Source: Ptychodera flava
Taxonomy: Eukaryota > Hemichordata > Enteropneusta > Ptychoderidae
Assembly (NCBI RefSeq): GCF_041260155.1
Contig: NC_091939.1
Span: 41,615,870-41,679,869 of the forward strand
Length of the DNA: 64,000 nt
Direction of reading: 5' to 3'
In this document: piece after piece, positions 1 to 64,000 of the stretch
Position numbering within the stretch: the first letter of the stretch is position 1
Layout: each line of letters opens with the position of its first letter
Position numbers and translations under genes: made by a program
Notes under the pieces: generated by a model
Databases searched by the model: none
What the model was told of the DNA's origin: nothing
What the model saw: the letters and a program-made list of their open reading frames with translations, nothing else

Positions 1-144
1 ATAATACTTTTCACGACAGCAAAAGCTAAAACAATTTGAATTCGAACTTTACATGACAGTTCTGTGGAAGAAACGATTGGAAATAGCGGCGTGTCTCGGT
101 ACAATGTCTACGCAAGAACGCGCTATGGCTTGTGTGACATACTA

Positions 145-352
145 GCAGGCACAGGCGCTCTGTAGCTTGGTAGTCTGCTAAATAGATCGCTTTTCAGCTT
201 GATCTACCGATCCCGTAGTCAACATGCCCGCACTGCAACCTAAATGAGTGTTTAGGTTGCAGTCCTGGGTATATCGACTATGGGATCGAGAGATCGAGCT
301 GAAAATCGATCTATTTAGCAGACTACCAAGCTAGTACAGAGCGCCTGTGCTT
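145..352. repeat. Long near-perfect hairpin (foldback MITE-like)
   Basis: The left arm (about 145-244) and right arm (about 250-352) are reverse complements over roughly 100 bp, with only a handful of mismatches and small indels and a loop of a few bases around CTAAATGAGTGTTTAG. Both arms share GGTAGTCTGCTAAATAGATC or its complement. No ORF is present. A foldback MITE or a hairpin-RNA precursor are both possible; the sequence alone does not choose between them. Confidence 0.8.
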
Positions 353-1020
353 GCGGGTGTGCACTGCGGTCGCTTCATCTAATTACAATGCTGTGCCATA
401 TCTTAACATGTTGACATCTCAAACGTTTACCGATTCACACCTGTATCACGCCCTTTTTTGATTGACAGCTTGCATGGCCGCTTGCCACGCTAGTTGAAGA
501 CAAAGAGAAATACCTTCATCGATCAAAATCAGCTTTATTTATACTCAAATCATAAAATTTTATCGATACATTCAATCACTAGACATTCATAGTTAGGCAT
601 AGGTGCATGGACGGTTAAGTTTCTTCGCCTGTGACCATTTTGGCATGGTTTTTACGGAGCAATTGAGCATGACGCCACCCAAGCCACGCTTTGCATGAAC
701 TAACTCCAACAGGGGCAGCTAGCTATTTATACCCGGCCCAGGCCTTTAAGAGATCATGTCCAAATTGAAGTAATTTCAGGAGGGGATAAGTACTGTGTGG
801 CCTCATGGAATGTGTGGTTTGGATAATTTTGCATGCCATGTTGATTTTATTACATGTTAATTTGTTTCTTTGTAACTGACCTACTAATTAACCTTTGTCA
901 CCTCACTACACCTGACAAATCAAACCCTTGTGAGACGGAAATGCCATGTACTGAAGCCAAGCCTACTGTTCCAGCTACTGACCACTTTAAGTTGCTAAAT
1001 CTCAGTCTTTTGTACCGGTA
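353..1020. other. No gene recognised
   Basis: There is only short open reading of no recognisable family and no clear splice-bounded exon. AT-rich intergenic sequence. Confidence 0.5.
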
Positions 1021-4000
1021 CAGGGCTGGTAATTAACTTAGAATATATTCAAGCAGCAGAAAATCAACATCACCTGCAGTATATATTGGGAAATATTGTT
1101 GATTCTGCATGTTTCAATTATTGTCCTATTTATTTTCTAGGACTGCATCACAGTGCCCAGAGAATATCACAGCTGATGAAGTCAGCAGAATGATCAGAGA
1201 CCTATTTCCCAGTGACGTCACCATTCACAAAAACTTCCTGTGTGGACAGAATTTCTGCAATAGGATTGCAACTGACTATGCCGCTATGCTTGTTTGGCAG
1301 CAAGAACTTTAATAATAATAAGTTTATTACTGCGCCACTTATTGGTGGTTGTGCTTTCTGGAAGGTGACAGTCACTAGAGACCTGTGGAATGGTCTGTGT
1401 TATTTTTAAAAAACATCATGCAATACATCGTAAGAATAAAATTAACAAATTCTCAGGTGTGCCAAGTGACCACTTCAAATATAATGCTCTCAATACCCAT
1501 ACATGTATGAAAGGAATGACACATTCTGCAGCATAAAACAGTGAATTTCTCCAGCAATTATCTTCTTTCCACCAAGAAGATATCAATGTAAAAACTGTCA
1601 GAAAAACTGTACAAGAAAGCATTTGCCACAGCATATTTCATGATGTCAAAATATGTAGCAAATTATCTTTTTTGTACCAATTTTGGGATATTGCCGAGAA
1701 AATTCTTGATGTCTCAGACCTTATTTTGATTACGGATCTGCAGCATCGAATAGCGAAATTTTCTTGCTTCTTTTGTTACAAACACTGAATGAACAGGTAG
1801 TTGAAGGGTTGAAGCTTCTGTGAGTTTTGGGCTTGTGACAGCTGAGGTTACTGACATATCTGTGAGCCAACAGGTGGTTACCTTTATACACTGACAAAGT
1901 GAAAGGTTGTGAGCAAATTAACTTCTTGTCAACACAAGATATCCTGGTTGATTATTATTCAGCAAAATGCAAATTCCATATTTTCCTTGTTGCAAACAGA
2001 GTTAGCTTCACGTGGCTTATATCCCTAGAGAATTGCATGGGTTTATGTACTGATGGTGCCACGTTTATGGTGGGTAATCAGGGAGGTGTAGCAGCTAAAT
2101 TCAGGGCTGAAAATAGCTTGATTATCAGTGTGCATTGTGTGTGTCACAGGTTTGCCTTAGCATGTACTGACAGCATAGTAACAATCAAGAATATTGTGAT
2201 GTGTCAGACACTCTTCAACAACTTTGGCAATATTTTGAAAATTCTCCCAAAAGGAGTGTTGGACAGTGTACGGCAGTTGCCAATATTGCAGAAGTTTTGA
2301 AAGTATGTTGAAGGGACTGTTTAATTTCTACCACTACAGTCCAAAACAGCGACGAGATCTGAAAGAAGTTGCTTCAATCATGGAAGAAGATTTGGCCCAT
2401 CTTGGCTACATCAAGCAGGTAAACTGTACGCATTTTGTCTTTTTCAATTTTCCAAATGGTAGATTCAGGAAAAATGTATCTTTGGGATAGGTATTTTTTT
2501 ACAGTTACCTTCTGATTTACTACTTATGGGATTCATTTTCAAGCTCTTTGAATATACACAACTTTTAACTGTGTTTAAAGTTTTTTGAAAATTTTATTTT
2601 CCCCATAGAGAAAACAAAGTAATGGTGGCATTAATGAATTTCAAATATCAGTAAATGTTAGGTGATTTGCTTCTCTGGTACCAAAATTTGCATAAAAACC
2701 TGCAGATTTTGTTCTTGATTTCATGAGACAATGGTTGAAATAATGCAAGTTAGCTTGAGGAAATTTGAGCAAAATGTAAATCTTCCACTTTCGAGGTGCA
2801 TAATACCTTGAATAAGTGATTTCCATTGTACAAAAAATACACACTTTCTGTTGGTGTAAAGCTGACATGTACCAATCTTACTTCACCTGTTGCTGCAGCC
2901 ACTAGCTAACTTTCATCACAAATTTATTTGGACTAATAATTGCAAATACATTAAAAACACATTCAGAATATGATTATGTCACAAATCTGATTTCACACAA
3001 AAATTGCATTTATTTTGAAAATTATTGGATTGTGTTACACCAATATGTTTCTTTTTATTTGATAAAAAATCACCAAATTTTTCCACTTTTTGTCAATTGA
3101 AAGGTGCGATGGTTATCAAGTAAAGTAAGGGCAGTCCGAGCAATACAGAACAGTCTACCCATTGTTGTTACCCACCTAGAGGCTGTTAGCAGTGGAAAAG
3201 ATGACACGGCAGCAGCAAAGCTAGAGGGTGGCTGAAGGAAACTCGGAGTGTATCTTTCATAAAGCCCTGCACATTTTGCTGGATGTTTAACCTAAATTGC
3301 AGAAATTTCACAGGTACTAGGATTGGGATACTCTGATATTCAAAAAATTAACACCACATAATTCCAACAGAGTTTGCAATGGCAAAAACTGCAATTTGTT
3401 ATGAAAATGTTTTGGACAGTATGACAACGTTTGGCTATACTTTCATATCTTGATTAACGAACAAAGTTTAGAAGCTTGTCGTATTCCCAGGAGTAATACT
3501 AAATTGCCAAGTATTTATGCTTTGTCATCATAACCTTGTATACAGGTACGTGGAATGGCCATTGTTAGTTGAAAAACAAATTTGTTGAAATTTGAATTTC
3601 TAACAGAAACAATGATCAACTGATTTTTCACCATTGGCTATGTTGAGAAGCAAAATACTTTGCGCTTCAATGTCATGTCTTTGTGAGTTTAATTCAGTCC
3701 AGTTGATAAACAGAATAAGTACAGTAGTAAAGGTAGATAGTGGAGCTTTAATTGGTAGCCATCACTTTTGACTGTCACACTATCTACATTCTGCCACTTG
3801 TTCTGGTAATAATCAGTCATGTGTGTACTTTTTCTTCTCACTTTTTGTTGTAGATATTCCAGCGAGAAGATCTCCTGGTGATTGATGTTAGCCACGAGTT
3901 AGAAGCAGCTGTGTTGAAGCTGTGTGCATTGAAAGTTGATCCAACCAGAGGTGGAAGCATGGCAGATTTCAACAGACTGTACAAACCTACAGAACGTATG

Positions 4001-5036
4001 TTTGGTGATGTGACTCTGCAGGGTCCATGTCCCAGCATCAACTTTGCAGAAGACCCACTACTTCATGATCTAATTGATGGCATTAACAACTATATAGACA
4101 AGAGGTGAGTTCTTTGTATGGTACCCCTATTAGCCTGTATACTACTTACCTGTATGGAACACTGCTTGTATGAAATGTCATGGATGAACTTTTAGAATCT
4201 ATTGTGTATTCTGAATCATTCACACTTCCTTGTTTTATCTACTTTACAGGTTTCATAACTTTTATGAGCCTCCCTTGGCTTGTTTTGAAGCATTTGACAT
4301 TGGCAGGTGGCCAAGCAACAGGGAAGATCTACTTCTACATGGAGATGATGATGTTACTACCGTGTTCATGCATTTTGCTTCTCTTTTTACTGAGGATGAA
4401 ATTGCCATTGGAAAGGAACAGTTCACTGATTTGAAAGCTAGAGTCAGAGATATTGGTGGAAATTCCATGTATAGAGTCTACCAACATCTGCTGACAATAA
4501 AGCCCTCAAATTTGAACATCATACTGTAGCTTGTGAATATTATGTTCACCATTAGCCCAAGCTCTGCAACTTGTGAGAGGTGTTTTTCACACATGAAGTT
4601 AATTAAAACAGCTCAACGTTCATGTTTAAAGCAGTTCATTACAGGCCCTTCTCATCATCATGTTGCATGGACCCTCCATTTCAGACTTCAATGCAGATGC
4701 TGCTATTGAGCATTGGCTCAGCGTTGGTGGTACTAGACACTTACAGGGTCACAGTGTTTGTGGTGGAAGTTCTCCCACAGAATCATTGCTCAAGTAGCTT
4801 ACATAGCATTGTGTTACTGGTAACATATAGAATATTGTCTGGATAAATAAATGAAAATAAATGAAATATACTGCTTATGAATATTGGCTCAGGCTGTTTT
4901 CATTATTCAACAGAATTTTTTACATAGTCACATTCATACAAATGGAGGACAAGTAAAATTTTTGTGAGGACAAGTGAAATTGAAAATCCACTTGTCCCAC
5001 GGACAAGTGAACTGAAACAAAAATTGTCAAGCCCTG
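1021..5036 (+). pseudogene. Decayed hAT transposase gene (ZNF862/KIAA1586-like)
   Basis: Scattered plus-strand exon-like pieces give parts of a hAT transposase with an RNase-H-like fold. 1109-1312 contains PENITADEVSRMIRDLFPSD. 1899-2430 contains GLCTDGATFMVGNQGG and SVHCVCHRFALAC, the DGA and CLAHR-type motifs of this family. 3104-3232 begins VRWLSSKVRAVRAIQN, matching the TRWLS motif. 3854-4108 and 4250-4530 carry the later helical part. 4552-4640 reads ISPSSATCERCFSHMKL, the hAT C-terminal dimerisation signature. Some pieces end at plausible GT donors. In-frame stops after the 4529 and 4640 pieces show it is dead. The right edge ends in TTGTCAAGCCCTG, which resembles a hAT end; CAGGGCTGG at 1021 is a possible but weak left end, and no matching 8-bp target duplication was found. 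Confidence 0.75.
2495..2810. mobile_element. Degenerate TTAA-type MITE copy
   Basis: This resembles the better MITE at 32337-32696. Shared landmarks in order are a TTTACAGTT-like start, a CCATAGAG segment, an ACCAAAATTTGCAT segment, and the right end CGAGGTGCATAATACCTT. The left inverted repeat is lost. It lies between two pieces of the decayed hAT gene. Confidence 0.6.
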
Positions 5037-5099
5037 GTAAAGGTTGTATTACACGAAGTCAGTGGTTGTTGGTGGAAATTGTAAAATCGAAAGCATTGT

Positions 5100-5600
5100 C
5101 ACCCTTCTTTCCAAAGCTCACATGACTGTGACATTCTTTTGTCTATTTATGTGAGTAATGCAAGGCCAGAGAGGGGAGCAAGTACACTAGAACATGTGAA
5201 GAGCAGATTGAGAAGCAGACTGACAACTAAAATGTTGCAAGCTATTCTGCACGTAAGCATAAATGGACCCCCAGCGGCCAATGCAGAGACTGAAACCCTT
5301 ATAGCAAAGGCAGTAGCAAAGTGGCATTGCTTGAAAAATAGACGGTATAAAACTAACAACAGATGAAGATACTCATAAAGCTACAGCACCATCAAGTTAA
5401 GGTTGCCAATGCATCAGCTGTCCAGGTAGATGAGTTCAAAGTCAATCACAGTTATTATCTAAACTGGCAACATGTACTGCCATAGCTGTTAAACTTCTTG
5501 GCATGGATGAATCATATGTAGATGATCATAATGGCATGGAACTTGATGAGATCATGCAAAGTTTTCCTTGCTTGAATGAAAAATAAACATGTACCTGTTA
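5100..5600 (+). pseudogene. Fragment of a second hAT transposase C-terminus
   Basis: The plus-strand reading at 5150-5330 contains SNARPERGASTLEHVKSR and then HVSINGPP. This is the pattern of the hAT dimerisation region (SNA-PERG-S-K-R-S, then a conserved INGP). It sits just outside the right edge of the first hAT remnant, so either the first element landed near this older one or two relatives decayed side by side. No other part of the gene is recognisable. Confidence 0.6.
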
Positions 5601-6416
5601 TTAATGTAATCGAACTGTGTGGTCAAGTTGTTATATCAAATTTGGAACAGATATGTGCAGGGATGGGAGGGGCGAGGGGGTGGCAACCAAACAACCCCAT
5701 ATGCTTTGCAGTAAGTATATGGCTTGGCCACCTGTAATTTTGATAAGGCCCCCTGTTTCAAAATTGAGAGAAATCCCTGTACCCGGCACAGGTAACAGGG
5801 TCAGATTGCATTAACCTTGTCTTTGTAGCAAAGTCCATTACGGAGAGCTCTTCATCAGCGTAGGTCTTGCCAACAACAAATTTGCCCATATCTGGTGTAA
5901 ATGAAGCCTTTCAGTGTCTGCCGCTAATTGCTTCATCATGACATTAGATTTTTCTTTCCTTTTTAGTCCTTTGGCCCAAAGTACTAATGTGATGACGCAG
6001 CCTCTGTTGTCGCATACAGTGGGCCATATGCTGTGGACGCATGTATCTCAGAAACGCTTCAGTAACTTTTTCTGAAATTTGGTCTGATGGTCACTCGGGA
6101 ACTTATCTCAAACGGTCTTTTTTCTTTTTTCGATTGAATCATTTTAAAGTAACTTTTTTAGCATTTTTGTGGAAATCAGTATTTTCAATTTTTCCTCAAA
6201 ACCACTGATTTGATCATGTCTTTGTTTGGCATGGGTGTTCGTATATTTAAAGTGGGGTCAGAACTGTTGAAATTGTGGTGAGGTATGCCTTAATTTATTT
6301 TTAAATAATATTTTAATGAATTTGTACTTGAATTTTAGTTGATTTTCAGTCAAGTTCGATAAAGCTACCATGTGCGCATGCGCTGAATACAAGAACAGAT
6401 ATTGAGTTGAAGAAGA
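5601..6416. other. No gene recognised
   Basis: No ORF of any known family and no obvious repeat structure were seen. Confidence 0.45.
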
Positions 6417-6935
6417 ACCAACGCCATCTTGTTTCTCGGTCTCGTCAGATTTATTACGTTTTAAACTTTTTGACGTGTATTAAAATGTGTCTGGTTAATA
6501 TGAAGTTGACAGTGATGGTACTTTGGTCGCCGTCGCGCATTTTTGGTACGAAAGGCCCCTTCAATTGACAGAACAACGATGTGCTCCGTAGACCCAACTC
6601 ACCGGGTACTGGCAAATCTATGTCATGCCGGCAGGGCAGAGTGTCAGTTCTACCGAGGAAGGCAATGCCACTAGCCCGTAAGTAGGGCTGCGATAAGCTG
6701 GCCCAGAGCGAGGCTGCAAGGATGTGACCTGTTGAAGAATAAAAATCGACGCCATCTTGTTTCTCAGTCTTGTCCGGTTTATTACGTTCTAACCTCTCCG
6801 CGTGTCTTTCAATGTGTCTTATGAATATGAACCTGACACTGATGGTACTTTGGCCGTTGTTGCGCATTTTTTGTACGAAAGGCTCCTTCGATCGACTGAA
6901 GAATGATGGGCTCCGCGTATTCACCGGGTACCGGC
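6417..6935. repeat. Diverged tandem duplication, unit about 325 bp
   Basis: About 200 bp starting near 6418 recurs near 6741 in the same order. Shared blocks are CGCCATCTTGTTTCTC, TTTATTACGTT, TGATGGTACTTTGG, GTACGAAAGG and TCACCGGGTAC. The copies differ at many positions, so the duplication is old. Each copy starts with CGCCATCTTG, the reverse complement of a YY1-type AAGATGGCG core. A promoter-proximal role is inference. The long minus-strand reading across it is not a recognised protein. Confidence 0.7.
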
Positions 6936-7966
6936 GATTCCATTTTCTTGACGGCTGACTTATCAGTGCTAACCGAGCAAGGCAATCCGCACTGCCCTGT
7001 AGCAGTGTACAGTGCGGTGTTGAGCTGGATACCGAGGCCAAGCGAGTATGCGCATGCGTATTGGCCTTGTGACAGTGTGTGACGTTTGCGTACGTCTCCA
7101 TTCGACTCCAAGTTAATGTCAGCTGGTAACGTGCAGTTGTTTTGGCGCAGCGAAAACTTCAATATTTCGTCGTAAGTTGTGTGTTTATTTTGTTGTAATT
7201 ATTGACTCTGATGACTGAAGAGAAGGTGTGCGCCTATTTTGATCGATTTTTGTACGAAGTACTTACGTATCACTATCAGGCAGAGAACATACCAACAACA
7301 GAATGAAAAATGATCGATGACACGTAGCAGGGTGGAATGGCTTGTGTCTGACAGACCACATATATGCACATGGACACTGTGGTCGGACGCTCTTTGGAGT
7401 CGATGATTTGTCAGTACGAGGTAGTCATACAAATCACAATTTGGTTTTTGGCGAGTTGCATTGGACACGGTACGAGTTAGCTGGTACCCAGCATGGTCAG
7501 TTTATTCCTCTGTTGTTACGTCTATTGTCGTACTGTATTGGAGCCGTCAACGCGGTGATGACCTTAGAATTTTTAATGGTCCGTTGTAGCACGTTCAGTA
7601 GTTGAACAGAGCCGCGCAACGTACGGCAGGCATGTCGTAGTTATAGGTGAAGTTGTAATGTAAATTGAATACAGGGAGCGCACTCTTGTTTCACTATAAT
7701 ATCGGCCCATTGCTTGGCCTGAAAACAGGTCATTCTGCCGGTCTATCGTTGTCGATGCTCCTGATTTTTTTGTAACATCTTAGTAGGTATTTGAATAAAC
7801 GTCGTATGAAATACGATTTCTTGCCTGAGATCTTATTGGTTTTTAATCAATGGTGGAAGATGCATAGATATACTTTGAGGAAGGTGAGAAAAGGTGTGCC
7901 TCACAAGATTTGTCAAACGTGTTTGTATTTTATATTCATTTACTGTTTCGTCTATCTTTTTGCAAG
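6936..7966. other. Region upstream of candidate first exon; no gene recognised
   Basis: There is GC-richer sequence around 6950-7150, and short ORFs on both strands of no known family. If the exon at 7967 is real, this stretch would include its promoter and 5' leader, but no TATA or initiator can be asserted. Confidence 0.35.
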
Positions 7967-8017
7967 ATGGGAAGAAAGAAAAAGTCATCTCTTGCAAGAG
8001 CAAGTGCTTTAGCCAAG
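7967..8017 (+). CDS. Candidate first coding exon of the C76-like gene
   Basis: An ATG opens MGRKKKSSLARASALAK, a short basic N-terminus, which stops at a clean donor (AAG then GTAACTG). Downstream at about 19636-20935, beyond two nested insertions, lies a plus-strand gene with a C76-like region that lacks its own clear N-terminus. Basic MGRKK-type starts are usual in that kind of transposon-borne protein (from memory). Joining this exon to it is inference: 11 kb of inserted sequence would form the intron. Confidence 0.4.
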
Positions 8018-8032
8018 GTAACTGTATGATCT

Positions 8033-8231
8033 TTAAAGGTATACAGTCACCTGAAATGAATATGCAGTAAACATGCCCATATATGGTCAAAGGGGTGTCA
8101 TTGGTATTAAAAATGCCCATGTGAGGGTGTTGTTTTTAAAAGCAGCCACCCGCTTAAAATCTGTGATTGGTTAGATTTCTCTTTCCATGGTAACTGTGGC
8201 AAAATTGGAACAGGTGACCGTATACCTTTAA
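8033..8231. mobile_element. MITE, 199 bp, TTAA target site
   Basis: The left end reads TTAAAGGTATACAGTCACCT and the right end, reverse-complemented, reads TTAAAGGTATACGGTCACCT. These are 21-bp terminal inverted repeats with one mismatch. Both edges carry TTAA, the target duplication of piggyBac- and Kolobok-type transposons. It has no ORF. Confidence 0.85.
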
Positions 8232-8442
8232 GCAACTGTTCATTTGATAGTGCATTAGTGACAGGTCATTGCATTTTTGCGTGTTAAAATGGCACAACTT
8301 AATGTGCAGGTCCATATGAATATAGTTTGAAGTGAAAATTGTACTTGTAAAGAATCTTTTATATCATCCACTGTAAGATTGCTACATTCTTTAACACATA
8401 GTAAACACAAACTTGATCACTAAAGACTGCTACATTGTGATA

Positions 8443-10090
8443 ATATTAATATTATTATTATTATTATTATAGACTTTATTTCGGACTCATTGTCCATATA
8501 ACAACAAAAGAAAATCTGGTGATAATATACACAGCTTGGTTAAGTTATACAAAAAGAAGCTTGTTCCATAACTTTATCATTTCGGAGTTTAAATATAATG
8601 AGTCATACACACATCGTACAATATCATTACTGCTTCTCAGAAGTCTTTGCTTTAGAACCATAAATTTGCCTTCTTAGCAAGGCATCAAAGTTATTGATTC
8701 TGTTAGATACAAACATAGAGCTTGCACTACTACGTTTATCATAACCCAATAAAAGACGAGCAGCATTATTGTAAGCAACTTTCAATTTCCTCATAATATT
8801 AACAGAATATTTCATCCAAATTGGACCGCCATACAATTGATAACAATATGTTTTGAAAAGAACACTCTTGACTTCAAAGGTACATCGAGAAAATTTTCTC
8901 ATAAGCATATTAGCTGATATATAAAAGCATCTCATCTGTCGCTCGATATCGTCATCATCACGAAAGTGATCGTTGAGAACAAAACCCAAATGTGTCTTCT
9001 TTGTGACAAATACTAATTTAACTCTATTGAGATACACAGAAGGAATGTGACGAATCATAGATGAATCGCATCTCACACACATACATTTGGTCTTTTTGTT
9101 ATTAAATAAAATATCATGAGTATCACCATAGTCACTACAAATATTGACCAACTTCTGAGTTCCCTTGACAGAAGGACTAATCAGACAAATATCATCAGCA
9201 TACATTAAATGATTGACGAAAAGTCCTCCAATGTTACAACCTGTTTTGGAATTAGACAGCATAAAGCTCAAATGATCAATATAGATATTAAAAAGCTTTG
9301 GTGACAAGATCCCACCTTGCTTTACACCATTGGAGACAGTAAAACCACTGGAGGTACATGCACCCCAGCGAATAAAAGTCTGTTGAGTTCGATACCATCT
9401 CAGGAGAAATCTGACAAAATACACTGGTACTTTGCGATCAATCAACTTTTTGAAGAGAACCCAGTGGTTGACTCTGTCAAATGCCTTGGAGGCGTCCATG
9501 AAAGTGACAATGACATTACTACCATGCTTTCTATAGTAATTGATTACTTCTTTAAGTACAAAGACACACATATCGGTCGAGTGACCAGATTTGAAACCAA
9601 ACTGGTAATGTGACGTTTCAAGATAACATTCAATATTTCTAAGTAAAATTAATTCCATAAGCTTAGAAGCAACTGTCGAAACTGCAATCGGACGATAGTT
9701 ACTTTTGTCATTGATATTGTTGTTTTTGTCCTTTATGATGGGAACTAAAACAGTATCGGATAGGCGACTAGGGCAAACATTATGCACAAACATCGCCGTA
9801 AAACACATACTGAGTAAAATGGAAACTTTACTGCTAGCATACATAAAATGCTCAGCTGAGAGATAGTCAGGGCCAACAGATTTACCAGCCTGTAGTTTCC
9901 CTATGGCATCACTAATGTCACTGGGGTAAACAATGAAATCATTTTCGAGAGTACACTTTTCAACAACATCTAACACAAACTTCTGGTCATGTGTCGTATT
10001 CACTGAGTTGTAAACGCCATAGTAATGGTTACGCCACATATCAGCAATATTAGCTTCGCCAGTACAGCCACCCACATTGTTTGGCCTGGA
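8443..10090 (-). mobile_element. LINE (CR1/L2-like), 5' part displaced by element A
   Basis: A minus-strand ORF enters from the element A junction at 10090 and runs to 8627. It covers a non-LTR reverse transcriptase: an N-terminal NIADMWRNHYYG block, SNYRPIAVSTVASKLME, FMDASKAFDRVNH, VSNGVKQGGILSPKLFNIYI, the catalytic MYADDICLIS, and a CR1/L2-type tail. The 3' UTR ends in a (TAA)n tract at about 8443-8470, typical of such LINEs. The RT portion appears free of stops. The first 45 or so apparent codons upstream of the junction belong to element A's terminal repeat and not to the LINE. It continues at 19579-19635. Confidence 0.85.
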
Positions 10091-10262
10091 GAGGTATGTA
10101 AGGGTGCCGGAAATCGACAAGTGCGGGCCAAAGTGAGGGCCAGCACAATCAAAGTGCGAGCGAATGTGAGGGCTTGAAGTGAGGGTTCTCACAATCGAAG
10201 TGCGAGCAAATGTGAGGGCTCTCACAATCTAAGTGCGAGCGAATGTGAGGGCTTGAAGTGAG
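10091..10262 (+). repeat. Element A left terminal inverted repeat with subrepeats
   Basis: It starts GAGGTATGTAAGGGTGCCGG and then holds about three units of a 45-bp motif (CACAATCGAAGTGCGAGC, AATGTGAGGGCTTGAAGTGA). The match to the right TIR is close. The second unit lacks part of the motif, suggesting copy-number slippage. Confidence 0.85.
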
Positions 10263-10861
10263 GGGCGCCTTGAACCGATCAAATTCGGGCTCAGACATAC
10301 GAAAATGAGAGTCAAGTCGTTTTCAGCGTTGAATAAAACTTACTATCTCCAGAACACAGTCGCGGCGCGGCACAGCTCTGTGAACAGTTGAACGGCTGAG
10401 CGCGGAACGAGTACACATGACCTGCGTACAGATCATGACCCATTACATCACTTCCGTCTTTTTCGTTAACCTTTTCGTGTTTGTTAGTCATTGCATTTCA
10501 AATATCACAGATATCCTTTTTATTATTAATACATGCAACTCAAGCGAGCGATAATTCTTCTGGTACCATTGTAAGCTTACGACTATTACTATGTTCAGAC
10601 AGGGAAAAATTGAAACGTTTCTGCAACACTATTTGTGATTTGTAAACACAGGGGATTAATAGATTGAGTCCGCTTGCGTCCACATACACAAAATTAAGCC
10701 ATTGTTTTGATGTTTAAGACGTCTTAATGCGCCCTCTCGAGTTCAAAAGGTGTGTATGGCCAAGCATTGTTTGTAACAAGATGGCTGAAATGGACGACGT
10801 CGTACTGGCTGTAAAGAATGTGAAAGAGGCTCCCCACCTAACTATCCAAAATGTTTTTGTG

Positions 10862-11104
10862 TCGAGTTTGTGTTTTATTCGTTTCTAAAATGTGTTCCTA
10901 CATTCTTATCCGATTGTTTGTGTTAATAAAAATGTTTGTTTCGCCTCGCCATAAGCTTTCCTCACACAAACAAAACATTACCGTCCACACTAATCCAAAC
11001 TTCCCTACAAATATCCGAGGCGAAACAAACATTTTTATTAACACAAACAATCGGATAAGAATGTAGGAACACATTTTTGAAACGAATCAAACACAAAATT
11101 AATG
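10862..11104. repeat. Near-perfect palindrome with 83-bp arms
   Basis: The left arm (about 10866-10948) and right arm (about 11016-11098) are reverse complements with very few mismatches, and a 67-bp spacer contains the AAGCTTTCC segment. The arms end in CGCCTCG and CGAGGCG. Such fidelity implies recent origin or gene conversion between arms. An 87-aa-class ORF through it is a by-product. Confidence 0.88.
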
Positions 11105-11389
11105 ACTCCATCGAATATTTTTGTTCCCAATTAATAAATCATAGACAATCTCAATTCTCGGTTTATGGCAATTTTTGTCGACTGATAAAAGTCTTTTCAT
11201 CTTCAACATTCCATTCTAATTTCACCTACGGTATATAATATCCTAACCTCCTGTGACTTTCCTTCTAAACGTTGATTTGCCTTGTGCACCAAAGAGATGC
11301 TGTATTTTATGCCAAACGATGAAAAAATATGTGAAGAAATAACCATGTATCAGTCAGTACGGCAGGCGAAACCCGGACGGCCATACCGA

Positions 11390-14224
11390 TTGGGGACAGA
11401 GCAGAGTAGATCGAAACGCAAACGGGGTGTTATTATAGGAAAGGCGGTGACTTATTTTAAAGCTGAATAAAATGCTGTCTCTGGTTGTGTAAGTCTGTTG
11501 ATCGAAATATATATTTTGTTCCCAGTTGATTAATCATGGGGGATGGCAGTCTCGATCTCCCCTTTATGGTTCGATATTTACTGACTCGTTCCCTCTCATT
11601 TTTGTCAATCAATGAAAGCATTTTCGTCTTCCATATTCAATATTACTTTGACCGATGTTACATCCTGACCTATACTGTCATTAGTTTTGACCAACGTACA
11701 AAGACATTGCCCATGCGTCCGGCTGATGAGATGTTTTGCAAAACGGTGAAGAAATGGGGCTCGGGAGACATCGATGTCAGTCTTTCCGGACTGTTTACAT
11801 GTAGCTAATAGGGGATATCAAAGGAGATGAATCAGTTAGTTGAATAAAACATAACTTTTCGGACTTATTTTATGTCAATTTTGTCAATGTCGGACTTTTG
11901 ATTCAGAGAAACCAGAATCACCTACAGAGATGTCTGTATTAAACACGGACGCACAATTGGGAATAGTTTGTTGTATGCTACTGTCGGTCTCAGTCGTGGT
12001 GTCTCTCCCATAAAATTTCGAAGCTATAGGTCCAGTCGTGTCGTACACTTGTCGTTTCGATTCACAGGTAGCGGTACACCGATGACCAGATATTGTACCG
12101 TTCTTAAAACTAGTCTAAGCAATTTTACGACACTGCACTATTTGCCATCGTGTCTCCCCGTGAACGTCCTTGAACCTATGGACGTGACCATTGTTTTACT
12201 GCGCCCATTAGAGTGTAAACCCCTGTTCGTTACCAGCAGAATACTTTTTAAAGTTCTGTACATCAGTGTACAATGTGTGTATAAGCCCTAAACCTAGTTA
12301 ATTCAATTATGGAAAGGTATTAAAGAATAAAGGGTCGTTACAGTTGCTAAAATTGCGAGAAAAACGGCACTTTTTACTCAAATAGAATAGTCCTATTCAC
12401 AAGCGCTATTGTTTTAAATCACGTCCATGGTGTGCTGTTGATTTTCATTCTTTCGTGCAATTTCATTCGCTTGAAGCAATTATCCTTTCATTTGACTGCT
12501 CTGTGGGACTCTTCTGAATATGTGTTTTGGATAAAAAGAACTCTACAGTGAAAGACATAAACTTCGACGGTGATAGGTATACAATATCGGTTCGATGTGT
12601 GAAGATATACAGATTACAAGTTATTTTAGAAGTTCTCAAAACCAGTAAAAATAATTCTGCGCGCCACTTATTGATAATTTCTTCTTGTGAACGTCCTTGA
12701 ATCCGTGACCGCGACCATTGTTTTCGAAGTGTTCGACGGTGGATGATCGGTAGATTAATGAAGATATATGTTACTGAACTATCGTGTGATTGTTTAATAG
12801 CATGGTTAGGTAATAGACGGTGTAGTCTGTAGAGGCGATACGGCGAAATTCCACGGCCCAAGGGAGCGTACATTGCATGGTTTCTTACAACGAACGAGCC
12901 GTCGGTTTCCATTGCTACTACGTGAAATCCGGCCTCACCGATGTCCCGGGCCGATGTCCCTGTCCTGATTCGGAGAACAACTTTCAAGCTGCGTGTTGAG
13001 GTTCAGATGTCCGATTTTTTCATATTCAAAAGGCTTATTGATTTACAGAGAACGCCCGTCTTGTTTTTAGCTTTAACTTAGCACATGATGGCAATTGAAA
13101 ATTCAAGACAAATAGCCAGTGGGAAAAAAATAGACGACTCGCTCTCACCAGCGTCGAGGTCGCAATGAAAAAAAATCGAAGTCTCTGAAATCGGTATCAT
13201 TGCTCCGCCATGTTTATTGTTTTGGTTGTACGGCCAGTTTAAAGTCACAGACTTTCTTCACGGTAAATTCATATAATTGCCATACCGCGAAGTTCCCTGT
13301 GCATTTCAATATGTCTATTTGGAAGCAAAAGCGCCACGGACATTCGATCGATGGTGATGAACTTTCTCCAGGCCGTGACATGTCACCAGTTACGAACTTT
13401 ACCGGTTTTCGATACGAAAGATGCAATATATTATCAGCGTTGTTCACGTTGTGTTTTGAGTTTGATATGGAATATAACAGGAAAACACTAACGATTAGAG
13501 TGACGATAGAGACCATGCCCGATACGGAAAAATTGACATCAACTACTTGCAATGAGCAGTGACCTGAAACTTCAGACTGATATATAAATGTCGACAATAT
13601 AAAACATTGAAATGCCGGAGAGAGAGAGGGAGAGAGAGGTTTACGCTGTCGCGAACTGATTATACTCTTTCGGATATGACTTCGGTGTAGACGATACACA
13701 GACATCGAAAATGTACACCTACTTTCCAGAAATTCGACTAATCTTATAATAAAGAGTGGAACAAATCCAAAAGTGTTGGTTGAAGTAAATCTTCAGATGT
13801 TGGTTTTCTAAAGTTAGATAATACAGAAATATGGTCGTCACAGTCTTCTTTTAAAAACTATTATCTTCAACACCACGTTTCTTATGATCGGTGATGTCAT
13901 TTTTTATTATTTTTACAAACTTTCAATGCATCAAACGCTATAAGACTATCTCATCTGCCTGTCAAGGAGTTACAATATATTTCCAAGGGCTGGCACACGA
14001 TGTCAACTTACGTGTCGTCCGTCGAGCGGCCGGTGGCAGTGTCACAGATTGTTCCGTCTGTAATCGCGGCCACTTTGATTTTGATGTGACACCAACGTGC
14101 GTTTGAGGTTTTTTTGTTACGAAATTTGTCGACCTCACAAAATTTCACAGTCCATGCTTTGAAGCAGTCTCAACATGGCATGGCAAACATGTCTTGCTTA
14201 AATTTCATCCTCGTCGTTCCAATT
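11390..14224 (+). repeat. Core segment shared with element B
   Basis: It matches 60050-63182 in the same order over nearly its whole length. Shared anchors include CGCAAACGGGGTGTTATTAT, GACATCGATGTCAGTCTTTC, TGTCTGTATTAAACACGGAC, GAGCCGTCGGTTTCCAT, ACCAGTTACGAACTTTACCG and AAATTTCATCCTCGTCGTTC. Small indels are spread across it, and ORFs in one copy (for example 12463-12987 minus) are not kept in the other, so it looks non-coding. A (GA)n tract at 13620 is longer in copy B. It does not match a known family by eye. Confidence 0.85.
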
Positions 14225-15642
14225 AAATTCGACCACTAAATTATTTCGGCAGTTTTAATTTCCTATTAATTCGACGTTTTTCAAATCGTAATGAATTTTT
14301 TCTGGTCGAATTTATAGGGTTTTTGGTAGCAAGCTTATCTCTTCGTCGGACCAGTATACCGCGAGATGTAGTACTGTGTTCGGCAGCCATGGCGAAAGTG
14401 AATATTGTATATTGGTTGTTGTTTGTTTTATGTTACAAATACCTGTCGCGTGAGGGCGTTTGAAACGCTTCTGAAGCGGCTCAGTCTGTCCACACAGCGA
14501 TTTGCGGATAGAGTTAATCCCTACAACGGCTCTGGTCGGCCGACTAAACCGTCTCAAATCTGAAACGCTTCAGAACCACTTCGGAGTGTCCACACATAAC
14601 TTTCTGCGTCAGTATTGGCCCAGAACCGTTTCAGAGACGTTTCAATGGCCTGTGTATGAACGGCATATATAGCGCGACTGATAAATGTGACTTCAGTCAA
14701 AACAGTTCACGACCTGGGCACGTGAACTCTGATACTGATCCGACATGACGTCGTACGCGGAGTTTTTGCCGGAGAATTTTCGAAGAAAGAGGAAACTTTT
14801 TTGAAGACATTTTAGAGTGGCTTGTTCACCAGATAAAGTAAGATCATGGGAAAATGTATTTTTGGAGACTTGTCTGGTTCTCTATGATTGATTTTTTGAG
14901 GATAAAAAAAATTCAATAGCTAAAACTGAGAAATCAGACAACAGCAAATGACAAATTCTTTTTTACGTTTGTACTGACAGTAGGCCTATGCTTTTTATTT
15001 TCTCTGTACACAAAGTTTGATAATCATTTCAAAAGATCAATTGCATCAGAATATCAGGGGTCATGAATGCTTGTAACCTTTACATTTTGTTAACAATGAT
15101 GGATATTTTACCTCAATAAAGAATGCCATTTTGGTCAACGAGCCCTTGAATATTGTTCACTGAATCAATCTCATGGTCAATTATATTGTCACAGAAATCA
15201 TAGCTAAGCTTATCTCTGTGTAGTCAGCGATTGACCAGTCATTAGATAGAAATTTGACTGTCTGCTTTGTTTCATACTATATAATCAGAAAGCTCTGCGA
15301 CCTTGCATCACATTCATACGTTGTTTGTCTGTAGCGGAAATGATTGTGCCGTCTCAGGCTCTGCAACTTTTAAGCCAACGACTAGATGATAAGAACAAGC
15401 AATCTATCGGCGAGTAACACATCGCGACCGAATCACTTGCTGTAAAACGAATATGCATCACCGTCCTATGCATGTATCGTGTGTCAGCCTTGAGATAAAC
15501 ATAAACTCTGTGACAGGCATGTAGGATGCCAAAGACATTTTGTGCATTTACGTTTACAACAACCTATACTTAGTCGATCGTAAGAAGGGTGGTGTTGAAA
15601 CATATTTCAACTGAACGCAATGGCTATTTCGCAGTAAAATAC

Positions 15643-15645
<3 letters not shown>
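14225..15645. other. Element A interior, no gene recognised
   Basis: A pair of related motifs (GAAACGCTTC, GAACCGTTTCAG) recurs at 14465-14650. Otherwise there is no known ORF or repeat. Confidence 0.45.

Positions 15646-15684
<39 letters not shown>
15646..15684 (+). repeat. (CT)n microsatellite
   Basis: About 19 uninterrupted CT units lie directly at the 5' edge of the LINE fragment that follows. Confidence 0.95.
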
Positions 15685-15686
<2 letters not shown>

Positions 15687-17135
15687 GTGTCAATATCTAG
15701 GAGTTAATTTAGGAGTTAAGCAAGGGTGTAACTTAAGTCCAACTTTGTTTAATATTTTTATAAATGATCTTCCCAGTACATATGGTTCCAGTCAGGACTG
15801 TCCTATCAACTTGGTAACTCCTTATCAATTGTCTAATGTATGCTGATGATCTTTTATTGATTTCAGAATCTGAAACAGGCTTACAAAGCTGCTTAGATAA
15901 ACTTCATAGTTTTTGTCGTGAATGGAAATTGTCTATTAATATAAAGAAGACGAAAGTTATTGTGTTAACAAAAGTAATCATCTTGTAAAAGGAGTTACAC
16001 TCACTTACAATGGAGTGACTCTTGACTTAGTGAAAGAGTACTGTTACCTTGGTTTTGTCATTACCCCAAATGGTAAATTCAAAGGTAATTTTTATAATCT
16101 TAAATTGAAGGCAATGAAAGCTCTTTTCAGCCTTCGTAAGGGCCTTCAGAATGGTTCACTTTCTGTAAAAGTTGCATTATCACTCTTTGATAGTTTAATT
16201 GTTCCTATTATGACATATGGCTGTGAAATATGGGGACATGAAATTAATGACAAATGTAACTTTCTCAATGATGTTAGTATATCTTTTTATAGATTTATCC
16301 TAGGAGTCTCTAAACATGCACCGTCTGATGGTGTTGTTGGAGAGCTGGGTAATATCCAATTCACTTTATGGTGATAAAGCACATGCTCAAATACTGGCAT
16401 AGATTAGTTTTATCAGATGACATCTTACTGAGATTTGCTTATACATCCAGGTTGAATTCAGATTGGTCTAATTATATACAAAGCATTTTGAACTCTTACA
16501 GTGGGAGTGATATATGGTCTTGTGTTTGCAATATCAATTCCACAGTTAATAATGTATATGATAGTTTATGTGAAACTTATGATCAAACATGGTTGAGAAA
16601 CATTCATAATGATACAAGGAAGTGTGGAATGCAGAGGAATAAGCTCCGAACTTACAGACTATTTAAGACAAATTTGAATTTGAAAGTTACTTGCTAGATA
16701 TAAGATCTTTTACCTATAGGAGGTGGCTGACAAAACTAAGAATTTCGGATCACAACCTACAAATAGAACTGGGTAGAAGGTCAATTCCAAAGTTCCTGCA
16801 AATGAAAGATTCTGCAAGCATTGTAAGTCTTTAGTTGAGGATGAATTTCACTTTGTAAGAATGTCCAAAATACAGAGCTTATCGAGATAGTCTATTTTCA
16901 TCCACTAGTTTGTATAATCCTGGCTTTCTTGATTTGAATGATAGAGAAAAGTTCATGTATATCTTTACTCACGAAAAACAAACTACCTCTTGCCAAATTT
17001 ATTTCTTGTACGTTAGTTCCTCCCCCAGCAGCAGCTTCATCCAGTGTTTGCTGAGTTTTTGTAATTTTTGCCTTACCACACTCCTTGAGTGTGTTGTTTG
17101 AGCAATAAAGTATTATTATTATTATTATTATTAAT
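15685..17135 (+). mobile_element. 5'-truncated LINE fragment (CR1/L2-like)
   Basis: The plus-strand frames give the last half of a non-LTR reverse transcriptase: LGVKQGCNLSPTLFNIFIND, then YADDLLLISES at about 15840 in another frame, then YCYLGFVITPNGKFKGN and PIMTYGCEIWGHEI. The C-terminal knuckle ERFCKHCKSLVEDEFHF follows near 16800. The 3' end is AATAAAG followed by (TTA)n at 17103-17134. Frameshifts near 15840, 15985, 16370 and 16690 and later stops show it is dead. It is the same family as 24965-25895. It sits inside element A. Confidence 0.85.
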
Positions 17136-17582
17136 ATCGGGTGTGGTCTCTCAGCGTACCGTCATTCTAATTTGTGTTAGATGGAATTGATCATTGCAGT
17201 TTAATCTTGAAATTGGCCAAACGTCATAACTAGACACTTGTCATGGTCTGGAGCAAGTTATCAGCTTGTATAAAAGTCGGAAGTTTTTGCTTCCGAAGGG
17301 GCACACGCGTAAAATACTGAACGTGTAACTAAAACTCACCGTTGGAAATTTTCAGACTTTCAAAATTAAGCCGGTTGTATTGTCAACAATAAATAAGACA
17401 GAGCAATACTGCCGACCTCAAAGACTCCGCGTATTTTTTCAACCTTACCAATGCAGCAATGGCGAGAGATGAAGTATAATAATATTACATCCGGTATTTT
17501 GGCTTGAATATGCCATCGACCCGATGAACACGTTAAATTCGGACACCTGAACCCTGACGCTACCCTGACGCAAAACCTGTAA

Positions 17583-17818
17583 GGTGGTGAAATCTCCGAT
17601 ATATATCGGATATTTACTTGCGATTTGACAGAATCTATTATCGTCTAGTATCGAAGCTAGAGTCAGTCCTTGGAAGTCGGGTTTGACCAGAACTGTAAGG
17701 TAGTGAAATCTTAGATATGTATCGGATATTTACTTGCGATTTGACAGAATCTAGTATTGTCTAGTATCGAAGCTAGAGTCAGTCCTTTGAAGTCGGGTTT
17801 GGCCAGAACTGTGGCGAA
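17583..17818 (+). repeat. Tandem duplication, unit about 118 bp
   Basis: Two head-to-tail copies each contain ATCGGATATTTACTTGCGAT, GACAGAATCTA and GTATCGAAGCTAGAGTCAGT. They are highly alike, so the duplication is recent. The TGAAATCTCCGATAT motif recurs in reverse orientation in the repeat block at 18410-18785. Confidence 0.85.
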
Positions 17819-17939
17819 GGGAAATTCGTCTTGGTGTGACTGATGGACAGACAAGCAGACACGATGTGTTCTGTAATTCTGCTACAACACACATTTTATT
17901 CCGTGGTTCAACTTCTAAGCTTATATATACGCCAAAGCA

Positions 17940-18218
17940 TAGACCCTCGAGAAAAACGGGACAGGCAACTGCTGGGGTTTTTTTTGTGCGATCTATCTTG
18001 GAATATATTAAGTTTATTTGTCAAGCGGTCCCCGACAACAATACTTCGTACTTAACACTGAATCTCATTAACGATCAAACTGACGTTCTGAATATGTACA
18101 CTTTGCTCTTGCATGGCACGTTCCAAATAATGACACAGAGAATTTTGAGGGTTTTTTGATACCAGTCATGGTGAATGTTCTGGTAACGATGAAGATCACA
18201 GTTTTTCTCGAGGGTCTA
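17940..18218. mobile_element. TA-flanked MITE, 279 bp
   Basis: The left end TAGACCCTCGAGAAAAAC and the right end GTTTTTCTCGAGGGTCTA are exact inverted repeats including the TA. TA duplication plus a short TIR points to a Tc1/mariner-type non-autonomous element. Readings of about 100 aa inside have no known match. Confidence 0.8.
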
Positions 18219-18409
18219 CGACCAAAGTTAAATGTCAAAGTCGACATAAAATAAAAAACAACGGAAAGGTCAGATTTGCATGTTATGGCTTCATTTAACT
18301 AACAAATAAACTAATAGATAAACTGACGCTGTGAAATCGTCATTAGTATGTGTACAGAACCCTGGATAATAAACAGGAAATATATTATCTGTTTTGCATT
18401 ATTTCTGTC

Positions 18410-18785
18410 GGATTTCCATTCCCGACAATATTAGAGTCCCCAAATCGCCGAAAAATATAGGGTAAATATCGGAGATTTCACAGATCCGGCGTGCCGAGGT
18501 ACAGGGCAAGTCATTCAAGTATCGTCTAATATCGATATTAGAATCCCCAAATCGCCGATAAATATTGGGTAAATATCGTCGATTTAACAGACCGGGCGTG
18601 CCATGGCTCCAAGCAATTTATTCTGGTATAGTGTAGTATCGATATTACAGTCCCCAAAAACGCCGGTGAACATCGGCAGTTACACAGACGCGGCTTCCCA
18701 TGGGACAACCGCAGTTCATTCGATTCTAGTATCGATTCTATAGTCCCATAATTGTCGATATGTCAAACTTCGATACTAGATTGTA
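18410..18785 (-). repeat. Tandem repeat block, unit about 113 bp
   Basis: Three to four diverged units each contain GTCCCCAAATCGCCG or a variant, GGTAAATATCG, ACAGA-CGGCGTGCC-like and TAGTATCGATATTA segments. Part of the unit is the reverse complement of the 118-bp unit at 17583, so the two blocks form a loose inverted pair inside element A. 18786-19391 has no recognised feature. Confidence 0.75.
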
Positions 18786-19391
18786 AATACCCGTTATTTC
18801 AAAATTGTGCAAAGTCGCGCCTTCATGAGTGTCGAGAGACACTTGAGATTTTGAACGACGTGATCAGTCGTGTGTCATTATTGTCATGGCATTAATTTCA
18901 ATAACGATAATCCCCCGATGGGCTTATCTCAAGTTTAAAAGCTTTACAAGAAAGTGTTTTTCAGTCCTGACAGTGTATAACCTAATCATGGCGATGACTG
19001 ATGTTTTAATATTTCTGCCTGTCGCACATATAGCGTTTGATTTCACTTTGACAAGCACTTTGAATGTGCGATCCATGCCCGATCAGTCAGTCGCCGATTT
19101 TTAAAATCAGCCAGACATTATATTCTTAAAGATACTCAATGATGTAAAGATTACAAAATGCCTCATTCATATTTTTACGGTGTTTGACAGTTTTTTCCGT
19201 CAGGGACGTCATGTACTTTATTAGCCTTTCGCTCATATCGTGAAGCTTCGATCGATGCTGTAGCTCCATGCATGCTCATACACAGGGCTGCGCCGTTTAC
19301 ACTTAAGTGGAGATCGTATCGCGCTTTTAGCAGTGACTTTGATCACAAGTCTTCATTCGATCAAGGTGAATTTAGTACTGATTTTCGCAAG

Positions 19392-19570
19392 TCTCAACCC
19401 TCAAATACGCTCTCACTTCGATTGTGAGAGCCCTCACTTCAAGCCCTCACATTTGCTCGCACTTGATTGTGAGAGCCCTCACTTCAAGCCCTCACATTCG
19501 CTCGCACTTTGATTGTGCTAGCCCTCACTTTGGCCCCGCACTTGTTGATTTCCGGCACCCTTACATACCT
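19392..19570 (-). repeat. Element A right terminal inverted repeat
   Basis: Read on the minus strand it begins AGGTATGTAAGGGTGCCGGA and repeats the GTGAGGGCTTGAAGTGAGGG / GTGCGAGC units of the left TIR. It differs from the left copy by few bases. The open reading frame that starts here on the plus strand is simply this repeat read through. Confidence 0.85.
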
Positions 19571-19578
19571 GGCCTGGA

Positions 19579-19635
19579 CGAACACTTTTTACTATTAATG
19601 GAGTGCCAAAATTTTTTTATAATATTCTTATCACT
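19579..19635 (-). mobile_element. Remainder of the LINE split by element A
   Basis: On the minus strand this reads IIKKFWHSINSKKCSSRPN and joins in frame to the LINE ORF ending at 10090 if element A and one target repeat are removed. FW-x-x-I preceding the NIADMW block is usual in CR1/L2-type LINE ORFs. Homology stops about 19635, so the LINE is 5'-truncated there. Confidence 0.75.
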
Positions 19636-20935
19636 TCAGAGAATGCACTGTAGGAATGAGACTGTGTTGCAGGTAGCAAACAGTCCTGAGAAGGTCACTA
19701 GTGAAACACCTTGTGTCATCACAGACAGGACCAATATTAGGGAAGCTGACCCTATGTGTGAAAACATCAATGCTAATGACAACACCACAGTTGTTGACAA
19801 GACTGACTTCACTTTGGAACAAAACAGTGACCGTAAAAACTATACCATTCTTGAGGAGACTGACCTCACTTATGAACAAAACAGTCATCATAAAAACTTA
19901 AACCTTGAGGAGACTGACCTCACTTATGAACAAAACAGTCATCATAAAAACTTAAACCTTGAGGAGACTGACCTCACTTATGAACAAAACAGTCACCAAA
20001 CTGAAACTACTTTATGTAATTTCACAAGTAACACTCATACTGAACTCCATCTCAATAAATCTCATATAAAACACACCATTAATGAACCTCATTATGCACT
20101 CAGCATAAGTGCACCTGCACAAAATGATATTGCCAATGAATTACGTGATGAACAATATCCTATTGAACATCACACTAGCAAACTTAATAATAGACCATCT
20201 GATGAAGCTGGCAATATACTACTTGATGATTATATAAATGAAAGTGTAAAGTCTTTTGAAATTAACTTGAGCAGTTCTAAAATTCAAAATGTGGACACCC
20301 TTCAATATAAAGTGCAATCATTTATAATGGCATCTTTTCATCAGGTGATGAAACTTTCCTGACAATGTACATGGTAAACAGTGCACATGTAATTCGTTAG
20401 TAGCTTCATGTCATTTACCTTCATCGAAAGAAATCTGCACTCCTGATCTTGATGATGTTTTGTATGAAGGGAATAACCTATACATTAGTACAACTAAATC
20501 TCTCTCAGACAAGGGACAGCTAGTGTCAATTTCTTGTGTTTTAGAGGAACTTCCATCTTTCATCAGTACTTCACGAGGCATGTATGTGATTAACATGTTG
20601 TCAAGTGTTCATGGTATCATAGACTCAAACAAAGTGTACTCAAAACAGCATTTACAAGAGCTTTACAGACTGGCTTTCAACAGAGCTGTAAATGTTTATT
20701 CATGTTTAAAGAAATTTGTGTCTGTATATTCAACAAAGATGATAAGTATTTCTATTTTGATCCACATGCAAGAACTCCCGATGGAAATCCTTCTTCTGAT
20801 GGCAAATGTGTCTTGCTTACATTTAATTCTATTCATTATTTGTCAACTACTTGCTAGATCTTTCTGTTATGATCTTTGACTCAGTTTGAACTCAAACCAC
20901 TTAATGTCACAATAGTACATGATCAACACAAACGC
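19636..20935 (+). pseudogene. Gene with C76-like cysteine-protease-type region, broken
   Basis: A plausible acceptor (TCACTTCAG) at about 19636 leads into a long Asn/Glu/Thr-rich, low-complexity stretch. This is followed by a region reading NLYISTTKSLSDKG, FISTSRGMYVINMLSSVHG and, in another frame, YFYFDPHARTPDGNPSSDGK with LLTFNSIHYL. The FD-HAR--DG pattern resembles the end of the papain-like C76/OTU-like domains found in some Helitron-linked and other transposon proteins (from memory; not provable here). The gene is interrupted by the DIRS element and continues at 28390. It looks broken in a small number of places. Confidence 0.5.
19850..20000 (+). repeat. 54-bp coding minisatellite, three units
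   Basis: Three head-to-tail 54-bp units encode an 18-residue repeat, LEETDLTYEQNSHHKNLN. The last two are almost identical at base level, pointing to recent slippage within coding sequence. Confidence 0.9.
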
Positions 20936-21105
20936 TCTTACAAAATGCCAACAAAAGTGTACACAAGTCCACTTCTTGGGAACTATTTCCAACAGTAGTT
21001 ACAACAGCATGACAAGTTTCAAGCAAGGCGTTTGGAAATCTCCATTGTCGCAGTGACAACCGTAAACAAAGGAAACGGATTATATGACAAACAAAAGTAA
21101 AAATT

Positions 21106-21270
21106 AAAAATTTGCCTAGACTTACCTTGAAGTGCAAATTATAAGTCTTTGAATGGAGCGTAGTGTATCTACGGTAATGCCTCTCCATCTTTCCCCGATA
21201 GTTGGCGCCCTTCCCAAGTACTGAATAATAAGTATTCAATGTCAGCCATCTTGTTATCCAGTCATTCCAC
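21106..21270 (+). repeat. DIRS inverted terminal repeat (3' side)
   Basis: The sequence from GTGTATCTACGGTAATGCCT through TTATCCAGTCATTCCAC is the reverse complement of 28263-28389. The outermost 40 bases (TTTGCCTAGACTTACC) lie only on this side and are copied in the internal complementary region. Confidence 0.9.
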
Positions 21271-21383
21271 TTGAACGGGCCGAATTCAGATGAATTTGTA
21301 TATAAGCTATATAGCAATTTTTAAAGCACAAAGGCAAATAACTTCCCAATTTACATGGAGTTGGGATGGTGGGTGGGAGGAGA

Positions 21384-21500
21384 GTAGATACACTACGCTC
21401 CATTCAAAGACTTATAATTTGCACTTCAAGGTAAGTCTAGGCAAATTTTTAAGTCTTTATCATTCCGCTCTGTGTATCTACGGTAATGCCGATTACCAAG
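21384..21500 (+). repeat. DIRS internal complementary region
   Basis: The first part (GTAGATACACTACGCTCCAT and on) is the reverse complement of the 3' terminal repeat edge. The second part (TTTATCATTCCGCTCTGTGT and on) equals the outer edge of the 5' terminal repeat. The joint lies at about 21451. This is the junction template used by DIRS elements to make circular DNA. Confidence 0.85.
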
Positions 21501-21529
21501 CTGGATGGAATGTAAATTGACTGACCTGT

Positions 21530-22550
21530 TCACTGCTTGGAGGCAGCTAACAGTATCATACGGCCCACTTCTGATGAGTCAGTATATCGACAGTAGAATC
21601 TGGTGAAAGTTGTGTTGGTTGACCAATCTCCCAACTGTAGAACTTGTGTTAATGTTGCTCCCTGATGTAATGCAGCTGAGCTAGCAGCCCCTCTTGCACT
21701 GTGTGCCTTGTAGTGACTTGTGTCAATTCCTGCAGACTTCATTACTGACTTTACCCATCTAGCAATTGTTTGTGATGTAACTTCTCTGTATGGTTTTCTA
21801 ATGAAATAAATAATTTCGATGGTCGTTTTCCACCCTGTTGTACTGTGAGATCTCTGTATCTCCTGGTTCTAATGATGTACTGCTTAACATAATGTCTCAC
21901 ATTGAGAGACTTCTCTCCAAATTTTGGACATCTTACAGTCTTGTGAGGTTTAAAACTGACGACGTCTTTGTCAGTTCTGGTATCACAAACAAACAAAATC
22001 ATTAGTTAAATTACAAAATTCAATGTCTAACTTGCTAATTGTCTGACCTCTATCTGAGGATGTCAGTGCAATCAGCATCACAGTTTTCAGTGTCAGTTGC
22101 TTGAGACTCAATCTTGAGCTTGGGTGTAGAGACTTCAGGTAATCTAGTACCTTAGTAAATCCCAGGTTACTGGATAACGTGGTTTGGGTGGACGAATGTG
22201 GTAGAACCCCTTGAATAACTTGGTTATTAATGGATGAGTTCCTATGAGATATCCATCTATCTGTAGTGTGTGCTGATGAAATAGCAGCTCGGTAACCATT
22301 AAGTGTGCTGTACGACAATTCTTCCTTTTCAAACAGTTCTGTTAAGAAGTCTATTATCACTGTGATAGGACAAGAAATTGGATCTGCTTTCTGTTTATTA
22401 CACCAGCAAGCATATTTTCTCCACTTGATGTCATATTGCTTAGATGTCCCTCTGCGGACAGCTTGGAGTAGTATTTCTGTTGCTGCTTTTGAAACTCCCA
22501 GGTTTCTGTAGTGTTTCCTGAGAGCAGCCAGGCGGCAAGAGGCATCAGAT
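21530..22550 (-). pseudogene. DIRS tyrosine recombinase region (fossil)
   Basis: The minus-strand frames show a core-binding part (SYSTLNGYRAAISSAH) and the catalytic end HSARGAASSAALHQGA, LQLGDWSTNTTFTRFYCR, carrying the H-x-x-R box and the terminal Tyr of tyrosine recombinases. It takes the place of an integrase. The region is broken. Confidence 0.85.
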
Positions 22551-24601
22551 TTATTCTTCAGGTGGCTTGCCTGTGTGTGGTTCTATCAGTAGATTCTTGT
22601 GTCGTGGTAATAGCAGCGGTTTCTGACATGACATTTGCAGCAACAATGGGTACCATGGGCTCTGAGGCCATACTGGTGTTATGACTATTGCTCTGGCTTG
22701 ATCTATGCGTAGTTTTTGCAGGCATCTGGATATTAGAGGTGGTGGTGGAAACATGTAGATGCTTTTGCCTGTCCATCTCAGTGTGAAGGCGTTCACTGCA
22801 AAGGCCTGTGGGCTCCTTTTCCATGATACAAACTGTGGAAGTTGTTTTGTTATACGACTTGCAAACAAGTCTATTTCTGGTTGGTAAAGTGGTCGCAGAT
22901 TCTCTGGAAAATCTTTGTGTCCAACTGGTAGTCGTGGCAATCTAGAAATGCCCTGGACTGCTTGTCTGCTAGGATATTGACTTCTCCTGGTAGATGTTCT
23001 ACCGTTAGATTGATGCTCCTCTGTTCGCAGAACTGCCAAATTTGTAGAGCTACTTTGCATAGGCTCTGAGATCTGGAACCACCCTGATGTTTCAGGTAAG
23101 CCACTGCAGTTGTATTGTCCATCTGTAACTTCACTTCCATTTTCGACTTGTCTTGAAGAAAAGACTGAATTGCAAGTTTTGCTGCTAGTATCTCGAGGAC
23201 ATTTATGTGGTGAGACTTTTCTTGTTGTGTCCATCTGCCCTGAACTGTCTTGTTTGCACAGACAGCTCCCCATCCTACCAGGGATGCATCTGACTGTATT
23301 ACCATGTCTGGGGACACAGTCTGAATAGGTCTGCCGTTGAAGTTGGCTGCTTTGTGAATCCACCAACTCAAGTCTTCCTCTGATGCCTGGTTCAGTTGGA
23401 TGTGATAATCCCAGGAGTGATGTGCAAGGTTGTGGGTTAGCTGCTGTTGAAGTCCCCGGTAGTGGGATGCTGCTATTGTCATTGCTGCCCTTGCGTCTTC
23501 TATCAGGCCTAGTATGTGTGCTACTTGCCTGAGAGATACATACTGCTTTGTTTTGATTGACAATGCCGTGGCTGATATTCTTTGTAACTTTTGTGGTGGT
23601 ACCATTACACTCATTTCTGTTGTGTTGTAGAGTCTTCCCAAGTGCACTAGTTGTTTGGTTGGTAACAGATGTGATTTTTGTTCGTTGGGAATAAATCCCA
23701 GTTGTCGCAGCAGTGTCATTAGAGTGGTGGTGTTCTTGTGGCATAGATCTATCTTTGCTGCTTTGTTGAATATATCGTCTATGTAACTGGAGCACATTAT
23801 CCCCTGCTTGCGAGCATACGCCATTGGTATTTTCAGTACCTTGGTGAATACACGTGGAGCCGACGTCAGCCCAAATGGTAGGCATGTGTACTGGTACCGC
23901 TTGTCTTGCCACTGAAAACAGAGGTATTTTCTGTGATCTGGGTGTATTGGTATCATCAGGTAGGCATCTGTCAAATCGATGGATGTCATGTAATCGTCCT
24001 TGTCTAGCATTTGTTGTATGAATGGGTGTCCCTCCATTCTGAACTTCACCTTTTTTATAAACAGGTTCAGTTGTCTGAGGTCTATGATAACTCTGTTTCC
24101 CCCTGTTCGTTTGGGTAATACAAATATTCTTGACAGGAACTGGTCTGGATGTGGCTGTACCTGGATGATGGCTTGTTTCTTGAGTAATGAGTTGATTTCT
24201 GTTTGAATGATGTTGGAGTCTTCCTCTGACTTTGGTAATGAGATTGGTTGCTGGGATTGGTATGGTGTATTGATTAACTGAAGTCTGTAACCCAATATGA
24301 CTTTTAGGATCCACGAATTGTCTGTGATCCTTTTCCATTCCTCCACAAAATATTGCAGTCTGCCTGCATGTGGAAGATTTTGTTGAGTGTCACTGTTTGG
24401 TTTTGTCACTGTGGCTGGAGTTACCTTTACTACAGCTCTTGCCTGATCTCTGATTATATTTCTGGTACTTGTATTTTGAGTTGTACCCACTTCTGCGGTC
24501 TTCATAGTTGGAAGACCCCTTGTTATAGTTACTGTACCTCTTCTTACTGTCATATCCCTGCTGTGACCTTTCCCTTGTGCTCGTGACACTGCGAAAGGCA
24601 T
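22551..24601 (-). pseudogene. DIRS reverse transcriptase and RNase H (fossil)
   Basis: The 24601-22871 reading carries the RT core (VIIDLRQLNLFIKKVKFRME, MTSIDLTDAYLMIPIHP, CLPFGLTSAPRVF, catalytic SYIDDIF) and then RNase H (VIQSDASLVGWGAV, LQMDNTTAVAYL, PGEVNILAD). The following DLFASRITKQLPQFVSW segment, usual in DIRS between RNase H and recombinase, is in another frame. A second long open frame overlaps the RT; only its last part matches family sequence. Confidence 0.9.
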
Positions 24602-24691
24602 TGACTGACTTCTTGGACTCGTTTATAGCTTTGAACAGATTACCGCCAAAGAAGCCTTGAACTGTGGGTTTGGACTCTTGCGGATATCCTT

Positions 24692-24899
24692 CTACTCTTG
24701 TTTAAACAAGGGTTTCATTCTGGCCTGGCGGAGCTCTGCCATCATATGGCTTGCTGTTGTTAGTAGATGTGTTGCATCTGATAAACCAGACTTTATCTGT
24801 TTCTTCAGCTCTGGTAACTTATCAGACTGGAAGGCTGAAGAACACACCAATTCCTGTGTTAGCGCTGGGTTTCGAAAGCTGTTAGCCACTGTGGCGAAT
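24692..24899 (-). pseudogene. DIRS gag-like region, distal piece (fossil)
   Basis: The minus-strand reading VANSFRNPALTQELVCSSAF and the helical DATHLLTTASHMMAELRQAR segment precede the RT. It continues the gag-like region across the insertion at 24900-27330. Confidence 0.6.
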
Positions 24900-24964
24900 A
24901 GTTTCAAATTTTATTAGCCACAGACAAATTTTATTAGCCACACATTTTTTATGAAAACAAAGCT

Positions 24965-25895
24965 TTCTATAATGCTATAATGTCCAATGGATGTGAAATT
25001 GGGGAAACGAAATCAATGATAAGAAGAATTTTATGAATGATATAAGTATTCCTTTTACAGGTATTTACTTGGTGTTTCTAAACAAGCTCCACGAGCTGGT
25101 ATTGTTGGTGAATTGGGTAGATACCCCATTCAGTTCACTGTTATACTACATATGATAAAATATTGGCATAGATTGGTTTTATCAGATGATATTCTACTAC
25201 GTGCTGCATATACAACTGCTAAGCACCACTCCCAGTGGTTTGAGTATATTCAGTATATTCTGGATGATTATAGTGGAAGATCTGTCTGGTCAAACATCTG
25301 TAACATTAATTTCACTGTTAAAACAGTTCACAGAGAACTGAAAGAAAGATATCGTGTCTCATGGATTAATGATTTACATAATGATGTAAGGACTCAGAGT
25401 GTTGACAAAAATAACTAAGAACATACAGAAAATTTAAAACTTATTTACTTTTGAGGAATACTTGATGGATATTACAAATATTAACTGCAGGAAATTGATT
25501 ACCAAGTTTCGTATTTCTGATCATAATTTACAAATTGAGATTGGCAGAAGGTCAGTCCCAAGAATCCCGTTAAATGAGAGATTTTGCACTTTTTGTAAGT
25601 CTTCTGTAGAAGATGAGTTTCATTGTATTATTAAGTGTGACAAATATGTTCATAATAGAAATACTCTTTTCACTAGTATGAAATCACATTTTGAGAACTT
25701 TGAATATTTAAGTGACAGAGAGAAATTCCTGTACGTCATGAATTTTGAAGACAAGAAGCCTCTTTTAAGGTATATTTCTTGCACTACAGATTCATCCCCA
25801 GCAGCAGTCTTACCTGAACATGTGTGTAATGTTTGATTTTGATTTGCTCTACCGCACTTCCCGAAGTGTGTTGTTATGCAATAAAGTATTATTAT
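24965..25895 (+). mobile_element. 5'-truncated LINE fragment, same family as 15685-17135
   Basis: The plus-strand reading gives ISIPFYRYLLGVSKQAP, HMIKYWHRLVLSDDILLRAA and SWINDLHNDVRTQ, closely matching the element A LINE, then ERFCTFCKSSVEDEFHCIIK, a C-x2-C zinc-knuckle end. AATAAAGTATTATTATTAT closes the 3' end. It has frameshifts and a stop near 25417. Confidence 0.85.
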
Positions 25896-25974
25896 TATAT
25901 TATTATAATAAACTATCAACACATCAACCTTGTATCCAGTTGTCTTCATTTTAACACTGAAAATTGCTTGATTC

Positions 25975-26940
25975 TGGACCCCGATGCAAATCGACAGCAG
26001 CACGCAACATTGAGACCACGATTAAAATGAACTGCAACACGGAGGGTTGGGACCGCGATGCAAATCAACAGCATGACAGCAACACTGAACGTTTGGACTG
26101 CGATTAAAATAGAAGTTTGGTTACACGTTATTGCGTTACATCGAGTACACGTAGCGTCTTTGTCACGTCATACAAGACGTAACGTCTCGTAAATGTGGCA
26201 CAGACGTTCGGAACGTCATCAAACGACACTTCTACATGTAGTCTTAATTACGTGTAGTAATTTTTAGATATTCTTGGTGATTTGCGGGAATTTAGACAGG
26301 AAATCTCGTTAAGTACTAGTATGAGTATCATTGTAAATTAGCAAACATCTTTGATATCAGAAAATTCCGTAGAGTTCACCTGAACAAGACGTACGTGCTA
26401 TGATTTCCTGACATAAATGAAATGTTGTCTAATTCAACTTTCTACCTGAAGCTGTCACAAAGATTTCCGTAAACCACATAAATAACTGTATTAGGCCTAC
26501 AGAAAATCGGTAAATTTAATGCGAGGATACAACGAGCTTGAATAGTCCTCACGTAGAGAAATTAATTGTTTCTTAAAACTTAGACGAATTTCGTATGTTT
26601 CTGAAAAAATAATACGGCAAAATCAACCAAAAAAATCACAACTGATCATGGATACGCGTACGCCACTGTGTGCCTTCAGACGTACACGTAATTAGATTGT
26701 AACCTCTCTAATGAACAACAACACGGAACGTCGTGACCGCGATGCAAATCGACAACAACACGGAATGCGTCGCTGGGATGGCGATTTTTATGAACATCAA
26801 TACGGGACCATGAGGACCGCGATGCAAATCGACCACCATTAAAATAAGACCTCGATTAAAATGCGCAACACGGAACGTCTAGACCACGATGCAAATAAAT
26901 TTCAACACCGAACGTTGTGACCACGATTAAAATGCGTATG
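25975..26940 (+). repeat. Octamer-bearing repeat clusters
   Basis: Two clusters (about 25975-26115 and 26700-26940) repeat a loose 60-70-bp unit: GACC-CGATGCAAATCGAC followed by CAACAC-GAACGT and ACGATTAAAATG. Perfect ATGCAAAT octamers lie at 25984, 26058, 26742, 26822 and 26889. The 580 bp between the clusters has no recognised feature. Confidence 0.7.
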
Positions 26941-27339
26941 TCTGCTGTAGCAAAAGTTTCAATTCTCGCGAGTGTTCGCTTTGCTTGCTGTACACTAGAC
27001 AAAATGACGTCAAATTTATCGCAAGACTAGGGCTCGATTGCGTCTGCCTGCATTTTCAATTCTCGCGATAGTCATTATGTGCATGCTGTACACTATACAA
27101 ATTGACGTCAAATCTCTCGCGAGACTTGGCTCGATTGCAATTGCGTACGTCGGAGAGATCAATACGGAAGTAGGTATAGTTTTTTTTTTTTCGCGAATCA
27201 CCGAAAGAGAAGCGCAGATCAACAAAGACTTAAAACCCCACGTTTTTGCTTATTTTGCGGAATATTTTCAACAAAAATCACTTTCGCCAATGTGGCGAAT
27301 TAGGATCGATTTCCATTCGCATTTGCGAACGTGGCGAAT

Positions 27340-28209
27340 GGGCAGCGCGAACACAGAATTCCAGTACCTTGATAACTGGTCTTAATGCTGAATGCATTAC
27401 CTGGTGAGTCTTGTAGTATGGTCTGTCATAGTTCTTGAAGTATGGAGCATTTGATCGAATCAAACTTCTGAGGGCTCCTGGCATTTGCTGAACCTCAAAT
27501 GGTTGTTTTCTATCTTCTGGGACTAGGTAGTTTTGTTGTAATTCTACTAGTTGAGTAGGTGACAATGTCTTATCGATACGTTTCATCAACCAATCAACTG
27601 AAGACTGTGATACTGGCCATGTAACTGGCCGCTAATATGGTCTGGTACGTCATCAAATATGGCGTCTAATTCACCTTCTAATGCAGGCTTCGATACTGAC
27701 GGTGACATACCTGAGGACTCAGGAAAATCATCCTGAAAGTTGTCCTCCGAATCTTCAAAATAGTCAAGTTCACTTTGAGACTCGATAACCTCCTGACGGG
27801 AAGACTTAGGTCTTGGCGGAGATGTCGGCGTCGACGATTTTCTCTTACGTGACCCTTGACCTCGAACTTGACTATGAGTATCTTCACTCGCCTTGCGACG
27901 CAAAAAAGTTTGCCATTGTCGCTTGGTTAGCCTGTGACTGAGCCACAAGTTGTGACATTTGTCCCAGTAGCTGCGTGAGCAACTCTGGTCCAGCGCTGGT
28001 TTAAGGAATAGCCGGGGTCGGCTCACTTGCATGCACGACTGTGGTCGCCATGCTGTCTTGACCTTCCTTCGGTAGTTCTGTAATGTCAGGTTCAGAAGGT
28101 TCAGTCGTAGCAAAATGGTACTCTCGGTCTCTGCCTGTGCCTCCGTGCTAATGGCACTACTGGAGGACTTATTTCTTCGGTTCTTCTTCGACTGCTTGGA
28201 GTCACTCAT
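27340..28209 (-). pseudogene. DIRS gag-like region, proximal piece (fossil)
   Basis: The minus-strand ORF starting at 28209 gives MSDSKQSKKNRRNKSSSS, Ser/Lys-rich and then acidic (SELDYFEDSEDNFQDDFPES), followed by a frame with DKTLSPTQLVELQQNYL. Position, basic-then-acidic composition and context support the gag-like first ORF of a DIRS element; no fold can be named. Confidence 0.7.
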
Positions 28210-28262
28210 GATACGAGAAGGAGCGCCAGCGAAAGCAAGTTCACTGTACGGCGCGAGAAAGT

Positions 28263-28389
28263 GGAATGACTGGATAACAAGATGGCTGACATTGAATACT
28301 TATTATTCAGTACTTGGGAAGGGCGCCAACTATCGGGGAAAGATGGAGAGGCATTACCGTAGATACACAGAGCGGAATGATAAAGACTT
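28263..28389 (-). repeat. DIRS inverted terminal repeat (5' side)
   Basis: This is the reverse complement of 21135-21270, ending outward in CGGAATGATAAAGACTT. Its outer edge is reproduced in the internal complementary region. Confidence 0.9.
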
Positions 28390-28655
28390 CACATTACACT
28401 AATAAAGAACGGCAACAACAACATCAATCCAGAAATAGTGATGAGTTTAGAACAAAGTGTAGAATGTACCAAAGGAAAAGGAGAACAGTCACTGATATCA
28501 GAGTCAAAGAACAAGCAAGACAAAATGACCAAAAACACAAAGATGCATTTGCACAAACGGAAATGTTTGCAACAAATTAAAAGGATGTACCGGTATGATG
28601 TCAACAAAGAAAAACAAGGGAGAAGACAACATAAACAGCGTTTATTGTCTTAATG
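28390..28655 (+). pseudogene. Continuation of the C76-like gene beyond the DIRS insertion
   Basis: A very basic, Gln/Lys/Arg-rich reading (TNKERQQQHQSRNSDEFRTK, YQRKRRTVTDIRVKEQAR) follows directly after the DIRS edge. It suits the basic reading left of the insertion (SDNRKQRKR at about 21036). Such RKxx-rich repeats often follow C76-like regions in transposon proteins. Assignment is inference. Confidence 0.4.
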
Positions 28656-28659
28656 TTTG

Positions 28660-29025
28660 GTGTAATTACAGTGTCAAAAAATGTCTTCACTGAAAGTAGC
28701 CTACAATAATGCATTGAGATTGATATTTAATCTGAAGCGTGATACAAGTATAAGTTTAAACTTTGTTAGCAGAAATATTCTGAATTTTACCTCGCTTCAC
28801 CGTAAATTGTTGTTTGCATTTTGTGAACGGTTGTGGAAAAGCGAAAACCCTGTTATTCGCAGCTGTGTTAATTCCGACTCTTATTTTCAGTCCAGTTTCT
28901 GGAAACATTGTAAGAGTATTCTTTATTAAGTTTTTTCTAGCTTTATTTCTTAGATGTAATGTTGTATTTTTTGTACATTTTACTGTATGGGTTTATGGCC
29001 TGAAATAAAGAATAATAATAATAAC
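28660..29025 (+). mobile_element. LINE 3' end fragment, related to the 8443-10090 LINE
   Basis: The plus-strand reading SSLKVAYNNALRLIFNLKRD and FVSRNILNFTSLHRKLLFA matches the C-terminus of the 8627-10090 LINE (KLKVAYNNAARLLLGYDKRS, FVSNRINNFDALLRR). It ends in GAAATAAAGAATAATAATAA. It is heavily 5'-truncated. Confidence 0.8.
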
Positions 29026-29814
29026 AGAAAGCGAGATTTTGTTAGCGATGACAGGACACAGACTTAGCTTCCAGTGCTGGGAACTGTACGTACGTACCGT
29101 ATACTGTATACACTGCTATAGCGTGAAGTCTGAGCACGTCCACGGCCCTGCTTGGAGCCAAGGTACTAGTAGCAGGTCCTGCGACATTGAAGTTTATTTG
29201 TTTGTTTCTACAATGAAAAGTTCTCATCTGTCGATATTTTTAAGGTACAGATTTGCAGTAACAAAAGTCTACGACGCGTCCTTACACAAGTTACAGACCA
29301 TCATAGACTTGGTTCGAAACTGTTTCAGTGCATTTTGGTATCACTCGCAGAAAATACAGAGTTTAACTTGCAAGTCAGACAAGTCCCTGTTTAAAAAAAA
29401 AAATTTCGTAAAAATTCAGTTGTCGATTGAACCTTGATTTACCAAACCAGATCGTCGAAGGGGGTACTCATGTAATGGTGTTACATGTCACTGCTGTATA
29501 ATACAGATGTACTCTTTATATCCATCATCCTGCAATGTTGTTGAGTTTAGGCCTGTGTCGCTTTCACCAGCTGAACTGTGCTTTAAAAGCTGTCCATTAT
29601 CTAACAGTTTTTATAATTTAAAAGTTGGATTGTCTGTTATAAAAATAAATGAATGTAAAATATAAATGAAAGGTCGTTTGTTTTCTTGAATATGACTGGT
29701 CACGAAGTGCAATGGTACACTGTACTCCCGGTAATAAAATACTCGGCAATGTGCCCATCATGTGTTGCTCCATATTTGCAGCAATAACCAATAACAATCT
29801 GTACATGTAATGTC
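29026..29814. other. No gene recognised
   Basis: No known ORF, exon or repeat was seen. Confidence 0.45.
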
Positions 29815-30126
29815 ATTTCTGGCACACAAGCTGCACACTTTGATGGCCTGCTGCACACAAGCTGCACACTTCAAGGTCTGTTGTACACAAGCTGTACACA
29901 TTTTACATTTGCCACACACAAGGTGTACAGTATGGAGATTATTGCACAGAAGCTGCACAGTTTTGTCTCCTGCTGCACAGTTTCTGCTCAGATTAACACT
30001 GTGCAGAAACTGTGCAGCTAGCTGCATTTTCCTGCACAGCCTCTCTTGCACAGCTTTCCTGTGCAGCACTAGTGCAGCAACTCTACGGCAGAGCTGCCGC
30101 TAGTCTACAGCAGAGCTGCCGCACAG
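29815..30126. repeat. CTGCACA-rich repeat field
   Basis: The first half has about four head-to-tail units of roughly 38 bp (CACACAAGCTGCACACTT type). The second half carries CTGCACAG and its complement CTGTGCAG on both strands, allowing many small hairpins. The open minus-strand frame through it is compositional. It abuts the last recognisable ParB-like exon and may have disrupted that gene. Confidence 0.75.
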
Positions 30127-32208
30127 TTTCATTTTCATAAGGACTGTATTATGGAGTTGAGCCAAACGAATCACTTCCTCATCTGTACAGCCTGAAATTT
30201 AAAGTTTTTATTCATTATGGCTTATATACATAACAATGTTTGAGACAAGATTTGGATTTTGCATTGACTGATTTTCTAATGAAACTTGCAAAATTGACAA
30301 TCTGCACAAAATGTTCTTTACATTGTAAAACCTCTTCCTTTTGTCACATTTGCACATAGTATTTTGTACCCAAAATAATATCTAAGTGTAGAAAAACTCA
30401 CCCACATAAAGGATCACTGGTACTTCAGGTACTGTTTGAAGTCGCTGCAGGGCTTCACGCCTGTGGTTGCCACCAATAATATGAATTTTATACCTGTTGA
30501 CTAGTGCTGGATTAAAAGACTCCTTATCACTGCTTTCACTCACAATTCCTAGGAGAGGCTGAGCTAGTAGTGTAGCAGGCTTTTTAATGATGATCTCTTC
30601 CAGTTGTTTTACATAATCCATTCTGATGGCTCTGACTGTGTGTTTTGGTGATGGTGGGTGGAGGGACTGTACCATGACTTGATGAGTGCCCACAGATTTT
30701 TCGGTATTTATCCATTCCAGAAATTCTTTAGAGTTTAAATCCTCAGTCTTCTTCTGACCTGCTTGGTTTTCAACTGGTGTCACAGCCATGGGTCGTGCTT
30801 CAAGGTTCTTCCTCCTCCTGATCTTAGTTTTTTTCTTGGGAGGTTCAGGGTCAGACATGGAAAGACGAGGGAGTAGTTGCACTGGTAAGCCCAGATGAGA
30901 CATATTTACCATATAGTTTGTTGAACAGCGAGGCAAATTGTTGAGCGTCTGAAGAACTTCTGAATTTTGATGACATTTCATTAGCTGCTACATTGAAGTA
31001 TTTCATTTTTAACATGAAAAACTTTGGCAAACCTTTCTCATTTACAGCAGTCTGAAACTAAAGGGTAAAAGGAAAACAAATATTAAAATTAACCCTTTAA
31101 AAACAATGTCTAGTACATAAAATATGTAGCATGAAGTCACAAGTAGAAAATGTACATATTGCCCTTTGACACATATGCTCCTGTGATTTGAAAAATGAGG
31201 AAATGCATAAACATGAATCACTAAAAAGTCTCGGATATTTCTGAAACAAATTTAAACAGTAACATCATGCCATGCGAAGCTCTAGTATTGAAACATTACT
31301 GAAATTAAGTTTGTAAATTTTATCACAGACACTCCTTAGAAGCACTATAATTTCTCTCTAATAATTCAACTATAATCATTGTAGTATTTTTCTACTGGAT
31401 TGCATAAGTTTTCAGAAGGTTCATTTCTAAAATTAAAATTGTCTTCAGATGATCATTGAGCAAGGAAAAGTTTTAACTTTTAAGTTCTTTGATAAAAGCA
31501 AATACTTTACAGGTCAAACTTTGTCTAATGTCTTGCCAATAGTATTGATTTCTATTTACTTTACACCAAAAACAAAGTGATTGCGTGGTTCCAATAAGAC
31601 CTACCCTAATTTTACCTCAGAACCTGAACTTTTCAGAGCTAACAAATGCATAATACATAATAATCATGCATGTAATTTACATGAAATTGGCATAAAAATA
31701 AAATTACAAGATCTAGAGAGCAAGAGGTGTTATCTTATTTTTTTGTAAGATGTAATCACAAGTATTTTGGATATGACTTCTAGCACAAAAGAAATAAAAA
31801 ACTACAAAATATGAAAATTTTCCCAACCTACCTTCCCTATTTTTGAGACGAATATCATCTGAATAATACCACACATTATTTTGCCACAGCAAAGTCTTCT
31901 AGAAGCATAAAATTCTATATCCCATGTGGTAAAGTTAGAATTTATCAAGTCTATAACGTCAGTGGTCAGAGCAAAAATTGTAAATTGACCTGAATCAATC
32001 AACAAGTTGATATCAGACTTTTAAACTTACCACAATCTTTTCTTCGCCATTAGTGTTTTTTCCAGTGGCACTAACAACCTGTGGTATTACATTCTTTTTT
32101 TTTATCTTTTCTTCTCTCATAGGAATCCTGCCCTTTTTTCACAAATATGTAGACATTTCTGTCTTCACCATCACCATAGTTCAATGCCCAAGTTTTTCCT
32201 TTTGGCAT
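30127..32208 (-). pseudogene. Multi-exon gene with ParB-like domain, probably damaged
   Basis: There are four exon-like pieces on the minus strand. 32208-32029 reads MPKGKTWALNYGDGEDRNVY and has a frame change in an A9 run. About 31985-31833 reads TTDVIDLINSNFTTWDIEFY and ends at GTAGGT. 31057-30402 includes PKFFMLKMKYFNVAANEMSS, a Lys-rich linker with PEPPKKKTKIRRRK, and the ParB/sulfiredoxin-fold signature IHIIGGNHRREALQRLQ with VPVILYV, ending at GTGAGT. 30191-30127 reads CTDEEVIRLAQLHNTVLMKM in phase with it. G-x-HR-x-EA is the nucleotide-binding motif of ParB-like domains; the helical part that follows (A-HN) also fits. Downstream exons are missing or lie past the CTGCACA field. A frame change between the halves of the third piece may be splicing or damage. 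Function in an animal cell is unknown. Confidence 0.55.
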
Positions 32209-32336
32209 CTGTAATTAAAGGAAATTATTTTTAACCTTTAAATGATGCAAGGGAATAAGCTCACTGGTTTAAAAATAAACTGCATGATAAAACTTCCTGA
32301 AAAAAGTCATTCACGATTACCATATAATATTTGCAA

Positions 32337-32696
32337 TTAAGGTAGAATGCACCTCGGGGACAGACATTCGGACTCTCAAATTTTTACAGTTCTCTTCTGA
32401 TATACCACATGTGGGGGTTCATTTTAAAGCTCAAGGTGAAAGAAAACTTTTTACCGGCTTAATTTTTCGAAATTCGAAAATTTTAATTTTTCGCCATAGA
32501 GTTAACACAGGGATGGCGGCCATTTTGAATTTCTAATATCGGTAAATCTTGGGTAATTTGTTTCTCTATTACCAAAATTTGCATGGTGACCCCCTATTTT
32601 TATTCTTGATTTTGAAAGAGAATGATTGAAAGACTCCTTGAGGAAAGTTAGAGCAAAAGTTTAAGTCTTTCACTTTCGAGGTGCATATTACCTTAA
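32337..32696. mobile_element. MITE, 360 bp, TTAA target site
   Basis: The left end is TTAAGGTAGAATGCACCTCG and the right end, reverse-complemented, is TTAAGGTAATATGCACCTCG. TTAA lies at both edges. It sits between the divergent ParB-like and DUF7869-like genes, and a worn copy is at 2495-2810. It has no ORF. Confidence 0.9.
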
Positions 32697-33250
32697 GGAA
32701 GAAACGTTCGTTAAAAAACCTGTCAAACACGTGCAAACATATGCATTTCAATACCACAAATTTGAATCACTTCACAGATACTTATTCAAAGGTTTCTGAT
32801 AACATGAAACCAAATAACAAAAATAGAAATTGCCTGAAAGATTTATGTATATGTCTGAAAACTATACCTCACAAAAATGTGCAGGTCAGTTTGAAAAAAT
32901 TAGTTCATGTCCTTAAGGGCATAATTCTCAAAGCAACCTATATCGTTCCACAGTTTAAATGTGGCAAAGGTAATTTATTTACCCATGCCCCAAATTTTGA
33001 GAAGTATCTGTGCATCAACAGAATTTTAGAACTTGAGAAAAATCCCACTTACCTTGCTCTTTATATAAACTTCTCTGGTCTTGAAAAATTACAAAAAAAT
33101 ATTGTAGTCTGGCAGGTTCAGCTAGCTGTGTCTACGGCGGTGGAAAACTGTGTTCTGCCCCAGGGACCAGCCAAATTCTGGTGTAGCTCACATGGCTTAT
33201 GACATATGTCAATATTGTTTGATGCTTGCTTCTAATTGGTCTGAAGTTTG
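32697..33250. other. No convincing gene
   Basis: A plus-strand reading of about 170 aa starts inside the MITE end and has no family signature, so it is not called. This is the space between two divergent genes and could hold promoters. Confidence 0.4.
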
Positions 33251-34200
33251 AGTGCAAGCTTCTGATTTGCCAATAGTAATACAAAGTTGCAGTGTCCAAT
33301 CAGGACCAAGATATTTGACAACCCCTCAGAGAAAGTGGAATGTCCTAAAACTTTCAGGTACCAATCATCTATGCATCATGTGTGTTGCATGTGCTCATAC
33401 TGGAACAAAATTTGCTACAGTTACTGTGCAAGGATTGGCTGTCATATGTCATGTGAGCAAACTATTACTTTTAGGCGGGAAAATTGAACTAGCAGACTCA
33501 TTTGTAAAGGGTTTGTTGGTTGTACTGCATCATGGCAACGCTGTGGAAGACCTTGATACTAGTGATTCAGATTCTTCTATTGATATCATTGAAATCAGCT
33601 CTGATACTTCAGAAGAACTTCAACCGAGGAAAGTGTTTGTCCTTGATTCATCTTCTGAATCAAGTGACAGTGAAGACAACAGTGAGCAGTCATTTCACTT
33701 TGCTGAAAGTCTTGATTCATCATCAGATGAAAAATCAGAAAACGGATTACCCAATACAGGTAAGTGGTAATTTTTTGATTTAGTCAATCAACCACTTGAC
33801 TTGAGTAGAATTTTAAAATTTGAAGTTCAAAAGATAAACTTGTCTCTTTAACCCATTGATTGCCTGTTGTCAACTTTGACACCAGGTCGACAAAATAGTC
33901 TGCTTATCTGCTGTAATTAGATAAAGTATGATAAGTTTGACAGAATTTCGACCAAATTCTAAAACCAGGGTCATGCTAAACATTTTGTGTCCAAAAGGGA
34001 AAAAGCATCAGTTAAAAATGAAAGAAAATATGAAAAAAATTCCTTCAAAATTTAGGCAGGCAAATGTGGAGGTCGAAGGGTTATTCTCATTTGCATATCA
34101 AGAGCTTTCTACCAGTAAATTTCATCCTTGGTGAATAGCATATACAGATGTAATCAAGTGATTTTAATTTTCAAAAATAAACAAGTCATTGTCAATGACA

Positions 34201-35316
34201 TAGTCCCCACTTGTAAAAGGAGTATTAGTCTTGATGGGGCAGGGAAATGTGGTCATTAAAAAGTATCGCTGGAGTGTATAAGTTCACATCTATGGGCACA
34301 TACGTTTATGTCATTTTTCCCAATTTATAACAGAGGCATGGCTAAGTTATGGTTCTAAATCGGGAAAAAAGATCAGACCTCTAGCTGTGTTGGCCAGCCA
34401 AGAAATACATATGTGCATAATAAATGAGGTACGAGATGTGAAATCTGAAGGTCTAATATCCTATCAAAATTGAAGCTTATAGAACTTGTGGTTACTGAGT
34501 TATGCATATATATGTATAATCAAGGTCTAAGGTCATCAAGGTCACATGACATTTTGTCAAAAAAATTGTATTGCAAAGTTATCCCTATATACCAAAAATC
34601 AGACCTCTAGCTCGATTGGCTTGCTCAAAATTAGATATGCGCATAATGAATGAGGTACAATATGTGGCGTCATAAGCTGTCCCATCATACCATACATGAA
34701 GGGTGTAGCACTTGTGGTTACTGAGCTATGGACAAATATATATTTTGAGGTCAAAGGTCATCGAGGTCACATGACATTTTGTCAAAAAAATTGTATTGCT
34801 AAGTTATCCCTATATACCAAAAATCAGACCTCTAGCTCTATTGGCTCGCTCAAAATTAGATATGTGCATAATTAATGAGGTACAATATTTGGCGTCATAA
34901 AGTGTCCCATCATACCATACATGAAGGGTGTGGTTACTGAGTTATGGACAAATATGTATATTTGAGGTCAAAGGTCACCGAGGTCACGTGACATTTTGTC
35001 AAAAAAATTGTATTGCTAAGTTATCCCTATATACCAAAAATCAGACCTCTAGCTCGATTGGCTTGCTCAAAATTAGATATGTGCATAATTAATGAGGTAC
35101 AATATGTGGCGTCATAAGCTGTCCCATCATACCATATATGAAGGGTGTAGCACTTGTGGTTACTGAGTTATGGACAAATATATATATTTGAGGTCAAAGG
35201 TCACCAAGGTCACGTGACATTTTGTCAAAATATCTGAGATATCTGCGTGAACGGATGGACTCACGGACGGACATGACCCAATCTATAAGCCCCCTGGACT
35301 TCATCCATGGGGACTA
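34201..35316. mobile_element. 1.12-kb TA-flanked repeat element with four internal tandem units
   Basis: The ends TAGTCCCCAC and TGGGGACTA are inverted. Inside are four diverged 220-230-bp units (TAAGTTATCCCTATATACCA, CAGACCTCTAGCTCGATTGG, GAGGTCAAAGGTCA). The right end is the ACATGACC...TATAAG...GGGGACTA module also seen at 35640 and 53055. It has no ORF and lies within an intron of the DUF7869-like gene. Confidence 0.75.
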
Positions 35317-35384
35317 AAAACTGTGTCACTGCATCCTTTTTGCAATATGAATACGATGAGAAACTAAATTTTTATTTTTCTTGG

Positions 35385-35515
35385 CCTTATACATGGGAGT
35401 CTATGGACTGCCTTATACATGGGAGTCTATGGACTGCCTTATACATGGGAGTCTATGGACTGCCTTATACATGGGAGTCTATGGAGACTGCCTTATACAT
35501 AGGAGTCTATGGAGG
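35385..35515 (+). repeat. 26-bp minisatellite, five units
   Basis: Five head-to-tail copies of CCTTATACATGGGAGTCTAT plus GGACTG lie here; the fourth unit has an extra GA. The units are near identical, so the array is recent. Confidence 0.95.
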
Positions 35516-35639
35516 TGAAACCTAAAAAGTCCTCTAACACGGCCAAATTTGATCGCATTGTGAAACAAATCGACGTGCATCTGTATGGGGTAGGGTACTA
35601 TCCTTGTGCAAAGTTTGAAAGAAATTGACCTGGGCATGT

Positions 35640-35742
35640 CTGAGATATCTGCGTGAACGGACGGACGGACGCACGGACGCACGCACGGACGGACATGACC
35701 AAACCTATAAGTCCCCCCGGACGGTGTCCGTGGGGACTAATT
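35640..35742 (+). repeat. Terminal module of the GTGGGGACTA repeat family
   Basis: CTGAGATATCTGCGTGAACG, a (GGAC)-rich stretch, ACATGACCAAACCTATAAGT and GTCCGTGGGGACTA are present. It is the same module as the right end of the 34201-35316 element and the copy at 53055-53152. Confidence 0.8.
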
Positions 35743-38700
35743 ACTGAATTTACCTATGACTGGCATGTTTTTAAATATCATATGTGTTTCATCCATTACA
35801 GGTGAAACCCAGCTGCCTCACCCTCCATCTCAGGCACCCCAGGAAGAAATTATTTAGCAGGTATGTAACAAATAACATTTGTTCAATTTAACTTTCCCTT
35901 ATTTACAGCCTTTGAAAATAGCTGTGGATGTGAATGGGATTGCCTGAGTTTACGTCTTTCACAGGAAGACTTTGTTGTGGCACAACATTTATTTGAGAAA
36001 ATTGGAAAGAGAGGAGCTCAGGTACAGCACATTTTAGATTATCTCATATCGAATACAGCATCTGATGGGAAAACTGTATTCATAGTCAGAGGTGTGGAGG
36101 TGTGCAAGTCAGCCTGGTTAGCTGCTCATAATATCCCGAAGGCACTATTTACTGCTGCTCAGAAAGCCCATAGGGATGGCATTATTGTAGCGGTACCCTT
36201 TCTGAAAACTCTGGATGAAAATCGACAGTTGAAACTCGATCTGCTCTGGCATGGATGAGAGCATACTTCACCAAAATTGGGGATAAATGCCAGATATTCA
36301 GCGCATTCATCTCCCATCATTTCTGACCAAAGTAGCAGTTTATTCAACCTATTTTTCTTCTGAAGTTAATAGGGCAACCAAGCAAGATACACAACACAAA
36401 GTAGTTTGTTGTTCTCAGTTTCTACGATTATGGAATGAGCATTTCAATCATGTAAAGATTCCACCAGTAAGTAACATTCACAGGTTAATATTCAGTCGAA
36501 TTGCTGACTAAATGAAGGCATTTGATCACTGGTTGATAAAATATGCTGGATGATAATACAATTCTCTTTTATGTGTATATTGTCTATCTTCATCATCATC
36601 AAGAACTTTTAACTATCACAAATATGGAAAAGGGGTCAGAAATTTCCATGCCATTCAGAACTGTACCACTAATTCTTTGACTTTGCTGTCCACCATAAGA
36701 AAATCATAAACGTTTCTTTTTACAGCCTTATTCTCAATGACAGAAAATTGTCAGGTTTTGATAACCACCAAGTAAATATTTTCTCTGTGACATCTTTCAA
36801 TAGGAAAATCGCTTCACTAAGTGTGATGTCTGTGTCGCATTAAAAGAAGAAAAAGCAAGCACTATGGATCCAGAAGTTAAGAGTCTTATTGACAGACTAA
36901 TGGAGGAACACAATACCGTGAACATGTGAGTATTCTGAAGACATTTGATAAGACTTACTTAATTATTTAGTTTATTTGGAAATGGATGTAAGCCTCCTGG
37001 AGAACATTTGCAAATTGGCAGGAAATATCAGAAGGTGATTGTTTAAATCAAATATATCCAGTCATTAAAATAGAGCATAATCACCCTTCCAGAACACATC
37101 TGAGCCATAAAAATGTACTGGGTACGTATGTACTAGAATTTGAGAATTTGTGCAACTTTATGAAACAGCTAACACTGTACTGAGATTTTCAAAGAGTGTG
37201 TCACGTAAAAGGTATTTATCACCTTGTGTTAATTATTTCACTGTAAAGGCACTAAAGCTACATGTACTCAATAATTTTAACCCTAGCAATGCCTTTAGTC
37301 AATCAGATGACTGAATACAGACGGACCATAATCTGTAATCATTCTTTAATGTGTCACATTTCAGAGCTGAACGCCAGACTTATTTTGATCATCGAGAGCT
37401 AGCCATAGGCCAACCTGATAAATATCTCAGTGTTATTGTCGATGGAATGGACCAAATAAGCTATGCATCCCAAGATTGGCCCAGACTAGAAAATCAACAA
37501 GTGGGTTATGGTCACTCCGAACCCACCTGACTGGTACACTAGTACATGGGAGACATGCCATTGGATACTTTGATCTTATGCAATACCCCCATGACAGTAA
37601 TTTGACAATGAATATTGTCCTACGCATCCTGCAGGAGTTGGACCAGATTCCAGACACTGGATTTTTCCAGTTTGACAACTGTTTTCGAGAAAACAAGAAT
37701 AAGTTTGTTTTCTCTTTCTTTGGCTACTTAGTTGAGGAAGGCGTTTTCAATGAGGTAAGCTTATTTAACAGCTTTTCATTTTTAATGAATCTCATTGAGG
37801 CAAGCTAGCTAGCAAAACTATAGGTTGAACTTCAATGACTTCAATAATTCTGTCCAATCACATCTGACTGCTATTTTCAGACTTGCAGCAATATGAGTTG
37901 TCACAGTGACAGTGTTTAGTGTGTTTTTCCAAAATGGACAGCTTTCAAATAAAAAAGTTTTGAAATATTTAGATTTCTGTATTTTCCAAATATCCACAAT
38001 GGTAATCAAACTGCACGTACATTAAAAAATATACCTACTTTTCTAATGAACTTTGTATGTTAAAAAATATATCTACTTTTCTAATGAACTTTATCTTTCC
38101 TTTTTTCTTTTCAGGTGTATGTAATTTTCTCATGAGAGGCCACACTCACGAAGGTACGTACTGTAGCACTTTATTTTAGATATCCTTGAAATTGAACTAA
38201 TCTCACTTTGACTTGAAGAGTCTGTCAGAGAAGTTTCATTTAATTTTGCATGTCACCAGTAATCTAAATATCAGTGCTCGTTTTTGACATATAAAAACTA
38301 CACTATTTAGGGCATAATTTGGTTGTTTTGAATTTCTGTCTGTAATCATTTTGAGGTACCATACAGGCTTTTGACAGTAAATTGTGCTAGGTTGACATAA
38401 AATACATGGTTTCTTTCAATGGTTCTTCAGAAAATAATCCAGGGTCAGTTATAGTTGTAATGCTCTGTATTTTATCAGAATGGTCCCCACTTAAACTTTA
38501 ATATAGAAACAAAATTAATTTCCTTTGTTTTCTTTCCAAATTAGACATTGACCAAGTATTCAGCGTCATTGCCAATAATATCAGTGGCAAGAATGTTGTA
38601 ACTGTGGATGGTAAGTTATTAGTATTCTTAATTTTACACTACAGATAATTCATTAGTGCAGTATTTTTATGGGTAAACATTTCATCATGATGACAAAAGG

Positions 38701-40639
38701 AGAAAAGGGTTGGAAATATCTGATACCTCAAAATAACCGAGTGCATTTTGACAACTTTTTTTTACCAGTTAACAGTTTTGGTTCATTTCAAAAGACAACA
38801 ATGTAATGTGCCAGCTGGTGGATGCAATTATATTTTTCCAGAAGACACATTTTTGTGATTGCCACGAGTAAAAGGTTTTTCAAATTTCTGACACCTTTAA
38901 ATTATAACCATAATTAACTTGAATGTGACATTGCATTTAATGAGAAAGGTGTTGGAAATCTTGAAAATCAGTTTACACTGTATATACTAGAGGGTGTATT
39001 CCAACAAGAACTAAGTATGTGATTACACCACAGATTGTAAACAATGAATTTTCTATTTTACAATTTTAGAGTTGCTTGATATTGTACTTGGAATCTTGAA
39101 GTCAGGCTATTCTAGAAGTAGTTCAAGTGTGCACGTACTAGACAGAATGTTTGACATTCGTGACTGGATTAACCTGTAGCTGCTTATCTACACAACCACT
39201 CTGTACCACATGCATTTAAAATCTCAAAGGATGAGACTGGATGTGCCAAACTTCAGTATAAGATATGGAGCACAGATACTGAAAGGATTCCAACTGATGG
39301 GTCTCTTAAACTTCTAAAGGTGGGTTGATCTTTTAAAGGAACAGTACTTGTAACCCAATATTCTGTCTTGATTTGTCCACATATAAATTTTTGTTCAACT
39401 CATGTTAATGCAGACTAATGAATTATAGTCAGGAATTTTACTATAAAAAGTCACAAAGCATATTTCACTTGAGCTAACATTATAGAAAGCAGAATTTCAA
39501 TGGAGTAAAATTAAGTGAATTTGATGTTCGCAGATTATATCATGCCCACGTACTCAGAGTGATTCAGTTTAATGATGATTTTTTGTTGACTTTTGATGTG
39601 TGAGAAATGATTTGCCACTAGTGAAGTTCTTGTTATTCACCATAGAATACAGTTGTAATGTGACACAAGTACCATGTTCACTGATTTCTAGAACACAGTA
39701 ATTTGCCTGAAATGTAGCATTCACATAGTACCTATGAATCTTGGCTATTCTTCATGATTGTAACCCTAAATCAATTGTTTGATAGGCCAAGCCACTATGA
39801 ATTCCTGGTATGGTAGTGCCATCTGATGTTAAGATGAATGTGAACAAAATACTGGAAGACATTCCAAAGCTTATCAACAGCAGCACTGTCAGAGTTGTCA
39901 CAGAAGAACAGAAGAATTGGTGGGAAGACTTTCTCAGTTCAACCTTGCCACAGTACTTAGCAGAACAACAACAGGCTGAATGGCCTCTACAAGAAATTAT
40001 TCATAAGAAGTTGAGAAGAAACATGGAAACCTTTGCCCGGCCTCCACTTTCAGAGGATCTCCTCAATCTTCACCGGAGAACACTTCATTTAGATGGTTCA
40101 AATAAGGTAAATGTAAAATGAAGCTCCTAATGTTATGAGATTCACATGCAAGTGCAATTCAATCTCTAATGATAAACAATGCATTATTTGTCAGTTGTAA
40201 TATTAGTTGTTATTCTGGCATGGACATTTACAGGTTTATACAGGAGCTCGTCCTTCCTCATCACAAGCAGTAGAAACTGTTAGGACACCAGGGGATGTCT
40301 CTTTTGCTGTGGGTCAGATGGCAGCTGCTGCCCTAGAACATTGGAAGAGGTTCCATTAATAGGGAGGTAATGGTGATTGATGATTTATCAGTCACACTTC
40401 ATTGGTGGCATGGCGGCTGGACCACTAAATGGAAACCACTCTCAAAACGTGTAGGAAGGCGTTCTGAGCCATGGCTTGAGAAAGTTCCAAGGGAGAAGAT
40501 TCTTTTGACGGATTTAAATTCACCAAGCATAACCATCTCAAATGTAATATTAAGGACCAGCTAAAAGAACTGTATGGTGTGTGAATTTGCCATATACTAG
40601 TATATGATGAAGTTTCAAAGTTGAAGTAGGAAATATAAA

Positions 40640-40790
40640 ATGTGGACATACAACTGACACTTGATGTTTACAATTCCATCATTATGGCCATTCATATATA
40701 ATAAGTATTGGAAATTTTTGTTCTCTTTTTATAGCAAATAGCTTTCTCATTGCTATTTTATACTTAGTAGTTTTACAGTTGAATTGCCAA
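40640..40790 (+). repeat. About 150-bp dispersed repeat, copy 1
   Basis: AAAATGTGGACATACAACTG, CATCATTATGGCCATT, a TATTGGAAATT segment and TTCTCATTGCTATTTTA recur in the same orientation at about 47000-47105, 47940-48062 and 48090-48240. Confidence 0.7.
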
Positions 40791-40819
40791 AAATCTGGAC
40801 ACGCAACTGCGCGGCGAAG

Positions 40820-41146
40820 TAAGTTAAGGCATGGGTACAGGGTTAAAATGACATATTTTGACCAATAACATATTTCTTGAAAAAATAAAACTCAGATGAA
40901 AGCCAAAATTTGGTATAAACTTTGAGTGCTGCAATACTTAATTTTGGTGTTGAAAAAATTTGCACATGACCAATCATAAAATCACACAACTGCGCAAGTA
41001 AGTTATGGCATGGGTACAGGATAAAATGGCTTCTTTTGACCAATATCATTTCTTGAAAAAATAAAACTCAGATGAAAGCCAAAATTTGGTACAAACTTTA
41101 AGTGCTGCAATACTTAATTTTGGTGTTGAAAAAATTTGCATATGAC
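40820..41146 (+). repeat. Tandem duplication, unit about 170 bp, interrupted by a hAT
   Basis: Two units share GCATGGGTACAGG, AACTCAGATGAAAGCCAAAA and TTTTGGTGTTGAAAAAATTT. The second unit is cut at CATATGAC by the hAT at 41147. A related sequence lies in reverse orientation at 46790-46985. Confidence 0.85.
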
Positions 41147-41720
41147 CAGTGTGTGAAATTAACTTGAAATGCATGCTGGTTCGTAGGACCAATAGCAATG
41201 GGAATCTGCTGGTCCTTCTTGATGTATGTTGGTCCCACAAAAAACTAACAAAAACCTTCAAAATGTATTTCCAATGGAAATAGCTGATAAGATGGTACAT
41301 TATTAGTCTCTCCTACTCTGGTGTTGTATATAATATTGATACAAATAAATGAACAAAAATATATTTTCAAATTTTAATATTTTTTTTGCTCCGTAATATA
41401 TGCCATGACTAGAGGTGTAGGTATCACCCAGTACCAGATCTCTACTAAGTCTTCATTCCAGATCTCTATTGGAAAAGGTTCATTCAAAAATTAACTTGGG
41501 GGGGGAAACTTCTTTCAGTTTTCATTCCAAATTTACATGAGAAAAATTTTTCATTTCAAATAAACATGGGGGAAAAAGGAAAACGTCTTTCAGTTTTCAT
41601 CTCAGATTTCCACTACATGGGAACAAGTCTTCAGTTTCCATTTACACCATCAGCTATTTCAAACAGATCATGAACATCATCATCCTCAGAGCAGCTAGAG
41701 TCTCCAACTCAAAGTCAGAT

Positions 41721-44700
41721 TCATACTGACTCTACATCACTGTCTTGATCAGCACACTCAGTAGCAACTGCATTTGCAGCATCTGCCTCCTTTTGCACAG
41801 TTTCCTGTTCCTGTGTAGATGTAGATACATTGACTGCCAAAGAATCTGTCAGCAGAGAATTCCTGCTTGCCTGAAAGGTAGGTCGGCGATGTCTCTGAGT
41901 AGATGAATTCCATAGGTGAATTGCTGGTATTGGATCAAATTCACTAATGTTTGGTGACTGCAGTTTAATCCTCATGATGTCTGTCAGGGTCGCACTGGAA
42001 AGTCTGTTCCTATAATCTGTCTTTGTCAACTTCATGATGGAGAAGCCACGTTCACACTCAGCGCTGCCTGCTGGTAGGCTGAGTACAAGATCGATCAAGT
42101 CAAGCACATTCGATGTCCTTAACCTATACTTGGCATTGATTTGAGGCCAGGTAATGCTGTAGATCTTCTCACTGAAATTTCAAGATGAATATACACAAAC
42201 TATTAGCTGCAACAAAATTAACTGATATGCTCTTAGCTACTTCCAGATCATTAAATTCTCTACATTTCAATACTTATAAAACTCTACATTTTCCACTTAC
42301 AATTTACAGACATATAGAAGTTAAAAACTGAGTTTTCAATATCTGCATGAATGAATAAACTTACTTATTATACAGCTGATGTTTTAACAAATCCCACTCT
42401 GGTAAGATGAGATTGCAGTCAACACCTTGACGAACCAACACATCCTTCCAGTGTTCTGTCATAATTGCCATTGCTTCATCTCCAAAATCTGTCAAAAATT
42501 GATAAAAATAAAATGAACTGATATTACTTTTCACATTTTATTGGAACACCTCAAGTTAAGGTATGTATTTCACATGTATACAGCCAAAGACCTGGCAGAA
42601 GATGTTTTATAAAATAAAAAAAACTAATTCTAATTATAAAACACAACATGCAGTGAGTATCTGAAAGGAAAGGTCTAGTGGACATAAATGTATTATACAT
42701 CTACAGATAAAAAAAAGAAAAGCAAAAAAAAAATGAAAGGTCAATGAAAATTTAAAAAAACCTGTAACGGAATAGAAACAAATACAATTATTTATATTTA
42801 TTTATTAATTCAATAACAAAACAGTAATTAAATGAAACTGTAAAATGTTTCTTTCAAACTGTAACTAGAAAAAATATGTTATCAAATGCAAATATCAAAG
42901 GGGCTAGACCTTCAGCTGTATCACCATCTGTTGGCCAAGATGCAAGATTAGCAATCTTTGTAGCTTGTAGTATGTCACCATTAATGTCTGTCAAGCGGTT
43001 TTCCAGGCATGTGACAAGGCGGCTAACAAGAACACTGCCAGGGTAGTTATATGATCCAGTGAGTGTCTCACCACAGTATGTGTCATGGCTAACTACTTCT
43101 GTCCAGCTAGGTCCAGGCCTAAGTAAATTGACATGCAACAGATAATATAAACTTCTAACCTTATTTCCTGTCTGAACAATAACTGTAACGTTTGAATGAT
43201 TTCTCTATCATTTTTGTTCTGTACATCAACTTTAGCTTTTTGTTCAAAAGCATGTTGAAATAACCAGTATTCGGCTTATCAACAAAGGGACGTGCATGCA
43301 TGTAAATTGCATTTATATTGTTGACAACTGAATTTTAGTCAGAACTAAAATTCCCTTGACAACAATAACAATTACAGTGTAGTCTAAAGTTTAATACTGG
43401 GATATTTAGAGAGTTGAACAAGAAACTGCAGTTGATGTACAGAATAAAATTACCAAAAAATACATCAAAGTTAGATTCACTGTTCCTATGAAATAAAACA
43501 CTGGTGGACAACATTTTCAACAAACAATCTAAATGCAGCATGTCATTGTTAGAAATATTAGTGTGTGATAACATACTGGTTACCCCATCTGACTATGATA
43601 GAATATTAATATTTGCATTACCTTACTGTCATCTTTTCAATGTCGTTAATGTTGCAAGGAGCTGCTCGTGACAGGTGTAGATACTGGAGTCTGTCTGCTG
43701 CAGCTGGAGTGAAAGTATTGACAAGGTTGTCAGGACATCATGTAGGAAATAAGCGTAGTACACCACAGATTTACTCCGTAATAATTTCAAAAGTGCCTTC
43801 ACTTTAGGACCATGTTTAGCATCATCTTTTTTCTGAGGAAAAAGAATAAAGGACATCATTGAAAATGGTTATCACACAAGGCAAACAGACTATAGACAAA
43901 CAACGGACAGACAGACAGACAAACAAACATGTACCCTATTTTTGTAGCAAAAATAACATTACAATTTAATCTGAGTACTTACTTGATTAAGGTGTAGAAC
44001 AACTGCACTGTAGCATTTCTGTAGATTCTGTATTGCTCTCAGAGTATGGGACAACCAGCGAGTACCTCCAACCCTCAATGGCATTACTGGCATGGAATCC
44101 AACTTTTCAAATGCTTCCTTCAGACCAGTTCGCTGCAATGGGCTTTTGTGGTAAAATTTATATAGTTCAGAAAGCAGAGTTATTAGACTATCATGTTGTT
44201 TACACTTGACTGCTTCTTTATAAGCCAGCTCCAGCCTGTGAACCAAGCACTTTATCATGACTATCGATGGGGACAAGTTTTCCTGTAATTTAGCGATGAC
44301 TCCACTCACTTTGCCAGTGTTGACAGAGGCGCCATCGGCAGCAAATCCAACCACTTTCCCCAGGGAGCTTGGTCCCATAACCTGTGACAAACTTTGTGTG
44401 CACGCTGTGAATATTCCGTCAGCATCAGCTTTCTTCACTGATTTCAAAGAACAGAAATATGTCTTTATATTACCATGATAGGCTGATCTGCAAAAGACGA
44501 TTTCATTTTCAGCAACTGAAACGTCAGTGGAACCGTCACTGATTATGGTGATGAACTTGTGATTTTGAATTTCATCGTGTATCTTTTTTTGTTCGACTTA
44601 TCGCAGAAATAAATTGTCTGCACGCCTTGTCGTTGCGGTACGTTTCTCCAACATCAACTCCTTTTTTTACGTCGAGTGAAGCCATCCAGACAAAGTCTTT

Positions 44701-45216
44701 TAATGGACGGTTATTCATACATATGGCATGGGCATTACGGAACAGATAGCAGAGTTTTGTGAAGACCGCACTGTTCATTTTTTGCAGTGTTACCTCAGCT
44801 GTGCTTTGCCCGGGTGGCGCATTGCGGTTCTTAGCATGTTCCACGGCGATTTTATGACCCTCCGACAGACTGTGTGAGGCTAAATTAGAGTGTCGAAAGT
44901 TGTTAGTGCCAACCACAAACGGACCCTTTGAATAAGTTGAGAAAGCAGACTTACAAGATGCGGCTACCTTGTGGGCAGAGAGATCGCCGTACGCTCGTCT
45001 GCACGGCATGCAGTACATCTTTGACTTATCAAATAACAACCAGTCGCGGAACTCATTCTGCCATGCAGGCTGAAAAGATCGCGGTTTTCGTCTTTCTCGA
45101 TCATATTCCCTTCGTGCCTGTTGCTTCTCCTTGTTCGTTTGTTTTTGTTTTTTCTTCTTGGGGCTCACATCCTTCCAATATGACATCAAATCAATCGATT
45201 CCAGCAATATTATCAT
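41721..45216 (-). CDS. hAT transposase, ZNF862/KIAA1586-like, about five exons
   Basis: The first piece (45216-43983) has a Lys-rich N-terminus, a TTF/BED-like zinc segment (MYCMPCRRAYGD ... H-KIAVEH), DGSTDVSVAEN (first catalytic-type Asp), GFAADGASVNTG, CLVHRLELAYKEA and GGTRWLSHTLRAIQN, and ends at GTAAGT. Next are 43832-43629, about 43110-42890 (RPGPSWTEVV), 42491-42366 (WKDVLVRQGVDCNL) and 42180-41721. The last has the hAT dimerisation motif LPAGSAECERGFSIMKLTKT and a Ser/Asp-rich tail. It cuts and rejoins DNA in the nucleus at its TIRs. An apparent frameshift lies in the A7 run at about 44584-44590 (ISRTKK to EQKKIHDEIQ), so this copy may be inactive. Exon 2 also runs to a stop before its donor. 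Exon edges are approximate. Confidence 0.8.
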
Positions 45217-45423
45217 TCAAGGCAAATAATTACCAGGTCCAATAAACAGTAAAAACAAACACACAAAGAAACATAAGATCACTGACAAAATCGGTAGTAC
45301 AATCTTGAACCACTATATAAGTGGTGGTACCAGGTGTCCGGAATGGGTAAGCGTACCCTGCTAGCATGCTACAACCCGTCAAGATTGAACTAGTGTGACA
45401 AAGTTATTGTACGGTAATTCAGC

Positions 45424-46090
45424 TATCTGCTAAATTACTGTTCTGAGTCAAAGTCGGGAATACTGTCTTTCATCATCTGAGTGACAGATTTGCCATATTT
45501 AGATATAAGATCTCCATATCTACCATAGAACTTCTTAAAAGATCTAACCAACCTACTTTGTGAAAATCCTTGTCTCACCAGCTTTAAGACTAATAAGCTG
45601 GTCTCTCTTGAAAATCTCCATATGAATCACAAGCTCTACAGTATCTCAGTATTGTGAAATGTACACACCATAAGCTGGACTCGACGGAATATTACTGGTC
45701 AAGTAGGGAAAGTTAATGATTTCAAAATTAAAATCATCCCTTTTTATCATACAACTTGGTGTGTATTGCATTGTGTCTAATTTCAATAAATAGATCAAGA
45801 TATGATGCTGAGTTCATGCTCTCCGTTGTTTCTTTAATTTCTAATTCATCTGGATATATGTGATGGAGGTAATTAGAAATTCCAGGATTGTTCAAACTGA
45901 TGAGATCATCAATATATCTATAGGTATTATTAAAGGACTTTGCAACTCTTTTAGATCCTGAACTATGAAGAGTCTGCATGAACTCAGCTTCCAAAAAACC
46001 CCACATATTGTAGGGCAATCCGCGACAGCCTTAGTCAGGTCGAGCACGTGGGACAGCAAACTTCCAAGACCTTTGACCTTTCTATCAAAC
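45424..46090 (-). mobile_element. Penelope-like element RT fragment
   Basis: On the minus strand this reads YRYIDDLISLNNPGISNYLH, PDELEIKETTESMNSASYLD and then, in an adjacent frame, FPYLTSNIPSSPAYGVYISQ. The YIDDL core followed by SLN-P and IPSxPAYGVYISQ is characteristic of Penelope-like and related reverse transcriptases. No GIY-YIG part is seen. It is a truncated, broken insertion inside the hAT. Confidence 0.75.
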
Positions 46091-46789
46091 TCTGTTAGTA
46101 TCAAGAATTATGATTGGTCAAAATAAAAGCCTGCCCGTGAAATCGGCCAATTGTGAGCGTTATTTACAAAATGCTTTTTGCTGTCGCTGCTGTCGTCCTC
46201 TTCCGGAAGAGTTGGATTATCATTATGAACTTCGTAGGAAACTAGGAAAAACACTCATGCAAGCGGGGAACGGACGGACAAATGGTTGGATACATAGCCA
46301 AATAGATTCGGTTTCCAAAATTTTTATGTGAATTTTGTGCTGGTCCGAAGGACCAGTGGTCTCCAAAAACTGCTGGTCCGTCGGGGATTCTGTTGGTCTC
46401 GGACCAGCGGACCAGCGTTAATTTCGCACGCTGCATATGACCACATTGCTGCCAGTTTTTGGTAGACAAATTTTTTTTCCTGATTTCAGTCTTGTAAACT
46501 ATGCTGTATTTTGGTTTTGCAGTGAATATGGAAAAATTGAATTGTGTTTGACTAATTTTAAACCTTGGCAAGAATAAAATCCATTTCCATAAGCTGTATA
46601 TGAGGACTAAATAAGAGACTATCAAGAACAATCTGTCTTTAGGTTGTCTTTTGGCCAACAGATGAAGCTTATGGAAAATAAATTGTAATGTTGCCATGCA
46701 AGATTAACTCGATCAAACATAATTCAGTTCTTTCATATCCACCACAATATCAAAATGCAGAATGGTTTGCAAGTTGGATCCCATCTTGA

Positions 46790-46985
46790 TCAGTTTTTGC
46801 AGCAAAATGGCAGCAATCTAGCCATGTGACATGATCATATGCAAATTTTTTCGACACCAAATTTAAGTTTTACAGAAATTTAAATCTGTACGAAGTTTGG
46901 CTTTCATGTGAGTTTTTTGTTTTTAAGTAATATGGTATTGATCAAAATAAGCCAATTTAGCTGTGTACCCATGCCTTGACCTACT
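46790..46985 (-). repeat. Inverted copy of the 170-bp unit
   Basis: Read on the minus strand it has GGCATGGGTACA, ACATGAAAGCCAAA and TTTGGTGTCGAAAAAATTTG, matching the units at 40820-41146 more loosely. With the hAT removed, the two would lie about 0.4 kb apart as an inverted pair. Confidence 0.7.
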
Positions 46986-47444
46986 TGTGTGACACTTGAT
47001 GAATATAATATCCATCATTATGGTCATTTCAGATGTTATTAGTATGAGAAATTCTTGTTCCCTTTTACCTAATATTTTTCTCATTGCTATATGTAGTTTT
47101 ACTGTGGCCTAAACCACCATAAAACAGGCTAAAAAAATCCATATCATCAAAGTAAATGACCTGAAATAAACACCTTACATATCAAGGGGTAAAGTAAAAT
47201 CATTTAATTTAGAGAAACACATTGAAAACTAGTGGAAACCAGCCAGCAAGTTAGACCATCGTAAAAATCCTATGTGGTATCAGTGACTTACGGGGCCTAT
47301 TTTTCCTTCCATAATATGTTTTCATATAATCCTCATAACTAGTATCAAAAGTAACAATACGGCTGCTGATTGCCACTAGTTTTAGATGAGGTTCTCTAGA
47401 TTTTGTAATTTTATTTTATCCCTTAATATGTAATATAGGGTTAT

Positions 47445-47562
47445 ATACAAATTACGGCCATGTATGGACGAGGGCTCCGTGCGTGACGTATTGGCGAGTC
47501 CATTACTTCCTGTAGAGAGCCCGAGTCCATACATGGCCATATTTTGTGTATAACCCTATTAT
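47445..47562. repeat. Hairpin with about 46-bp arms
   Basis: AGGGTTATATACAAATTACG plus GCCATGTATGGACGAGGGCTC is answered by GAGCCCGAGTCCATACATGG plus CCATATTTTGTGTATAACCC. The loop holds GTGCGTGACGTATTGG. Confidence 0.8.
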
Positions 47563-47840
47563 TATACACCCTTTAATTTGTGCTTGATTTTAGAGAGAAA
47601 AGAGCTGCACGCCATGAAATCAGAGTAGACGACAACCGAATAAAATTGTTGCAAAATTATGCAAATGAGCTGGCATTCAGCAAAACCAGACGCGCATCAG
47701 TCAGCTCAGTACATAGGTTTACACACACTGAAAAACGCGTCGTGCGTCTCCCGTATTGGGACTCCGCGTACTATACAAATACGGAAAGTTTAAATTGTAT
47801 AGTCAAACTCCCATAGGTTACGGCAGTAGGTGTATAATAA
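47562..47840. mobile_element. Possible MITE with TTATTATACACC ends
   Basis: TATTATTATACACC near 47562 and GGTGTATAATAA near 47828 are inverted. The interior is unlike its surroundings (GC-richer, CG-containing). It could be the body of the same element as the preceding hairpin. Confidence 0.5.
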
Positions 47841-47939
47841 GGTGTTATTATTGGCCATTTACTTGATAATATATTGGTTGTTTTAGCCTGTTTATAATGG
47901 TTTACTGGTGGTTTGGCTGGTTTAAAACATTTATCATAT

Positions 47940-48240
47940 GCTGTTTCACAGTTGAATTTGGAAAGATAAAATGTGGACATACAACTTGCACCTGATGAGT
48001 ATAATGTCAGATGTTATTAGTATTGGAAATTCTTGTTCCCTTTCAGCAAATAACTCTTCTCATTGCTATATTATGTAGTTTAGTTGAATTGAGGAAAATA
48101 AAATGTGAACATTCAACTGGCACCCGATGAATAAAATGTCTACCATTGTAGCCATTTTAGATTTTATTAGTATTGAGAATTCTGTTTCCCTGTTAGGGTT
48201 AGCAAATAACTTTCTCATTTTCACAAATGTGATTGATATA
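47940..48240 (+). repeat. About 150-bp dispersed repeat, two tandem copies
   Basis: Two head-to-tail copies carry AAAATGTGGACATACAACT / AAAATGTGAACATTCAACT, TTATTAGTATTG and GCAAATAACTTTCTCATT. They are related to 40640-40790 and 47000-47105. Confidence 0.75.
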
Positions 48241-49560
48241 CTAAAAGACATAAAATGTACACATACACAGTACATGTATATGATATCAATGTTTTGTTGT
48301 TTCTGATTTTCATGTTTCAGTGAATAAAGTTCAGAGAAAATAATACTGTGTCACCTTGTACCTTTTTTTAGTATGTCTTTCCCGCTTCTTACACAAAGGA
48401 ACATGTTCTTTCAGTGAAAGTGAAAGAAAAATGGAGAATCAGAAAAATGATTTGCACAATTTTTAAGTTATTTCTCACTTTTTACCATAGTAGTACACAA
48501 CCCATGACCATACACCCTTAATTCACCAGTTTTTAATGAGAGCCTGTCTCGTGCAGAGCAACTGCAATGAAAACTGTTAAGAAGCACAATAAAACTGCTA
48601 CTTTAGAATATTGAGGGGTTTTTTAGAAGGTGTTTAGTGTACAAAACATAATCAGGTATTGCATTATGTGCTTTTTTAAAAATTGATTTTTATTGTGAGC
48701 TTTTACTGTTGACAGACTGACTAACAAACATAAATCTAGCCTGTTAAACATAACAATACAAATATAATCCCTGCCATATTACATATGGCATGGCAGCATA
48801 AAAATTAGCATTCAGTGGTTTGCACTCTTATAGGTTCAAAAGTATGAGTACATTGAAGTGAACATCAAGCTTTTGTGTTCAGCTATACAGGGTTTCTTTA
48901 GTGCTGCCACTGCTAACAATGCTGCTACACCTACATGACAATGGTATGTGCCAAACTGCCATCTACTTAGACAAGCTTGGCATAGGGGTGTACCATTTGA
49001 TTTCGGGTGGGGGGCTGGAGGAAATGAGTATAGCAAAAACTTGTTGTTCACTCATCCTTACAGCAAATTTTTTTTCCAAAGATTACCTTGAAGTGATTAT
49101 TTTTTATCTTGTAGCTACAGTAGATTAAAAGCAATTTTTTTATCAACAAAACAAAACATTCAATCACAGTCTTTGTACAGTGACAGTAGTTGTAACCATA
49201 GTTTTTTTCAGAATTGAAATGTTCAGTTTATCAATTACTATTTCTTGTTCAACTCTTGAGAGTTTATTGAAAAGCAGTCCTGATCAGGACCTCTAAAACA
49301 TCAGGGACATAAACATCACCAAGGATTTGTTAAAGACAAGTTCATTATTATGGCAGAAACCATGATTAAAACGTCTGTCACAATACAATACAAATCTGAA
49401 TGACAGCCAAGCCTTACTCCTGTTACCTGATATACAAATCAAATTTTTTAGAATCAAATAAAATTCAATAGGCCATGCGTAAAAAGTGCTACATGTCATT
49501 GTATCACACAGTAGAAAATCTAAATAAAAAAAAAATTACTCAAGTGACTCAGATTTATCA
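48241..49560. other. No gene recognised
   Basis: AT-rich, with short ORFs of no known family. Confidence 0.45.
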
Positions 49561-52500
49561 AACATAATACTGGTATATAGTCTCCAAGAAAAACTTGATC
49601 ACTTTGATTCAGACACTGAGCTGGATGAAATAATTTTCGTCAACACAGCAATGCATGTTGGGGACAAACTGGTGTTTGGAGAACCCATTTCATTGCATGA
49701 AGCCAAAAATTACTATAGTGATGTTGTTACTTCTCTCTATAGCTCAAAAGAGAGAGCTTTGAACGACACACACTCCTGTCCAACTACACCTCCAAAACAA
49801 ATACATTTATCAAAGTGGAGCTTACCCTAGTATTCAGCTGTCATAGAGAATGTCATGATAAAATCTGTCAACTTTAACAAAATCTTGTGTCTCGAATCAG
49901 AAATGATTCCCTCTTTATTCTGAAATTTCAGAATTTTATAGGTAAACAGCTGTTAACTGATGAAATGTATAATTACTTGGAAGATACTATATACCTGAAC
50001 ACGACCAACTTTTGTTGTTAACACAGCAGCATTTTGATTTTCTTGCAAGATCAGAAGGAATAGTCGTTGCACTTCATCTGGGGATAATGCAGAATTGGCT
50101 TGCCTAGCCTTCAAACTGAAATGCCCAGTACAGGTGTTTTCCTTGGATGGTGAAATGCCATGTAATTTGGGTCCCTAATTTAATTCTGTTGAACCATTCT
50201 TTGTAAAAAGATTGCAATATGGAATGTTTCAAATTCTTATCTCAAAAGACAGATATGAAGATGATTTGATTGATGCTAGCACTGACAATTGTTTGCATAC
50301 CATGGTTTGTGGTAAATGCACAAATGCTTGGTCCCAAACCTCTTAAAATGACAGTGAAGGAGGTTTTTGGTGAAAGTTTGTCACTGTCTGCAGATAATGA
50401 AAAATCTGTAGATACTGAGCCATCAAAGCCAAAACGGACAAAAAATAACAAGTAGCATGGTGAAATCTGCTAGCGTCACAGTGACAGAAAATTCATATTT
50501 GTTGCCAGAAATTTCAGAATCAAGAGGGAATCAAGATAATGTTGGTCTTACACTTGAAAAATGTGTGTAGAGGAAGCAAATTTAGAGAAAGTACAGAAGG
50601 ATGTTTTCTGGCATTGTCTCCAGAAGCATACCTTGCAGAAGTTAGACAGTCAAATTGTTTTAACAAATCTCAGAAATTAACAGAGCAGTCCTGAGTTGTT
50701 TACCTTGGTGTTCTCAATGAACCATGTGACAACCTGGACACTGTTAAACATGTAGTTGAAAAACTTCATGACATTTTCAATATTGGAAAGAGATTACAAT
50801 AATATGTGATAGTTGTTGGGGATGGCAAAACGTTTTACTACCTAAAAAAAGTGAAATATGAATATAAAGATGAACTCCAATGGCTTTTGCCATTTCCAGG
50901 GGATTGGCATATCCTCAAAAATACACAGCCCATTATATTTAAGATCTATTTGGAAACTGGCCTAAAGGAAATAGCAACATTGACACATAAAGAAGAGGGT
51001 TTGCTTCAAGTGCTCATCCAGCGTAAAAAGATTTAAAAGTTGCCATAGCTTTATCCTGCAAGTGTTGGAGGTCTTTTATCAATATCATATTAAAGAGTAC
51101 CTCCAGTCAATAGAGAATAGTGAAAATCCTCTCTTTGATATGACAAGCACTTTACAAGAAACATTGGCAAGAACAGAAAAAAAAGAAAAATTAGACAACA
51201 AAAATGAAAGTGAAATGCAAAAGATACTTGAAACAATTGACCAAATGGAAAATCTTGTATCTGGTCTCCTTGGAGATTTCAACTTGTACGTTCGTCGTAG
51301 GTGTCAAAGTGATGACACATACAGATTTTGGTCAAATTTTTCCAAAGAGATGCCCTCTATATTGCTTTTTGCCGTTCAAATTGGAACTTAAGAGTGGCAG
51401 AATTGAAAATGTTGGCTCAATCCACTTGACCATGCTTTTGACCGACACACATACTTATAATTAATACCAAGGCCTTTATATGATTTACTGGTAATGCCTA
51501 GCAATATTTTATCTCATCTAAAGGCTGGTGGTTTCACTGCAAGTTTAACCAATTTTACATGGAGAGAGTTTGCACTGGATGAAGCACATGAACAATACAT
51601 CAATTTGAGTGTCAATTCCAGTGTACGCATGTACAAGCTTTCCCCTGAACATTTGGATACTAAGGCAGTGTACCTGCCTTACAGGGAGGGCTTCATGTAT
51701 GAAAAATCTAAATAAAGAAGTTTGCCTTTAGGTACCAATCAAATGTCCAAATTTACAAAAATTTTCAAAACAGTGTGAAAGGCAAATGAAGAGCGACTGC
51801 ACCAAAAATATATTGAGAAAATTACTCAAGGGAGTTCATTTGATGGAAGGGAGTTCATTTGATGAATCTGAAAGAAACAAGGGGGTTTTTAAACTGTTCA
51901 CTTCAGAACAAGCAACAGCAGGTGCTTCACATGAAGATCTCTTAATGGTGCAGTCACTGATAATAATGACTACCCAAAGCACCAGATTTTTAAATGAGCC
52001 TAGCACAAATGCTCCTGATGCTGACAAAAGTTGTTAAATGCATGTCTGAGGAGACAGATGGCAAATTCAATCAAGAACGGAAATCCAATCAATGAATTTT
52101 TCCAGTTCATTTCACTTCAATGGGCAATATGTGATGCTGACGGTTCAATGCATCATCAAGGAACCAAATCAAATGCAACAAAATTCTATGACAAAAGATA
52201 TGAAAACAATACCATCATCACCAGTTCTTTACCACATAATTGGACTGCTGAGTTAGTTTTATTAGAGGGAATATTCTCAATTCAGTCAGCATCTGTAAGA
52301 AGTCATCATTTCAAAATGTAAGATTATTTCTTATATCTTATTAGGTGTTGGATCATACCACATTTGTAGAGGCAGCAATTCTGTGCATCTTTTATCTGAT
52401 GATCCCCATTCACTAAGTATGGATTTGCCTAGCCCAAAGGATCTTGAACATTGTCAAAGAGACACTTCAAAAAGACAGTCTGAGTGTAAAATCTATGATA

Positions 52501-53055
52501 ATCTAAGTCTTGATTCGGCAATTCCAAAAGAAAAGTGGATGCCATTTTGGCGAACGTACAAACAAACGATATCTGGTAACCTTCTCTGTATGGAGTTGCC
52601 GTATTTAATGCAACCATTTCTTGGTCAGGCACAGCATTTGTGACTATACCGGTAGGTCGGCTTGATGGCAGTATGAAAGAAAGAGGCAATTTGTGTGAAA
52701 TCTGATGTATGTACAGCCATGTGAAATCACGTTCTATAATGGTAACAATGAGGAAACAGATACAATGATTTAATTGGCAGCATGTAATAGTATGGAAAAA
52801 GCAAATTTGAATTTATTCACCAGATACAGACATATACCATATTGGATTGCAATATGTATCTGATGTTGGACAAACACAGATCTTTGTTCAACTGCAGTGC
52901 AGGACCAGGTGACCATTCATTCCTAAGTATCAATAAACTTAATGAATCACTCCTTAATGATCCTAATTTGGCACAAGCTGACAAAGAAATCAGTGCTAAA
53001 GTAATGCAAACATTATACACCACAAGTGGATGTGATTTCAATTATTTCTTTGTTG
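49560..53055 (+). pseudogene. Decayed large gene with GDGKT, DEAHE and GCDF motifs
   Basis: Plus-strand pieces in changing frames follow one another: LNEPCDNLDTVKHVVEKLHD, VIVVGDGKTFYYLKKVKYEY, WLLPFPGDWHILKNTQPIIF (about 50700-51030), ENLVSGLLGDFNLYVRRRCQ, FALDEAHEQYINLSVNSSVR (51560), ICDADGSMHHQGTKSNATKF (52130), and YSPDTDIYHIGLQYVSDVGQ then NESLLNDPNLAQADKEISAK with TSGCDFNYFFVGCG (52810-53055). The last segment, SPDTD followed by GCD, resembles a FEN1/XPG-like PIN nuclease end. These pieces resemble an expanded invertebrate family of transposon-like genes I cannot name. Many frame breaks make it clearly dead; the start is not located. Confidence 0.5.
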
Positions 53056-53152
53056 GCTGTGGTACAGACGGACAGACGCACACACACACAGACGCACGCA
53101 CGGACATGACCAAACCTATAAGTCCACCCGGACTGTGTCCGTGGGGACTAAC
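53055..53152 (+). repeat. GTGGGGACTA repeat family module
   Basis: The GACGGACAGACGCACAC run, ACATGACCAAACCTATAAGT and GTGTCCGTGGGGACTA match 35640-35742. It truncates the decayed gene just after its GCDF motif. Confidence 0.8.
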
Positions 53153-53189
53153 AAGCGAGGTCAGTAAAGATTATCATACAATATTAGAA

Positions 53190-55060
53190 AAAAAAGACTA
53201 ATTACAACTCACAATGCAAAAGTACAGCCCATTTTGTTTCATAATGATTTACAGTTTTTCTATATTTTGCAAGTTTACATTCAACAGAGCCGACTTCTCC
53301 AATCTTATCCATGAATAAAAGAAAATTCAGAGGATGAGAATTAAATCTAGCTGTATAAATGAAGTATTTTCCCAATAATAGTAAATGATTCAAAAGAAAA
53401 GAATCTTTTGAATTGTCAAAATCTGCGCCAAGAACTACTGTTTGGCAATCCAAATGCAGAGTTTGCTTTGATTTGTTTGACCAGAATATCTCAAATTCCT
53501 TCCAAAATTTATTAGCTTTTGTACACTCCCCAGAGTAAGTGCTCCAATGTTTCGGTATTCTTGCAATGATCGCATAGGATCATTAGAGCGTAATTTTCTA
53601 GTATGAGGAATTTATTAGTCGAAATTATTCTATGCAAAATTTTGTACTGAAAATTACGCATTTTCTCTTCTATTGTTGTAGCTTTAATCCTGCTCCAGAT
53701 TACTTTCCAATTAGGAGAAATTTTATATAATCTTTCATTGTAGGCTTGACTTCCCGGAGGCACAAATCTGCTTCTAACCAATTTTCATAAATCTTTTTAA
53801 CAGACCCATCGCCCAGCGGACAAACTTGGTCATTCGCAGGTATACGTCTGGTTCTATAGTAATTTTTTAATGTTTCTGGTATAGAACGGATGAGGCTATG
53901 GTATTTAAGAAACTTACTCTTGACAATGTCATATTTTGTTGAAAAATTGTCCAAGGTGAGATATTTTCCATTCTTGGAGAGGTCTGAAATGTACATAACA
54001 CCCTTGCATACCAATCTTTAAAAAATACAGAATAATAATTCTATCAATTAAAATGTTCTTATTATTCCAGATAATTTCATTTCCATCATAGGTAATATCA
54101 TCTGTTATAGTTCTCAAATCTTGATAATATTTCAACATGTCCCTGTATATAGTATTTAGGCATAGTAACAGGGAAAAAAAGTAATGTCATAATTACACTG
54201 TAATGATAAATCTAAACCTCCGATTTTCCCAAAGTAATATTTTGGGATCTTCGTCCAATGATAATTACAACTTTTCAAACATGCAAGCAGAGACAGTTTA
54301 AAAGCTTTATCAAGTTAGTAGTTCACAATCAACCATTCCCAAGCCACCCTCATCAGGATTTCCAATCAAAGTATTGCGTTTTATTTTATGGGGCTTTCTG
54401 TTCCAAATAAACTCAAACAAATATTTATTGGCTTGTGTTAACACAGTCCTTGGGACGGAAACTGCACTCATTATATAAGTAAACTTTGAGGCTCCATGAT
54501 ATCTTGCCAACAGTGTTTTTCCTCTCAGAGTGAGGTAACAAGAATTCCATACATTCAAATTGCTCTTCATTTACGAAGTTTTTGATTGAAGTTAAATTCA
54601 TCCATTTCATTATTATTGTAGCCTAAATAGATCCCTAGGAGTCTGATGGGAAAGTTTGTTGGCTTGATACCACAGTCCTCAAAAGATTCTGACCTGTATT
54701 TTCCAAGAAGCATCATTTCTGTCGTATCACAATTCATACTCAAACCTGAACAACGTTTAAATTTTTCTACCAAATGAATGGCATTATCAAGCGAGTTTCT
54801 GTTATCTAATAAAAATGTAGTGTCATCAGCAAACTGTGAGATATGTTCTTCACTCCCGTCAGGGAGAAGTAAACCAGAAATGTTTTTATCATTACGTACT
54901 GCAGTAGCTAACAGCTCAATAGCGATTACAAATAGAGCAGTTGACAAAGGGGCATCCCTGTGTTACTCCCCGTGTAACGTTAAACCAGCCTGTAGAATAA
55001 CCATTGTTTAATCAGATTGACTTTGAACTGGACTCAAGCGTATTACGTAACGTGCCATGC
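53190..55060 (-). mobile_element. 5'-truncated L1-Tx1-like LINE
   Basis: On the minus strand, the second half of an L1/Tx1-type ORF2 enters near 55050 at NVTRGVTQGCP. It continues with STALFVIAIELLATAVRN, the catalytic SQFADDTTFLLDN, MNCDTTEMMLLGKY, LRGKTLLARYHGASKFTYIM, YLFEFIWNRKPHKIKRNTLI and GGLGMVD. C-terminal YKILHRIISTNKFL and CDHCKNTETLEHLLWG (C-x2-C knuckle) follow, ending at a stop at 53202. It is split over several frames, so it is dead. Confidence 0.88.
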
Positions 55061-56269
55061 CCGATGCTTTCTTACCACTCCTGCCTTTGCTAGTTGTCGA
55101 TTTTTTTGATGGTGTTTCTGACCATTTCGGCATTGGGAATGTAAATGAAAGTTCCACAGTGGTTAGAATATAACTTATCTGTTAAATATTAAAATAGCTG
55201 CAGTTTCTGACCGTGTTGGAGGTTTCCTTTGCGACAAATTTCTTGAGATTTTGGAGACCAAGTGAACAGCACTACAAAAAACCATGAAACCATGTGACTC
55301 CGACAATAAGAATTAATAACAATCAGATAGTCCACTTGAATTTCATCAAAAATGGTTGCAAAAATTATTAGACAAAATACAAGTACGAACACAGACAGGG
55401 GAAGAGATAAAACTGCATTAAAACACTGATACAGTGATACATTTAATGACCAGATGCTCTCAGGGAATGTTGTGAGTTTCACAAGTGCTAGAAAAGGTCT
55501 GCTTCAGAAGAAAGATTCTCTGATTGTTTTGAGGTAGATGAGGAAATCTTAAATGCAACATGCCATTGCTGATTGGCATGTATGGCCTCCTTCCCACCAA
55601 AATGAACCAGATAAAATTTGTCAATGCATTATTACTGTTGTAATTTTGCATGGCATGGCTTACATGAAGTGATCTAACTCCTGGTATCAGCATGGTTTCC
55701 CAATACTCTACTGACAAGGTGAATTGAATTCATTTCCTAGTAAGTAAACAAATAATAACACATGGACAGTTTTCTTGTCAATGGCAGTTCAATTAAGTGT
55801 GGTTTAAATTCATTTTTGCACCCTATCAACACTTGCTTGTACGGTACTGTGAACACTTGGGAAACTGAAAACTTAATTTCCAAAAATTATGTAACAGATA
55901 CATGTATATTATCATTTGACAGTGTGATGAGATATTAAGTATGCTTTTCAGTGACCATCTTTTATATTAAATGTAGGCATAAGTCTACAAATCTACAAAT
56001 CCTGTCAGTAGTTTCAGAGCTATCATGTTTAATGCTTACTTTGTAGACTTTGGTAATCACTCATTGATGCTACTGACTGAACAATTTGGGCCTGCATTGC
56101 CACAGGAGGGTGGAGATAGTTTGCTTCCTGAGTGGATAAGCTAGGTATGTGCTAGGTATGTGCTAATCTTGTCAAATCATTCCACAATGCGGCCAAACAA
56201 ATTTAACTTTATGTGCAAACTCTGCATGAAATTGTTTCTTACATCTGCAGCTTATTTGTTTGTTTTATT
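55061..56269. other. No gene recognised
   Basis: No recognisable protein, RNA or repeat was seen. Confidence 0.45.
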
Positions 56270-56560
56270 TTGAATAGATTCAACAATGTCTCTGTAGTTG
56301 ACTTGGCAACAGATCAACTGCCCTTTGGCTGAGAAGTGTCCTAATATTCTGTCATTGATTGATCTGGTTTTATCCATTCCTGCAAGTTCAGCAGAAGCTG
56401 AAAGAGATTTTCCCCTTATGAAGATTGTCAAAACAGACTGGAGAAGTTGATTGACAGACACCATCGTATCCTGTCGGATCTCATGATGGTGCAGCTTGAG
56501 AGTGAGAGTATTCAAATGTTTTGATCCAGTAGAGCAGCACTACTACACTGTCAGAAAGGA
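56270..56560 (+). pseudogene. hAT dimerisation-domain fragment
   Basis: The plus-strand reading ILSLIDLVLSIPASSAEAER and DFPLMKIVKTDWRS parallels LIDLVLSLPAGSAECERGFS in the 41147-46433 hAT, with a stop after WRS and a frame change before LSDLMMVQLESESIQMF. It is an isolated scrap of a related element. Confidence 0.75.
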
Positions 56561-59106
56561 CCACCAAATTTCTGCCAGGACAACTACATCAAATTTTTTA
56601 CTGTTCTTGTGGGATAGTGTGTTTTTTACGCGAGTGTTAAACCCTGCTATGTCTTGACCCTAACTTGGCATCTTCAACTGAAATGCATTGCTAATTGTAC
56701 GAACAAAGACAATGGTATTGGTCAGGTTTATTTAACTCTTCGAGTGTGTAATTTTTCCCAACAAAATTTTAGTGCAACATTTTACCAATTTTTATGAATT
56801 CTTCTGTAATTTTTTATTATTATTTTAGACCAAATGGACAGCATATTTCACTAGCTACAGTTATTCATCAAAATTTTGGCAAAAATCTGTAAAACATTGA
56901 CTGGGGTACATTTTGTAAAGGCAACAAAAATTTACTTTGGCACTAAAAAGTTAAACAGATGCACAGGCTGGATGGCGGGAAATACCTAACATATAAGTTA
57001 ACAAGAAGGTTGGTCCGGGAGGCTATACTCCTCAACCTGATTTTCTAATAAAACCTATGTTTTTCATTGATTTCATAGCTGTTAGGAAGATTTGAACATT
57101 CATTTTGACAACCCCACATCTTCAGTTACAATCACATCTCTCTACAAAGTATCGCTGTGGTGCATGCTACTGTTTTCAAGCCTCTACTGTTGAAAGACAC
57201 GAAACAAACACAAAGTCTGACAACTCTGTCAACTATCTATTGTACGATTATAATTACTTCCTGGCAATATTATACATGTGGCATGGGAACATAAAAATAA
57301 GATACAGGCCATAGATTTTTTCAAGGTAAAACATAAGAACTATTCAAACACTAAAAAAAAGAGAAATAAGGGGACTGGTTATACCATGGTTATACACAGT
57401 TTTCAAGGAGTCTAGAAAATATATATTAGAGAGACAATCATTTCCCTTATTACTATGTCAACAGAGACAAGTAAATATCTCAACTGGAAAATTTCTATTA
57501 GACGCCATAGCTTAAATTAGTAAATTCCTCCTTTTGTTAATTTCCAGAAATACTTGAAATTCAGTTTCTGTATACTCTATGTAGAAGCGCATGGAATGTA
57601 CCGTGTAAACGATTTCCGGATGGGGAAAATACTGGTTCTATATCCTTACTAAATGTAAATGATTTCCACGGCCTTTTTCAACAATTGATGAGAGTACTTT
57701 GGATGAAAGACACCATTTTCCGAGACACTTATGTTGCAAGCATCTTGAAATCTTCAGATGCAAAGTATACTCCATCTGAACAGTGCTCAGCAGTACCCAA
57801 CAGTTTTGACACCCAAAAAAAATCAATTTTCGAGGACTTTCTCGGAACACTTTGAAATTCTAGGACTAATTCTCTCAACATTTATGGCAAAGACAGAAAA
57901 GGAAATGTGTTCCACTTACATGTCTCAAACTTACGTCTCCAACCCAACAACAACATGTGAGCATTCAAAGGTGGTTGAATAGCGGGATGGTACAGTGTAC
58001 ATCATGATTCTGACATGTATTGGTGTCACTGGGATCTCATCCTGCAAGAAGTAAATAATTGCAATTAGCAATTGGCAGGCTACGTATGACACAGTTGATA
58101 AACACAAATGTCACATTAGTTTCAAATGACAGTACGAGAAAGTTCACAAATCTTCAGGCAAAATGGAAGTGCCAATATTGACACGTAAATAGACTAATGT
58201 TGTCACAGTTCATTCCATAGTATTATTATTGACAGAAACAGATAAAAGCTGCATGTATATGCTCTTCTTGAACTGTTTGCCATTTTGACTTTGATTTTCT
58301 GTCACCAATCCATAACCAGCATGAAACATGTAAAAATATCAGAATTCCGGGCCAATCAAAAAAAACTTACAATGAAATAAAAGATTAAAATTTGAACTCT
58401 AAAACAAAAGAAAAACAAAAGTGAGTAACACACAAACTATTCCCCTCCAAGTCTCTTTTATTCATTACACTTTTGGATATATAATAATGCTGATGAATAA
58501 GTTTAATCACGGTTATAGAAGGGCCATGGTTTAATTTTTCATTGGCAAATGTCACATCTTGGTCAAACTTTACAAGCATTCTAAATGGTGGCCCTGACCG
58601 GTTGTCCATGATTTTTTTATCCTACAAGTTCACAAATACATTTTCATTACTACACCAGAAATTGCATAAAGAAAAACGACAAGATAGCTTCTCTTTAAAA
58701 GACCAACATGATCAAAAACATGTCATTGCAGCAAAGAATTCTTCAAGTTTCAAAGAGAAAAATGTCAACAGCAAAACAGATTCCAAAAAAAGATACTTTT
58801 GTCACTTTTACTTCGCCTGACTGACGTAAGTTAATGTTCAGGCAGCAGAACATCATTCTATTCTGCAAAGGCCATTGAAATAAACAACAGGAATATTGAT
58901 TGAAACAATCCTTTAATTCCCAAGGATTTATGGGTAAACATTGATATACATTATGTAACTGATTTGTAGGCTTAGATTGGTATGTAACGTCATGTCAAAC
59001 CAGACCAGGAAATGTTAGAAGTTACAAAAAGGCAGTTATAGACACAGGGGTAGACACAGTCTGTATGAGAGTAAACTTCCGTTTATTGTATTTTTTTATG
59101 TGTGGT
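56561..59106. other. No gene recognised
   Basis: Short ORFs only. An acidic GGTCCGGGAGG-type tract near 57010 and AT-rich sequence elsewhere; no repeat family identified. Confidence 0.4.

Positions 59107-59139
<33 letters not shown>
59107..59139 (+). repeat. (CA)n microsatellite
   Basis: About 16 uninterrupted CA units. Confidence 0.95.
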
Positions 59140-59141
<2 letters not shown>

Positions 59142-59179
59142 GAATGAATAGTTGTCTCCATCTAAGAGACAGGACAGCA

Positions 59180-59250
59180 CACGAGCTGACTGATCCATTA
59201 GCTGAGTTGGTAGAGCAACCGAAATGTATTCGGGGGGGGGGGGGGGGTTC
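59180..59250 (+). repeat. tRNA-like SINE head remnant
   Basis: TTAGCTGAGTTGGTAGAGC fits the pol III A box and D-arm of a tRNA-derived SINE. It is followed by an anticodon-arm-like CCGAAATGTATTCGG. A run of about 18 G replaces the expected variable region, and the B box is only GGGTTCATA, so it is decayed. It is not called as a tRNA gene. Confidence 0.55.
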
Positions 59251-59436
59251 ATATATTATTGCCACTGCCAGAAGGTTCTAAAAAGTGGCCACAGGAATGT
59301 ATCAGAGATAATATCAAATCAGTACATGATGATCATCACTGTTCAACTTCAGTAAGACTAAACGAAGGGCATTGAAGGACTGGGGAGGACTGCATCTCTA
59401 AATGCAGAAAAGACGAGAACATTTTTTCAGTCCAGA

Positions 59437-59635
59437 GAGGTATTTCGAGGTATCAAAAACGGAGGAGTGAGGGACAAAGTGCGGGACACGCAAACTGTAA
59501 TTTTTGGCACTCTGAGGGACGTCCCGCACTGTGTTAAATATGGGACTCTGAGGGAACGTCCCGCAGAGAGTTAAAAACTGGACTCTGAGGGACGGGGGGG
59601 GGGGGGGCGCCCACTACGATGTGCATTGGTCCATT
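59437..59635 (+). repeat. Element B left terminal inverted repeat with subrepeats
   Basis: It contains GAGGTATTTCGAGGTATCAA, GAGTGAGGGACAAAGTGCGG, then two or three copies of ACTCTGAGGGACGTCCCGCA-type units, ending in a G run and GATGTGCATTGGT. The units differ in sequence from those of element A but have the same GTGAGGG/GTGCGGG style. Confidence 0.9.
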
Positions 59636-60002
59636 ACGCACTGACGCGTTACTTTTCAGTTTGCAATGGATCGCCAACAGCGTCGTCGACATTTTGAATC
59701 CTGCCAACAGAACGTGAAAAGAAAGATGCAGCTACGCCAGGAAATCGCTTCTAACGTTTATTTCGTTTTTAGCAAAGAAGAAAATATAACTTTCTATGTA
59801 GCCCATTCTTCATGATGTCCTGTAGATGTGGCGCTTGGATTGCCACCACTGTCATGGCGAGAAATGGTATAATATCACAAGCAGATCGTGCCTCGAAGTT
59901 TATCGAAATGCTTTTACGTAAAATCTGTCTGGAGACGTAATTTCTCGTGTGAACAGATTATGACATAGCAACCACAGTCCTAGCCTTGCGTACAGGTCTG
60001 TG

Positions 60003-60058
60003 TGTTCCCGGCGTTATACGGCCTCTCACATGTAGTAGGCCGTATAACGCCGGGAACA
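60003..60058. repeat. Perfect 22-bp-arm hairpin in element B
   Basis: TGTTCCCGGCGTTATACGGC plus CT is answered exactly by AG plus GCCGTATAACGCCGGGAACA with a 12-base spacer. It lies just before the shared core, where element A has its larger palindrome about 0.3 kb upstream of the core. Confidence 0.9.
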
Positions 60059-62573
60059 GAGTAGAGTAGATCTTAACGCAAACGGGGTGTTATTATAGGA
60101 AAGGCAGTGAAAAAAATGCTGTTTCTGGTTGTATAAGTCTGTCGATCGAAATATATATTTTGTTCCCAGTTGATTAATCATGGGGGATGATGGCAGTCTC
60201 GATCTCCCCTTTATGATTCGATATTTACTGACTCGGTCCTTCTCATTTTTGTCAATCGATGAAAGCATTTTCGTCTTCCATTGCATATTTCAATCTTACT
60301 TTGACCGATGTTATATCCTGACCTATAGTGTCATTAGTTTTGACCAACGTACAAAGACGTGGCCCATGCGCCCGGTTGACGAGATATTTTGCAAAACTGT
60401 GAAGAAATATTTGAACACGTACGGTCATACTGTATGCATGGGGGCCCGGGAGACATCGATGTCAGTCTTTCCGGACTGTTTACATGTAGCTTAAGGGATA
60501 TCAAAGGAGATGAATCAGTTAGTTGAATAAAACATAACTTTTCGGACATATTTTATGTCAATTTTGTCAATGTCGGACTTTTGATTCGATTGAGAAACCA
60601 GAATCACCTACAGAGATGTCTGTATTAAACACGGACGCACAATTCGGAATAGTTTGTTGTGCTACGTCGGTCTCAGTCTTAGTGTCTCTCCCATAAATTT
60701 TCGAATCTATAGGCCTACACTTGTCGTTTCGATTCACAGGTAGCGGTACAACCGATGACCAGATATTGTATGTTCTTAAAACTAGTATATAAAGCAATTT
60801 TACGACACTCTTTGTCATCGTGTCTCCCCGTGAACGTCCTTGAACCTATGGACGTGACCATTGTTTTTCTGCGCCCATTATAGTGTAAACACCTGCCGTT
60901 CCCAGCAGAGTACTTTTTTAAAGTTCTGTACATCATTGTACACTGTGTGTGTATAAGCCCTAATATGTAGAACTGCTTGCTGATCAAAGGTAGGCTATAT
61001 GTACAATCTGTTTACCAGTGTTGCCTCCATTCATCATGGAAATAAATGCCTTGGGACAAATTGAGAGAATAATATATTGATTTTAACACTAGTTCTAGTT
61101 TTTTGACTCCTGTCTTGTGTTTTAAAATTTTCACAATTTACAGAAGTCAAAAAGTCCCCTTTGATAGTGCCTATACCATTGAGATATTGCAACAGAAATC
61201 CTGAAATATGATTTCTTGGGTCAGAAAAGGGAATTGTTCAATTATGGAAAGGTATTAGTAAAGAATAAAGGGTCGTTACAGTTGCTAAAATTGCGAGAAA
61301 AACGGCATGTTTTTCCAGTACTTTTACAGTTCTGTGCTTTCCGTCCCTGTCATATTCACAAGCGCATAGTCATATTCACAAGCGCTATTGTTTTAAATCA
61401 CGTCCAGGATGTGCTGTTGATTTTCATTCTTTCGTGCAATTTCATTCGTTTGAAGCAATTATCCTTTCATTTGACTGCTCTGTGGGACTCTTCTGGATAT
61501 GTGTTTTGGATAAAAAGAACTCTACAGTGAAAGACATAAACTTCGACGGTGATAGGTATACAATATCGGTTCAATGTGAGATTACAAGATATTTTAGAAG
61601 TTCTCAAAACCAGTAAAAATAATTCTGCGCGCCACTTATTGATAGTGTCTTCTTGTGAACGTCTTTGAATCCGTGACCGCGACCATTGTTTTTGAAGTGT
61701 TCGACGGTCGATGATCGGTAGATTAATGAAGACATAATGTTACTGAACTATCATGTGATTGTTAGCATGGTTAGGTAATAGACGGTGTTGTAGAGGCGAT
61801 ACGGCGAAAGTCCACGGCCCAAGGGAGCATGAGACGTACATCGCATGCTTTCTTACAACGAACGAGCCGTCGGTTTCCATAGCTACTACGTGAAATTCGG
61901 CCTCACCGATGTCCCGGCCGATGTCCCTGTCCTGATTCGGAGAACAACTTTCAAGCTGCGTGTTGAGGTTCAGATGTCCGATTTTTTTCATATTCAAAAG
62001 GCTTATTGATTTACATAGAACGCCTGTCTTGTTTTTAGCTTTAACTTAGCACATGATGGCAATTGGAAATTCAAAGCCAAATAGCCAGTGGGAAAAAATT
62101 CGACGACTCGCTCTCACCAGCGGTCGCAATGAAAAAAAAATCGAAGTCTCTGAAGTCGGGATCATTGCTCCGCCATGTTTTTTGTTGGTTGTATGGCCAG
62201 TTTAAAGTCAAAGACTTTCTTCACGGTAAAATTCATATGATTACCATACCGCGAAGTTCCCTGTGCATTTCAATATGTCTATTTGGAAGAAAAAGCGGCA
62301 CGGACATTCGATCGATGGTGATGAACTTTCTCCAGGCCGTAACATGTCACCAGTTACGAACTTTACCGGTTTTCGATACGAAAGATGCAATATATTATCA
62401 GCGTTGTTCACGTTGTGTTTTGAGTCTGCAGATATCGAATATAACAGGAAAAAACTAACGATTAGATTGACGATAGAGACCATGCCCGATACGGGAAATT
62501 GACATCAACTTTTGCATTGAGCAGTGACTTCAGACTGATATATAAATGTCGACAATATAAAACATTGAAAATG

Positions 62574-62607
<34 letters not shown>

Positions 62608-63182
62608 TTACGCTGTCGCGAACTGATTATACAATTTCTGATATGACTTCGGTATAGACGATACACAGACATCGAAAATGTACACCTACTTTCCAGAAAT
62701 TCGACAAATCTTATAATAAGAGTAGAACAAATCCAAAAGTGTTGGTTGAAGTAAATCTTCAGATGTTGGTTTTCTAAAGTTAGACAATACTTACAGAAAT
62801 ATGGTCGTCATAGTCTTCTCTTAAAAACTATTATCTTCAACACCACGTTTCTTATGATCGGTGATGTCATTTTTTATTATTTTTACAAACTTTCAATGCA
62901 TCAAACGCCATTAGACTATCTCATCTGCCTGTCAGGGAGTTACAATATATTTCCAAGGGCTGGCACGCGATGTCAACTTACGCGTCGTCCGTCGAGCGGC
63001 CGGTGCAGTGTCACAGATCGCTCCGTCTGTAATCGCGGCCACTTCTGATGTGACACCCACGTGCGTTTGAGGGTTTTTGTTACCTAATTTGTCGACCTCA
63101 CAAAATTTCACAGTCCATGCTTTGAAGCAGTCTTAACATGGCAAACATGTCTCGCGTAAATTTCATCCTCGTCGTTCCAATA
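60050..63182 (+). repeat. Core segment shared with element A
   Basis: This is the counterpart of 11390-14224 in the same order and orientation, with scattered small indels and an extra block at 61000-61240. Neither copy keeps the other's ORFs. The (GA)n at about 62576 is longer here. Confidence 0.85.
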
Positions 63183-63334
63183 TTCAAGACTGCCCATAGC
63201 ATACAGCCCCAACATGGGGAACACGCAACTCTCTTCACCTACACGCCTTTCGATAAATTTTCAAGTAGTACATGCAGTTTCAGCGACCTGCAGCGCAATG
63301 TTTAGTAAGCCCGATCTCCATGGGCCCGATCGTG

Positions 63335-63529
63335 ATTTTGTGCTATACCAATGCACATCGTTGGGGCGCCCCCGTCCCTCAGAGTCCAGTTTTTAACTCT
63401 CTGCGGGACGTTCCCTCAGAGTCCAATATTTTACACAGTGCGGGACGTCCCTCAGAGTGCGATAAATTGCAGTTTGCGTGTCCCGCACTTTGTCCCTCAC
63501 TCCTCCGTTTTTGATACCTCGAAATACCT
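63335..63529 (-). repeat. Element B right terminal inverted repeat
   Basis: This is the reverse complement of the left TIR with few differences; the long G run is only GGGGG here. It ends in TACCTCGAAATACCT. Confidence 0.9.
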
Positions 63530-63599
63530 GGTCCAGACTTAAGTGAAGGACAGTGTAACCTCTCAAGAGTAGGGTGATGGACTGTGTTATCTGTACAAA

Positions 63600-63945
63600 A
63601 TGTGTTGAAGGCCAGCATTTTCACTATCCAATGGAGTTAATTAGGCCTTGTATTTTCACTATCCAATGAGATGAAGGCCTTGTATTTTAACTATCCAATG
63701 GGGTGAAGGCCTTGTATTTTCACTATCCAATGGAGTGAAGGCCTTGTATTTTAACTATCCAATGAGGTGAAGGCCTATCCAATGAGGTGAAGGCCTTGTA
63801 TTTTCACTATCCAATAGGAGTGAAGGTCTTGTATTTTAACTATCCAATAGGGTGAAGGTCTTGTATTTTAACTATCCAATAGGGTGAAGGTCTTGTATTT
63901 TAACTATCCAATGGGGTGAAGGCCTTGTATTTTCACAGCAAAATT
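63600..63945 (+). repeat. 32-bp minisatellite carrying CCAAT
   Basis: About ten units of AAGGCCTTGTATTTTCACTA plus TCCAATGGGGTG; one unit is shortened near 63772. Each contains ATCCAAT, the CCAAT-box core. Alternate TTTTCACT and TTTTAACT variants suggest higher-order duplication. The array ends just before the window end. Confidence 0.95.
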
Positions 63946-64000
63946 TGGCAAAGGACAACGTTATTATAAGTGTATAGTGAAGAACTGTTGTTCATCAAAG

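Follow-up and report, generated by a model that had tools for sequence, protein, structure and literature searches.

Element A, a 9.5-kilobase piece of mobile DNA, has inserted into a LINE in Ptychodera flava, and 40 kb away in the same window (the whole 64,000-nucleotide stretch that was analysed) lies a second element, B, with nearly the same middle under different ends. We tentatively interpret A and B as non-autonomous cut-and-paste transposons of a Galileo/P-like type, a reading to which we give slightly less than even weight. As no transposase was found, the superfamily assignment rests on short motifs and on two insertions that were compared after the fact.

The body of element A extends from 10092 to 19570 with precise boundaries. 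Its left TIR (10092-10264, + strand) contains 33/46-bp tandem subrepeats with periods of 33, 46 and 79, and its right TIR (19394-19570, − strand) contains tandem subrepeats with a period of 45-46. Positions 10092-10256 pair with 19570-19394 (165 and 177 bp) over 179 columns at 87% identity with indels, in good agreement with the sequence-only reading, which had described TIRs of about 175 bp with internal subrepeats. Within the window these TIRs matched themselves and B plus one 13-bp stretch at E 0.6, and each of three exact TIR patterns gave 0 matches in viral contigs. For a peptide encoded by the TIR, a set of 5.8 billion proteins yielded no candidate with enough words in common. As in TIR DNA transposons, the inverted ends are flanked by a short direct duplication. 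GGCCTGGA is found at 10083-10090 and 19571-19578, which are its only occurrences on the + strand of the window, while its reverse complement occurs at three other places; among 200,000 random position pairs, 25 showed a perfect 8-mer match when one base of slop was allowed. When lengths of 6-11 bp were compared, the longest duplication perfect in both A (GCCTGGA, 10084-10090 and 19572-19578) and B (GTCCAGA) was 7 bp. At 8 bp the match is 8/8 in A and 7/8 in B, and at 9 bp it is 8/9 and 7/9, respectively. The 8-bp repeat proposed earlier is perfect in A, although its length is less certain than had been claimed, and duplications of 7-8 bp are in keeping with the P superfamily and Galileo.

The host LINE provides further evidence of insertion. 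A LINE reverse-transcriptase frame on the − strand (8630-10082, with an RVT_1 match of 112 bits for 8630-10072) is interrupted by A, and homology across the joint identifies the upstream piece of the same frame on the far side (19579-19635, − strand). The open frame restored by excision of A had been put forward as independent proof of insertion. This frame is indeed open across the joined flanks, but the left-hand frame is also open into the TIR in the sequence as it stands (8627-10228), so frame openness alone proves little. Homology across the joint is the better proof: among the best 120 of 1,796 LINE homologues, 79 align from the right flank (query residue ≤8) through the joint, and these relatives represent the empty site in single copy. 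A gap at query residues 15-25 is absent in 33 of the 79 and present in the other 46. The insertion of A into a LINE is real. An assembly artefact at the joint, named beforehand as an outcome that would undo the claim, or a chance inverted repeat, is so improbable as to be negligible, as the LINE homology carries on across the joint and contradicts it. An assembly palindrome is further argued against because the window contains 0 Ns and the arms of A are not identical, their outermost 130 columns containing 3 substitutions and 2 gaps. Taken together, the TIRs, the flanking duplication and the LINE homology support the proposal that A is a large inverted-repeat transposon, non-autonomous and precisely bounded.

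Also in line with the sequence-only reading, A has no recognisable transposase. In a Pfam search of its six frames at E up to 1, two frames matched RVT_1, in both cases through a nested LINE, and a single sub-threshold match to AzlC was taken as chance, as was a sub-threshold match to DUF5009 in B. No Pfam match in A or B was obtained for a P-type THAP/RNase-H transposase, which a non-autonomous copy need not have, or for MULE, hAT or Merlin (IS1595-type) transposases. Outside the two elements Pfam was applied to 15 selected open frames of the window, and searching the window for Rfam families and tRNAs gave no matches. The nested LINE (15698-17132, + strand) is 5′-truncated, ends in a TTA tail and has AATATC on both sides (15692-15697 and 17133-17138), possibly a 6-bp duplication, the edges having been set by eye. 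Element A also contains a palindrome at 10867-11097 (82-nt arms, 98% complementary) and, at 17577-18676, a pair of tandem arrays, with units of 116 bp (x2) and 107 bp (x2.2), that are partly inverted copies of each other. Weak inverted matches pair 13168-13221 with 17438-17385 (E 5e-5) and 13866-13890 with 15599-15575 (E 0.008) inside A, and 62130-62187 of B with 17441-17384 of A (E 1.6e-7). An ancient inverted duplication inside A was considered and dropped, as a control against reversed, uncomplemented sequence matched at E 4e-6.

The treatment of A as a single unnamed element did not hold, since B, the one relative of A at another site within the window, has a core 95% identical to that of A under different TIRs. 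Element B (59438-63529) has TIRs of its own, 161 bp long and 97% identical to each other, which lie within arms at 59438-59630 (+ strand, with 37-bp subrepeats) and 63347-63529 (− strand). Comparison of its flanks places the 7-bp duplication at 59430-59436 and 63531-63537. The core common to both elements (11392-14223 in A and 60052-63181 in B, both on the + strand) comprises 2.75 kb of non-coding sequence; with gaps excluded, 94.8% of its 2,751 paired columns are identical. It has no Pfam domain or codon pattern; a coding core was rejected on the basis of substitutions that follow no three-base pattern and of gaps, 8 of 42 of which are multiples of three. The ends are far less alike. In the left TIRs the outer 51 bp are equal at 35 positions (69%), compared with 12.3 on average (s.d. 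3.1) across the + strand of the window and 28 at the best unrelated + strand site, and beyond these 51 bp the arms of A and B are 35-37% identical in ungapped comparison. Judged from this mismatch in divergence, the core and the ends have different histories. Recombination or conversion between family members would shuffle interiors and ends, and A and B may share a core under different TIRs for this reason. Alternatively, and independently of the superfamily question, the two elements could have acquired the core in separate events, as a segment that was itself mobile or captured, with no exchange between them. The right edge of the core is sharp by eye (14223/63181), and in B the left edge lies within a hairpin whose perfect arms of 20 bp occupy 60004-60023 and 60038-60057, both of which would suit such a segment. 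Its similarity, however, fades gradually at the left, and by eye no TIR or flanking duplication surrounds the core, so we consider separate entry somewhat unlikely.

Both elements carry inward-facing TNNGGG motifs at about 31, 43 and 76 from their ends. The complete positions are 8, 31, 43, 76, 89, 122, 155 and 168 in the left arm of A and 8, 31, 44, 77, 90, 122, 135 and 168 in the right arm, compared with 31, 43, 76, 102, 112 and 149 in the left arm of B and 31, 43, 76, 112 and 149 in the right arm. In a shuffle test that is inflated by tandem copying of the subrepeats, the 8 and 8 motifs of the A arms contrast with means of 0.88 and 1.11 (reached in 0/500 shuffles), and the 6 and 5 motifs of the B arms with means of 1.76 and 1.35 (reached in 3/500 and 5/500). 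The strict THAP site TNNGGGN(A/T) occurs 4 and 6 times in the A arms (0/500 shuffles each) and once in each B arm, where it is not enriched (299/500 and 240/500 shuffles reach this count). Outward-facing TNNGGG is present twice per arm in B.

The target sites of A and B are alike, with 7/8 bases matching in inverted orientation, a likeness equalled by 259 of 200,000 random pairs. The target consensus of the Drosophila P element, the palindrome GTCCGGAC described in PMC10299278, fits both targets in one register (6/8 in A and 7/8 in B), a post hoc comparison of two insertions. Its summed fit, also assessed post hoc and with 14 registers allowed, was as good in 1 of 20,000 random pairs; the corresponding values were 1/20,000 for a 10-mer version and 11/20,000 for a 14-mer version. 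This palindrome sits one base off the perfect 8-bp duplication of A, and if it is taken as the 8-bp duplication, the left copies in A and B must carry an identical mismatch. The Galileo target GTANTAC does not fit the targets of A and B (12,603 of 20,000 random pairs were as good), and the termini GAGGTAT/CAGGTAT matched none of the P-superfamily ends compared. The Pdre2 terminus CATACCT does occur at the right end of A in the opposite orientation, which was taken as chance.

In its anatomy as described, Drosophila Galileo resembles A and B in its long, internally repetitive TIRs and its 7- or 8-bp duplications. Accounts of Galileo also describe long TIRs in which about 40 terminal bp are conserved and THAP sites recur, large copies without a transposase (one of 9,021 bp) as in A, and subfamilies with exchanged middles, including copies that join the TIRs of one subfamily to the middle of another (PMC3573991, PMC3688188, PMC2775673, PMC4168063). 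It differs in its GTANTAC target, whereas A and B have a hemichordate host and no transposase was found in them. The P element and zebrafish Pdre2 are described with 8-bp duplications, close to those seen here, and Drosophila P with transposase binding sites just inside its ends; unlike A and B, they have short TIRs of 31 and 13 bp, and Pdre2 starts with CATACCT (PMC7776569, PMC10983969, PMC10299278). We propose that A is a non-autonomous DNA transposon whose long inverted ends are repetitive inside, and that it would have moved by cut and paste with a transposase supplied in trans from another locus. Its insertion into the LINE copy duplicated 7-8 bp. The enzyme would most likely belong to the P superfamily and work as proposed for Galileo, recognising about 50 conserved terminal bp with the help of arrays of GGG-type motifs resembling THAP-domain sites, and preferring palindromic targets like that of the P element.

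The sequence-only reading leaned to the foldback/TU or Mutator-like elements. Mutator-like elements typically have long repetitive TIRs and 8-9-bp duplications, and the TU elements of sea urchin likewise combine long TIRs with duplications of this length. A 9-bp reading of the flanks leaves one mismatch in A and two in B, while a 7-bp duplication is perfect in the two elements alike. Tetris, a foldback element of Drosophila virilis, shares tandem-repeat TIRs and a non-coding middle with A and B, and no autonomous copy of it is reported in PMC4079207; it differs in its 8-10-bp duplications, on which basis its authors placed it in Mutator, where most foldback elements are said there to belong. 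Tm1/Phantom and Muta1, two Mutator-like families of animals, have non-autonomous copies, and Tm1 has composite long TIRs, but their duplications are given as 8-10 bp and mostly 9 bp (Tm1) or 8/9 bp (Muta1), and they are reported to show no target preference (PMC3169594, PMC5225508), in contrast to the like targets of A and B. We regard a Mutator-like (foldback/Phantom-type) non-autonomous element as unlikely.

We find it improbable that A and B are non-autonomous members of the hAT superfamily, with its 8-bp duplications and subterminal repeats. The hAT target consensus is nTCTAGAn, and the 8-mers GCCTGGAC and GTCCAGAC agree with it at 4/6 and 5/6 informative bases, better than chance (118 of 20,000 random pairs equal); a decayed hAT gene also lies in the window at 41724-45216. 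The P palindrome nevertheless fits the targets better, long TIRs are unusual for hAT, and the TIRs of A are not the ends of the decayed gene because, apart from the 13-bp stretch, they match only themselves and B. Merlin elements, with TIRs of 24-462 bp and 8-9-bp duplications, are reported by the hundreds in Ptychodera flava (PMC8101967), and this abundance lowered our estimate of the P reading. Their ends are given as 5′-GG in the same source, whereas in A and B GGTAT lies 1-2 bases inside both ends and no GG adjoins the duplication, the ends being GAGG/CAGG or GAGG/AGG in the registers that fit best. The Pfam matches of A and B also include no Merlin domain, and a Merlin-superfamily origin is improbable.

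It is doubtful, if conceivable, that A and B represent a deuterostome lineage of the P superfamily in which long, repetitive Galileo-style ends evolve as exchangeable arrays of THAP-type sites and one large non-coding core has passed between differently ended elements. The motif spacing common to A and B offers concrete candidate sites for transposase binding. Nearly the same middle under different ends, 40 kb apart, indicates that the terminal recognition arrays and the interiors of long-TIR transposons can differ in history. For Galileo in flies, long TIRs have been proposed to favour exchange and the origin of new subfamilies (PMC3573991), and another case in animals only distantly related to flies would point to a general route.

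Element A, the 9.5-kb transposon lying in a LINE, has a body running from 10092 to 19570 that begins AGGTATG and ends CATACCT. The sequence-only reading gave it terminal inverted repeats (TIRs) of about 175 bp, which agrees with the arms of 165 and 177 bp that we delimited, 87% identical over 179 aligned columns. The outer 130 columns hold 3 substitutions and 2 gaps, and a 13-bp indel separates the arms in their subrepeat region, where Tandem Repeats Finder detects repeat units of 33 and 79 bp on the left and of 45 bp on the right. The absence of a transposase was likewise borne out: in six-frame Pfam scans with stops masked, A yielded RVT_1 twice, one frame passing the cut-off with 36.9 bits and the other missing it with 17.3 bits, both from a LINE at about 15.7–17.1 kb, and otherwise one sub-threshold match only. 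Whatever its superfamily, A is almost certainly a non-autonomous transposon with inverted-repeat ends. Palindromes with 60–82-nt arms lie at 145–354, 10867–11097 (inside A) and 47431–47564; these three may be small foldback elements from other families.

The interruption of the LINE had been argued from a frame that stays open once A is removed. On the minus strand the LINE frame does stop at A's left border and resume past the right one, but this argument is weaker than it appears because the left frame also runs open into A's TIR (8627–10228). Insertion itself stood, on homology. A search with the joined frame gave 4,257 candidates, 1,796 of them at E ≤ 1e-10; among the best 120 of these 1,796, 79 have alignments that start no later than query residue 8 and run across the joint, the point where A's two flanks meet. 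Of the 1,106 cells compared in query residues 1–19, 393 were identical; a gap around the joint was absent in 33 of the 79 alignments and present in 46. Homology across the joint is better evidence of insertion than frame openness. The upstream piece beyond A is short, with a stop codon at 19636–19638.

Comparison of A with the window revealed a sister, element B (59438–63529), whose 161-bp arms are 97% complementary and carry their own 37-bp subrepeats; Pfam scans of B returned one sub-threshold match only. The two share a non-coding core (A 11392–14223, B 60052–63181) that is 94.8% identical over 2,751 paired columns, excluding 42 gaps (476 columns), with 74 transitions, 69 transversions and no three-base pattern among the substitutions. 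The left arms agree at 35 of 51 terminal bases, against a plus-strand mean of 12.3 (s.d. 3.1), and on either strand of the window no site other than the termini of A's and B's TIRs reaches 32 of 51. Judged by these matches, the termini of A and B are related. Over the same stretch the right arms agree at 55% ungapped because A has an extra base. Further in than base 51 the arms agree, without gaps, at 37% on the left and 35–37% on the right, in contrast to 94.8% in the core, and ends and core therefore seem not to have descended together. The simplest cause would be recombination or conversion from one element to another, for which there is a precedent in Galileo copies that combine one subfamily's TIRs with another's middle (described in PMC3573991); alternatively, A and B may have captured the core separately. 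A hairpin in B (60004–60057, 20-bp perfect arms 60004–60023 and 60038–60057) overlaps the core's left edge at 60052, and a 32-bp tandem array (AATGAGATGAAGGCCTTGTATTTTCACTATCC, 63599–63933) starts about 70 bp past B's right end.

The window holds other features. A DIRS-like tyrosine-recombinase retroelement occupies 21163–28368 on the minus strand, with an RVT_1 frame (22874–24622, 61.5 bits), a Phage_integrase piece (21533–21868, 26.4 bits, just below the cut-off of 27.1), 120-nt inverted repeats of 97% identity (21163–21282/28249–28368) and a second inverted pair (21099–21172/21384–21457). Its reverse-transcriptase frame matches a protein named for Ptychodera flava in three long pieces of 302/320, 111/119 and 66/66 residues, with mismatches that by eye lie near a junction of predicted exons. 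On this match the window probably derives from that acorn worm. On the minus strand, 41724–45216 holds a broken hAT-type transposase gene, in which Dimer_Tnp_hAT scores 27.6 bits and DUF659 and a zinc finger miss the cut-off; inverted repeats some 155 bp long stand close by, at 40817–41148 (two copies) and 46832–46987. Open frames match Herpes_teg_N (PF04843; 20355–20876, 29.2 bits, cut-off 25), adjoining a frame with 54-bp tandem repeats (19800–19995), and, strongly, DUF7869 (37422–37805, 108.9 bits); a 226-bp tandem repeat of about four copies spans 34368–35230.

The eight-base direct repeat claimed for A is present, GGCCTGGA bordering it at left and right (8/8); random position pairs gave a perfect 8-mer, with one-base slop, in 25 of 200,000 draws. 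The duplication may be 7 or 8 bp long. With the body fixed as AGGTAT...ATACCT, the flanks read ...GGCCTGGAG / body / GGCCTGGAC... for A and ...AGTCCAGAG / body / GGTCCAGAC... for B, and among lengths 6–11 the longest duplication perfect in both is seven bases (GCCTGGA in A, GTCCAGA in B); at eight A scores 8/8 and B 7/8, at nine 8/9 and 7/9. B's duplication may well have undergone a base change, since the arms of B differ at 5 of 161 positions. When reverse-complemented, B's GTCCAGAC shares 7 of 8 bases with A's GCCTGGAC, the register being the same in both, and 259 of 200,000 random pairs matched as well in a single register.

The inward motif TNNGGG occurs at 31, 43 and 76 in A's left arm, at 31, 44 and 77 in its right arm and at 31, 43 and 76 in each arm of B, the sequence round position 76 being otherwise unlike between A and B. 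On the opposite strand A's arms have none and B's two each. Dinucleotide shuffles reached the inward counts in 0 of 500 per arm for A and in 3 and 5 of 500 for B, figures that tandem copying inflates. For the stricter published THAP-type form, TXXGGGX(A/T) (PMC3464256), A shows enrichment but B does not. Galileo offers a likeness, as THAP sites are repeated within its long TIRs and between-species conservation is limited to about 40 terminal bp (PMC3688188). 'P element' is absent from the main text of the Ptychodera flava genome paper (PMC11175523); no such element in hemichordates was described in titles and abstract openings among the matches listed, a scope beyond which lie most subscription journals and repeat databases, and the papers listed for the P superfamily in bivalves or amphioxus do not deal with one.

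Our leading guess, held at somewhat under even odds, is that a P-type transposase moves A. The P-element palindrome GTCCGGAC fits A's target at 6 of 8 bases and B's at 7 of 8, a summed fit reached by 1 of 20,000 random pairs with 14 registers allowed; other P consensus forms were equalled by 1 (ten-base), 11 (14-base) and 3 (1983 octamer) of 20,000. A hAT consensus was equalled by 118 of 20,000 and Galileo's GTANTAC by 12,603. These figures overstate the case because the consensus was chosen with the flanks already known. A hAT-type enzyme seems improbable, slightly more so than a Mutator-type one, the class towards which, with foldback/TU, the sequence-only reading leaned and which we consider unlikely. 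Merlin-type transposition has the smallest share of the named candidates: hundreds of Merlin matches are reported in Ptychodera flava and the superfamily is reported to have 8–9-bp duplications, TIRs of 24–462 bp and 5'-GG ends (PMC8101967), but here the GG end does not adjoin the duplication. The remaining probability falls to another kind of transposase.

The transposase would act in trans, recognising A's outer 50 bp and the motif array, and would excise A and join it to a palindromic target with 7–8 bp spacing.
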